From Owenia fusiformis (lineage: Eukaryota > Annelida > Polychaeta > Sabellida > Oweniidae): 64,000 nucleotides of DNA. Positions within the stretch are counted from its first letter, which is position 1, and each line of letters starts with the position of its first letter. Below, one piece after another: positions 1 to 64,000 of this stretch. Both the position numbers and the translations under genes were made by a program. The stretch is from assembly GCA_903813345.2 (NCBI GenBank), contig CAIIXF020000004.1:17095513-17159512 (forward strand), written 5' to 3'. The notes beneath the pieces were generated by a model. The model saw only the letters and a program-made list of their open reading frames with translations, made no database searches and had not been told where the DNA came from.

Positions 1-938
1 AGGTACCATTGATTTCACAGCAAAAACACGTATTTTCCTCTATTCCTTCGATAAAATGATGATTTAGAGAGAATTGACGATTTTTGTCGAGCTTAGATAA
101 AATTCCTTCATATATAATTACGTACCCTATCCCAACGGTATTTGATAACGTTTTTCCATTAAAAATAAAACATTTTCATTTTAGCATTTTGACACGTTTT
201 GAATCGAAATGAGTGGTATCGATATGGTGAACTTTTTGAACGCGCGTTTCTCTTAAACCAGTCATCAAAACATTCTGTAAATTTTACACATCGTCAATTA
301 AATGGTCAACTTTGAATGGTAACATTATAATTTGAAATATATATTTAATACGCTATAGACTATAATAAAAACTCATGCAAATTCTCTAACAAAGTGTTAT
401 ATGACGTCATGATAAAACAACACTGAAAATGAGGAGCTCTTAGTTGCTCTACAAGTGATATTCCACGAAGCCCAAATGACTAGTGGAATATCATATTGTG
501 AGAGTCACAGTTTCAACTGTTATATTTCCCACTCACACTAATGAAATAACAAACTATTGATAACCATAACAATGTAATCCCGGCCGGTTATATATAAAAG
601 TTAAATTACAATGGACTAAGTTGTGACTGGTGAATATCATATATTCAACGGAAGTCGTGTGACTAATGGATTGATAATAAATTGTCAGATTTACAGATTC
701 TGGAAAGTATAGAGAATAAAAAAGATAAAGAAATAAGAATGATTTTCGTGGAATAAAACAGTGAATGTCAGCAAATGTAGTCGCATGACAGAGTACCCTT
801 TGCATTCGTTCGACTTCACTTCTTTAAAGAGAGCTTTGTCTCCGGTAGTTTATAACTACATGTAGTCTCTGCGCGCAGAGTAATGACAGAGTTGTAATCC
901 AAATCCTGATTGGGTAGTAAGTTTTGTATTCCATATTC
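1..938. other. Intergenic, no gene seen
   Basis: AT-rich sequence without a convincing coding region. Two dispersed repeats are recognisable: about 205-345 matches 26303-26447 as a direct repeat, and about 800-835 shares the motif TTTGCATTCGTTCGACTTC with 62641-62680. Open frames here are short and show no domain. Confidence 0.6.
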
Positions 939-1385
939 TACAGGGTGGTCAAAAAAAGGAAACCCTTACACCATTTTCTTAATATCTTTGTCATTTTAAG
1001 AAATAACTTTACACATTTGTACATCATTCAATTTCCTACATGCCTACCTTATTTCATGACCATCAGATCGATAGTCACAGTGTTACAGCAATTTAAAGAA
1101 CATTCCTGGTGGCCACAATTGCGCTGTAGAGAAACTTGCACATGTCGTCCAAAATGTCCTTACATTTGAGTCAGTGACAACTGTACAGATTTGCCAACTG
1201 CACGATGATGGCCAAACCTGCAGCAGGTTGTTCAAAGTGCTGCCAAATTGTCTGATGGTCATGAAATATGGTAAGGTGGTAGGAAATTGAATGATTTACA
1301 AATGTGTAAAATATCATGGAGTAATATCTTAAAATGACAAAGATATGAGGAAAATGCAGGGTTTCCGTTTTTTGACCACTCTGTA
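939..1385. mobile_element. Non-autonomous mariner-like element (MITE)
   Basis: The left end reads TACAGGGTGGTCAAAAAAAG and the right end, reverse-complemented, reads TACAGAGTGGTCAAAAAACG. Similarity between the two ends continues for about 65 bp, through a shared stretch containing ATCTTTGTCATTTTAAGA. The ends lie at TA, as expected for the Tc1/mariner group. The 447-bp interior has no transposase frame, so this is a non-autonomous copy. Confidence 0.8.
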
Positions 1386-1616
1386 TTTTGATATGCTAGA
1401 TCTAAAAAATACATTTTATCTAAGTCATCGTTTGAGATAAAGCCAAACAATCACAAAGGGTAGTTTCGGGCTTGACATGCGATGGAGTAGAATTGGGGTG
1501 GTATATCCTCATGTTCAGAAATTGTAATACTCCCTGCTTGACAAAACTTATTACATATACCTCATCTACATCTTTCACGTTTGTACAAATAGCGATTAAA
1601 TATTCCTACTAATTAT

Positions 1617-1760
1617 TAGTTGATTATTAACTTATAAATATTCTACGTATATAGAAAAGAGAAAATTCAGTGAACTACTATTTTGTACTTTTAAAAAGTA
1701 GGTCACTGAATTTTCGGATTGTTCATACATCGTAGAAGATCATTAAACATCAACTAATAT
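1617..1760. mobile_element. Small palindromic element with GAAAATTCAGTGA core
   Basis: An imperfect inverted repeat centred near 1688. The core pairs GAAAATTCAGTGA (about 1662) with TCACTGAATTTTC (about 1703), and the outer arms pair ATTAGTTGAT (about 1617) with ATCAACTAAT (about 1750). The same core hairpin occurs at 13390-13490 and 15845-15935, so this looks like a short member of that family. Confidence 0.55.
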
Positions 1761-3520
1761 TTTAGGTGCATTTATGTTATCTTTGCGCAAAACTGAAAGA
1801 TGTAGACCATACATGGAATGAGTTATGCATACGGAACTACCTTAAGGTACTCTGCCCTATTGCACGCGTGATACAAAGAATACAAGTTCTTCAGATCCCA
1901 TACAAGTCATGTTAATTCCTGGATTACATATCATTTTGCCAATAAAGCTAACAGGAAATGATATTGGAGTATAATGTGGAGTCATCCAGACAAATGTAAA
2001 ACTAACTTTCTACGTATTTTCGAACTACTTGGCTATATTGACACAGGAGCTTATAAAATGTTATAACGATTTGTAAAACACAGGGCTGTTGATGATTAAA
2101 TATGCAGATAATGGGCAAAGTGACGATTTATTCGTTCCTTAATTAATTGCAACGTAAAGGCTTATATGAACTGGCGTGGGGGTCGTCTAAAAGGAGTGAA
2201 GCTAACATAATTAAGAGGGTGTCGTACTGGATGTGATTTACAACCTGGGTACAAGTGGTCGATTGCAAGTAAATCGTGGCAGTTAAGGAAGAGTTTGGCA
2301 TAAAAGGATGTGATTGCATTAAAGCATTACTTACTGCTGCAACTCATACAATATCCGCATTATGTTCATTATTACCCTAAATCTAGATCTAATATTAGAC
2401 TATATTGTGATACACTGTATTATCAATCGGTCGATTTATTGGGACTTGCGCGTGTTAAAAATATTTCAAAACATTTTCACTTATATTTTGTTTTATTCAG
2501 TGTAGACATATGTTCCTGAAATCTGACTTCGTTACTAACGTCTTCATTCCAGGTTACACTTTATTTCAAACGAAATATAAGAGTATTACAAATGTCCAAT
2601 GGTTTCTACTATGATTAGATTGGACATCCAATGCAAATGGCCGTTTGGTTCAATGTGCCAAGTAAAACTAGTTCCAGAGGAACACTATAAAAGTCATGCC
2701 TATTTTTGGTCGCTCATTCTAGTCCGGTTTTCAAATTCATCGATACAATTTTCTAGTGTCTTTGATACACGCAAAACAAAGATAGGTTCTGTCCCTCTGT
2801 ATGTTCTTGTCCTCGAGACATAATAGTACGAAACATTTTATCTAAATAACGATTCCGTGTATTCAATCCTCAAAACATGTTAAGTATTTCGCCCTGGATC
2901 ATTTCATCGATACTGTCGGAAAATCCCCTTCGACTAAAATAAAATGTTAGTGATGAACAAACTTTTAGCGAAAATTGATGAAAATTCACAACTTTGTTTT
3001 TGTTGTTTACAGGTCTCTAGAGCTGAATTCCTATTAGCAGGCAAATCAGAAATCAGATCAATTCGCCCTGGGAAGCAGTTTTGAATTTAAAGTACGACGA
3101 ATCCTTTTAGTTGGATGAAAATAGCAGAACATTGTCAGATTGGATGATGAATTTTAAAAATTCAAGCAGAAGATTTCCAGGGAATACGTGTACGGTTCAT
3201 AAAGACATGCAAGAAATTAAAATTCATTAGGATGTCGTTTCAATCGAAATTACTTTCCGGTACTTGTGTAACTTATAATATAAACAAATCTTATACAGTT
3301 CCGTTTTCCCCTTTATTCGCGTCATCTCTAACCTAAAGTTAATTATGTCATCATTTATCCTTAACTTGAACAATCAATGCAAAGGACTGCGTAGATTCAT
3401 TGTTTCCAGTCGTTGCTTCATGTACTACATGGAAATGCATAGTGTATTTTCGTTCGAAAAAACAGTGTAATTTTGTTTTGTAGTCTGTAAACGTTTCAGT
3501 AGTTTTTCCTAAGTTTCCTA
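1761..3520. other. Intergenic, nothing recognised
   Basis: No gene, RNA or repeat could be supported here. Open frames are below 75 codons and lack recognisable motifs. Confidence 0.5.
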
Positions 3521-3934
3521 ATACTCTAAGAGCGAGGAGGAAAATTCTTAATAAATGGAGTATAGTTGGTTTGGCAGCATTTTCAGTTAGAGGGAAGTCT
3601 TGGATGAAAATTCTACCTAGGTGATAGCTACACATAGTGGTACATAATTCTATTTTTTCAGGGGTTAGCCCCCCTACCCCCAAAAACACCCCACCCCCGG
3701 AAAATAATTTTTTCATTCTCAATAATTTTAGATATCTTGATGTTTGTAAGTTACATACATAGACATTATATATATGAATCATTTGCAAAATAAATAATGC
3801 CAATCACTCCTACAGAATTTGGAAAATACTACAAAGTATGTACCCTAGGGGGCAAATTCGTGACCCATTTTCTTACTTTTTAGAGCCTCACTTTTCAATC
3901 AGACACTGGAAGACATTGAAAAATTTCATGTGAA

Positions 3935-4138
3935 GTGCCCAGTAGCAGGGCTATAAGCCCTGAAAGATTAAAACTAATTAAATCAGTAGTAGCCGAGAAA
4001 AAAATTGTTGATTTTTTGAAAATTTTGACATTTTTGAGAGGGGTGATTTTGTGTATGACTATAGCTGATGCCTATGGTTTCCAGATCTATCCCTCTTTGA
4101 TGATAAATATGGTTTTGAAGTATGGAACTAAGATGTAA
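3935..4138 (+). other. Conserved 67-codon frame in the fold-back arm, coding status unknown
   Basis: An ATG-started frame of 67 codons beginning MPSSRAISPERLKLI. The right arm has an almost identical frame on the minus strand at 8005-7802. Both arms keep the frame open with about five amino-acid differences. That may only reflect recent common origin of the arms, because silent changes are too few to judge selection. No domain is recognised. Confidence 0.25.
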
Positions 4139-4149
4139 AAAATAATTAA

Positions 4150-6640
4150 AATTGGTTTTAAGGACGTTTCATGTTTTAAACAAGTTCAAAATTCCAAGAA
4201 CTGTACAATATCAGGTCTGAATTTACAAATTTTAGGAAAGACCTTGGATGAGCCTTAGATTTTTTACATCTGTCCCCCTTTGATGATATTTATGGTTTTG
4301 TAGTATGGAACTAAGATGTACAAAATAATTTAGATGGGTTTTAAGAAGGTTTAGGAATTTTAACAAGTTCAAAATTTGAAGAATTGTACAATATCAGGTC
4401 TGAATTTACGAATTTCAGGTAAGACCTTGGATGAGCCTTATATGTTTTATATTTGTCCCTCTTTGATGATATGTATGGTTTTGTAGTGTGAAACTAATTA
4501 GTAAAAAATAATTAAGATGAATTTGAAGAAAGTTTAAGGATCTTAAATGAGTCCAAAATTTGAAGAATTGTACAATATCAGGTCTGAATTTATGAATTTC
4601 AGGTATGACCTTGGATGACCCTTATGTCATTAAATCCTTCCCTCTTTGATGGTATTTATGGGTTTATAGTGTGGAACTAAGAAGGCTTAAGGATTTTTAA
4701 CAAGTTCAAAATTTGAAGAATTGTACAATATCAGGTCTGAATTTACGAATTTCAGGTAAGACCTTGGATGGCTCTTATGTTTTTACATCTGTCACTCTTT
4801 GATGATATGTATTGTTTTGTAGTGTGGAACTAAGATGTAAAAAATGGTTTATGGTTTTGAAGAGTGTTTAGGGATTGCAATGAGTCCAAAATTTGAAGAA
4901 TTGTACAATATCAGCTCTGAATTCTCCTTGGACGACCCTTTTGTTTTTTACATCTGTTCTTCTTTGATGATATTTATGGTTTTATAGTGTAAACTTAGAT
5001 GTAAAATATAATTTAGATGAATTTTAAGAGATTTAAGGATTTTAACAAGTTCCAAATTTGAAAAATTGTACAATATCAGGTCTGAATTTACGAATTTCAG
5101 GTAAGACCTTGGATGGCTCTTATGTTTTACATCTGTCTATCTTTGATGATATGTATTGTTTTGTAATGTGGAACTAAGATGTTAAAAATGATTCAGATGG
5201 TTTTGAAGAGTGTTAAGGGATTTTAATGAGTCCAAAATTTAAAGAATTATACAATATCAGGTCTGAATTTTCGAATTATAGGTATGACCCTGGACGACTC
5301 TTTTATTTTTTACATCTGTCCCTCTTTAATGACAGTTATAGTTTTATGGTATGGACCTAAGATGTAAAATATAATTTAGATGAATTCTAAGAAGGTTTAA
5401 GGATTCTAACAAGTTCAAAATTTGAAGAATTGTACAATATCAGGTCTGAATTTGCAAATTTTAGATAAGACCTTGGATGAGCCTTATATTTTTTTACACA
5501 TATCCCTCTTTGATGATATGTATGGTTTTGTAGTGTGGAACTAAGATGTAGGAAATAATTTAGATGCATTTTAAGAAGGTTTAAGGATTTTAATTTGAAG
5601 AATTGTTCAATATCAGGTCTGCAATGAATGAATTTCAGGTATAACCTTGTTTAGCCCATATGATTTTAACACCTACCCCCTTTTCATAATTTGAATAGTT
5701 GTGTGGAAATATGTATAATTTACATCGATTTTAAAGAAGCTTAACATTTTAAACAAGTTCAAAATCTTGGCGTATTGTACAATATCAGATCTGAAATTAA
5801 TGAATTTAAAGTATAACCTTGCTTGGCCCTTATATTTTTAACATCTATCCTTTTTTGATGATATATATGATTTAGTAGTGTGGAGCTCATATATAAAACA
5901 TAATCAAGATGGGTTTTAAAGAAGTTTAAGGTTTTAAATAAGTTCAAATTTTCACAAATTGTACAATATCAGAGCTGATATTAATGAATTTTAGGTATTG
6001 TGTTTTTACATTTATCCCTTTTTGATGTCATATAATTATGCTTTAGTAGTCTCTAGTTGAAAGCCCGTGGTTGAACCAAGATGTAAAACAAAATTTAGAC
6101 AGGTTTTAAAGAAGTTTAAGGTTTTAAACAAGTTCAAATTTTGACGAATTGTACAATATCAGAGCTGATATTAATGAATATTGGGTATTTAGGTGAGCCT
6201 TATTTTTTTACATCTATCCCTTTTTGATGACATATATGCTTTAGTAGTGTTGAACTAAGATGTTAAACAAAATTTAGACAGGTTTTAAAGAAGCTTAAGG
6301 TTTAAACAATATAAAAAATTGAAGCATTGTATAATAACAGGTCTGGAATTTATTAATTTTAGGTATAACTGTGAATGGCCCTTCTTCTTTTTTTACATAT
6401 ATCTCTCTATGATAACATATATGGTTTTGTAGTATGAAACTAAGATGTAAAACATAATTTAGATGGGTTTTAAGGAGGTTTAAGGTTTTAAACCTGTTCA
6501 AAACTTGACAAATTGTACAATATCATATCTTCTGACATTAACGAATTTCAGGTATGTATCTCTCTATGATGATAGATATGGTTTAGTAGTATGGAACTTA
6601 GATGTAAAACATAATTCAAATGGGTGAATAATGTTTAAAT
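4150..6640. repeat. Tandem array, about 180-bp units (left arm)
   Basis: The marker GTACAATATCAG recurs near 4203, 4387, 4570, 4724, 4901, 5067, 5248, 5431, 5600, 5778, 5960, 6150, 6328 and 6508. Units also share a TTTGATGATAT..ATGGTTTTGTAGT block and a GATGTAAAAAATAATTTAGATG block. Units diverge more toward the centre of the element. Confidence 0.85.
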
Positions 6641-6959
6641 TCTCCCAAAATAATAAGAATGGTAACCATTCTTATGGAAAAATAATACATTATTGTAGAA
6701 ATCTTTAGTTTTCCTGAAATAAAGGGTGCACTTTTGGGGATTATTAGCAAATAGACATGAAAAGGAATGACATAAGCCAGAAATATTCAAAAAGGTCCAT
6801 GTGCAGTATGGCAAGTGATTTTAGACGGTCATATATTTCACCATGAGTACTTTCTGGGCATAAATACAGTGGTTTTTATTTTAAAAAATATGTTTTCTTT
6901 CAAGTGAAGTCCCCATGAAAATTATAAATTGGGACCCCATGTCAAAATGTTTAGAGCCA

Positions 6960-7800
6960 ACCAAGGTTATACTTGAAATGTAGTGTTAATTGCCGAATTA
7001 ATATTGTACAATGCGCCAAGATTTTGAACATGTGTAAATCCTTAAACCCTCTTAAAATCCATCTTAATTGTTTTTTACATCTTAGTTCTACACTACAAAA
7101 CCATACATATCTTCAAAGAGGGACAAATGTAAACAATATATGGCTCACCAAAGGTCTTACCTGAAATTCGTAAATTCAGACCGGATATTATACAATTTTT
7201 CAAATTTTGAACTTCTTAAAATCCTTAAAGTCCTTAAACATTCTTAAAATTCATCTAAATTATATTTTACATTTTAGTTCGTTACTATGAAAGCAGAAAT
7301 ATCATTAAAGAGGGACAGATATAAAAACATAAGGGTCATCCAAGGTCATAAATTCAGACCTGATATTGTACAATTCTTCAAATTTTGGACTCATTTAAAA
7401 TCCTTAAACTTTCTTCAAATCCATCTTAATTATTTTTTACTAATTAGTTTCACACTACAAAACCATAAATATCATCAAAGAGGGACAGATGTGAAAAATA
7501 TATGGCTCATCAAAGGTCTTACCTGAAATTCGTAAATTCAGACCTGATATTGTACAATTCTTCAAATTTTGAACTTGTTAAAATCCTTAAACCTTCTTAA
7601 AAACCATCTAAATTATTTTGTACATCTTAGTTCCATACTACAAAGCCATTAATATCATCAAAGGGGGACAGATGTAAAACATCTAAGGCTCATCCAAGGT
7701 TTTACCTAAAATTTGTAAATTCAGACCTGATATTGTACAATTCTTTGAATTTTGAACTTTTTTATTCATTAAACTTCCTTAAAACCCATTTTAATTATTT
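6960..7800. repeat. Tandem array, about 180-bp units (right arm, inverted)
   Basis: About five copies of the left-arm unit in reverse orientation, marked by ATTCAGACCTGATATTGTAC near 7175, 7350, 7540 and 7725. The difference in copy number between the arms indicates expansion or contraction after the inverted structure formed. Confidence 0.85.
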
Positions 7801-8542
7801 TTTACATCTTAGTTCCATACTTCAAAACCATATTTATCATCAAAGAGGGATAGATCTGGAAACCATAGGCATCAACTATAGTCATACACAAGATCACCCC
7901 TCTCAAAAATGTCAAATTTTTCAAAAAATCAACAATTTTTTTCTCGGCTCCTACTGATTCAATTAGTTTGAACCTTTCAGGGCTTATAGCCCTGCTACTG
8001 GGCACTTCACATGAAATTTTTCAATGTCTTTCAGTGTCTGATTGAAAAGTGAGGCTCTAAATAGTAAGAAAATGGATCACGAATTTGCCCCCTGGGGTAC
8101 ATACTTTGTACTATTTTTCAAATTCTGGAGGAGTAATTGGCATTATTTATTTTGCAAATGATTCATATATATAATGTCTATGTATGTAACTTAAAAACAT
8201 CAAGATATCTAAAATTATTGAAGATGAAAAAATTATTTTCCGGGGGCAGGGTGTTTTTGGGGGGTGGGGGGCTAACCCCTGAAAAAAAAGAATTATGTAC
8301 CACTCTGTGAAGCTATCACCTAGGTAGAATTTTCATCCAAGACTTCCCTCTAACTGAAAATGCTGCCAAACCAACTATACTCAATTTATTAAGAATTTTC
8401 CTCCTCGCTCTTAGAGTATAACGTATACCATAATGTCATTTCTTCCAACAAATGAATAAATACACAGCTTTCTAAGATCTAAATAAATTATACAATTTAT
8501 GAATTAGATCAATTATCACACAAAGTTTGTTAAAATAAATCA

Positions 8543-8548
8543 TTTATT
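8543..8548 (-). terminator. Candidate polyadenylation signal of the SLC16-like gene
   Basis: AATAAA on the minus strand about 95 bp after the stop codon. No downstream evidence is available. Confidence 0.4.
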
Positions 8549-8642
8549 GTCTCTTAAACATAGAAGTCACACTACATGACCGTTAACAAGTATTTCTAAA
8601 ACAACAGTAACAAGTAACATACATTAACAGTTCAAGCTAGAA

Positions 8643-11600
8643 TTTATGCAAATGATGGTGATGTCAATCGTCCTCTCCTCGCATCTTTGACGTCATTGGA
8701 TGATGAGATAGCCTCATATTCTGATCTTTGTTGCGTATTTCTACAGAATGGTAACATGAAGTAAAGTACAGCACCTAAAGTTTGTGTTGCTCCAGCAACG
8801 TAGAATGGTGCGTCTATGCTACCAGTAGCGTCAATAATCCAACCTTTAACAAATCAAATTATGACTTTATTTAGTCTGGATTATAATATCCGGGCTGTAA
8901 ACGAAGATTATGTCCCAGTGTAAATGGAGTTGATGTCTCATGAATAAACTCCCTCTCTTCATTGTTTCATACATTATAAGATCGGGGTAAGTAAGAGGGA
9001 CAATTATTAACGGAGGACAATCATAATTGGCATACCGTAAAGGAAAAATAGTCCCATGCGGATCGTTTGGTCCTCCCTTCCCACGGCGCTTACAATAGTA
9101 AATCAAGAGTGAGTTGTTATTGGGACACACAATGATTGGTAAGGACGCAAATTAGATTGGCACCACTATGTATTTACCTTATGACAAGCAACCACAAAAT
9201 TAGCCAGTATAATTCTAAGATTACATCAAGGACGTCCTTGATTACATTAAACACCCAATTGTTATAGCATCCTGTTTCATAATCGCGAAGCTGATGAATT
9301 ACAGAACTAAATATCTATTTCTGGCGCGAACGTTTGAAACCAAGTAATTTAAGTATATATTACGTCAACATTGACACTTACAAGTATCCAACTGACAAGC
9401 GTCGATAAGTGACTTACCGCATAAAGGGGACGATGTTAAGAAGGCAATGGATGAAGTTGCTAGAGTGAGTCCTACAGATTTCTCCACTAGATCCATTCCA
9501 AAAAGGTCTACCAATATAACAGGAAACAGCGATGCGAAACTTCCTTAAATAAAACATACATACAACGGTTATATAAGGTTGCTATAATATGACAACATTT
9601 TCAGGTCGTGACACAAAAATCAACAGAAGTCAACATGCTTGGCAGCATACTTCTTGTAAAATTGTATATGAATGTTAAATAAAGACAACTAAAACAAAAC
9701 AAACGAAAATACCTAGGGTAAAACTTTATTAATTCAAAAAGTGAAATATCCTGTATGTATTTCTGATCACATTGATTTACACTACACTATAAGTCAATCA
9801 GATTAGTGGATACTGGCAACGACTAAAAACAACAGTTGTATCTGTCAATTTTTATTAAAAGGTATGCAATGTCTCGATATCATCGTAAATATAGAAAATA
9901 TCTGTAAGAAACAGAGGAACGAGAGGTAGAAGTAGTCGAGAATAATCCCATGGACATTTGGCTAGATGATCACATTTCAATCGCATTCAATTTTCATATA
10001 TTGAAAATGTGACCATATATGGAGCTCCATTTCATCCATCATGTGCTAAATGCAACTTAGGTATGCAATAAACAAAAGTGACGTTATCCTACAGCCAACA
10101 AGATAACTGCAATTTGATGGTTGTGATGGAATCAAGAATTGTTTCTCAACTCACTAACTGCCACCTTTATGTATGAAAATACTGCAATGCCACATATGTA
10201 TTAGTGGACTTCCAAACAAATATTGGGAAAGTATTGCTTGGAAAAGGTCATTCTTGATATATTTAAAAGACGTCTGTAGCCATCAAATCGAGATTCAATA
10301 TTGCCATTTAATCTCAAAGCGAACATCGCGAAACCCGCGCCCTTTATTTTGAACTTTCCAAACAAGCAGAAGACAAGAGGGAGAGGGTCTTAACCAGAAT
10401 GCTTTTGCTCTGTATTTACGATATCTTACCAGACAGGGTTCCAAACCAGACGGCGTAGATCACCATAGGTATGTATGATGTAGCGAATGGGTTCAACAGG
10501 GACGCAACGCCACTAAGAAGCAGCGTTATCCCGCCGACATAAAAGCGAACCTTTTCGTTGTAATCCGTAAACCAACCGATTCCTAAGCGGCTGACGAGAT
10601 TGGACATACCGATGATTGAGACCAGTAATGATGCTCTAAATGAAGACTCTCCTACAAATGAAACAAAGTCTACAGTTAATGCAAAAACGCCATCTCTCCT
10701 TGCTCTTGGTGAGATGTTGATATGAGAGAAATTCAAGTTAGTGCAATTATTTAAGCAACAAATATATAATGCAAAGGTAGACAAATGCTTTAAATGAAAT
10801 GTGGTTCCGGAGGTTTTGATCCCTTTCTATCTCATCTTACATAAATCAATGGAGTGTGTGGACATGGACCGAAATTACATTCTGTTTGAAGGTTTATACT
10901 CAACCATAAAATAGCAATATAAGTTGGACCATAATTCGTGGCTAACATTATTTCATAACACCTGTAATGAATATAATCCTTTTTGCATTATAATTGATGT
11001 ATCAATACAGCTGAATAGATATATGGTAGACCGTTAGAGTACATCAAGTAAAGAAATTGCGGTGAATCTAAACTAATTTTTACAAACATATTCAGTACTC
11101 TTATATTCAGTAGTCATTTCATATAAAATCCAACTTCGATGTGAGTGTTTCGTTACCTAATTCAATTGCACGATCTGGCGTATAGGCAAATGGTGCGTGA
11201 TATCCGAAGCAAAACAGCATAAAGGCAAAACAGAAAAGTACAAAACATGGGTTCCTGAACGGTGATAGGTCAATCGCGTCCTTCAAGATAATGTGGATCA
11301 CTTCTGCACAGTTGGAACATCCATTACAGAACCAAGACCTCTCTTTTTTCTTATTTTCTTTTGTTGAATCGTTCTCATTTTCATCGATCGTCAGCTTATG
11401 TTTGTCTATTCGTACCGTCTGTGTCGGTAAAGGGAGTAGAAGAGCACCAAAAACGATACCAAGCAACATTAGAGCGCCCTCTATTAGAAGCGTGATACGC
11501 CAATGATAGTGTTGAAGAAGCCACCTGGTGACAACACCGAACACTAACATTCCCGCTCCTGAGCCACCCACCGAGATGCCTGTTGCAAAGCTCCGTCGAC

Positions 11601-14157
11601 GTTCAAAATAATACTGCACACTCACTATTGCCGCTATATACATCAGACCATTTCCGATTCCTGAGAAACGATATAACATCATAGACGCATCGCTATTCTT
11701 CAAATCCATGATATATGACAATTTATCCCCGACAGACAGTAAAATTTGTTGCGATAATTTTTTTTCCTTATTATTAAGTGCTTAAGCGGACATGCATTCA
11801 AAGTTGATATTGTGTGATGAATCTTTCAAAACATCGACAAATGTCGACAAATATGTGAATAAATGAAAGAAAATAACCTGTTAAGATCCCATACGTTAGA
11901 TACAATACTGCAATGTGATTTGCTGATGCGCTCAATGTCATGCCAAATGCACTTATTAGAGCACCAATCACAGCGACTGGTCTGCAACCTACACGCTTTA
12001 TGATCGGACCACCAAATATACCTAGAAATATAAAAAATATCACACATAGATACATGTAGACCTGACCAACCAATCAGAACACAGTATTTCAAATAATCTA
12101 CATTCTTGAAATTACAACCAAGCGGGGCTATTTTCAGACTTAAGTGATTTTAAGATTGCATCTATTTCATTATTTCAAGTTGGCCGTCCTCTTCACTCCC
12201 GCTTTCTGTATGACTGTTCAACCGAATAATCGTTTTTTTCTTAAAATAGAACATCTTTAGAAGCATATGAAATAATATTAGATTCAGAGGGAGAATATAC
12301 GCACATGGAACAGCCATCTAGAAACCGGATATAAATTTGCCATGTCAAAATGGACTGCCTGATGTTGAAATCTATTTATTTTCATAAAACCGTTTTTGAG
12401 TCCATTTCACTGTTTAACTGCGTCAGTAAAAGCTAAAAAATAAGAAATCAAAATATCATTTTGCAATAATATATGGAAAAATATATTCCTATTGTACATG
12501 AATGACATTTGAACATCTTGGATTGCTTCTAGTTTGGCTTATAAAGTGTGTGGCCTCTTATATCTGGATGCTTCTCTGCCATGTTATTTTCAATAAGATT
12601 TACATGGCTGAAATTCTTCAAATTACAAGACGGCACAGGCTTATTGCACAAAAAACTAAAAAATCTGAAATATACAAATGTCATTCATGTACATTATGAA
12701 TATACTTTTCCATATATTATTGCACAATGTTCTCCCAATTTCTTATTTTTGCCGTTCTACTGACGCAATGAAGTTGTGAAATGGACTCTACCATGTGTGA
12801 AAAAATGGATTTAGTGCCGGACTCAGTTCTTTGTTTGTAAAAAATATTACTCGGGATTTTCTAAACCCCTACTTTCTGTATTGGTTTAAGGAAGGAACAG
12901 TCTACTTCTGATATATTTAAAGATGTAAGCCCCGGACAGTGCAATTTATGCACCATTCAAAAGTTTGCGTGAGACCCCCCCCCCACCCCCCCCCCCCCAT
13001 ATATTAAAAATATTGCCCCCAATATATTGTAATGTAATAATATATTGACAATATTGCCCCCAGGGGTAGGATTTTGACGAAGATTGTTGTCCCGGGGGTG
13101 GAGACTTTGATTTACATGTGCCCTGGAATGGGGACTTTGACTGAATCTGTTTCGTCCAGTATACACTTTAGGATTCTCGGAATTTGCAAATGATCGGTAG
13201 ATTCAGTGAACTAAAGATCGCTCATATCGGGAACAGAAGAAAATACAACTCATCTACACGTTGGGTATAATTTCAGGGGTGGAATCGCCGTGAATTACCG
13301 CTGGAGAGAGAGAAATTCTAGAATACTACGCAGTGTCTAAATTATTGGTTTGTCGAGTTTGTTTTCGCCCTCCCCCGCCCTTCATTTGATAATGTTTAGA
13401 TAAAGTGTATAAAAAAGAGAAAATTCAGTGAAAAAATTCAGAAAATTTTCAGAATTTTTTTTCACTGAATTTTCTAATTTTTTATATATTTTACAAAACA
13501 AATCTTCTCACAAGTCTTTTCTAGGCACATAAGTGCACTCTTTGTGCAAACCTTGAAGATGTAGACAATGTGGGGTAGGAGTAATTTTTGTGTGAAAAAT
13601 AACATGTGACTCAATTGAGGAATGCAGAAAATTTCCCAACATGCACCCTGGCCTTAACTTCCATGGCAATTAAATGTATATACGAAATGTTCAATATTTG
13701 GGAATAATATAACTGCTGAATAATAATAAAATAATAAGTTACTTTATGAAAAAAAATTAAAAATAATCATGAAAATAACATCAAACCCTCAAGATGCAGA
13801 TTTACAAGAACGTCATCTTTTGCCACCGAGAGTCCATTAAAATAGTCACAATCAAAACTAAATCAGTGAATCGGGACACTGTCTGTAGCCACACGAATAC
13901 ACTGTACAGAAAAACATATAGTTAGGTTACCACGTACCAGTAAGATACAACAAACACGGTTGCAATGATCCAATCCATGCTGTATCAGATCTCCTCGTTT
14001 TGAAGAAATCCAGAAAGTCCACGTATAAGACCCCAAACGAATAAGTTGTCCCAATGGACAGGAGCTGGATCATAAATGATGCAAACACAACCACCCAACC
14101 GTATCCGCCATCGGGCGGAGGAGAAATAAAAACATCGTCAGTCGTATAATCTGTCAT
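8643..14157 (-). CDS. Monocarboxylate transporter-like protein (SLC16 family), complete gene
   Basis: Six coding exons: 14157-13938, 12021-11878, 11660-11157, 10651-10430, 9543-9418 and 8843-8644, totalling 1416 nt or 471 aa plus stop. Every intron is GT/AG and in phase 1, each splitting a Gly codon. The N-terminus carries the SLC16 signature PPPDGGYGWVVV before TM1. Later segments fit the 12-helix major facilitator layout, with a long charged loop between TM6 and TM7 (about residues 170-210). Family members move small monocarboxylates or related substrates across the plasma membrane, often with a proton. In TM8 the motif SIIGMSNLVSR keeps the Arg, but the Asp used by classical MCT1 is Asn here, so proton-coupled lactate transport should not be assumed. 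Start chosen as the first ATG before the signature. Confidence 0.92.
8644..8843 (-). CDS. SLC16-like exon 6 with stop
   Basis: Encodes GWIIDATGSIDAPFYVAGAT and TM12 (LGAVLYFMLPFCRN), then a 30-residue polar tail and TAA at 8646-8644. A possible polyadenylation signal (AATAAA on the minus strand) lies at about 8548-8543. Confidence 0.92.
9418..9543 (-). CDS. SLC16-like exon 5
   Basis: Encodes SFASLFPVILVDLFGMDLVE (TM11 region) and ends SSPLCG at the consensus donor GTAAGT. Confidence 0.9.
10430..10651 (-). CDS. SLC16-like exon 4
   Basis: Acceptor TTTCATTTGTAG. Encodes TM8-TM10, starting ESSFRASLLVSIIGMSNLVS and ending AVWFGTLSG at donor GTAAGA. The retained Arg follows LVS; Asn replaces the MCT1 Asp. 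Confidence 0.92.
11157..11660 (-). CDS. SLC16-like exon 3
   Basis: The largest exon. It reads GIGNGLMYIAAIVSV, then the family motif YYFERRRSFATGISVGGSG (TM4-TM5), TM6, the charged loop rich in Lys, Glu and Asp, and TM7. It ends at RAIELG, donor GTAACG. Confidence 0.92.
11878..12021 (-). CDS. SLC16-like exon 2
   Basis: Acceptor TTTCTAG, then G-I-F-G-G-P-I; encodes TM2-TM3 (KRVGCRPVAVIG, LISAFGMTLSAS) and ends YGILTG at donor GTTATT. Phase 1 on both sides. Confidence 0.9.
12397..12788. mobile_element. Palindromic element in SLC16 intron 1
   Basis: The arms (about 12397-12520 and 12660-12788) are imperfect reverse complements. They share GAGTCCATTTCAC at the edge, GCAATAATATATGGAAAA within, and GTACATGAATGACATTTG near the loop. 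No coding content. It would fold as a hairpin in the transporter pre-mRNA. Confidence 0.7.
12960..13090. repeat. Poly-C and AATATATTG low-complexity block
   Basis: Long C runs interrupted by A, followed by repeats of AATATTGCCCCCAATATATTG type. Slippage here can produce assembly length errors. Confidence 0.6.
13390..13657. mobile_element. Truncated copy of the TTAAGG palindromic element
   Basis: Holds the core hairpin (GAAAATTCAGTGA..TCACTGAATTTTC) and a right arm matching 15945-16096, ending CCTGGCCTTAA at 13657. The left arm is missing, so the copy is 5'-truncated. Confidence 0.7.
13938..14157 (-). CDS. SLC16-like exon 1
   Basis: Begins MTDYTTDDVF and contains the DGGYGWVVV signature and TM1. 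It ends in a split Gly codon at the donor GTACGT (13937-13932). Confidence 0.92.
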
Positions 14158-15312
14158 TTTACCAAGTAAACCACTATTGAAAACAAATATAAAAACCCTG
14201 ATATTTTAGATTGATATTCATTTGTAAAGAAAACAATGCAAATACACTTGTTTTATAAGACATAAATGTAAGCTAAATTCATCACGTGACCAATATTGGA
14301 CAATCAGTGGTCTGGGATTTGGTTGCGCGTGGTTCAGCTCATTTATAATTACTGACCCATTTTTATGTTGGTCAGTACTCATCCATGCATAAAGTCCCTT
14401 CTACTACCCACAGATCTTACGGGGTTCGTTATTTACAGCATTGAAACTATGCAGTGTCTTAACATTATCCATAGAACCCACGATAACCTAAATCCCCGAA
14501 GATAAAATGTGAATAAACTTTACCATTTCTATAGATGTCAAATAAAGCAGCATTTCTGTAATTAACATGCATTCCTCATCAATTATTTGCACCTTTACGT
14601 CGCTGAAATCGAATGGCATATTCGTACACTGATCGTGAACTCTGGCACGCATGAACCCTGCCGTGCTGGTAAGCACAACGTCTTCACCTGATTGAATATT
14701 CGATAGCTGAATTGGCAACCGGCTTGCAGAGAACAACAGGCGACAGGATGTTTAGCACGGTCATGTACAGGTAATACCATTTTGAAACATCTAAAATATT
14801 CGGATTTCCATTTTCAATATTCGATGGAGTGTAGCAAATAATATTTGTAATTTTAATATATGAGAACTAAATGCCAATTGGTGTCATTGGATTTTTTTCA
14901 AAAATCTTCGCAGTCATGGTCCATTGATTTGCTCATCGGAATGCATTTGTCCGCTCGGGGATAGAGCAGATGGCGCGAAGAGGATAACTGGGTGGATGTT
15001 TTATATATTTGCTACAACATTATATTCAATGTCATTTCTGGTACAAAATAAACTACACATATAATGAGTGCATTTCCTTACTTTTTCAAAAAAGTATTTT
15101 CGTCTATACTTTTGGAAAATCTACTTTGAGGCAATTGCCAACTCCAGAAAATACTTGTATTTCATGAAAAAATCAAAATGGCTGCCGTTTCAATTAAATC
15201 AAATATCGTCACGTTTGACAACATTTATTATCCACAATTCATTTTAATTTGAAAAATGTTTTGAAACAAAAATGGCTGTCATAAAAAGGGAAATAGATCC
15301 CTTACATCAAAT
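14158..15312. other. Intergenic region between the head-to-head SLC16-like and EGF genes
   Basis: It should hold both promoters and the missing first EGF-gene exon, but none could be placed. A patch at about 14590-14770 is richer in GC than its surroundings and open in two minus-strand frames, without a recognised product. About 15030-15120 resembles the arms of the palindromic elements at 15313-17140. Confidence 0.4.
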
Positions 15313-15679
15313 TTAAAATTTTACTGTACAGTGTTCCCTGTGACACTTATTTTCTGATGCAAAATTAAGTATGAAGGCATGTGTGTATTTCCTTGCTTTT
15401 CTCAGTAAAGTATCACTACATTGTCTGGTAAGGAGTCTCTCGGAAATTCTGAGATTTCACGCTTTCCATTTTTCCAAATTTTATTTTAAAGTTTCCAGAC
15501 AACATAGGAGCTACCATTGACTTGTTTCCAGGTTTACTAAATGTAGACAATGTAATGATACTTTCCTGAAAAAAGCAAGGAAATGCACACATGCCTTCAT
15601 ACTTGATTTTGTACCAGAAAATAACATGTGCAGGTATAGCAATTTTTTCCCAAAATGTTATTTTTCAGCTGTACCTTAA
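15313..15679. mobile_element. TTAA-bounded palindromic element
   Basis: Right end CTGTACCTTAA; the left end is decayed. The inner arms pair TATGAAGGCATGTGTGTATT (about 15371) with its near reverse complement at about 15575-15600. It shares arm sequence with the element at 16727-17140 and shares its right-hand TTAA with the next element. Confidence 0.65.
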
Positions 15680-16096
15680 GGTCAGGGTGCATGATGGGAA
15701 ATTTTCTGCATTCCTCAATTGAGTCACATGTTATTTTTCAAACAAGAATCACTCCTTCCCCACATTGTCTTTATCTCCCAGGTTTGCACAAAGAGTGCAC
15801 TTATGTGCCTAGAAAAGACTTGTGAGAAGATTTGTTTAGTAAAATGTATAAAAAACGAGAAAATTCAGTGAAAAAAATTTCTGAAAATTTTCTGAATTTT
15901 TTCAATGAATTTTCTTGTTTTTTATACACTTCATCAAAAATTCTTCTCACAAGTCTAGTCTAGGCACATAAGTGCACTCATTGTGGAAAACTGGAAGATA
16001 TAGTCAATGTGGGGAAGGAGTGATTCTTGTTTGAAAAATAACATGTGACTCAATTGAGGGATGCAGAAAATTTCCCATCATGCACCCTGACCTTAA
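15676..16096. mobile_element. TTAA-bounded palindromic element, near-perfect
   Basis: Reads TTAAGGTCAGGGTGCATG at the left and the reverse complement at the right (CATGCACCCTGACCTTAA, ending 16096). The arms are about 165 bp around the GAAAATTCAGTGA hairpin core at about 15855-15925. TTAA at both ends suggests piggyBac-like target-site use. No transposase. Confidence 0.8.
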
Positions 16097-16144
16097 TTGA
16101 TGAAAATTTGCTAGTTTTCACAAGTCTTTTTTTTTGTTTTTCAG

Positions 16145-16194
16145 GATAGCTCCCATCGTGGTTTTGATATTTGTTGTATCACTGGCTGCTACAG
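16145..16194 (+). CDS. EGF-gene signal-peptide exon
   Basis: Strong acceptor (T-rich tract then TTTTTCAG) and donor GTGAGC. Encodes IAPIVVLIFVVSLAAT. The first base completes a codon, so the upstream exon ends in phase 2; it may supply little more than the Met. Confidence 0.7.
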
Positions 16195-19100
16195 GTGAGC
16201 AAGATAATCTATGTTTGTGTCCTCGACTCCCAACGATCTGAATCAATAAAATTTCTAATTCAGATACGAGACTCGGTAGCTAGTTTGTAAAAAAGATTAC
16301 CCATATTGGTTCTAAAATACCTGGTTAGGAAAACAAATTAAAGGATATCTACATATCTTACATTATTTCTAGATTTCGACAACTAACTGTATTTACATTA
16401 CAGACGGTAACAATAGGGTAAAGTAACACGATGACGATTACACTAATCCCTGTCACTTTTTGCTATATCAAAGAAACTATCATATATTGGGATGGCTAGA
16501 TTGGTGGTGTTATTCGATGAGATTTTTCAGAATTGTTAATCCTACACATTGCTACCTACAACCTATGACATCATCAATCTACCTCATATAGCATAGGTTA
16601 TTTGATGCACCAAAAAGTGACCGGGTAAATCGGACAGGTCTATTGTTTGCATCTAAAGTGATTTTGTCCGGATTATTTCAGATCTATTTGAAGGAAGTCT
16701 GCTATTTTGTATCTTTAGATTTAAGTTTAAGGAACCTGTGGAAGGAAAAAATTTTGAAAAAATTGCTACACCTGCACATGTTATTTTCTGGTACAAAATA
16801 AAGTATGAAGGCATGTGTGTATTTCCTTGATTTTTTCAGGTAAGTATTATGTGTTCTTTTAGACTATCTGGTAAGAGGTCAATGGCAATCTAAACTTGTA
16901 GAGAACCTTGGAGAAGAAGTTTGGAAAATTGAAAAGGCAGACATTTTCTTGAAATATCAGCATTTCCTGGAGTTACCTTTGACCTCTTTCCAGGTTTACC
17001 AAAAGAGGACAATGAAATTATGCTTTCCTAAAAAGGCAAGGAAATACACGTCCTGCCTGCATACTTTATTTTGTGCCAGAAAATAATATGTGCAGGTATA
17101 GCAATTTTTTCAAAATGTTTTCCTTTCACCAGTACCTTAAATGTATTATTTAGAAAATATAGTATATCAAATTCTAAATTTTGCCAAGTACGATTTACTA
17201 TACGAGCTTCTAAGGTTCTTTCAAAAAGGTTTCCGACAAAAAACTTGCCAAAATATTGAATTAAAACAACTGAACGTTGATACCTTATAGGAAAGTACAA
17301 GATAATATAGAGATTTCTGTCTCGCAGTCAATCTGAAAATGTGGGATTATAACTACATCGTTCTTATGTTTGCAGGTAGCGCGGCTGTCTTTGGGAATTC
17401 TTGCGAGAATGGTGGAAACCCCTGTTCGTCAAATGGTGTCTGTGTTGGGTTGTTCGCAGAACCATTTTGTCTCTGTCAGTCGGGATACGGCGGGGACATC
17501 TGTAACACGACAACATCGAATAACACATGTCCTGGCTGCACAATACCGGATATGGGCAACGCATGTGACGCATTCCCCTGCCGTAATAATGCCACGTGTG
17601 TTAATTGGTTCGGCGGATTTAAATGTCTCTGCGAAGAGAACTCCCAAGGACAATTTTGTGAGAGCGCTGAATTGTGTTTTTTGTGCGAGAGTTTGCAATT
17701 CACCTATGATACATGCCCAATAGATCAGACAAACAAGCTGATTGGCAACCAGCTTCGAGTAAAAGATCGCCATTCAAAAGCCTGGTGCATTCCTGACACA
17801 AGGTGAGGTTCACACTCTTTGTCTCTTTGTTATACATAATTTACAAATGAACGTGTCAAATAATTGTATCAACGCATTGATGTGGTTGTCAATGCATCTT
17901 CTTCACTAATACTAATTACATTGACGTAACGTCAAAGTACCAAAATGGGGGACCTGTCTAAGTTAGAGTTCGATAAGATTTTTTCACAATAGTAAGAGGG
18001 ACCAAATGTGAATATTGCGACTTCATTTAAATACCAAAGTTGCAACCGCATTGTTTCGCCTAAACTATACGACTCTTTATAAAACTGAGCCAATTTAAAA
18101 TCCGCAACTTGTCTTATAAGTAAGTTTAAATCAGGAAAACCAACCTAGCTAAAACACAGGTAGTTCCCCCATTTTGTTACGTTGACGTTGCGTCTGTCTC
18201 CCTTGTTGGTAAGTGTTTAGCTGCTCGTATTATGAATACAAACTTGTTCAATTTAGCATGTTTTCATTTTTCTCTTTGGGAAACCTATATCATTTTTCTG
18301 GTGTAGTTTTTCACGTTTTCCTTGTTAATAGAAAGGTTAAGTTACACGCTCAAATTCAAACCGTGAACTTGAACGCGCAAGTTCACGCTCTATACACGTG
18401 AACTTGAATGCGCAAGTTCACGCTCTAGTACACGTTTAAGAAAATGTTCTGTTAAGCTACCCGTCTGAAACCATGTCCGTGGATGTGGAGGCATATTTAT
18501 GTTGCAACTGTTACAAAGTATAAGGGTCATGACTCTATGGTGTATTGGTTAGCACTTGGGACTCGTGTCTGTTAGGCTAGGGTTCACATCCAATCGATTG
18601 AATACAATTTTGTTTTTATGTCCCCACCAAAAAGTGGTGACATGCTGTTACAGTCTCCGTTTTTGACCAAGGAGGATTGGCTCCCAGGATCGAAACTCGA
18701 TATTTTCCAACAATGAAAACGTCGAAATGTCGTTATTTTCTGAAATTAAAACCGACTATAAATTCAAAATAAACAGTTCAAAAGATTCGAACCAATATCT
18801 CGATCATTTCTTGTGAGTTTTGGAATTTTTCGTTTGGAAATAAGACCAAAATTCACGATTTAAATGTTGAAGTGAACAAAATGGCGGCTGTTTGAATTCG
18901 AATTTTGTATTACGACATACCCATATATGGGACAGAATATCGGTGGTGCACTCTGGGAGCCAATCCTCCTTGGTTTTTGACGGCGGTTGGCGATCGACAG
19001 TCGGCGTCTGTAACAGATTCTTACAACTTCCAATAGCTTAACAAATACTGTATAGACTGACGTCAAATCATCGACATTTTTACAGAAGTTCAAAGCCGAC

Positions 19101-22100
19101 TTTATATTTCAGATTTGACCTTCAATAACCTTTTCAAGGTGAAAAGGGTATCTTTCAACTTGCTTCAAATTGACCAATTTTTTCAAAATCATCTACAAGT
19201 TATCAGATGCAGAAGTTCAAACCTGACTTCAGATTTAACCTTCAATGACCTTTTTAAGGTCAAAAAAAGATTTGACATCCAATGACCTTCTCGGGGTCAA
19301 AAAAGGTATTGTTCAACTTGCTTCAAATTGACCAATTTAGTTTTTCAAAATCATCTAAAAGTTCTCAGAAGTTCAAATCTGACTTAAGTTTAATCTCATA
19401 ATATTGTGAGCTTCTAATTCAACCACTTTCAATTACGTTTATAGTATCACATTTTGCTCACATTAAGGGCGGACGCAATTCCAAAAAATGCCTCGTTCGC
19501 AAATCAAATGTAGTGATAAGGCAATAGTAGGCCCTGGTTGTCATTTCATTTCGTTTAGTAAACATAGTATACTAAACCCCGGGTTAAACTAGCCCCGCCT
19601 ATTTATAATATACGAAATGAAACAAAACCGTAACATTTGAAGTTGTCATTTACCCATTAAAATGTATTCTTTTTCCTATTAAGGATTGGATTACCAATAT
19701 AACAAGCAAGAGTATCTGTATCAAATATTGACAACTGTACCATCCTAGAACATAGCTAAAATCAACCACGTAATGAGCGACGTAACTGACCTACAGCTGA
19801 GACAGTCTGTACGTAAAAACCTGTAACTTTCACGCTTACCAAGAGGAGGGAAAGCCCCAGAGCTTTAGCAATGACTGACATAATAAGTCTCTTGCGTACC
19901 ACCTTCGTTTGCGCAAATTCTCATCAGTTAATTTTCGAACACAGCGCGTCGTCGTGATGTTCTAATCGATGCAAACATATTCCTTACATATTTCATTATC
20001 TTGATGTGAAAAACAAAGCTATGATATTGGTTAATACGTCAGGAATCAACATAATATTATTCGAAGCGTTATTAGAAAATTTTGAATACGCAATTTTTGT
20101 TTATCGATTTGGACCAATCAGAGGCGTATGTCATCTCAATACACGTTTACATTATAAGCGTATGTCATCTTTGAACTCTGGTGTTGTTAATCCCCCTCTT
20201 ACGCTTACCTGTAGAAAGTAAACTAATCTGACGTCATTTTTCTGCGCGCGCATTGGATTTCACGTTCTTGCTTTGTTGAATACGCGTCTGTAAATTGCAC
20301 CAATATGATAATCTCATGTAAAAACCTGTTAACTTCACGCTGGCCAACAGAAAATAAACAAATCTGACGTCACTTATCTGCGCGTGCATTGAAGTTTACG
20401 TTCAAGTTTTGTTAAATATGTTTAGCTTAACCTCTCTATTATCTGTGATTATCGAAATGGTGTGTGTTTTCCAGCTATGGTCTGAATGAAACTCAGTAGT
20501 ACATGTACATCTACAAAGACGAATTAACTATGGGTAGCCTTTGTGTTTTCCTTGTTAATTAATATTTTTTGATTGCCGATAAGGTTTTTTTTTTGTTTAG
20601 GTATGGTCTGAATGAAACGGATAAGTACATTTACGTTGATGACGGATGCAGAGCGACTTTCTGCATTAACTTCACGGTTGATTACTGTGCGCAGACGCCA
20701 TGTGATCTTGCTATGTATAGGTGTGAAAACGATCTGGAGGGTGCAACACACAGGTGTATACCACTGAACCCTTGCTCATCATCACCCTGCGAAAATAACG
20801 CCACCTGTGTAAGTGAGGGCGAGACTGAATTTTCGTGTAATTGTACAGAGTTCTTCACTGGCGACATTTGCGATGTTGGTAAGTCTAATAAACGTGTAGG
20901 GTTAAGAGAATGATCCATAGAAAGTTTTACTTTATCCTTTTGTGTCTCAAATATTTTAGCATTTCTCTTCAAAAGGGTGTGTGCATGACTGCATGCATAG
21001 ACAGTACCTTGTTATTCCTCATAGAGATCTTTATAATTTGATATGCCTAGCTATGCGTGAATACCGAATATACATCCACGTTTAGGTTGTGTTTTTTAAT
21101 GGATTTTTATTTCAGTTCAAGCAGTACTTTCAATACATATTAAAATTTTGTCATTTTACAATGTCGTGGGTAAGAGGATAGCACACATATACATCTCGCA
21201 TAATGTAATGTGATTCTAAAATTGAACTCTTGGCAAACATAGCCTAATACAGTTTAGGTTGACGAAGATAAAGTTGTAAGAGTTATCAAATTATACCGCT
21301 TACGGACCGCCATTATATGATGTAGCTCCATTTTCATTTCAGAGATCAATCCATGTGACAGCAATCCTTGTCAAAATGGAGCCAATTGCACCAGGCCGAC
21401 GCCACTCACGATTTCCTGTGACTGCAATTTCAACTCAACTGGAGACTTTTGCGAAATTGGTGAGTGAATTAGAGTACATTTGGGTTACGATTTTTCACCG
21501 CAGTCGAATATGGCCGAAGATACTTGTATCGCATCCGAAGATGGTCGAAGACGCGCCTAGAAATTTGATTGGTTCAAAGTACCCCCACTTGGTTGTACAT
21601 CTTCCCCTGCGACGCATTGCATTGGTGTTCTCCATAGAACGTTTATTACAGAAATAAATTACTCATTACATTTTGAAATTCAGAGTCCCCTATTTGATAA
21701 CATGAGATAAGTAAATTAATTAAGCTTTAACCCACTCATGACTCTTACATGACTCGGTGATAAGTCAAAACTGCATAATTTTGAAAAACAAAAAATCTAT
21801 GTCCTGAGACAGTATTTTAATACTTTTAAAACTATTATGGGAACATGAACAATTAGTTATTGTGAAATGGTGCAAAGATTTGCACCATTTCACCTAACTT
21901 TCGTATATTTTAGTTGTTTTGTTTAGCTATCATTTTCCAATATACTGTTGCAATATAGTCATTGATTGCTTATTTTTTAAATTCAAAGTAGTTCCAAACA
22001 TTTAAAATCTTAGTGTACCTACATTTCATTGCAGCAATTGGCCTCGTTGACTAATATAACACCATAACTTAATGTCCCCACATTTCATTGCACCAATTAG

Positions 22101-25100
22101 TCTCATTACCTAATATAACACCAGCACTTAATGTCCCCACATTTCAGTGCAGCAATTAGCATCATTACCTGATATAACACCATTTCTTAATTTCCCCACA
22201 TTTCATTGCAGCAATTGGCCTCATTGACTAATATAACACCATTACTTAATGTCCCCACATTTCATTGCAGCAATTGGCCGCATTGACTAATATAACACCA
22301 TTACTTAATGTCCCCACATTTCATTGCAGCAATTAGCCTCATTTCCTAACATAACACCATTACTTAATGTCCCAACATTTCATTGCAGCAATTAGCATCA
22401 TTACCTGATGTAACACCATTACTTAATGTCCCAACATTTCGTTGCAGCAATTAGCATCATTACCTGATGTAACACCATTACTTAATGTCCCCACATTTCA
22501 CTGCAGCAATTAGCCTCATTACCTAGTATAACACCATCACTTAATGTCCCCACATTTCATTGCAGCAATTAGCCTCATTTCCTAACATAACACCATCACT
22601 TAATGTCCCCACATTTCATTGCAGCAATTAGCATCATTGCCAAATATAACACCATTACTTAATGTCCCCACATTTCATTGCAGCAATTAGCATCATTGCC
22701 AAATATAACACCATTACTTAATGTCCCCACATTTCATTGCAGCAATTAGCATCATTGCCAAATATAACACCATTACTTAATGTCCCCACATTCCATTGCA
22801 GCAATTAGCATCATTACCTGATATAACACCATTTCTTAATGTCCCCACATTTCATTGCAGCAATTAGCCTCATTTCCTAACATAACACCATTACTTAATG
22901 TCCCCACATTTCATTGCAGCAATTAGCATCATTACCTGATATAACACCATTTCTTAATGTCCCCACATTTCACTGCAGCAATTAGCCTCATTACCTAATA
23001 TAACACCATCACTTAATATCCCCACATTTCACTGCAGCAATTAGCCTCATTACCTAATATAACACCATTTCTTAATGTCCCCACATTTTATTGCAGCAAT
23101 TGGCCTCATTGACTAATATAACACCATTTCTTAATGTCCCCACATTTCACTGCAGCAATTAGCCTCATTACCTAATATAACACCATTACTTAATGTCCCC
23201 ACATTTCATTGCAGCAATTAGCATCATTACCTGATATAACACCATTACTTAATGTCCCAACATTTCATTGCAGCAATTAGCATCACTACCTGATGTAACA
23301 CCATTACTTAATGTCCCCACATTTCACTGCAGCAATTAGCCTCATTACCTAACATAACACCATTACTTAATGTCCCCACATTTCATTGCAGCAATTAGCA
23401 TCATTGCCAAATATAACACCATTACTTAATGTCCCCACATTCCATTGCAGCAATTAGCATCATTACCTGATATAACACCATTTCTTAATGTCCCCACATT
23501 TCATTGCAGTAATTAGCCTCATTTCCTAACATAACACCATTACTTAATGTCCCCACATTTCATTGCAGCAATTAGCATCATTACCTGATATAACACCATT
23601 TCTTAATGTCCCCACATTTCACTGCAGCAATTAGCCTCATTACCTAATATAACACCATCACTTAATATCCCCACATTTCACTGCAGCAATTAGCCTCATT
23701 ACCTAATATAACACCATTTCTTAATGTCCCCACATTTTATTGCAGCAATTGGCCTCATTGACTAATATAACACCATTTCTTAATGTCCCCACATTTCATA
23801 GCAGCAATTAGCCTCATTACCTAATATAACACCATTACTTAATGTCCCCACATTTCATTGCAGCAATTAGCATCATTACCTGATATAACACCATTACTTA
23901 ATGTCCCAACATTTCATTGCAGCAATTAGCATCACTACCTGATGTAACACCATTACTTAATGTCCCCACATTTCACTGCAGCAATTAGCCTCATTACCTA
24001 ACATAACACCATCACTTAATGTCTCCACATTTCATTGCAGCAATTAGCATCATTGCCAAATATAACACCATTACATAATGTCCTCGCATTTTATTGCAGC
24101 AATTGGCCTCATTGAATAATATAACACCATTACTTAATGTCCCCACATTTCATTGCAGCAATTGGCTTCATTGACTAACATAACACTATTACTTAATGTC
24201 CCCACATTTCATTGCAGCAATTAGCATCACCTAATATAACACCATTACTTAATGTCCCCACATTTCATTGCAGCAATTAGTATCATTGCCTAATATAACA
24301 CCATTACTTAATGTCCCCACATTTCAATGCAGCAATTAGCATCATTACCTGATATAACACTATTACTGAATGTCCCCACATTTCATTGCAGCAATTAGCA
24401 TCAATGCCTAATATAAAACCATTACTTAATGTCCCCATATGTCATTGCAGCAATTAGCATCAATGCATAATATAACACCATTACTTAATGTCCCCACATT
24501 TCATTGCAGCAATTAGCATCAATGCCTAATATAACACCATTACTTAATGTCCCCATATGTCATTGCAGCAATTGGTATTGGGTTGAGTTTTGATAATTTC
24601 ATGGAAGACAATCCCCTTGTAGAAGTTGTGTTCCTGGATTCTGAGCTTGAAGGGTCCTATTTTGTAGTGAATGCGACGTTAACTGGGGGTGACGGTAAAT
24701 ATGGATTTGTTTACATCTATATTTTATTTTGTTGTAGTGTTTTGTATTGTATTTTATCCTATGACAAGTGAGGTTTCAGGTACATAACAGCGGGATATAA
24801 AATCGATATCTTGGAGGAGCGGGACATATATAATCTCCCGCTGTATATCTCCCGCACCAATATTCCCGGGAAAATGTTTTCTCTCTGTGTAGAAACAGTC
24901 AAAATTCGTTAGAATATCTCGCTATAGCGAAACTACCAAAATGGAAGCAGACGGCGGTAGATATTCCTCGACCAAAACTTCGAAGTTAAGTTAAAATCTT
25001 TTCAATTTATCAGTTCAGGGAATAATAATCAGAGTCTCATAGATAAAAGTCACTTGTCATAGGATAAATTAGTTATGTGATGCTCGATTTTGGATATGGG

Positions 25101-28100
25101 GTATATCCAAAACCTCCCATAACATAACCCTCATGTATTTTGGTGTATTGTATTTATTGTAATTGCATATTTATTTAACTCTGGTCAATAGAGGGTTACA
25201 ATAATAAAGTCACATAAATAAAAATATAAATATATAATATATAAATAAAATTTCAAATAAAACTACAAAATGATATTCTAAATAAGTGAACAGTGCTGTA
25301 TAGAGACCGGCCGAAGGGATGAGTTGGGATATTTATTTTTATGTGAAATATGTTTTTTATTACTGTTCGAGTTATATTAATTTAATAAGTAAATGCACCT
25401 TTTCGTGAGTTTTGATGCAGAATTTATTTTCTGCCGACACATGTGGGAGTCAAAATAAATGTCCAAACAAATACTGGTTATCATGAAAACCACACAGATG
25501 GTAGCATGTATGAAATACAAAGTAGAAAAAGGTGTATGTCCCATGACGAATTTAAAATCATATACTTTTTAGCTTCTATTTAGCACAAATAACATCTCTT
25601 TTGCTATTTTGACGACAAAGCTTGTGATATTTCCCCACAAAACACGATTTATAAAGATAAGACTGTCAACCTCTGCAATTTTTGAGTTCATCTGACCATG
25701 ACAGTTTTGACGAACCATGGTATGAAATCTCTAATAAAGGAGTGTGAAGCACACTATAGCGCAGCGATATTAATCCCACTGAAACGAAGTTCGATGAGGA
25801 TATAGGAAAGCCGTCCGTCCATCTGTTTGTCCGGGCGACAACTCAAATAACAGTTGAGAGATTTGATTCACTTTTTAAAGGCTTATGCCTTATGGGGGTA
25901 AAACCTCTACGCGAGAAGAAATTTTCAATGTGGCCGCTTAATTCAAAATAGCCGCCATTTTTCGTAAAAAATATAATCTTTGATAACTCAAAATGGCTGC
26001 TAAATATCAAAATGGCGGCCATTTTTTAAAAAGACGTCACTACCAGTGAACGGATTTGGTTCAAATTTTATATGATGATGCATAGGGACAAAGTAATTTT
26101 GTTAAAGAAAGAATTTTCAAGATGGCGGCTGAATTTCAAAAAGGCGGCTATTTTTAATAAAAACGTAATCTTTGATAACTGAAATAATAGATGACGGATT
26201 TGGTTCAAATTTTATATGCTGATGCTTAGGGACAAAGGGATAAAGCTTAGGGATAAAAAAACGTAATCTTTGATAAATACTAGTTGACGGATTTGGTTCA
26301 AAAGGAGTGGTATCGATATGGTGAAATTTTGGACATGCATTTCTCTTAAACCAGTAATCAAAACATTCTAAAAATTTTACACATCGTCAATTTAATGGTC
26401 ATCTTTTGGATGGTAACATTATAATTTGAAATATATATAAATACTTTTTTCAATATAGTTTTAGAAAACACATCAGACACTCCTTTTGTTATTGGTATCA
26501 TATGTTCGGAATGAAATGAAACATCTATCCGAACCTCATTGTAACAAAACGACATAAACACAACGTTCTTAGGTCTCTCAATATTGTAATTGTACAAAGG
26601 AAAGTTTGGTTGATTTTAAAAAAGAATCTTGTTATTATTATCTTGTTATCCTGACTTATTCCTAATCATGACTGATCATGTCATCACACTGCCAAGAAAT
26701 TATTTATTGTACACTATTTACTTTGACTAAATATTTACATTTATTGTTCAAGGGACTTCCTACATTTACCCTGCTAGCCCAGCGTGGATTGGAGCCACCA
26801 TAGAAATATTTGTCTATCATGATAATGACGATAATCAAAACTACAACAATGTGGATCACGGCTATAGACAGGTAAAAGATAAATGAATATTTTCAAATAT
26901 GTATTTCCCTATTTGTTTCTGATTGGTATTGCTAATAAATGTTTTGGCTTCTACGTTCTCATTTTTCTTGATTTACCGAGTGACCCGAAACATGCAACCC
27001 TTCAGTATTTGAATAATTTTATAGTTATCTCGTGTACAGTTGTATATAGTTAAAAATGTATTTTTGGCCTTGGAATGCAATACCAACATGTTGTTCAAAA
27101 ATTCAAAGCATCTAATTTTTTTTTACTTTTCGACAATTATTTGGAAATTAAACCGTCGAGCATAAACAGGTTTTGATAAACGAAGACAACAATTCCCAAA
27201 TATATCGAGGAAAGTGTACAACAACAACAAATAGAATTCAAATCCAATATATGTGTAATAACCACTGGCGGATTAGGGGGGGGGGCCTGGGGGCCCGGCC
27301 CCCCCCCCTTGGGTGGGCCCAGAAAAAAAAATTGGGCCCAAAAAAAATGTTGGGCCAAAAAAGGCCTTCAGACCCCAAAAAGTGGGCCTTTTTGGTCATT
27401 CCTGGGCCTTTCAAGGCCTTATTTTTTAATTTCAGGCAAAATTTTGAAGAAAATGGGCCTCAAAATTTCAAAATTTGGGCCTACTTTTTGGTTTTAGGGT
27501 TACCTTCTAGTTTTTCTCTGATTTGAAATTTGGGCCCCCCGCCCCCCTTGTTGATTCCCAGATCCGCCCCTGATAACCCAATGACTAACTAACGAGCATA
27601 ATAAACAAGTCAGATAAGGAAATTGAAAGAAAGTGTGCTAAATTCAATGCCCCGTGTTGGAATCGAACCTAGGTACCTTGGATCCAGAATGTTGGTCTAC
27701 CAACTGAGCTACATGTATAAAGGCTTTAGCCTCTCCACCTGGCCTCTAGTAGCACACGGTGGTTCTCATTCACATATTGCTGTCCACCAATCGCTTCATA
27801 TCCAAATGTGGTCCCAGAAATGGTGACTAACTTTCGCACCACAAAAAAGTCATGAATTGATCTTTAAAACAAATATAGACCAATTGAGAGAACATATATC
27901 CAAACTTTGTTTTCAATGACACTCCAATAGATCAAATTAAACATCATAAGCACCTCGGTTTAATTCTTGATGAAAAGTCAACTTTCAAAACCCAAATTAA
28001 ATATCTAGAAGGTAAACTTCAAAGATTATTAAATCCACTTATGGCAATTCCAAACACTAAAAATATCGAACCTACAATTTCAACCTCCTACTTACAAGAA

Positions 28101-31100
28101 CCTTGATAGAAAAGAAGAAATAGTACTAAATAAGATAAGAGTGAATCGATAATTTAAATCCGATCTTTTTGATCATAATTTCGAGAGACAGCACAACTCT
28201 TGTGCTAGCAACAAATGCGCTAGCGGTGGTTAAACGTGAACTAAACTTAGATGTAACTAAATTCAAAACATTAAAAAACAAGACAAATTTCCTATATTTT
28301 GGCGACAAGGATCTGACAAATAAAAACAATTCTAAAATTTTTAAGGCAGTTTTAAATTTCATTAAACACAATTAAACATGCGATAACAGGAATTCAAATT
28401 CAGGCCACCAATGGGGGTACAGACAGGTAGAAAAACAGATTGTATTTGAATCTATATTTTTCTTATACTAACTATGACTACTATTTTCCTAGTACAACTG
28501 TCTTTTGAGCAGGTGTCCAAGGAATCATAATTTACAACTAACCATTTACAGGAGCTATACATACACAGTCTCTTCTTTATTTCCTGGAAATATTAACATA
28601 ATTGAACCAGTATTGTTCAAGATATAGCGATTTCTTTGGGTTGCGTTTTTTTGAACACCTTGTATATATTTTGAGTTGACTGTAACTGAATTATATATAG
28701 TTGAGTCATATCGTGCCAAATTATTCGCAAAACACTAAATCTAAAATAGGTGAGACAATATACAGGGTATCCATGAATCCTCTTTACAATTTAAATACAA
28801 AGTAGGAGTAAAAAGGAAGACTGCATGGACACCCTCTATACCTTGAGGTCAAGGGAGAATTCTTGATGTCAGAAATTCTAGTGCGGCTTTTTAAGATGCC
28901 AATGGCCTTTTAAAACCCTGTGTACTATACGCCACTGTGTAATGTTATTATAATACTTAAGAACTACCAAACATACGTCGGTTTTGCAGGTTATCGTGCT
29001 TGACGCTAGTTTCCAATGGGTGAACATATCTTACAGCGATCTTCAACTGCTTGTAGTTTGCCCAATTGGTGTAGACGGCGCTAGTGGCTTCGCAGAAGGG
29101 TCAACGGGTAAATATATTCAATGAAACCACAGCATCTGAGATGATACAATTTATTAACTTATTTAACTGATAAAGAATAATAATTATTACCACCTTCCCG
29201 GGGCCAGTTCTAGGGGTTTTAGTGCTAGTTTTAGTAGAAGGCATTCATTTTACTATATCGACCTGAGCAATATGTGACGTCATAGTGGCGGTCCATAATT
29301 GCAGTCAATAATGCAATTAATGACCGGCAATTCCCCCCCCCCCGGAAAACTAGATATCGTCAGGTGCGTAAGATTTTCTTGCTATTTTAGTCTTGGTCAT
29401 TAACGGTGGTAATAATACTAATACCTTCGGCCCGGTATTTCACTATATTGCCCTTCGGAATGACGTTATTGTATTATTGTAACCATGATCATGCAAAGAA
29501 ATAAGGGTTATGCACTGGGAGGTTTTGGATACAGGGAATATCCCGAGGGATATACAATATATCTTCCCGAGGGACCGAAGGGACCGGGGGAAGATGTATT
29601 GTATATCCCAAGGGATATTCCATGTATCCAAACCGACCGTGCATAACTGGTGTATCTCATACTTTTTTTAACTTTTTAAAACTTTTTTAAACTTTTGAAA
29701 AATTCCCGGGAGCGGGATGGATATATTATATCTGCCCGCATTTGGCCTGGAGCGGGACATATACAATATATCCTGCCCGCTCCTCAGATATGATATATAT
29801 TCCCGAGTGATATCTACCCCAAACCCACTTAAGTATGAGATACTAGGAATTATCAAAGGGCCTTGAGAAAGGCCATGGTTTAAATTATTAGAGACATAAA
29901 ATGAACCATATTTTATTGTAATTGTAACAATTTTTTCAGGCATCTCTTCTTTTGACCATTTCTTTTGTTATGCCTTCTCCGGGTACTCCAACTTTACTTT
30001 AACTGGAAACTCATCGCTACCACTAGGTGTTGTGTATACTGGCTTAGCACTTACGGTAAGTTGTAGTGTTTTGACATGCCTGGGTAAATATCATCCATAT
30101 TTCACACATCAATATAATATTATTCCAAGCAATGTGTGCTTTATATTAAACAACAGAGAGATTAAGTTACACGTTCAAGTGCAAACCTTGAACCTGAACG
30201 CGTAAGTTTACGCTCAAGTACACGTTTAAGAAAATTTTCCGTTAAGCTACACGTCTGAAAGTATGTCGGTGGAGGTCTGATGTTTTTAATTATTTTCGCT
30301 TTATTTCACATTCAACCACAATTCAATTACTTTAGTTTCCCTTTTAGCTCATATCAATGGGTGACTTAATACAAAGAAAATGCCTCGTTCGCAAATCAGA
30401 TGTAGTGATAAGGCAATAGTAGGCCCTGGTTGTCATTTCATTTCGTTTAGTATACAAACTGTACTAAGCCCAGTGTATTAAATTAGCCATGGCTATACAT
30501 ATTATACGAAATGAAACACAACTATCACATTTGAAGTTTTCATTTATCCATTAAGGTGCTATGGAAGTTAACAGGAAATGACAAAACAAAAAATGTCAAA
30601 ACCATGCTGGATTTTGACAATCTTTTGAACCAAGATAACAGAGTTCTGTTTGGACCTCCAGTCAGTTTAACTAGTTCCACATATCATTTACATGACTGGG
30701 AACACAATGGAAATGGTCAGAATGACCATAAACATGATGAAATAACCTTTTCAGCCCTCTGAAAATGTGACTGAAAAATAGCTAAGTAGGTGCTCAGGAA
30801 AGGTCACTGAACAGAATCTTTTGACTTTTCAGAAAATGTGCCCAATATATTGCTCTAAATGGTACAATTTTAAGAAATTTCATATCATTCTTAGAAAAAG
30901 AAAAAAAATGAAAAAAGAGAATTTAAAATCGATCTATTTTCCTTTTAACTACAGCCATTATTGTTTCAGACGATTTTTTTTTAAATTCAAAGATTGTATC
31001 ATTCAGAGCAATATATTGGACACATTTTCTGAAAAAATCAAAAGATTCTGTTCATTGACCTTTCCTGAGCACCTACTTTTAGCTATTTTACAGTCACATT

Positions 31101-32490
31101 TTCAGAGGGCTTTTTTTTTATTTATCCTGTTTTATTTAATACAATAATATATGTAAAAAGAAAATTTCCAAAAAGGCGACTTTTCAGAGGGCTGAAAAGG
31201 TTACTAGTATTTCATCATGTTTCTGGTCATTCTGACCATTTTCATTTGTTCCCGGTCATGTAAATGATATGTGGAACTAGTTAAACTGACTGGAGGTCCA
31301 AACAGAACTCTGTTATCTTGGTTCAAAACATTTTCAAAATCCAGCATGGTTTTCACATTTTTTGTTTTGTCATTTCCTTCCATAGCACCTTAAAGGGGTT
31401 TACCAATATAACATGCAAGGGTACCTGTATCAAATATTGGCCACTGTGCCATCCTAGAACAGAGCTAAAATGAATCGCGTAATAAGCGACATGTAATGGC
31501 TCATCTATGCGTAAAAAACTAACTTTTACGCTTACCTGTAAAAACTAGAAAACAGACTAATCTGACGTCATTTTTCATGCTTTGTTGAATACGCGTCTGT
31601 AAATTTCACCAATATGATAATCCTATGTAAAAACCTGTAAACTTCACGCTGGCCCACAGAAAATAAACAAATTTGACGTCATTTATCTGCGTGCGCATTG
31701 AAGTTCACGTTCAAGTTTTGTTAAATACGTGTAGCTTAACCTCTCTACTAATAAAAAAAAGTAATACTTGTTAGTTTGGATCCCGGTTCGTTTTAGCGAA
31801 TTTGCACATTTGAAACGATGGCTGCGCGCTCTTAAAATGCACTATTGACCTATTACTATTGTACCATTCTCTTATACTTCTATATTCCATAATTGTTCAA
31901 ATCTTGCACATGAAAACTGCACATCGTAGAAGCATTTTGGCATGAGTTGATTATTGATTAACGAACTGAGATTCTGGAAAAGGTTTTAAAAGCATTGATT
32001 TTTACCTATCATAAATACACATTAACTACATTATTTACAGATTTCATAAATAAATTAAATATTAAAGTATTCCAAAATCCTTAATATTTATCCAGGTTAA
32101 TTGCTTACACCGCTACGGGCCTGGGCGTTTTACTTCAAACTAATGACTTATTTATCATCCTTAATGATCTAATTTCAGCAATCAAGCGTCGTTTCAACCA
32201 CTTCACCTGCAAGTAGTATTTCCAAGTACCTGATACCTGGGCTATACTCGTATGTCTGCGCGTACCTGGATGCACCCGAATATGAAGATCCCCTGACGAC
32301 TGTCAAGGATGAGTCGAAGCTGCACAAATTTAACGTACCAGCATTCTACACCGGCAACACTACTAATCCTGCCAATGGAATTGCAGAAAACTGTTCGCCA
32401 ACTAACTATGTCATTCAAAACGGCAATGGACCATTCCCTTCTGGTGAAATCTTACCTCGCTTCGTAATTAAGGATCCTATTGATCTCTAG
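16145..32490 (+). CDS. Secreted multi-EGF protein with a novel C-terminal half (5' exon missing)
   Basis: Nine coding exons: 16145-16194, 17376-17802, 20601-20878, 21343-21459, 24569-24694, 26753-26871, 28990-29107, 29940-30055 and 32179-32490. Splice phases agree throughout, giving 553 residues from exon 16145 onward. Order: hydrophobic signal segment (IAPIVVLIFVVSLAAT), two EGF domains (CENGGNPC..CLCQSGYGGDIC and CDAFPC..CLCEENSQGQFC), a Cys-rich stretch, two more EGFs (PCSSSPCENNATC.. and PCDSNPCQNGANC..), then about 260 residues of beta-rich-looking sequence without a recognised domain. No transmembrane segment follows, so it is probably extracellular. The initiator Met is not in the first exon seen: a phase-2 intron precedes it. 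Confidence 0.85.
16727..17140. mobile_element. TTAA-bounded palindromic element in EGF-gene intron 1
   Basis: Left end TTAAGGAACC, right end AGTACCTTAA. The arms pair over about 130 bp through GCTACACCTGCACATGTTAT, GTACAAAATAAAGTATG and GTGTATTTCCTTG. Related arm sequence recurs at 15313-15679 and as a fragment at 42478-42530. Confidence 0.75.
17376..17802 (+). CDS. EGF-gene exon: EGF domains 1 and 2
   Basis: Acceptor GTTTGCAG, donor GTGAGG. Contains two complete six-Cys EGF domains, then a Cys-containing linker ending AWCIPDTR. The frame is also open upstream from an ATG at 17339, giving the hydrophobic leader MWDYNYIVLMFAGSAAVFG; this could be an alternative first exon. Confidence 0.92.
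18530..18595 (+). tRNA. tRNA-like pseudogene
   Basis: Shows an A-box-like TGGTGTATTGGTTAGC and a B-box-like GGTTCACATCC at tRNA spacing. The B box departs from GGTTCGAATCC and the arms do not pair well. Most likely a tRNA-derived relic inside the transposable element rather than a working tRNA. Confidence 0.35.
18663..18976. mobile_element. Nested inverted-repeat element
   Basis: GACCAAGGAGGATTGGCTCC at the left and its reverse complement at 18953-18974. About 310 bp with no frame; inserted in the larger element at 18327-20440. Confidence 0.6.
19100..19400. repeat. Diverged direct repeats, about 190 bp
   Basis: Two copies of a block with CAACTTGCTTCAAATTGACC (about 19157 and 19315) and AAGGTCAAAAAA. 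A related fragment lies at 42545-42680. Confidence 0.6.
20475..20520 (+). pseudogene. Degenerate duplicate of the next EGF-gene exon start
   Basis: After TGTGTTTTCCAG the sequence TATGGTCTGAATGAAAC repeats the start of the exon at 20601, followed by a diverged match to the next about 25 bases. Read in the exon phase it meets TAG after seven codons. A local duplication of about 130 bp would explain it. It keeps an acceptor-like AG. Confidence 0.6.
20601..20878 (+). CDS. EGF-gene exon: Cys-rich stretch and EGF 3
   Basis: The preceding tract TTTTTTTTTTGTTTAG is an excellent acceptor; donor GTAAGT. Encodes YGLNETDKYIYVDDG, a partial Cys motif (CAQTPCDLAMYRC) and EGF 3 (CENNATCVSEGETEFSCNC). Confidence 0.92.
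21343..21459 (+). CDS. EGF-gene exon: EGF 4
   Basis: A single complete EGF domain (INPCDSNPCQNGANC..CDCNFNSTGDFC) in one phase-1 exon, donor GTGAGT. This is the last Cys-rich domain. Confidence 0.92.
22010..24568 (+). repeat. 59-bp minisatellite carrying a 3' splice site in every unit
   Basis: About 43 tandem units of 59 bp. Each contains ATTACTTAATGTCCCCACAT (branch-point-like CTTAAT plus a pyrimidine-leaning tract), then TTTCATTGCAG followed by CAATTAGC or CAATTGGC. The last unit ends exactly at the acceptor of the exon at 24569. Units differ at a few positions (ACCTGATAT, GACTAATAT, GCCAAATAT). A block of 11 units (about 649 bp) is present twice, about 22791-23440 and 23440-24090. Confidence 0.95.
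24568..24569 (+). promoter_or_regulatory. Authentic 3' splice site at the end of the minisatellite
   Basis: The acceptor AG ends at 24568. It is the only copy in the array followed by open coding sequence in phase 1 that continues to a consensus donor. All upstream copies reach TGA or TAA within about 12 codons. Confidence 0.75.
24569..24694 (+). CDS. EGF-gene exon after the splice-site minisatellite
   Basis: Encodes IGIGLSFDNFMEDNPLVEVV and a strand-like continuation ending LTGGDG; donor GTAAAT. Its acceptor CATTGCAG is the last unit of the minisatellite, and its first bases CAATTGG are also part of the repeat unit. Confidence 0.85.
24753..25068. mobile_element. Small inverted-repeat element
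   Basis: A perfect 19-bp terminal repeat, TTTATCCTATGACAAGTGA at the left and its reverse complement at 25050-25068. The interior has further palindromes around GAGCGGGACATATATAAT. No coding frame. Confidence 0.7.
25200..25260. repeat. AT-rich low-complexity tract
   Basis: Run of ATAAATA-type repeats. Confidence 0.6.
25900..26310. repeat. Diverged repeats with AATGGCGGC motifs
   Basis: Repeated blocks with ATGGCGGCTGAATTTCAAAA, AACGTAATCTTTGATAA and GACGGATTTGGTTCAAA, spaced by about 90-140 bp. Intronic, non-coding. Confidence 0.5.
26303..26447. repeat. Dispersed repeat shared with 205-345
   Basis: Direct match over about 140 bp, including GAGTGGTATCGATATGGTGA and TGGTAACATTATAATTTGAA. Confidence 0.75.
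26753..26871 (+). CDS. EGF-gene exon, C-terminal region
   Basis: Encodes TSYIYPASPAWIGATIEIFV then an Asp/Asn-rich run (HDNDDNQNYNN). Acceptor TTGTTCAAG, donor GTAAAA; phase 1 in, phase 0 out. Confidence 0.8.
27263..27572. mobile_element. GGGCC-rich DNA element with 5-bp target duplication, copy 1
   Basis: Left end CACTGGCGGAT; right end reverse-complemented CAGGGGCGGAT. Flanked on both sides by ATAAC. The interior is built from AAGTGGGCCTTTTTGGTCAT-type text with many GGGCC/GGCC blocks. A homologous copy lies at 41433-41774, flanked by a different 5-mer. No transposase frame. Confidence 0.8.
27646..27716 (-). tRNA. tRNA-like sequence, probably a SINE head
   Basis: On the minus strand, A box TAGCTCAGTTGG and B box GGTTCGATTCC sit at tRNA spacing with CTGGATCCA in the anticodon region. 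The acceptor arms do not pair (TACATG against CACGGGG). This favours a tRNA-derived retroelement head or pseudogene over a functional tRNA. Confidence 0.5.
27905..28080 (+). pseudogene. LINE remnant downstream of a reverse transcriptase
   Basis: One frame reads DTPIDQIKHHKHLGLILDEK and on to KLQRLLNPLMAIPNT. HKHLGLILD is the conserved block that follows the polymerase domain in many non-LTR reverse transcriptases. Only a short fragment with no intact ends. An open plus-strand frame at 28169-28375 may be part of the same remnant. Confidence 0.55.
28645..28674. mobile_element. Solo mariner-like terminus
   Basis: Reverse-complemented it reads TACAAGGTGTTCAAAAAAAC, the right-end type of a Tc1/mariner-like element. 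No partner end was found nearby. Confidence 0.35.
28761..28838. mobile_element. 78-bp miniature inverted-repeat element
   Basis: Left TACAGGGTATCCATG; right reverse-complemented TAGAGGGTGTCCATG. Extremely short, with only about 40 bp between the arms. Confidence 0.5.
28990..29107 (+). CDS. EGF-gene exon, C-terminal region
   Basis: Encodes VIVLDASFQWVNISYSDLQL and continues to FAEGSTG. Acceptor GGTTTTGCAG, donor GTAAAT. Confidence 0.8.
29180..29420. mobile_element. Possible small inverted-repeat element
   Basis: TAATTATTACCACC at the left, near-complementary GGTGGTAATAATACTA at the right. Contains a run of 12 C at about 29333. Weak evidence. Confidence 0.35.
29508..29645. repeat. Hairpin with GGGATATAC/GTATATCCC arms
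   Basis: GGTTTTGGATACAGGGAATA and GAGGGATATACAATATATCT pair with GTATTGTATATCCC and GATATTCCATGTATCCAAACC on the other side. Similar GAGCGGGACATATACAATAT text follows at 29700-29790 and at 24810. Confidence 0.6.
29940..30055 (+). CDS. EGF-gene exon, C-terminal region
   Basis: Encodes ISSFDHFFCYAFSGYSNFTL and LPLGVVYTGLALT. Acceptor TTTTTTCAG, donor GTAAGT; phase 1 in, phase 0 out. Confidence 0.82.
30151..31746. mobile_element. 1.6-kb terminal-inverted-repeat element, copy 2
   Basis: Left AGAGAGATTAAGTTACACG, right reverse-complemented AGAGAGGTTAAGCTACACG. Internal sequence matches copy 1 (18327-20440), for example GGCAATAGTAGGCCCTGG at about 30412 and 19520. It is interrupted by the fold-back element at 30551-31393. 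Confidence 0.7.
30551..31393. mobile_element. TTAA-bounded fold-back element nested in copy 2
   Basis: Left TTAAGGTGCTATGG, right CCATAGCACCTTAA. The outer arms pair over about 210 bp (through AACAGAGTTCTGTTTGGACC), and a second inverted pair (30750-30880 with 30960-31110) follows inward. A fragment of the same family lies at 52297-52445. Copy 1 of the host element lacks this insertion. Confidence 0.8.
32179..32490 (+). CDS. EGF-gene last exon with stop
   Basis: 104 codons including TAG at 32488-32490. Begins with a Ser/Thr-rich linker (QSSVVSTTSPASSISK), then YLIPGLYSYVCAYLDAPEYE, and ends FVIKDPIDL. No membrane anchor or GPI-type hydrophobic tail. Confidence 0.88.
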   Translation, partial: QSSVVSTTSPASSISKYLIPGLYSYVCAYLDAPEYEDPLTTVKDESKLHKFNVPAFYTGNTTNPANGIAENCSPTNYVIQNGNGPFPSGEILPRFVIKDPIDL

Positions 32491-33341
32491 ATTTCAGTAT
32501 TCCCCCAGATCCAATGTGCTTTGTATCATTTCAATGCTAAAAAGCATCATTCCAAATAGTTGGATAATCTAAGATAAAACAACAGTTGAAACACAACTCG
32601 CATTGACATGATCTCTATGCTATGTACGCCTTAAAATTGACACAAGAATTAAAGCCACCATATTCTTTTACACAGTTATGAGAACTATCTAAGATGCATA
32701 ACACGTCATAATTTAGACGCCCTTCAGGACGCCAAGGAAATTGATCGGAAAGAGATCGTTAAGGACTGGACCAGAGTCAAATGTCCGAACGTTTTTAATG
32801 AATACAACACAAGAATCAAATTAATGTATAAAACTAGATGAATAATATATTTTTATAAACATGCAAAATATATTTTTATTCCTAATATAAAAAGTGTTTA
32901 TATATAAAATGTTGTACCATGGAACTCAACTGTCGGAATAGTCAACTGACATCATAAATTATGCATTTCAGTCAATGTCATAACATTCCTAGGTTTTAAG
33001 CCATGGTCAAATCTTAAATCAGACACTTCAATTCCAAATCCCAATGAAAAATGCGCATGCGCAATAAATACATTGGAATAAATTTCGTTCGTTGGTAATA
33101 AAGCACTTGTTGCTGAAACTCTGAACATGCAATGTTAGAGGTGCTACCTACAGTAACCTGCGACAGTTACTGAACTGCCATCTTATTACATGTACATAGC
33201 TTAACTTTGTATTTGCTAAATGACCATTGCATTGATATAGGCCCATTGATATAGGCTCATTCATATAGGCTATTTTATATAAGCTCATTGATATAGAAAA
33301 GGCTCATAGGTTTGTTTCCACTTAGTTGCTACTCATATTTT
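32491..33341. other. Convergent 3' intergenic region
   Basis: Lies between the stop codons of the EGF gene (plus) and the LamG gene (minus), so it holds both 3' UTRs. AATAAA occurs on the plus strand at 33063-33068. A short tandem repeat based on CATTGATATAGGCT lies at about 33230-33305. Confidence 0.55.
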
Positions 33342-34012
33342 TTAGAAATGGCAGCCAAAACCGGAAATATCCTTAGCGTTGAGAATGTCTTTTATTGACA
33401 ATGCTTTATTGTAAAGTTGCACGCACGACATACGACCGTTAAATGCTCTATTGTCAGTTTCAACTCTTGCCCCTATTCTGATTTTACTCATTGTTGCGAT
33501 TTCCGTTCTCGGAGAATAGGTGACTTCATTGACAACGTCACCGTCTTGCACCAGTGTAAGTAGTCCCGTGTTGTATTCATACACTACACTGAGGTAGTAC
33601 CAAACATTTTGGCGGATGGTTTCATTAGAAATGGCCGAAGGAAATAGTCCTTCACCATTTCTTTTGAAAAGTCCAGCCTCGAACCTTCCATTTGCAGTCA
33701 ACCAAATATAGGTAGAAAACACATCTTCCTCTGGCGGAACATACATGAACAAAGGGCAAAGGTCAAGGACAGATGCATATACGAACGCACTCCAGGTGAA
33801 TGAATATCTGACATCTAAGTGACTTCCGGTGGTATGGAGAATCTCTATATATGAACTGCTAGAGCCACTGAATGATACGGCTCCTTGTGGATTGCCATTT
33901 GGACCATTTGCAAAAGACACCCCAACTGCATTAACTGTTTTATTGTATCCCGATATGTCGTCTGCTCCGTAGAAACCATTCAAGGGCCATATACCAACAG
34001 CAGCCGAGAGAA
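33342..34012 (-). CDS. LamG-like domain exon with stop
   Basis: Acceptor GTTCTACAG. Encodes LSAAVGIWPLNGFYGADDIS, SFSGSSSSYIEILHTTGS, YSFTWSAFVYAS, WYYLSVVYEYNTGLLTLVQ, NRAFNGRMSCVQLYNKAL and stop TAA at 33344-33342. The pattern (initial W-P-L, gA.SF.G..SYIEI, sfTwsafVY, nGrmscvqlYnkaL) is that of LamG/concanavalin-like jelly-roll domains. 223 codons, phase 1 in. Confidence 0.88.
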
Positions 34013-36290
34013 CTGTAGAACAATATGATAAAACAAGCCATTAACATGCAAAATTCCACCAATTACCATTTGTTACAGATGCCGAACACCAACATTGTCC
34101 ATAAAAGAACTTGTTTGGTGTGATAGCTATATTTTTGCTAACTCGTTCATAAACAGTCTTAAATACGTTCTTAATCAGTTTAAACTCGTTTGCAATTAGT
34201 TCTATCTCGTTCTCAATACGTCCTCGGACAGTTCAACTTGTTGTTAAAACGTCCTTAGTAGGATTAAAGTACGACGGTTCCGTTCGTAGTAGGTCCAGCT
34301 CGTCGTTAGTACGTTGTCACTCGTTCTAATTGTAGAACGTATCGACCACGAGAACAATTTGAGCATGTTCTTAGTTCTAGAGGACCTACCCGTTCGAGTA
34401 CGTTCGATGAAGTTTGTAAATAGACCCCAAACGGTTTTAAGGACGTCCATAGATCGTGAAAGATCACACCAAACTAATTTTCACTACGTTCTCGAAAACT
34501 GGCTTCAACTGTGTACGAACGGACTGGACGTACTTATAACCGTTTGGGGTCTATTTACAAACTTCATCGAACGTTCTCGAACGGGTAGGTCCTCTAGAAC
34601 TTAGAACATGCTCAAAATGTTATCTTGGTCGTCACGTTCTATAATTAGAACGAGTTACAACCTACTAACGACGGGATGAACGTACTACGAACGGAACCGT
34701 AGTACTTCAATCCTACTAGGGACGTTTTTACAACGAGTTGGACTTTTGAGGACGTATTGAGAACGAGGTAGAACTAATTGCAAACGGGTTAACTGATTAA
34801 GAACGTATTTATCAACGAGTTAGCAAAAATATAGCTATTACACCAAACAAGTTGCCACTGCGTTCTTAAAAACTGGTTTTAAACTGTGTGCGAACGGAAT
34901 GAACGTAGCTACAACGTTATACGGTCTGTTTACGAATTTCATGCAATTTTCTTTGTGTATCCCCACTTTTCCGATTTCAATCATAAATTGTGTCAATATA
35001 GCGTGCAAACTTAGGGTAGACGTTGTAGTTCTCGGATGCCAAAACGCCTGGGAGCACATAGATACTCGAATCCCGGACTCGAATGATCTTGATTTGATAT
35101 TGTGCTGTTAATTGGGTTCAATAATAAATTTAAAGTCTTATGTAAGATGAGATATAAAGCGTTTTTATTCCAAACACAAATGTTATGACATATCCGACAT
35201 CTTAGATCTAGCAGCCTATCGGCAATTGGTTAAAACACATCACGTGGTACAAAAGTAGGTCACTAAGCACGTGGCCTGATAAACAATAGATGTTGATGAG
35301 TGAATATATCAGCTAACACTACAGATATCATGGTGCAAAGAAATCGTAAATCTACTGAGTGGTTCTATGAAAATAAAAATAAAAGGATATGGGTTATTAT
35401 AGATCCCGTCAATCGACCTCAACCAATCCAACTTTAAGATCTTACTTGAGGTCTTATTTCCTGTAGCGTTATAAAACCCTGCTGTGGTATTACCGGTAGT
35501 GGTCATGGCCGAAGATTGCGTAGTAATTGGTGCTGTAGTTGCGTTCATTCCTTTCATTTGTTCGTCGATCTTTGCCGTATGTAAATAATCCAAACCTGTC
35601 AAAGTAAGAAAGGTTCGGTATTTGTATCACAATCGTACAACATACAGGGTGACCCAAGAAACACAACCCTACATGTACAGAAACTGCAATCAATGGATGA
35701 CAATGCGAGACTAAATTCTTTACATAAGATTCAATTCTTTTTGTCATGGTCAATTAAAAAATGTGCCCACTTTTGTCGACAGAAAAGTAAATGAAAGATT
35801 TTCACCAAAGGGTTACACATCACATTTTTTAGGTTCTCGTACGCTGCATTGTCACAAAAAATCAATTTTGTGAAACACTTAATGTCGTATTATCATCCAT
35901 AGATTCTAATTTATGCACATAAAAACTGGCTTCGTAGGATTAGGTATTTAAGAAATTATTACATTATTATAGGGTTCTGTTTTTGGGTCACCCTGTACAC
36001 TTTTCGATTATGCAGAAAACTATGTACATAGTCGTTCAAACTCATATTTTTGCTTTCCGGGTCTTAGTAGCATTAATTGGGTACTTCCTATTTTCAAAAA
36101 AATCACAAATAGTTTAAATCAACACAGGTACAATCCATGATATAACAGTCCTCCACATAACTACACTTCATGGTAGACATGTACGTAATCATCAGGCCTC
36201 CTGGACTTCCATCAACGCGAATATCAGTTCTGACCTCGCAAACTTTGGTCCTTGCAGTCAAACCACGATTCTCAGGTGGCGAACGTGAAC
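33342..36290 (-). CDS. LamG-like domain protein, 3' end of gene
   Basis: Two firm exons (35595-35446 and 34012-33342) and one possible upstream exon (about 36290-36128). The protein has a Thr-rich, probably O-glycosylated linker, followed by a C-terminal concanavalin-like/LamG domain of about 200 residues. Domains of this type bind carbohydrate or matrix ligands outside the cell. The C-terminus is GFGCHF and there is no membrane segment after the domain. The 5' exons are not identified and could lie beyond the 500-N gap. Confidence 0.75.
34110..34851. mobile_element. Fold-back element packed with ACGTTC/GAACG motifs, in LamG intron
   Basis: Edges CTTGTTTGGTGTGATAGCTA and the reverse complement TAGCTATTACACCAAACAAG. 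Arms of about 350 bp meet near 34480. Motifs of the form ACGTTC, CGTTCG or GAACGT recur every 10-25 bp through both arms. A third partial copy of the inner part follows directly at about 34854-34955. No coding frame. Confidence 0.8.
35446..35595 (-). CDS. LamG-gene stalk exon
   Basis: Acceptor TTTGACAG, donor GTAAGA. Encodes LDYLHTAKIDEQMKGM, then a Thr/Ser-rich run (TTAPITTQSSAMTTTG) ending NKTS. Phase 1 on both sides, matching the LamG exon. It looks like a mucin-like spacer. Confidence 0.75.
35643..35997. mobile_element. Mariner-like MITE
   Basis: Left TACAGGGTGACCCAAGAAAC, right reverse-complemented TACAGGGTGACCCAAAAACA, continuing to CCCT for about 27 bp. Flanked by TA. 355 bp, non-coding; inserted just upstream of the LamG stalk exon. 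Confidence 0.8.
36128..36290 (-). CDS. Possible upstream exon of the LamG gene (PAN-like Cys pattern?)
   Basis: An open minus-strand stretch reading RTKVCEVRTDIRVDG, SPGGLMITYMSTMKC and SYVEDCYIMD, with a candidate phase-1 donor GTACCT that would create Cys when joined to the next exon. The Cys spacing recalls PAN/apple-type domains but is too short to assign. The acceptor is uncertain: a stop lies in frame at 36341-36343 and no strong polypyrimidine tract is visible. Confidence 0.3.
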
Positions 36291-36526
36291 TCTTATGTCG
36301 CACACCACCATTTACTCTTTCTCGAACATATTTCTCCACTCATGCAGAGAGATTCGTGCTCGCGAACCACACACCTGGTCGAAAAAAGTCAGTAATTTTA
36401 CTTGTATCATTACACATAACTAAAACTCCAACGAAGTGTTTTTATTTTTATTAAGGAAGAAATACTTTCCCAGTTTTTCATGCATGTTTATGTATATCCA
36501 CTTATTGAAGATATAGAGGTTCTTGT

Positions 36527-36655
36527 ATGAGTACCTGTGCAAGATCGTCCATTCTTGATGAGCTTTGTTAATTCTCCTTTATCGAGTCGAAGACGAGATA
36601 AAGAAACATTATCAAAGCGGGTCAAGAGTGGACGATATTGCACAGGTACGAGTAC
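36527..36655. mobile_element. 130-bp palindromic element
   Basis: GAGTACCTGTGCAAGATCGT at the left pairs with ACGATATTGCACAGGTACGA at the right; the centre is TTTATCGAGTCGAAGACGAG. A miniature hairpin element. Confidence 0.65.
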
Positions 36656-36964
36656 TAGAAAGTTTTTCTAATGTGACTCTCTAAATAATGCCCTATTGTT
36701 ACATTTTTATGATAAAACTGAGTGAAAATAGCTTCAAATTAATGGAACTTCATCTTTCGATAGTAATCACGCCTTACCATCGCGTAAGCAGGCGTCACCG
36801 TACAGCGTCAAAAAATAGCGGAGTACAGTTTTCTGTACGGTAACGCAAATTAACTGCTTTGAAGCAAAAACTATGACAAGGGTTTTAAAAAATTAATTTG
36901 ATGAAAACTAATACGATTTCATGTGAAATAAAAACAGCATTCTCTTAGAAATGGTTTTAACTTT

Positions 36965-37464
36965 NNNNNNNNNNNNNNNNNNNNNNNNNNNNNNNNNNNN
37001 NNNNNNNNNNNNNNNNNNNNNNNNNNNNNNNNNNNNNNNNNNNNNNNNNNNNNNNNNNNNNNNNNNNNNNNNNNNNNNNNNNNNNNNNNNNNNNNNNNNN
37101 NNNNNNNNNNNNNNNNNNNNNNNNNNNNNNNNNNNNNNNNNNNNNNNNNNNNNNNNNNNNNNNNNNNNNNNNNNNNNNNNNNNNNNNNNNNNNNNNNNNN
37201 NNNNNNNNNNNNNNNNNNNNNNNNNNNNNNNNNNNNNNNNNNNNNNNNNNNNNNNNNNNNNNNNNNNNNNNNNNNNNNNNNNNNNNNNNNNNNNNNNNNN
37301 NNNNNNNNNNNNNNNNNNNNNNNNNNNNNNNNNNNNNNNNNNNNNNNNNNNNNNNNNNNNNNNNNNNNNNNNNNNNNNNNNNNNNNNNNNNNNNNNNNNN
37401 NNNNNNNNNNNNNNNNNNNNNNNNNNNNNNNNNNNNNNNNNNNNNNNNNNNNNNNNNNNNNNNN
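36965..37464. other. Assembly gap (500 N)
   Basis: Exactly 500 N, a conventional placeholder for a gap of unknown size. Frames that appear open across it have no meaning. Confidence 0.99.
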
Positions 37465-38454
37465 AATTTCAATTTTCAATTTTATTTATTATACCATCAC
37501 CCAAATAAAGGGTATTAGGCAAAAGTACATACAGTAAATAAGTATTTAACAATTAAGTATTTCATAACAAACATATTTACAATTGCTTCCCAGCCTCATT
37601 TAGAAACTTACATAATGCTAACAATACTTTACTATCAGATTGTAACAGCTAGGCATATTTAAAAGTACTAATGTTTTTACAAAAATATTGGGGTAAGTAT
37701 TGTTTTCTAATGCTTTTAACAGACTTACATTCTAATATAAAATGAAATTCATCTCCTAATGAATTGTTATTACATAGTTCACAAAATCTTCTATTTCTTT
37801 CTACATTTCTATACCTACCCCTCTCAATAGGTAATTTTGTGTTGGACATTCTGTATTTTGATAAAATGACTCTATATTTTTGAGGCAGTGAAAATAAGTA
37901 GTCTTCGAACTTGAATTCTGTTTTAAAAACTCTATAATTAAAACCTATGTTACTATTACTTACATCATTTTCCCATGATTGCCTGAACTGGTCTTCTAGC
38001 CTTAATTTTACAATTTTAACAAATTTTGAAAAATGCGAACTACTAGGATTTAACCAAATGTTTGTCATACCAAGTTGACATAATTCAGCCAGTCAGACTT
38101 CACAAGATTTTTATCAAAATAACTTCTATATATTTTGTACATCTTTGCTGAGAGCGTTTTTTCATTGTTAGAGCTTAATCTATACCAATATTTTAATATA
38201 CATAAATCAAATTTTACCCTTAATGGCATTCTCCCTAACTCACCATAAACCATAAAGGTTGGTGTTGATGCTTTGACTTTAAGGATATACTTTAAAAACT
38301 TTAAATGTAATTTTTCTATTATTGATAAAGCCCCATACCTCAGCCCCATATAACAAAATGGGGGCAACAAGCGTATCAAAAAGATGTAATTGTGTCTTAA
38401 TTGGTAACGAATATCTATTACCCTGGCTAAGTATAGTAAACATAATTAGCAAAT

Positions 38455-39240
38455 ATCACAGTATCATCTGCGTATAACTTTAAAACTTTAAAAGTAGCAA
38501 CTTTAAAAGTACATTTAGTTGTGCGTCATCCATAAGTGGAATAGGTTCACAACTATTGTCAAGTAAAAAGGCTTCTACATCATTTATAAACAAAGCATAG
38601 AGCAAAGGGGAGAGATTTTCTCCCTGACAAGATGAGCTAAAAAAATCAGACTTTTTAACATTATCATGAGATACACAACTCTTAATATTATTATACATAT
38701 TCTGGATTACAGTTAAAAACCTTCCTTCGATTCCATAACATTAGTTTGTGCCATAGGCCAGCTCTCCACACAGAGTCAAACGCAACCGAATAATCTACGA
38801 ATCCACAATAAAGTTTTTGCTTCTTAGTCAAAAGAATATCAATCAAGCATTTCAAAACAAAGATGTGATCAGTTGTGGAATGAAACTTCCGAAATCCACA
38901 CTGATTAATATTTAACAATTCCATTGAATTTACGAAGTCAGTCAGTCTTACATTCAACACATGAGTGAATAATTTAGCACAACAGCTTAACAATGTTATA
39001 CCTCTATAATTTTTGGGATCGTTCAGATTACCCTTTTTCTTGAAAATCGGTTTAATAATTCCTTTCAACCAGTCACTAGGCATAACTCCACAGGTTAACA
39101 CTTTATTAAACAATTTCATCCATATGTCAATCAATAATGATTTACTGTACTTAATATACTCATTTAATATATTATCCATACCTGAAGACTTGCCATTCTT
39201 TAAGGATTTGATAGCTGAATAAATTTCATCAGCTGTGATG
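38455..39240 (-). pseudogene. LINE reverse transcriptase domain, frameshifted
   Basis: Reads ITADEIYSAIKSLKNGKSSG, PIFKKKGNLNDPKNYRGITL, LYCGFVDYSVAFDSVWR (catalytic Asp block A), GENLSPLLYALFINDVE, then in another frame LYADDTVIFANY (block C). The frameshift lies just before YADD. Confidence 0.88.
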
Positions 39241-39245
39241 TCACA

Positions 39246-39685
39246 ATAGACTAGATGCGAGTAGAAATAATCTTGATTTACGTCATCAAAAATTCAAAAT
39301 TCAGTCAAACTGATGACATATTTGGAATCTACATGTTGAATTACATCTAGAAATGTGGTTTTGAAAAGAGTTTATCAACTTTGAAAATTTGATTTTCTTT
39401 GAAAATGTGATTTCTAGGTCGGGGGGATTCCCCATAGAGCCCATGTTGTAAAATCACAAAAAGTGAAATATCTTTTCTTGTGCTGGGCAGATAATATTTT
39501 CTTTTACTGGGCATATTTTAATTTGTATAACTATCAGATACAAAAGGGTATTATGAAAAGTGAACCACTAAAACTGATGAATATTCAAGTTTAAGGGAAT
39601 TTTGTAATACCCTGCCATGTTATTTCCCCCGACTCAGCCACCTGGTGGCGAAACTGGTAACTACCTACTCGCATCTGAGTAATTA
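39246..39685. mobile_element. 440-bp MITE (AGATGCGAGTA family), copy 1, inside the LINE
   Basis: Ends AATAGACTAGATGCGAGTAG and, reverse-complemented, AATTACTCAGATGCGAGTAG. It interrupts the LINE between its linker and reverse transcriptase regions. Orientation is opposite to copies 2 and 3. Confidence 0.85.
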
Positions 39686-40232
39686 AGAAGTTTAATATTC
39701 AAGTCATAAGCAAAGCCTGTCTCTTACTGAGAAGGCATGTCTTCTGGTAACTCATGTGATGCATCAGATGAGTACAAGCTTTCAAAATGGTCCCTTAAGA
39801 GATCAAGGTTGACTTCATTGAATTCTTTTTTTGACTTTGGATTTAAAATTTTCCAATACCTTTTACTATCATTCTTTTTGAGATGCAATAATTTTTTGTT
39901 AAATTGCCTCTTGTACTCTTTCTGTGCTTTGATGCGTTGCTTTTTGTATTGTTTGTTTTTACGTACCATGTCTTGCTTATCTAGTTCACTTTTAGTCCTA
40001 AGATACCTATTTTTAGCATTATTATATGATCTCCTTTTTAGATGACATGTTTTATCAAACCATTTATTAACATTTTTACCATTTTTAAAAACGTCTTGTT
40101 TACATGTTTTTACTGATAACCCTGATTTATCAGCAGCAGACAAAATACATTCATTTAGCTTTACATTTAAATCTTCAACAGATGTTGATGGATCATCTAA
40201 CAGTACATTTAGTTGCTTTATAACTTCAGTAT

Positions 40233-41205
40233 CTAAATTTGTTTGAAAATCATCAGCCTTATCGTTAGACCATATATATTTAAAATGATTGTCATTTGCC
40301 ACAAATGAGATATTCTGATCATCACAGAATAAAGTTTGATTCTTACATGCCATAGACAAGTTAATGAAGCAATGAACGTCAGAATAATCTTGGTTAAATT
40401 GTTCTCAACATTTTTCAGATCTGGTGTGCATATTAGACCTGTTGATAATATAATATAGTCTGTTACAGAACCCTTTCCTTTAAAACATGTAATATTTTCA
40501 CTATTCTTTCCAAATCTCCCATTAGCAATAAACAAATTATTTGCTTTACACATTTGTATCAGTCTAATCCCAAAATTATTTACCCTGTGTGAGTCATGTG
40601 AAACTCGTTTTCACTTTAACACTGTAATTCTCAAGCTGATCTATTGCATTAAAAAATTCTACCATTTTGTCATCAATGCAATGCGTCATATACTTGTCAA
40701 TTTTAGCATAATCTTCCATTGAACCTGTATGTGAATTGAAATCCCCCAAGAGGCAGAGTTCTTCATTTTCATTTTGCAAACTAAGCATCTCTGATTCAAT
40801 TTTATCAAAACAGTTATAGTCAGAGTACAGTGATCCTTCAGGTGGGATATATACACCTCCTAATTGCATTGGATGACCACATAATTGACTATCAATCCTC
40901 AACCATAGGACACAATCACATTTGTTTTCAATATATTTGATATGTTTCTTAAATTGTTGTTTTACAGCTACAAGAATCCCTCCAGATTTTTTAACAGACA
41001 TCTTCTTTCTAATTTTGAAAAATGTTATATATCCAAGTTCTTTGAAATCCCTTGAAATATTTATCTCATCAACTTTTTCCAGTTTTGTTTCAGTTAAGGT
41101 AAGGATATCATACTCTGAAATTTTGACTCTGAAGTCTGGATTGGATAATTTCGATTTTAATTCACAAACATTTATGTGGCCAAACTTTCTAAGAGGGAGA
41201 GACTG
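40233..41205 (-). pseudogene. LINE endonuclease domain, frameshifted
   Basis: Shows SEYDILTLTETKLEK, GGILVAVKQQFK, LGGVYIPPEGSLYSDY, LCLLGDFNSHTG, then after a frameshift FIANGRFGKN and GSVTDYIILS. These are the ordered blocks of exonuclease-endonuclease-phosphatase domains that nick target DNA for LINE insertion (the GDFN motif is the clearest). Confidence 0.85.
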
Positions 41206-41432
41206 GGAGGATTCCTATCTCATTGTGTGAGTCCCTCTACCAGCTCTAGCTCCACCTAGGGTAGGTACGAAATATTTCGAACAGAATGCGTGACATATAC
41301 GTAATTCGCGTGAAAAGTCCGAACGAAATGCGTACATTTTTTTCCGACGCTCGTATTTTTGCTGTGTAGACGATCTTTTTTTAGAAATTTTTCTACAGAA
41401 ATATTTTTGCTTGACAATTACCAGGTAAAATG

Positions 41433-41774
41433 CACTGGCGGATATGGGGGGGGGGGGGGGGCAGGGGCCCGGGCCCGGGCCCCCCCCCCCTCGGGTGGGC
41501 CCAGAAAAAAAAAGAATTGGGCCCAAAAATATTTTTGAGCAAAAAAAGGCCTTGTGGCCCCAAAAAGTGGGCCTTTTTGGTCATAAATGGGCCTTCTAAG
41601 GCCTTATTTTTTCATTTTAGGCCAAATTTTGAAGAAAATGGGCCTCAATATTTCAAAATTTGGGCCCACATTTTGGTTATAGGGGCCTAAAAAAAATTTT
41701 CGCGCAAGCGCGGACATTTTTTTCTCAGACAAGAAGTTTGGCCCCCCCCTTGTTGGTTCCCAGATCCGCCCCTG
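41433..41774. mobile_element. GGGCC-rich DNA element, copy 2
   Basis: Begins CACTGGCGGATATGGGG, ends CAGATCCGCCCCTG; flanked by AAATG on both sides (5-bp duplication). The interior matches copy 1 at 27263-27572. Confidence 0.8.
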
Positions 41775-41779
41775 AAATG

Positions 41780-43180
41780 CGTATTTGCGTGACATCTTCT
41801 GTCACGCAAAAATAACTGGCGTGACTTCAAATTCTTCAGCAAATGCGTGACAAATACGCAAATTGCGGGACAGTTGACAGGCCTGTTAAGTCTGTAGGCC
41901 CAGATAGTCCCATGACAATGTCTAAAGGTTACTAATTCCCCTATCAGGTTTAAGGACTAAAGTTCCCTTGTTATAGACTATTCATAAATGTTCTGTGATT
42001 CTAGATGCGAGTATTTAAATCCAAAGATTCTGGGCTTACAGATCTTCCATGGCTTATCCGGGCCAGTCAATCAGAAATCTATTGATGAAAATTTTCATGA
42101 AAGGCTGAATCAAGATGTCAGATGCTTTTCTTTTTCTTATCTGTTTTAAGGATTATGTCTCATTGAGTTTAACTCACTATAGTCCACTATTAGGGTATTT
42201 ATTCCCATTTAACATCCAAATATTCCTCTCAGTTAAAAACTGCTGCCATCTTACTTGAAGACCCCATAGACTTTTAAATACTGTGAAATTGACACGAAAA
42301 AACCGACATTTTGAAACCAGCGGCAATTTTCGAAAATGGCTTATTGAGAAAACTTGCATTGTCAGTCACATGACGCATATAAAACATTCTGATACTCATA
42401 ACATCTGTCTGTTTCACCTGAAACATCTCAGGGCTGAGAAGAAATGAGATGTCATGATGGAACGAAAACATTTTTGAAAAAAACTGCTACACCAGCCCAT
42501 GTTATTTTCTGGTACAAATTAAAGCATGATGGCCAATTCTTTTTCAAAATCATCTTGGGTACCCAAGATCATAATACAATATAATCTACAAGTTCAAAAG
42601 TTCAGGTCTGACTATAGATTTGAGATTTAACCTTTAAAGGCCTTACCAAGGTCAAAAAAGATTCGTAGTTTTGTGAGCAATTAGGTGGTGACATTTTGTC
42701 ATGTTAATGCCTTGTTTATTTCATATTTCGATGACAGTCTGCATCCTTAATTAAGCCTAATACTGCTGCTACATTGTTCATCACATTTGATAATGTTGCT
42801 GGTGGAATATTTTAAATTTCTCCTAAAAGCTATGATGTTTGTCTAAAGTTGATCTAGGCGTTTGGCTTGGGCTTAGCTTAAAGTGCTCCTTCAGATAGCC
42901 GAAGAGAAAAAAGTGTGTGGATGACAACGGCAGAACACAGAGAACCAGATCAATTAACGTCAAATGATTTTTGAGTTCTGCCTACCAGAGTTACACAGGC
43001 TAGCTCGGACACCGAATGATATCCAAATGATAAAACAGTGGTTTCAAAAAGATTGAATGTCTGGAAATGTTGATTGGTCTATCTGTATTGTTGATATACT
43101 TTTGGGTACATTTTTGAGACCTGAGACTAACATAAAATTTTATGTTAGTCTCAGTTGAGACACACTATAGAAACGTTTTT
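41780..43180. other. No gene seen; old repeat fragments
   Basis: Contains a fragment of the TTAA palindromic family (about 42478-42530, ACCAGCCCATGTTATTTTCT) and a fragment of the 19100-19400 repeat (about 42545-42680). Nothing coding could be supported. Confidence 0.5.
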
Positions 43181-43186
43181 AGTAAG

Positions 43187-43655
43187 TTATTCTAAAGTAA
43201 AATATTTTCTGAATTCTGTGTGTAAAATAGCTTTTGATCCAATTGAGCGCAACACCACGAATGCCATAAAATTCAAGTTTACTAAATATGATGTTGTGAT
43301 CAATTGTATCGAAGGCCTTGGAAAAATCAAGAAACAATTGCCAATGGTAAATTCCCCATCATCAATCGCTTTTCCAATCTTTTCAATAAAAGTTAGATAG
43401 GCCATTGCAGTCGATTGAAGTCGATCTTTCCCGAGCACTGTTGAACTGAATTCACTTTCTGAGGTAAACCGTGTATTGTTTTTGAGAAAATAGTCTCCAC
43501 GAATTGATGACGATCTCAGCATCGTGTCCCGATACGCCTTGGTTTTTGAGATGTCCCCTGCGCTGCAAACCACTAGAGTCAATTTCCGCCGAAGGGTATA
43601 TAATATTCAAGCTAATACTGACTTCAAATTTGTTCGCCAGATCTTTGAAAATCAA
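43187..43655 (-). pseudogene. Reverse transcriptase remnant of another LINE
   Basis: Minus-strand frames read [20 protein letters not shown] and, across frameshifts, blocks matching the catalytic A-block neighbourhood. STAM..L..f.ekIg.Aid.gE is the usual sequence before FLDFSKAFD in jockey/CR1-type enzymes; here the Asp block itself is broken. Confidence 0.6.
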
Positions 43656-44157
43656 TGGGAAATTGTTCTTGTGTCATTTTACAGTTTTTTCGTATCGTAG
43701 CAGATTTAGTGAACATAATGAATGTGTTAATGTTGATCACATAAAATCATAAAAAGTCACATTTTCTAGGAAAACGGTAAATTTCAGACACATGAACAAT
43801 TTACCAAATGAATGATATTCAAATACCTGAAGAAGAAATTTGAAGTTTGTTTCTGTAAAAAATTATGTCAATATCAAATGCGCACCATATACTACTGTAA
43901 AATTTTATTGTTGTATTATTGTTCGCAACTCAAGTTCATATGTAACCATAGTTTTTCTTCCTTTTGTATCTGGTGAGAGTGTTTGGGAAATATATATTTT
44001 GTAAAATATTGAAAATACACAAATTCAAAGTAATTCAAATATAATCTTGTCGTCAGTCTGAAAATTGAATCAAATAATAACGTCCACCAATCCACATAAT
44101 ACATCATAATTAAATTGCTTTTCCAAAACGGATATTCTACACCTTAACCCCAAAATA

Positions 44158-45068
44158 TTGACGTGTCGCAAAAAGCTCGCGCACGCATTGTTACACATTT
44201 TGTGGCGTAATCCAGAGGATCCTCGCTTTTAACATGATAGAATGTGACGTTTTTGAGAAAAATGTACACACATGAAAATCCTTTCGTCCTCCACATTTAC
44301 CTCTATATCTCAAAATATTTTAGACGAATAACTCTGATATCATATATATATTGTTAATGGGCTAGGAGCATCATAAAACACGAATCAATTGATATTTTAG
44401 GTGAAATAAATATACGTGTTGCTGTGCTTGAAAATAGGCGAATGGCGTAAATTAGCCCTATTTTAATGAATTTTGAAAACCTTTCGTCCTCCACTTTTCC
44501 ACATACAACAGAAAACACATACTTTTGTAAACACAATCAACTATTTATTAATAAACTAGAGTTTAGGAGCAAAATAATCATGTATGATTTATTAAAAATT
44601 GATCTCGTATTTTTGGTTTAATGTACACCTGAAAAGTTGAAGGTACCAAAAAATGAGCAAAAAAGGTCGCTGTCAACAGATTCTATTTTTCAGACTCTAT
44701 GACGTCACAATATGGGACGCTTACTAAAATTCATCCTTTGAAATAAAACTTCCATCTACCTTTATCAAGACGAAAAATAAGTATAATAGTCATATATTGT
44801 TTGAGTTATGAGCGTTTAAAGACGAAAAATAATTCAAAATGTAACGTGTCAACATGGGATATTTGCCAGATGTTTTGGTGAAAAACTCCTTTTTAAAAAC
44901 GAACGCGCAAAAAATGTGAACGGAGTGTAGTTGATCTAAAATCTTCATCAAAACAGCTTTAAAATGATATATAACTTTAATTAGAATATTATCTTTAATC
45001 CGGGGAATCAAAGTTACATTCACGCGATACCCTTAAAAACAAATGCGCCACCTTTTTGCGACACGTCA
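44158..45068. mobile_element. 910-bp non-autonomous DNA element
   Basis: Terminal repeats TGACGTGTCGCAAAAAG at the left and CTTTTTGCGACACGTCA at the right. The interior has an internal duplication of about 195 bp marked by CCTTTCGTCCTCCAC (about 44281 and 44480). No transposase frame. Confidence 0.75.
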
Positions 45069-46168
45069 TTATAAAAAGCGTTGGATTTGTATCTTACTTC
45101 ACAGAAACATATTTGGATATGGATGATTATTTTACTTGAATTTTTTTATTCTCCATTATAATGTAAAGCTATGGCAAATTATACATACCTTCTGTGACCG
45201 ATGACAAAACTGGTCGAGTGAACTCGGTTGAGTTTTGTATTCGCCCCCGGGTATTCGCCGTTACAGTATCACCGAATGTGTGTTATAGCGTGGCTACAAG
45301 TTGGTAAATCAATGAAGCAAGATATACACGGATGAGTTGATATAGATTATTTAAACAGAAGTGCACACTTCCCCCATTGAAGTACAAAGGGGTGGACTTA
45401 TGTAACATAACATGTACATGCTTGCATCCACATATTTCGACTAGCAGCATTGTGATATGAGCCTTTAAAGATGTTGGTTGGCATTGTTGAAAGTTGAAAT
45501 GATATGTTGAGAATTAACCTTAGATCAAATTGACCTTTTTGCAAAATACAACAGAAAAATAGATAAAGTTTTTAAAGTTTAATAATGATTTAAATCCAAA
45601 TATAGAGAATATAATATACAAGATGAAATATTTACAAATTAATATTTACAAAATCAAAGGTTCGAACAAAAAATATACTGTTTCTCAAATAAAGTTTAAT
45701 ACTAAAACGAATCTAAAAATATAGAATATAATGTATACAAATTAGAGAGATTTCGCACAGAAGTGAAAGTACAACTTATACGTATACGTATAGTTTAAAG
45801 GGTCATGTCGAACTATTATATTTACTAAAATCAATTTTAAATTGTACTTGATGGAACATAACTATTCCCGTTATAGAAAAGCTCCATCAACTAGAGACTG
45901 TGAATGCACTGTCATCTGCACGTGTAGATTATGCACATTATGATTAAATGCTTGCTTCCGTGTCCTTGTAGTTGTAGTGTATTATAAACACGATCCTTTA
46001 AAGTGAGTCATGATTCTTTAAAGTGAGTCATTACATAAACAAGTTGATTATTCCAATGTTTTCATGATCAGTATAAGTTCAATGAACTTACAAAACGGTA
46101 TATTTACGTAGATGATAACGTATACAGTTGGATCTCCGTATAAAGATTTGCCTACACGTGTGTGGAAC
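45069..46168. other. No gene seen
   Basis: The stretch 45185-45270 has raised GC and, on the minus strand, a consensus donor GTATGT after GGTCACAGAAG, but all three frames are stopped upstream of it and no acceptor fits. About 45640-45795 shares blocks with 47000-47200, partly direct and partly inverted. Confidence 0.4.
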
Positions 46169-46607
46169 AATAACGCAGATGCGAGTAGGTAGTTACCAGA
46201 TTCACCACCAGGTGGCTCGTTCGGGTCAGATAGCATGGCGGGTATAGGAGAAAGTTCCCTTAAACTTAAATCACATCTGTTTTAATGATTCAATTTTCAT
46301 ATAACCCTTATGTATCTAATAGTTATGCAAACTGAAATATGTCCAGTAAAAGAAAATGTTATCTATCCAATACAAGAAAAGATATTTCACTTTTTGCGAT
46401 TTTGTATCATGGGGTCTATGGGGAATCAACCCGAACAAGAAGTCACATTTTCAAAAAAAATTAAATTTTCAAATTGATAAACAATTTTCGAAACCATATT
46501 TTTAGATGTACTTTTACATGCAGATTTCAAATATGACATCACTTTGACTGAATTTTGAATTTTTAATGACGTAAATCAAGATTATTTCTACTCGCATCTG
46601 GGTTATT
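46169..46607. mobile_element. 440-bp MITE (AGATGCGAGTA family), copy 2
   Basis: Ends AATAACGCAGATGCGAGTAG and, reverse-complemented, AATAACCCAGATGCGAGTAG. Same length and orientation as copy 3. Confidence 0.85.
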
Positions 46608-46751
46608 GACCGCAAGCATTTTTTGAAATTAATTGGCTGAGTGGGAACAGTATCCAATCAAATACTTTAACCATCAATTTGAAACACCAATCAAACCAGT
46701 AGGTTCTAGCAATTCCTGGAAACAGTAAATTCAGTAGCTCAACATATGACA

Positions 46752-46976
46752 TACAGGGTGTTTCATAACGAGCATCTCCAAAAAGTCAATTTGAGAAGAG
46801 ATGGGTCTATAACATATGTACTATATATGAGCCTATTTTATTCTAGACAAAGACATTTGGATCAACTAAACATGCTACAATTCAAGAAAGTACAAATGGC
46901 ATCCATTTGACCTGTATTTATTACAGTCCGAGAAGATCTTTCCTGACGAAAAGCCAACATTATGAAACACCTTGTA
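46752..46976. mobile_element. Mariner-like MITE, 225 bp
   Basis: Left TACAGGGTGTTTCATAACG; right reverse-complemented TACAAGGTGTTTCATAATG. Flanked by TA. Confidence 0.75.
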
Positions 46977-46980
46977 CGTT

Positions 46981-47020
46981 TACCTATAAGTATAAGTATA
47001 AGTATAAGTATACGTTATAA
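46981..47020. repeat. TATAAG microsatellite
   Basis: Four to five copies of TATAAG (ATAAGTATAAGTATAAG). Confidence 0.85.
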
Positions 47021-47883
47021 GTTGTACTTTCACTAGGTGCGAAATCTCTCTATTGATATATTTACATTTTACAAATGAATTCATGTATTTAGTACTATTT
47101 ACAAAATCAAAGAATCTTACAAAGTTCGAACGAAAAATATACTGTTTTTCAAATAAAGTTTATTAAAAATATAAATCCAAAAATATAGAATTTAATGTAT
47201 GCACAAAATGATATATTTATACAAATTTCTCGCTACAATTTCTTACGTTGAACTACACTTACATGGCATAACATAAACACATTGTACAGACTATACGCAT
47301 GCCATGAACAATTTCAACACGATATACGAGTGGTGACATCGACCAGCTTAATGAACTCATGAAAAGCCACTTATCCGTACTGAACAGGTTGCTAAATGAA
47401 GACATAATTTTTCTGTTACTTCTGTTTATAACTTTTTACAACATTTTCATGAAAGCCTTTAAAAAATATCCGGGTATGAAAACACCTCGCAAGTGGCTAA
47501 AACCATGTTTTCAGAAAAACGTGATTGAAGTTTTGGACTTAGATAACTTTTTTTCTATATATTGTAGGTCATCATGATTTTGGAAATTAGTTAATGGCAA
47601 GAAACCCTGCATTTTGGTAAAATCTTGTTAAAATTGACACTGTACATTTGGTTTTTTAAACAAAAAACAATATGAAAATAGAACCTTATGCTGACATATT
47701 GTAGTAAAGTTTGCTTGTACATGATTTTACTTCCTTGTGTTTCTTATGGTGTTTCTTTTAACTTTCAAGTTTTGATTTCATACATTATGTGGTTCATACT
47801 TTTGGCACACACTTTCCATGTATAAAGAATACACTCTTATGGACACACCACCACCACTTCATGGTTAACATTTGCTTTTACTT

Positions 47884-47915
47884 ACAGGGTGGGCCAAAAA
47901 ACCATCCCTAACCAA
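47884..47915. mobile_element. Solo mariner-like terminus
   Basis: TACAGGGTGGGCCAAAAAAC at 47884 has the form of a Tc1/mariner-like end. No matching partner was found in the following 2 kb. Confidence 0.4.
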
Positions 47916-49392
47916 TATTTTCTGATAAATATTCATTTTTAACAAAACAATGATATATAATTTTAAAGATAATTTAATTTGCAACAAAATGATATATAAA
48001 TGAACAATTTTCAACAACCCTGGCTTGGGATATAACCAAATATGTAAAAGAAACACGTTCTAAATTTTCATCGATTTTGCGAACATTAGCCATTCTACCC
48101 AATTATCACGCCCGGTGATCGTGAAAATGGGACGGAGGGGGGGGGGAGCAAGCAATTTCTGGTAGAAAAATGAGCAAATCTGCAAAAATTATTTTTTCAA
48201 GAAAAGGTTTATGATTTAATTGCTAAACGAATAGGCGCACGGTATGGTAAAATATGTCACGTATTCTACGAATTTTTTTTAGCCGATTCTCTTCTTAGGT
48301 ATAAGATCTATTTGAACAATGCATGCTTAATATACATGTTTTCATTCACTTTTTGAACCATGCATGATTAATATACATGTTTATGGTTGTAAAACAAATC
48401 CATTACTTCAGTCCGTGCAAATATGGCTCAATAGACCACCTACTGATTGGAGTATTCGCTTAAGACGCGGAAACCATTGGTTGAAGGCCTAATTATTTGT
48501 TCTTTAATATACTATAAGTTCGTTTACATCCCTGATGGGCTAGGGATCTTCATAGACCAACTGTTCCCCAAGTATGATAATCAACGGGATAGGCTCTATG
48601 TATCAGTTAAGCAAAAGAGTACTGACATTTGTGAAAAAAGCAACTCAAATCAAAATGACATTTTTCTGAACATGAAGTGGTGTAGCTTGGTTTTTCCAAA
48701 AAAGGAAAGATCGTCTTTGCTTTTGTTGGACCAGGAGCAAAAATATGCTCTGAATAGTACTGAAATGAAGTGTTAAAAAGGGAATCCTCGAGATATTAAA
48801 AACATGTGTAAGAAATTTCATTTTCCGATAGGACGGTGCTCCATCACACCTAGGTTCAATGCTACCCTGGAGTTTTTGGAGATTCGAAATGTCACCATCA
48901 CCATCCCAGAACAGTTGGTCTATTAAGATACCTACATGTAGCCTATCAAGGATGTAGAGGAACTAAAAGAACGAATAACTAGGAGTTGAATGGTACTTTC
49001 GCATACATCCAAAAGTTTCGCTTGAAAGTGCCTTTAAATAATTTCAAATACTTCATCTTCGTCTCATCTCAGAAAGTAATGATTTGAAATATGTTTCGCA
49101 AAGGTATAGTAACTACTATCTCGTACTAGAACACCTGATTTTAAAGAACTTATCACACAAACATTGTACTAACAAACTGGAAAATATCAACACTATTGAG
49201 CGATTATTTGTTGTGAATCCGCGTTTATAATTAGTCCCAAAAACAAGCAGTAAATTAATAAACTCAGTGGTAATGATTGGCCTTTGTATGGCATTAAATA
49301 ATGGGGAATGTATAGCCTATCTTGGATATAAAACTTATTTGAAACAACTCGGATAGAACCTTTTGAGGTCACCATACAAGACATTTACTTCC
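47916..49392. other. No gene seen; 3' flank of the TNFR-like gene
   Basis: A plus-strand open stretch of 109 codons at 48447-48776 has no recognisable motif. The part next to 49393 should be the 3' UTR of the receptor gene. Confidence 0.4.
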
Positions 49393-49769
49393 CTAAACGA
49401 TAACTGTCTCTCCTGTCTTCTCTCCATCTCGATGTTTCAAATTGTTGTTTTTATCAGTTTTATTTCCATTCGTATCGATTTCCTTTTGCTCATCAGCTTT
49501 GATTTCACCAGCCTTATTTATTTTATTCACTGTGAACTTTTTTTCGTGACCTGAGTCGCGTTCCAAACTACTGTCCTGCCTTGCTTCATCGTTGTTAACA
49601 AGGATTAATTTGCTCTCAGAATCTCCACCGTTTTGGTATCTTATTGTTTTCTTTTTCTTTTGCGAATGGCAATATGTCCCTCCTTTTATTATTAGCGTTA
49701 AAATGATTATACCACCTACTATACAACCGATTATTAAACCTGTCGGCAAGACAGATCCAGTTTGTTCAC
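49393..49769 (-). CDS. TNFR-like exon: transmembrane helix and tail
   Basis: Acceptor ATTTATAG. Encodes EQTGSVLPTG, the helix LIIGCIVGGIIILTLIIKGG, a basic stop-transfer (HSQKKKKTIRY), then an acidic/basic tail (INKAGEIKADEQKEIDTNG) ending GETVIV. Stop at 49395-49393. The helix is unambiguous. Confidence 0.82.
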
Positions 49770-52700
49770 CTATAAATAGAGATGAAATATTTATTACTGT
49801 CACGTTTTTCAGAGAGTCTTAGGTAAGCCAGAGACATATAGAACATATTATGTCTCTGGGTAAGCGATGGAAGCTTCAAAACGGAATAAGCCAGGGAGAA
49901 GTAATCCAAAGATTTGTCAGGCATAATCAATTTCAAAATCGCGCCATGACTCGAGTCTCTGGAATGGGAGTGTTGGTACAATAAATTATCTTGAACCAGC
50001 CAAACGCCAGTCACACGCCTGGTGCCAGAGACAGCCAAGCAAACACTACCCAAAGCCCGCATCAATCCATGAACAGTTCTACTCCTGTTGCTGACGGGGT
50101 CCCACTGAAAATGTAAAAGTTATGGAATTTGACTCTTTCAACCATTAGCATATACCCTAGGCTCCAAGAATATATGAGGTGCTTGTCTCAAAAGTGGTCA
50201 GCGAATTTTTAATTAGCTATTATAGTGGCGCCCTCTTTCCATTTTCTGACATAGGGGTGGCTTGACAAAATATTTTTTTAAAGTTGTTTTTTCTATGCAA
50301 TTGGGATGTTGAATGCACATTACTGAATAGAAATGTCTGAAGTATCCTCTGAATTTTTTGGGCATTTGTGTGAATAACGGTTCCGAATAATTAACCCTTT
50401 GAATCCTAAAAGTTGATTAAAAAATGGGGCTAGACTGCATATCTTTACATCGTATGGGTAAAATAAAAGATTTTGATTCTCTTTTTAAATTTTATTATAA
50501 ACTTGGTTTAATAAAGGATAAAGTGCCATGGTATTTGCTTTTTCAAAAATAATTGATTTTTCAGAAAAAAATATCAAAAATTTGCCATATTTTTTCAGTA
50601 TTTCACTATATTTCAAAAGCTCATGACCTAAATGATTTTTTAAAATAATTTACAAATAGATAATGTTTATCCAACATACACAGTTATATAATGTGCTAAT
50701 CTACGTAAATGTTTATGCTTTTCTCAATTGGATATATATTGATTTAGAGGTATTAACCCTTTAAACACTAATATTACTCGAAATATTTTCATGTATTATT
50801 CTATTCAAACAATAGTATTATATTGTAAATATCCAATGTTCATTTATCTTCATTTACAAATTTGCAAATGACACATACATACATTTTATATGTTTCTAGA
50901 CTACTGATTATGTATTTCTCTTCTATGTTAACCCTTAGGGCACCAATACTGATGAAAATGTTTTCATGTGTTATTGTGACAATTGTATTCAGTTGAAACA
51001 TCTAATGTCCATTAAGCTTCATTTATATTGTTTCATATATACATTTTATAATTTCTAGACTACGGATTATGTGCTTCTGTACTATTTTAACCCCTTTAAC
51101 ACTAATTCTGATAAAATATTTTCTTGCATTATTCTAGCTATTCAAACAATTGTATCAGTTGTAAAAAATCCAATGTTCATTTATCTTCATTTACAATGTT
51201 GCACATATAGATTTTATCATTTCTAGACCACTGATTATTTATTTCTTTAATATTTTAACCCTTAATATGGATGAAATTATTTGCATGTGTAATTTTATTG
51301 AAACAATTGTATTCAGTTGTAAACATCCAATGTTCATTAAGCTTCGTTTACATTGTTGCATATATTCATTTTATAATTTCTAGACTACGGATCCTATGCT
51401 TTTGTACTATTTTAACCCTTTGAACACTAGTGCAGATGAAAATGTTTTCATGTGTTATTTTATCGAAACAATCATATTCAGTTGTAAACATCCAATGTCC
51501 ATTTATCTTCATTTACAATGTTGCACATATACATTTTATAATTTCTAGACTATATTGAGTGTGAACCAAATTAAGTTGACAGTCGAACACACAGGGTAGG
51601 GTTCAACACGATGATGTTAAAATTTGAGCAAACTGATGTTTTCATAGTTTCAGTAAGATCTGGTCTAGTTATTAGATATTTTTATTTGTAATTGTCTGTA
51701 ACAACATCTTAGACAACTTTACAGTGAATTCACTGAATTGCATAGTCAAACCAACACAAACTCCAGATGTAGTATATGGTGAAATGTGCGTGTACATTTA
51801 CCTGAGATATTGTACAACGCAATTTCAAGTTGTTTGTTTTGTACCTTACCATAACCGGGCATTTGTGAAGGTTGAACTATAAAATTCACAGTCAAGCTCA
51901 CTGTCTAGGATGTTATGACAGACATTTACATGTAAAAATATTTAGAAACTAGATCAGATCTTTCTGAAACTATGAAAACATCAGTTTGCTCAAATTCCAT
52001 CACTCTTGTGTTCTACCATACCTTGCACCTTCAATTGTCATGCTGAATATGGTGCACATCCTGTTGACTATGGATTGTATATTTTCGTACTATTTTAACC
52101 CTTTGAACACTAACACAGATAAAAAAATGTTTTTATGTATTATTCAATTCAAATAATTGTCTTCAGTTGTAAATATCCAATGTCCATTTTACAATGTTGT
52201 ACATCTACATATCATAATTTGTAGACTACTGATTACATTTATGTGCTTCATTGCTTCTGTAATATTCTATGTCAAATACATTCTTTTTATTTTTAAACAT
52301 GATGAAATGCAACCTTTTCAGCCCTCTGGAAATGCAACTGAAATAAAGCTAAAAGTAGAAGCTTAGGTAAGGTCACTAAACAGAATCTTTTGATTTTTTT
52401 CAGAAAATATGCCCAATATATTGTTCTTAATGATGCAATCTTTGAAAAACTGAATTGAAAAGCAATCTATTTTCCTTTTTATAACATTCTCAGCAGATTC
52501 CACAGCTTTTATTAAATTTCGTATATCCCTTGCTTCTTCATCTCTTTTACAATTATGTGTAGATTTTGGCATTTCCTGAGTCAATTTAACACCCCCTTGG
52601 GTCACTCGCACCGTGCAGTTTTTACTGTCGATTAAGGGTTCCTCCCCATTTCTGTAAAAGATTGAGGAATGACGCCTATATCTATTTTGTTAAATTCGAA

Positions 52701-55700
52701 ATGTCCCGATTTTTCATTCAACCCCTGTTATATGCCTACCACCAGTGATTTGTCTGCATGTTTTAAGATATTGTGATTTATTACATCTTCGAAAGTGTGA
52801 ATATTTGGATTCTGACAACGCCTGACACAAGTAAAATGCCCTTGTTCAAAAGTAAAGATGTGTGATCACACTGAAATAAGGTGCATCACTAAATAACATT
52901 GAGCTTATATAATGTTCCTTAATGGTCCTCAAAAATACAGGAAATGTTGTTATTTAGTATACTTTACATTGATAACAACACAATTATATGAGCTGCGACT
53001 GCTACGTCGTTTCTATCTACTCTTAGGTATTTGTTACGTTATCACTATCACTTTGTTACTTCGAAGTAAAATAATTTGACAGAATGACTGATTTGTTAAA
53101 ACAAATCTTCCAAATATACTATCTGACCAATCTACTATCTTACCTTAAATTCTACTTTAAAGTTGCTCATAGGAAGAAAATACATGGCGTCTGCTGACAA
53201 TCTTACAATATGCAAAGTTACTCACCGATCAACGTGTATGCTTAATTTATAGCCAGTTTATTGAATCATCAGTATACCGATTAAAGTCACATTACTTGTG
53301 CTTGAAAAAATACACCAAAGGAATGACGCAGATGCGAGTAAGTAATTACCAGTTTCACCACCAGGTGGCTCGTTCGGGTCAGATAGCATGGCGGGTATAG
53401 TAGAAAGTTCCCTTTAACTTACATAACATCTATTTAAGTGGTTCAATTTTCATATAACCCCATTGTATCTAATAGTTATGTAAATTAAAATATGTCCAGT
53501 AAAAGAAAATGTTATCTGTCCAATACAAGAAGAGATATTTCACTTTTTGTGATTTTGTAACATGGGGTCTATGGGGAATCAACCCGAACTAGAAGTCATA
53601 TTTTCAAAAAAATTAAATTTTCAAAGTTGATAAACAATTTTCGAGACCATATTTCTAGATGTACTTTTACATGTAGATTTCAAATATGACACCACTTTGA
53701 CTGAATTTTGAATATTTAATGACGTAAATCAAGATTATTTGCACTCGCATCTAGTCTATTATATAAAGGATTTAATAAAACCTCATAGAGATACATGTGC
53801 GGTGAGTTTTGTGCTACTGGGCATGATGTTTGAGATACGTTAAACGCCAGTGAGAAAGATATGATCTAGTTTCTAGATATTTTTTACATGTAAAATGTCT
53901 ATCACAACATCCTCTACAGTGAGCTTGACTGTGAATTTTATAGTTCAACCTTCACAAATGCCCAGTTGTGGTAAGGTACAAAACAAACGACTTGAATTTC
54001 CGTAGTACAATATCTCAGGTAAATATACCCGCACATTTCACAGTATACTACATTTGGAGTTGGTTTAAATGTGATATTCACTGTAAAGTTGTGTAGGATG
54101 TTGTTACAATTACATATAAAAATATCTAGAAATTAGATCTTACTGAAACTATGAAAACATCAGTTTGCTCTTTTAACAGCCTCGAGTTTAACCCTACCCT
54201 GTGCGTTCAACTGTCATACCTAATTTGTTTCACACCCAATATAGTCTAGAAATTATAAAATGTATATGTGCAATATTGTAAATGAAGATAAATGGACATT
54301 GGATGTTTGCAACTGAATATAATTGTTTGATTAGTATAACACATGAAAACATTTTCATCTGCACTAGTGTTCAAAGGGTTAAAATAGTACAAAAGCATAG
54401 GATCCGTAGTCTAGAAATTATAAAATGTATATAAGCAACAATGTAAACGAAGCTTAATGTACATTGGATGTTTACAACTGAATACAATTGTTTCAATAAA
54501 ATAACACATGCAAATAATTTCATCCATATTAGAGCTCAAAGGGTTAAAATATTAAAAAACAAATAATCAGTGTCTAGAAATGATAAAATCTATATGTGCA
54601 ACATTATAAATGAGAATAAATGAACATTGGATTTTTACAACTGAATACAATTGTTTGAATAGCTAGAGTAATGCAAGAAAATATTTTATCAGAATTAGTG
54701 TTCAGGGGGTTAAATAGTACAGAAAAGAAGCACATAATCCGTAGTCTAGAAATTATAAAATGAATATATGAAACAATATGAATGAAGCTTAATGGACATT
54801 CGATGTTTACAACTGAATACAATTGTCACAATAACACATGGAAACATTTTCATCAGTATTGGTGCCCAAAGGGTTAAAATAGTATAGACGTACATAATCA
54901 GTAGTCTAGAAACATATAAAATGTATGTATGTGTCATATGCAACTTTGTAAATGAAGATAAATGAACATTGGATATTGACAATATAATACTATTATTTTA
55001 ATAGAATAATACATGAAAACATTTCGAGTAATATTAGTGTTTAAAGGGTTAATACCTCTAAATCAATATATATCCAATTGGGAAAAGCATATTAAACATT
55101 TACGTAGATTAGCACATTATATATAACTGTGTATGTTGGATTAACATTGGCTATTTGTAAATTATTTAATAAAATCATTTTTGTCATAAGCTTTTGAAAT
55201 ATAGTGAAATACTGAAAAATATGGCAAATTTTTGATATTTTTTTCTGAAAAATCAATGATTTTCGAGAAAACAAATACCATGGCACTTTATCTTTTATTA
55301 GACCAAGTTTATAATAAAATTAAAAAAGAGAACCAAAATCTTTTATTTTACCCATACGATGTAAAGATATGTAGCATAGCCCCACTTTTTAATCAACTTT
55401 TAGGATTCAAAGGGTTAATTATTCGGAACCGTTATTCACACAAATGCCCAAAAAATTCAGAGGATACTTCAGACATTTCTATTAAATAATGTGCATTCAT
55501 CATCCCAATTGCATATAGAAAATAACTTTAAAAAAAATTTTTTTGTCAAGCCACCCCTATGTAAGAAAATGGAAAGAGGGCGCCACTATAATAGCTAATT
55601 AAAAATTCGCTGACCACTTTTGAGACAAGCACCTCATATATTCTTGGAGCCTAGGGTATATGCTAATGGTTGAAAGAGTCAAATTCCATAACTTTTACAT

Positions 55701-58700
55701 TTTCAGTGGGACCCCGTCAGCAACAGGAGTATTCTATATTGTAGCTGTAACAAAGCAACTGGTCTTTAGACAATGAATCCTGCAGTCACTGCTGTGGCGA
55801 TGCGGAAAGGCCAAACGACTAATAGTCCCAGTAAGTCTGTTTGATACTGATAGTACGGATAATTCTTGAAATACTGAATACCAGCACGCTTGGTACTAGG
55901 GCCAGCAAACCTGTGCCATAGCTAACCAAACTTACTAGTAGTATGCGAGTTTTTTTAGAGTCGTTAAAAGATCTCGAGATAGACAGAAAATGACGGATTT
56001 GGACCCAAGCGGATCAATTGTAACTGATGCTGACTCAAAAAGCTTGGCATTTTCTTTTCTCTCATGGATATAGATACGTTTTCAAAGTATATTGAGAAAT
56101 TTCAGACAGTTCTTATATATCCTTATGTTACACCTGATCTGGACCAGGGGCAGATGCTGCTCTTCCTGGCAGCCCTGAAAATAATTTGAACAGAAGGGAC
56201 CACTTGTTTAGAAAGGGGGTATATCTGGATTATTCCTGATGTTAAGAACATAACTCGGTCATCAGCCAGCTGATCAAAGAAGCACAACAACATGAATCTA
56301 CTTTAGCAGTTGTGTGCCTAGACTTGTTCAAAGCTTATCCCGATGTCCCCTATCAACTTTTACAGACAACACTTTCTCATTACAACATCCTAAAAGAACT
56401 AATAAACCTCACAATAAACTACATGCGTAACATGTTGATGCGATTCCCATAAATAGCTTTACTACTGCACGGTAGACGAGGGAAAGGCATCATGGCCGGA
56501 TGTAAGAAAATACTCATACTCTTCATAGCTGCGATAGACATACTTCACGATACAAATGATAAGACATGGATGACATCACATTAATGATGGAGGGAAAGAA
56601 TATACTTTCTCCACCATCTCAACTACAACAAATACCAAATTCTGATTCACTAGGTCCAGAGCAAAGGATTATAAGCAAGACTATTTGCCGTGGAAGTAAG
56701 ATACATGGGTTTCCCAGTTCTGTATCTGCGCTCATTGTTTAAACCAACCAAAGGTCAGTCAAAAGCTTAACTACAGAGCCAGCCAAGCTATCACTGTCCA
56801 AGGTTCCATCCCACATCAAACCATGAGCAGTCCAATAGCTGTAACAAAGCACTAGATGTTTAAACAATGAATGCCTTTCCAGACCCTGTTGACATTGGTA
56901 CATCTCACAAATCTTTCACTATACAGTGCCTATCAAAAACGCAACAAGCAAATGAATCGTAAAACTACAAAATGACTACATCAATTTCATTTACTGTATT
57001 AAGAAGCCAGATTTCCCCTCTTTTCAATGGTATGTCATTAATTTACATGGGGTCGTAATTGGCTGAATAATCATTCCTTTGCACAATGGGCCAAATATAT
57101 TTTGGACCAAGTTTTAGACATTGCAAAAGTCAGCGCACTGGCCTGGTTCTGTTGGAAGATCCCCTAACCTGACTTGCTGTGATTTTCCTTTTGGGCTCTC
57201 TCTGGAGTAAAGTGTTCACTTCACTTACACAGCATTAAAAAACATCGAGAAGGAATCGACAATAGGAAACCCACGTATGACTCAAAGAGCTCTGCATGAT
57301 ATAGAGAGATGGGTCCATCTAGGTTTGAAAAGAAATGGTGGCCATGTGGGGTATGAGAGGTAATATGCACGATTATAAATATGAACACTTAAATATTCAT
57401 GCCAACCCCACCATACAGGTAGCTTCTTCGTATAGGACCTGGGCCCGTGCACTGTTTTTGTCTAAAACTTGGTCCCTTGTTGATTTTGGCACATTGTGCA
57501 AAAGAGAATGATTATTCAGCTAACCATGACCCCATGGAAGTAATTGACATATGATCAAAATGAGGAGAAATGTAGCTCCATGGTATATTAAATGAAATCA
57601 ATGCAGTCATCACTGTTGCCTTTTTGCCATTTCTAGCAGCAGTCCCATGCACTGCCAATCATGGTGGCATGTAAATAAATGATAGATCATTGAAAAGAAG
57701 ATAAATGTGACTGCATGGTACAATGAATGGACTAGATACGGTCATAACTTTTTACGGTTTTGCGACGATTCCATTAATTTGTTTGTTGTCTTTTTATACA
57801 AATAAATATAAATGAATATTTTTGATATATTTCACTGACCTGCTCATTATAAGTGCTTTCAATAATTTAAGAAGGATTTTACGTTATAGTCTAGTAATGG
57901 CGTTTTATAATCTAGAACACTATTTATACATGTGGATTTTATTGAAAAACCTCGTGTGAGATACGATCGAGAGATTGTGTTATGATTTTGACCAATTTCT
58001 TACCATTAGTCTCTGAGTAGACATAGAATGCGGTACTAGTTGAGTACCTGTATATTTCATTGGTTGTTTTTCTAATTTTATGGGTGGGATCGACTTTTGG
58101 TGATGTAGGCTGGCATTCTTCAACCATGGAATCCCACGTGTAGCCTGCAGAAGAAAGAGCATATGATATATATTGAAAATTACAATATACGATTGCAAGG
58201 ATTTAAACAAGAGAATCCATCGAGTGGGAATTAAAGATGGGTAATGTGTGTTTTGGTTCGAAAATATAATTAAGTAATTACAAAGTTTCTAATGCTCAGA
58301 TCATTTTTAAATATTGTAAAAGAAAAACAAACATAATTTAACTGACAAACTATTTGCAAAGATGAATTGATAACCCGGGCACCGAGACTCAGATAAGAAA
58401 ATGTGTATTATTACATCAGATAACGCAACACTCCTTGAGAAAGTGCTCGTGCATGCCTAGCAACGTATTACTATTGCTCGAACAACAGAATAATTTACTT
58501 GAGCCGCCAAGTGCGCTCCTGGGTGATTTTTAAATTACCTCTTCTGCACTAAGGTTCCAATACACCGTTAGCCTTAAGAATCCAACCTACATTCGAATTT
58601 TCGCTGAATGCAAAATTAGATAATAACCCTTTCATCACCAAGAGGTAAAATTAAGAAATAAATCATGCTTTTTCAATCAAAATATGTTTTGACAATCGGT

Positions 58701-59958
58701 TTCTATTTTTAATCTAAATGTCCATAACAACAAATTTTGCGGTCTAGGCAACACAACAGTATATAATTATCATGTTTTCATTTTGTGGTTATGATTACAT
58801 TTCTTCCTTGAAATTACCACTCAAATATCCATGAAAACAATGCCAACATCATAATTTTCATTGATTTGTCATATCAAACAGAAGAATGTACTTTAATTGC
58901 ATAAAGGATATATTTGTGTCACTCTCCGTGATCAGTCGTGCGACTTTTGCTTCCCTACATAGTTTACATGAGGTTGGGAGGGTGGTTGGTTGGAAAAATG
59001 TATGGTTTCAGAATGCCTATATGGACTGTTATGTCTAAGAAACTATTCATTTGAATCACTCCATATTAGACAGTATGCATGTTTGAGATGAAATTCTTCA
59101 TTAGAGTGAAATAAAAAGATATGTATGAGTAAATATGTTTGACAATAGAGGTCAAAGGTCAAATATTTGGCTTGATTGATTCTACTTAACCTTGATATGT
59201 AGTGAATATCCCATACAACTTGTTAAGACTGTGTGTAGTGTTCCTTTGGAATTAATTATCAAACTCTTAGATATTTATATCGTATAATTTGACATTGAAT
59301 TAGTAATTGTAAACTTAAGAATAATCGATTCTGGCCATAGGGGTACTTGATATTATATATTATTTTGAAATTGATTTTAAAAAAATTAATAAATGACCCC
59401 TTGGGGATGAAAGGGTTGATATCTAATTTTGCATTCACTAAAAATTCAAATGGAGGTCAGATTCTTATAGCTGACCCTTTCAGCTTTCCAACAGTACATT
59501 GGAATCTAAGTTCAGAGGTGATCATTTATATCAACCTAGTTTGCTCTACTAATTAGTTTGAACCCCTAGAAGAACTACCGAAAGGCCATTTGAAAATACC
59601 ATGTATAGCTGGTGATATACACTGTACAGTCTGAATTAAAATAATCGGTTAAACAAGACTGTATATACACACCAGGTTTGCATCCTCCGCATTCAGTGTC
59701 GGAGTGGTGGGTGCAATTTCGCAATATCACACGCTTATCTCCACACTCAGTGCACGGTAGACATGTGTGTCCACTCACAAATTCATTAATTGTGCGTGCT
59801 CTGCATTTTGTGTCGCTGGACTCAAAACAATGCACCTCGACACACATTTTCTTTGGGCAAGTCGAACATTTTTTGCACATATGTATACCAGCAACGTCGA
59901 TGGTGTACTCCTCGAACGGCTTGCAGTGGATTTTGTGAGATCCACAGACGACTACATC
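49393..59958 (-). CDS. TNF-receptor-like membrane protein (5' exon missing)
   Basis: Three exons: 59958-59673, 58144-58004 and 49769-49393, joined in phase 1. The first two carry TNFR cysteine-rich domains, the third a transmembrane helix and a cytoplasmic tail of about 95 residues. TNFR-type receptors bind trimeric TNF-family ligands and signal through death domains or TRAF-binding motifs. Neither a death domain nor an obvious TRAF motif is seen in this tail, which is rich in Lys, Glu and Asp and ends TVIV, a possible PDZ ligand. The signal-peptide exon should lie above 59958 but was not found. An 8-kb intron holds giant fold-back element 2. Joining of the third exon to the first two rests on strand, phase and position. 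Confidence 0.75.
50680..51550. repeat. Tandem array, about 165-bp units (left arm)
   Basis: The TTAACCCTTT marker occurs near 50756, 50930, 51090, 51256 and 51412; TTTCTAGACTA closes each unit. Confidence 0.85.
52297..52445. mobile_element. Fragment of the TTAA fold-back family
   Basis: Matches 30727-30870, for example CAGAATCTTTTGA and CCCAATATATTG with the same flanks. No ends, so a truncated copy. Confidence 0.65.
53322..53760. mobile_element. 440-bp MITE (AGATGCGAGTA family), copy 3
   Basis: Ends AATGACGCAGATGCGAGTAA and, reverse-complemented, AATAGACTAGATGCGAGTGC. Inserted in the spacer of giant fold-back element 2. Confidence 0.85.
54240..55070. repeat. Tandem array, about 165-bp units (right arm, inverted)
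   Basis: The marker AAAGGGTTAAAATAGTA or close variants occur near 54375, 54540, 54705, 54875 and 55045; each unit begins TAGTCTAGAAATTATAAAAT. Confidence 0.85.
56050..56780 (+). pseudogene. Reverse transcriptase remnant (plus strand)
   Basis: Across frameshifts: VISQLIKEAQQHESTLAVVC, LDLFKAYPDVPYQLLQTTL (catalytic block A; LDL.kAY in place of LDLanAYGSVPH), MRNMLMRFP, KGIMAGC, then MDDITLMMEG (block C, YMDD type) near 56569. A decayed LINE-type polymerase without intact frame. Confidence 0.65.
56922..57801. mobile_element. Inverted-repeat element with CAGTGCCTAT terminus
   Basis: Left TACAGTGCCTATCAAAAACG; right reverse-complemented TGTATAAAAAGACAACAAAC. Inner arms pair TTCAATGGTATGTCATTAAT with a decayed complement, and CCAAGTTTTAGACA (57108) with TGTCTAAAACTTGG (57460). 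CAGTGCCTAT-type ends occur in the Tc1/mariner group. Confidence 0.45.
57802..58003. other. Intron of the TNFR-like gene, nothing recognised
   Basis: Non-coding sequence following the donor at 58003-58002. Confidence 0.4.
58004..58144 (-). CDS. TNFR-like exon: end of the cysteine-rich region and stalk
   Basis: Acceptor TTCTTCTGCAG, donor GTAAGA. Completes CKPG with YTWDSMVEECQPTSP and continues into a polar stalk ending SETNG. Phase 1 both sides. Confidence 0.8.
58145..59672. other. Intron between the TNFR-like exons, nothing recognised
   Basis: AT-rich, with no repeat or gene that could be supported. Confidence 0.5.
59673..59958 (-). CDS. TNFR-like exon: two cysteine-rich domains
   Basis: Acceptor TTTATAATAG, donor GTGTGT. 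Reads VVVCGSHKIHCKPFEEY, MCKKCSTCPKKMCVEVHC, SSDTKCRARTINEFVSG, HTCLPCTECGDKRVILRNC and THHSDTECGGCKPG. The C..C..C spacing and DT.C blocks are typical of TNFR domains. Confidence 0.88.
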
Positions 59959-60579
59959 CTATTATAAAACGTAATCTAGCAATTACTGTGAGAATGAGGT
60001 TAGGCTCAAAACTGTAAGAATGATAATAGGCTCAAACATTCATTAAATCTACAGGGTTATAAGCAGTGATAATTATTCTCTAAAATCATTATTTTGACAA
60101 GGAATTTGAATCAATATGAATAAATCAGAAAATAATCAGAAAAAGATCAGGTCATATGCTTCATTTTGCTATATTAAATTGATCACTTAACATAACAATT
60201 TTCCATTTATGGTTGCCATAGCAACCTGTATGTTCATTCTACGGTGTATCAATTTGTATGTTACATAAACATAAACATTTTATCAACATTGCTATAGCAA
60301 CATGAATAGATGCTATATACAGGGTGACCGGAAAAAAAAGGAGACCATTGAAGTAATCAATTTCTCCTAAACTAGACAAGTGCCATCAATGAAATTTTGC
60401 ATACACTGGAACAGTTATATGGAAATTTGTTACTGAAGGTTTCAATACAAGCATTCAACTGGTTCAGGAGCTATGATCATTTACATAACATGCTCCAAAT
60501 AGGCACAATTGAGACCAACGCAGAGTTGGATTCATATGGCAAACTACCCTTACATGTTCTGCCCTCTATGGCATTATTA

Positions 60580-60710
60580 TGGCATTACATATAGCAGTGA
60601 TTGCCTTCTTTAGGTCAACAATAGTCTGAGGATTGTTTTGGTATAGATTGTCTTTCAAATATCCATACAAAAAGAAATCAGCAGGATTCAAGTCTAGGCT
60701 GTAATGGCAA
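60580..60710 (-). pseudogene. Transposase C-terminal fragment, left arm
   Basis: Minus-strand mirror of the right-arm fragment: NPADFFLYGYLKDNLYQNNP, QTIVDLKKAITAICNAI. It diverges from the right copy at several residues, so the two arms have evolved apart for some time. Confidence 0.65.
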
Positions 60711-60949
60711 TGAAGGGTTATCTGACATGTGGTTCATCATCCTGTTGCCAAAGTGCTGATTTACCAAATCTTAAGAGTCACTTTAGGTATTGGGCATAGT
60801 GCCATGTTACTAAAACCACTATATGGCACAATTAAATCCCATATGAAAACCAAGGGCTGCCCAAAACCTCCTTAGGATGATACTGTAACTGAGTGGGACC
60901 ACTGAGTCAGAAGCCATAGGTCAGATAAGCTTCGTCTCCATACACCTCA

Positions 60950-61153
60950 AATTTGAATCCACCTGATTTCTTTTTGTGGGGCAATTTGAAAGACAATGTG
61001 TACCAAAACAATCCTGAGACAATTGCTGACCTAAAGGTGGCAATAAATGCTAAATGTAATGCCATAACAAGGTCGGAATATGTAAGGGTATTTGCCAAAT
61101 GTATCCAGCTCTGCGTTGGTCTCAATTGCGCCTATTTGGAGCATGTTATGTAA
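60950..61153 (+). pseudogene. Transposase C-terminal fragment (mariner/IS630 type), right arm
   Basis: Reads PDFFLWGNLKDNVYQNNPET, then IADLKVAINAKCNAI and on to the stop. PxDFFLWGxLKDxVY is the conserved block around the last catalytic acidic residue of these DDE/D transposases. Confidence 0.75.
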
Positions 61154-61315
61154 ATGATCATAGCTCCTGAACCAGTTGACTGCTTGTATTGACACTTTCA
61201 GGAACAAATTTCCATAGAACTGTCCTGATGTATGCAAAATTTCATTGATGTCACTAGTCTATTTTAGGAGATATTGCCTATTTCAATGGTCTCCTTTTTT
61301 TTCGGTCACCCTGTA

Positions 61316-64000
61316 TTTTGGGATACACGACTAATCAGTAGGTATGCACCTTTCACAGGATGTCTAAAATACTCTACAGTCTACTATCTGGGCTAATCAC
61401 TTCGATGTATTTTCTGATATTCAATGATAGCCTATCGGTTGATTTTCGGGGCTCCAGAGGAATTTGATGTTATTAAATTTTGATTTAGATATGAATTATG
61501 GCACGCTTTCAAATATTAATTCTTTTTATCGTTCATCGTGTTCATGACTTATCACTTTTTTGCAGTACATCCAGCTGATTGCATCATGAAACAAATGTCG
61601 GTGAATATCATGCCATTCCGTCAATGGTGCTATCACTGGTCTGCTATCATTTCCTGTAATGATTAGACACAGAGCGCAGTTTGAAATTTAATTTAAAGCA
61701 AAACCATTGTAACCCAACACTAGGGTGTTTCATTTTTCAAGAATGTTCTCAGATCAGAACGGCCCTTTAACAAGTGGTCACAAATGGAGATGGAATATCA
61801 CTGGGTTTTTTTTTCAACGAAATCAGATAACGTTTAAACTGGTCCGTCTGCCATTCTTTCTGTCCCATTGGGTTACATTGCGGGCGACGCCCTAACCTCC
61901 TAACCAACACTACTAAATTAATATATAATCATAATTTTATAATAAATACGTGATCTTTGTTAAACACGCAGATTAACCACTTTGGCTTATATTGTGGTCT
62001 TACCCAATATCATCAAAATGTGGTTTGCGAAACTTTTCAATTTGAAAAGTTTTAGTTTGTTGTTTCACTTTTTTGACACGCACATTTAGGCAATATTTTA
62101 GACAATCCTAATCAATTTGGTGTTGAAAAATAACTAAGTGCATAGAAATGATTCAGAGAAAAAAAATTTAAGATTTTAAGATTTCATTTCTCATTGAATT
62201 GAATGGTTTATACTACATAACTTACGTAAATAAAACTTATTTTTAATCAAGATAGACCGACATGTTTGCTTTATTTTTAGCGTATCCTCGTGACATCATA
62301 AATTTAATCGAATAGTTGAATTAATATTTCTTTTGACTGATCAATTCAATGGAGTGATAAAATATGCTTTGAAGTGTTAAGTGTTGTACTTGGTTCTAGA
62401 TAGTATCTTAAAAGCTCCTTTTGTTTCTAAAATGGCGGGAGATTCAGAAATTAGAAAATTATAAGATGAACAAGGACGATTGGAAGCCGTTATTTAAAAT
62501 CGATACTCCGTTACCCGGCGTGGTCCAATTTGGAAATATTTTGAAGATTAGAACTGCCAATGAAACTTTCATATTACAATAAAATTCGTATGTTTTAGAA
62601 AGAAACTTCACGTTTGCAGACTCGACGGGGCGTATCCTACCATTTGCATTCGTTCGACTTCGCTTCTTAAAAGAGAGCTTCGACTTCGTCAGTAGTTTTT
62701 ATATATATGACGTGCACGGACCTGGGGCCAATTCGGGAAATACTGGCTGATTTCAGCTTTGAGCGTTAATCTCTGCCTTATTTAAAAAGCTAGCTATGTG
62801 ATTTATATGTAATTTTGAAGTATTTTTTATTCGCATTTCAGTGAAATTATTTTTTCTTCAAAATTTTGATGGGATCCAACATATTTTTAAAGTTAAACAT
62901 ATCCCAAAATCGTCAAATACGCTGTAAGACGTAACACTTTACACTTACAGGGCTCGTTGAAATTGGGATAACTTTTGAAATAATGATCAAAATCCCACTA
63001 AAATTTCACAATTTATTCAGTGGAACATGTTCATTTATGACGTCACAATTGCTTAACGGCTACAGTTCAAATTATCATATATGAACGCTTTTAAGATTTT
63101 CAAAATTGTGTAAGGTTTTGAAGGCGAATGGGACGAGCAATAAGTTTACCTTCATTTAACCTTCTAATTCAAGTCTGATTTGAAAGAAAAATTAACTGCA
63201 CAATATTGTCATGGCGAAATTTACAAAACAATAACCAGTTTTTAAAATAAGAGCTGGTTTTCAAGACTTGAAAAAAATGTGAGGCATCGATTTTCTACCA
63301 CAAATTCCATATATATCAATTTTTACCAACGCCCCAAGTGGATTTCTTGACCGTTTTCCAAAATTCAAAAACATTTTAGTCCTCGAGATCTTGCTACCCT
63401 GTGAATTTTGTCATGATTAGATAAGGATAAAGTATTTTATTTTTAGGTTGACTAAACTTGACAAAAATGTGACGCTTGTCGTTTTTGACGTTGTAAGGCT
63501 GTTTGCGCCCTATGCTGCCCATTGTTTTGTTTTGGTTTTTTGACGCCATAATGTTACGCTAATTGTCCCCAGTTTCGTGCGACGTGTAATAGACTCTGCC
63601 CGCAGGGATAAGTGGAATACGACGGGACGTATTGATCAATTTTAAACACATGTGCGGATAATTTCGAAACTACTGCGTTTAATGCCCAAAAATGTACATG
63701 CGGCTATGGAGGGTTGTAATGGATGTCTATTCAGAAAGTATGGACAAAAATAAGGAAAGAGCTGGCGTGATCGCACCGCTGGGGACCCAAACGCCGCTTA
63801 AACGAGATTCTCTGTACAATAATCAGCATTGTCCAGAAATGGTACTGTTTTCGGTTTTTGAAAATTCTGAAAATTCTGTCATACAGATTCTTTCTGATTC
63901 TCTTTTTACAGAATCTGAAAATACTGCTGATCCCAGGATCAGAATTCTTAGATCTACATTCTTAAAGAAAATGTTAATTCTGTACACAGTAATATACACT
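61316..64000. other. No gene seen
   Basis: AT-rich flank expected to lie upstream of the TNFR-like gene, so its promoter and first exon could be here, but none could be placed. About 62641-62680 shares the TTTGCATTCGTTCGACTTC repeat with about 800-835. Confidence 0.45.

Follow-up and report, generated by a model that had tools for sequence, protein, structure and literature searches.

A 59-bp minisatellite in an EGF gene of Owenia fusiformis carries 44 copies of a 3' splice site

In an EGF gene of Owenia fusiformis, the intron between exons 3 and 4 ends in a minisatellite whose unit crosses the intron-exon junction and which carries the acceptor of exon 4 in 44 copies. The array is real, most likely neutral, one of many in the genome, and of a known kind, that of the mirage minisatellites of amphioxus, which are described in Adh3, the globin genes BflGb6 and BflGb9, TnC and PGBD5 (PMC3087553, PMC3902484). 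Among the matches listed in the open-licence literature, there was no report of an array of this kind from an annelid or any other non-chordate.

Results

The window, by which we mean the whole stretch of 64,000 nucleotides that was analysed (C4:17095513-17159512), belongs to an assembly of 498,259,871 bases in 525 contigs, with C1-C12 totalling 477 Mb. From about 17306 to 32491 it holds an eight-exon gene, recognized by an open reading frame that passes through all eight exons and is interrupted by seven GT-AG introns (Table 1). The joined protein gives Pfam EGF matches, and the EGF domains lie in the first half of the gene. The open frame over eight exons and the EGF matches support the original prediction that 24569-24694 would be an exon. 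For the second, C-terminal half of the protein, the five matches at E up to 1 all fall within its own gene, so that the ancestral acceptor cannot be compared by way of a paralogue. The decayed copy listed in Table 1 for exon 2 scores 8.1 bits at 20475 and, as judged by eye, meets TAG after 8 codons.

Tandem Repeats Finder reports the array at 22009-24573 with a period of 59, 43.5 copies, 91% matches and a score of 4038. Cut at the acceptor, it resolves into 44 sites, namely 43 decoys and the working site at 24568, with a spacing of 59 in 42 of the 43 intervals and of 56 in the other. Its layout is X(YX)43, in which Y is a 26-nt spacer and X, of 33 nt, joins 26 intronic nucleotides (from the branch-point-like CTTAATG through CAG) to 7 exonic ones (CAATTGG or CAATTAG). 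The right edge of the array lies inside exon 4, and the unit spans the intron-exon boundary, as in a mirage. The AG is kept in 42 of the 43 decoys (43 of 44 copies in all), unit 2 reading GCAC instead. TTAAT, a putative branch point, is kept at 41 of the 44 sites, with its last A 22 bases upstream of the exon. The expectation that a minisatellite had copied this acceptor about 43 times is confirmed, in 59-bp units. The role of the final unit as the working acceptor of the exon at 24569 is supported, the last copy being the one that is joined to an open exon. The locus first proposed, 22010-24568, was right except that the start is 22009; the proposed unit, with a branch-point-like element, a pyrimidine tract and seven exon bases, also stands, but those bases are mostly CAATTAG (36 of 44 copies) rather than CAATTGG.

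Table 1. Features of the host gene and its array in the window, and junction-copying arrays elsewhere in the genome
Feature	Position	Strand	Note
Exon 1	17306..17802	+	boundaries taken from the open frame; 5' end provisional
Decayed single copy of exon 2 acceptor and exon start	20446..20508	+	true exon start 20601; by eye
Exon 2	20601..20878	+	open frame
Exon 3 (EGF-like)	21343..21459	+	donor TTG|gtgagt of the array-holding intron; Pfam
59-bp minisatellite X(YX)43, 44 acceptor copies	22009..24575	+	its last 7 bases code within exon 4
First X copy, 33 nt	22009..22041	+	unique intron on its left; branch-like A changed to G
Recent 11-unit (649-bp) block duplication	22776..24073	+	units 14-24 versus 25-35
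Terminal two-unit duplication including the working acceptor	24385..24568	+	1 difference in 66 nt compared
Working acceptor region of exon 4 (branch-like TTAAT, short pyrimidine tract, CAG)	24543..24568	+	
Exon 4	24569..24694	+	phase 1 in; donor ACG|gtaaat
Exon 5	26753..26871	+	open frame
Exon 6	28990..29107	+	open frame
Exon 7	29940..30055	+	open frame
Exon 8 with stop	32179..32491	+	open frame
Acceptor-copying arrays (12)			L023 (twice), L029, L035, L058, L070, L076, L081, L093, L112, L114, L119
Donor-copying arrays (4)			L020, L033, L092, L113

Searched through the whole assembly with up to 3 mismatches, a 25-mer of the unit gave 44 matches, all at the array, against 0 for the backward-read control, which excludes chance. 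At no other place in the 498-Mb assembly, the gaps of which could hide copies, was the unit found. A dispersed repeat or transposon-borne array was considered and rejected, there being no second genomic place for the unit in the assembly. It is very unlikely that we are misreading an assembly artefact, or an exon 4 that goes unused: the array is known from one assembly, but its 44 copies differ from one another by many separate variants, a block of 649 bp is duplicated inside it, it occupies a single place, and exon 4 fits the phase and frame of the eight-exon gene.

The array shows signs of turnover. A comparison of units 14-24 with units 25-35 gives 5 differences in 649 sites, which marks them as a recent 11-unit duplication. 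The last stretch is nearly identical to one two units earlier, and the working acceptor has therefore joined in this turnover; the last unit, which differs from the consensus at 3 positions, has variants in common with unit 42. Exon base +6 stayed G at the working copy, with A there in 36 of the 44 copies. Unit 1 shows 9 differences from the consensus, 5 of them private, and the inner unit 36 also shows 9. Selection on the decoys was considered and rejected: the acceptor part has 0.81 variant types per column, much as the spacer does (0.85, P 0.50), though the mean minor-allele count per column is lower in the former (1.4) than in the latter (4.3). Over the seven copied exon columns, variant types average 0.29 per column, given here as a descriptive value.

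Acceptors were scored with a matrix built from 194 acceptors of the same genome and donors were compared with 195 of its donors; these sites had been chosen by score near match edges, so both distributions are somewhat flattered. The working acceptor reaches 5.75 bits, the 14th percentile of the 194. The decoys have a median of 6.88 bits; 31 of 43 score at least as high as the real site and 41 of 43 lie above the 5th percentile, so they are not poor acceptors. An earlier matrix of 19 sites, which gave the real site 0.48 and placed 30 of 43 decoys at or above it, is superseded by that of 194. With the G that exon 3 contributes placed in front, each of the 43 decoy frames runs into a stop after 5-12 codons, which agrees with the proposed limit of about 12, and the last copy alone stays open.

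Donors are another matter. None of the 53 GTs within the array reaches the 5th percentile of the 195 donors, where about 14.3 donor-like GTs would be expected if they were as dense as in the other introns of the gene, a figure that treats repeats as independent, which they are not. Indeed, the donor-free array is less striking because it is one 59-bp unit repeated. Among nine other acceptor arrays scanned for donors, seven lack a GT at the 5th percentile and eight lack one at the 25th; donor-like GTs are present in L081 (two) and L093 (four). Without a usable donor in the array, a decoy could only lengthen exon 4, from 185 nt for the nearest to 2,660 nt for the farthest, with the last three giving exons of 185-303 nt. 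The array was also considered as a poison cassette exon and rejected: the in-frame stop is present in all 43 decoy frames, but a downstream donor of its own is absent. Unregulated low-level noise, in which decoys, chiefly the last two or three, would be used at a few percent and the products removed by nonsense-mediated decay, seems improbable to us. The real acceptor is weak and the neighbouring decoys match it fully or almost fully in branch-like element, tract and AG, which would permit such use, but donor-proximal choice would favour the true site.

Junction-copying arrays were surveyed elsewhere in the same genome at the best-listed myosin and kinesin exon matches (lists of 92 and 136). 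Before counting, 12 matches of a repeated myosin exon cluster on C9 and 18 of kinesin array copies on C2 were dropped; the survey took in 196 of the 198 that remained, and the other two matches belong to 2 of 82 regions listed beforehand. The kinesin search had revealed, at L027, 18 evenly spaced copies of one exon piece. Each 159-bp copy consists of an acceptor with about 130 exon bases; by eye, TAA ends the frame in 17 decoys, and the last copy continues into the real exon. L027 was picked for its array and is excluded from every rate.

The examined set comprised 106 loci with 195 matches and 44 arrays. Called by eye, 16 of the 44 arrays copy a splice junction, 12 of them an acceptor and 4 a donor (Table 1), and the other 28 do not. 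Of the 16, fifteen lie at matched exons. The exon at the sixteenth, the 91-bp array of L023, does not figure in the match list, and this array enters none of the copy-screen or rotation rates given below. The real exon is joined by the last copy in all 13 acceptor arrays (L027 included) and by the first copy in the 4 donor arrays. The final batch of 20 loci and 24 matches gave the same result again, with 4 of 10 arrays copying a junction.

A direct screen, which asked whether the 24 bases surrounding a junction occur again nearby as additional copies, was positive for 13 of 193 acceptors (intronic control points on that side, 6.3-9.3%), for 5 of 194 donors (control points on that side, 4.1-6.9%) and for 3 of 195 exon centres; L034 and L043 among the acceptors and L019 among the donors are doubtful positives. 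In this sample of motor-protein genes, acceptors are copied about as frequently as any intronic point, showing neither enrichment nor avoidance, and donors somewhat less. A first test, by random placement of the ancestral unit, had suggested enrichment at junctions, with 12 of 34 arrays against 3.5 to 7.0 expected and P from 3.5e-5 to 0.023 depending on the assumed junction density, and is superseded. When the exon matches were instead rotated relative to whole arrays, 17 cases were observed and 14.1 expected (P 0.18); L043 and the second array of L119, both counted among the 17, extend over an edge but do not copy the junction. Array coverage does not rise toward junctions. Taken with the direct screen, these results lead us to reject enrichment.

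Two of the arrays show mostly silent variation in their copied exon. The decoy exon copies of L027 vary at 6 silent and 2 non-silent sites (P 0.004), counts that become 6 and 3 when the stretch is extended a little. All 3 variant sites in the 91-bp array of L023 are silent. This excess may reflect reseeding from the constrained real exon, or translation of the decoys. Read in the frame of the real exon, no such excess was found in L093 (0 silent, 2 not), L081 (4 and 10), L035 (4 and 4), L058 (8 and 23, plus a stop), the 260-bp array of L023 (19 and 41, plus 2 stops) or the donor array L092 (0 and 1), counts that partly reflect misalignment, as the first spacing is irregular in both L058 and L081 and L023 contains an indel.

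Discussion

The array is probably a mirage-type minisatellite that has grown by neutral turnover at a junction and is tolerated by way of exon definition. We propose that a tandem duplication of about 59 bp once straddled the junction of intron 3 and exon 4. Growth and turnover of the array would then have followed through unequal exchange and the duplication of blocks; the block structure is seen directly, and the process is the likely source of it. The spliceosome pairs an acceptor with a donor across the exon. Given exon definition and an array free of donors, the last copy should win, because it alone has a usable donor within about 126 nt, and the pre-mRNA would probably be spliced mostly to that copy. 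Swallowed by the intron, the array would be close to neutral. Similar arrays do recur in other genes, the intronic minisatellites of the sampled motor-protein genes crossing acceptors as readily as they cross other intronic points. Junction copying is common in the Owenia fusiformis genome as sampled, and is most likely a harmless consequence of its repeat richness that splicing ignores, not a switch of this gene.

Some observations sit less easily with this account. The real acceptor, at the 14th percentile, is weak enough to leave room for competition, and the 185-303 nt exons that the last three decoys would produce are of a size that exon definition could manage. In addition, the acceptor part has a lower mean count of minor alleles than the spacer, and the copied exon columns hold few variant types. 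Elsewhere, the mostly silent variation of L027 and the 91-bp array of L023 speaks against pure neutrality, a pattern that is absent from five other acceptor arrays and from L092.

The original prediction went further and suggested that array length could tune how much full protein is made. In such a scheme the acceptor ladder would act as a rheostat: use of a decoy would bring an early stop, leading to degradation or to a secreted EGF-only protein, and length would set the amount of full protein. Every decoy frame (43 of 43) does stop early, 31 of 43 decoys score at least as high as the real site, the nearest decoys would give exons of 185-303 nt, and an intronic array is able to change splicing through its length in human TERT, where the copy number of the 38-bp VNTR of intron 6 is reported to affect splicing (PMC3948165). 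Yet the TERT repeat is described as more than 1 kb from the junctions, with RNA pairing as its proposed mechanism; the array here touches the junction and so does not share that remoteness. Moreover, the tuning claim is not supported: the array offers the decoys no donor to pair with (0 of 53 GTs); decoy acceptors and spacer are alike in variant types (0.81 versus 0.85); and other junctions show the same arrangement about as often as any intronic point does, so a gene-specific role is not needed. The amphioxus mirages, too, are reported not to disturb regular splicing (PMC3087553, PMC3902484). We regard the rheostat as unlikely, with nothing beyond the anatomy speaking in its favour; some length-dependent leakage may occur.

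Among known systems, the amphioxus mirages are the closest: as described, their repeats run across an intron-exon boundary and present many copies with AG or GT signals, in units of 10-160 bp, at 3' or 5' boundaries and with unstable length. The present array, with Owenia fusiformis as host, differs in extent, having 44 copies where the two BflGb6 haplotypes have 3 and 6, and in carrying only 7 exon bases per copy; its recurrence, moreover, is measured here against intronic control points. Human genes offer partial parallels. In CBS, c.844_845ins68 duplicates the junction of intron 7 and exon 8, and the distal copy is used, giving normal mRNA (PMC2630376), in line with the preference for the last copy that we propose; this is a polymorphism with one extra 68-bp copy, not an array. 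The same paper calls the ins68 sites donors, and the title of the study that it cites speaks of 3' splice sites. A second CBS marker, the VNTR c.1444_1467+7, has 16-21 repeats (PMC2630376) and, going by its name, a 31-bp unit made of the exon end and the first 7 intron bases; it is likewise a multi-copy junction repeat of variable length, but it copies the donor side where the present array copies the acceptor side. Internal tandem repeats at exon-intron boundaries in human segmental duplications, discussed as a source of new introns (PMC2812944), are minisatellites at boundaries as here, with the difference that they are described as units of about 30 bp in a mean of 4 copies, much of it exonic, in recent paralogues. 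In Caenorhabditis elegans, the intronic minisatellite CeRep25B is over-represented near alternatively spliced regions (PMC4039745); the link is through short motifs, and the abstract makes no mention of a copied acceptor. In flies, selection against false AG in the polypyrimidine tract has been inferred (PMC10946897), which makes the tolerance of decoys here of interest.

The array is a natural experiment on acceptor choice: it lines up dozens of acceptors that are almost identical in branch-like element, tract and AG and differ mainly in their distance to the donor and to the true exon, and the genome holds many more such loci. With some reserve, one could imagine that in a lineage with many minisatellite-copied acceptors (13 of 193 sampled) choice among near-identical acceptors has become routine and array length a heritable knob on full-length protein, a proposal to which we give little credence. 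The papers considered here describe the copying of junctions by minisatellites chiefly from amphioxus and from individual human genes; it may prove frequent in a further animal genome as well, and it bears on intron growth and intron gain.

Acceptor copies in the EGF gene and at other loci

Within the EGF gene, the acceptor of exon 2 and the start of that exon are also present upstream as a single decayed copy, which scores 8.1 bits as an acceptor and lies 126 bp from the true one. Read by eye, its frame meets TAG after 8 codons.

Elsewhere in the genome, a kinesin gene (L027) carries an array of 18 tandem units of 159 bp, each comprised of an acceptor and about 130 exon bases. By eye, the decoy frames are closed by TAA; when variants were compared among the decoy copies, six of eight were silent (P 0.004). 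A single myosin gene (L023) carries three arrays, two of which copy acceptors and exon pieces.

Coordinates of the features (G000, Owenia fusiformis assembly; C2, C4 and C9, its contigs)
Feature	Location	Strand	Repeat unit	Copies
183-bp repeat, large field	window 4085-7855		183 bp	
Exon 2 acceptor copy	window 20446-20508			1
Non-LTR retrotransposon-like open frames	window 38691-41214	minus		
165-bp array	window 50753-51552		165 bp	~4.9
165-bp array	window 54242-55052		165 bp	~4.9
Kinesin gene, L027	G000:C2:23265000-23270600	minus	159 bp	18
Myosin gene, L023	G000:C4:24495000-24504990		83, 91, 260 bp	
Myosin head matches	G000:C9:37986009-37994334	minus		12 among those listed

Other repeats and exon clusters

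The consensus units of the two 165-bp arrays look like mutual reverse complements, and the arrays are perhaps the ends of a single element. The right part of the 183-bp field (7001-7855) appears reversed in orientation. The retrotransposon-like frames include stretches that read as endonuclease-like and reverse-transcriptase-like.

On C9, the 12 listed matches all fall on the same stretch near the N-terminus of the myosin head, at roughly profile positions 18-84. They are irregularly spaced and perhaps belong to a single gene as a large group of mutually exclusive exons.
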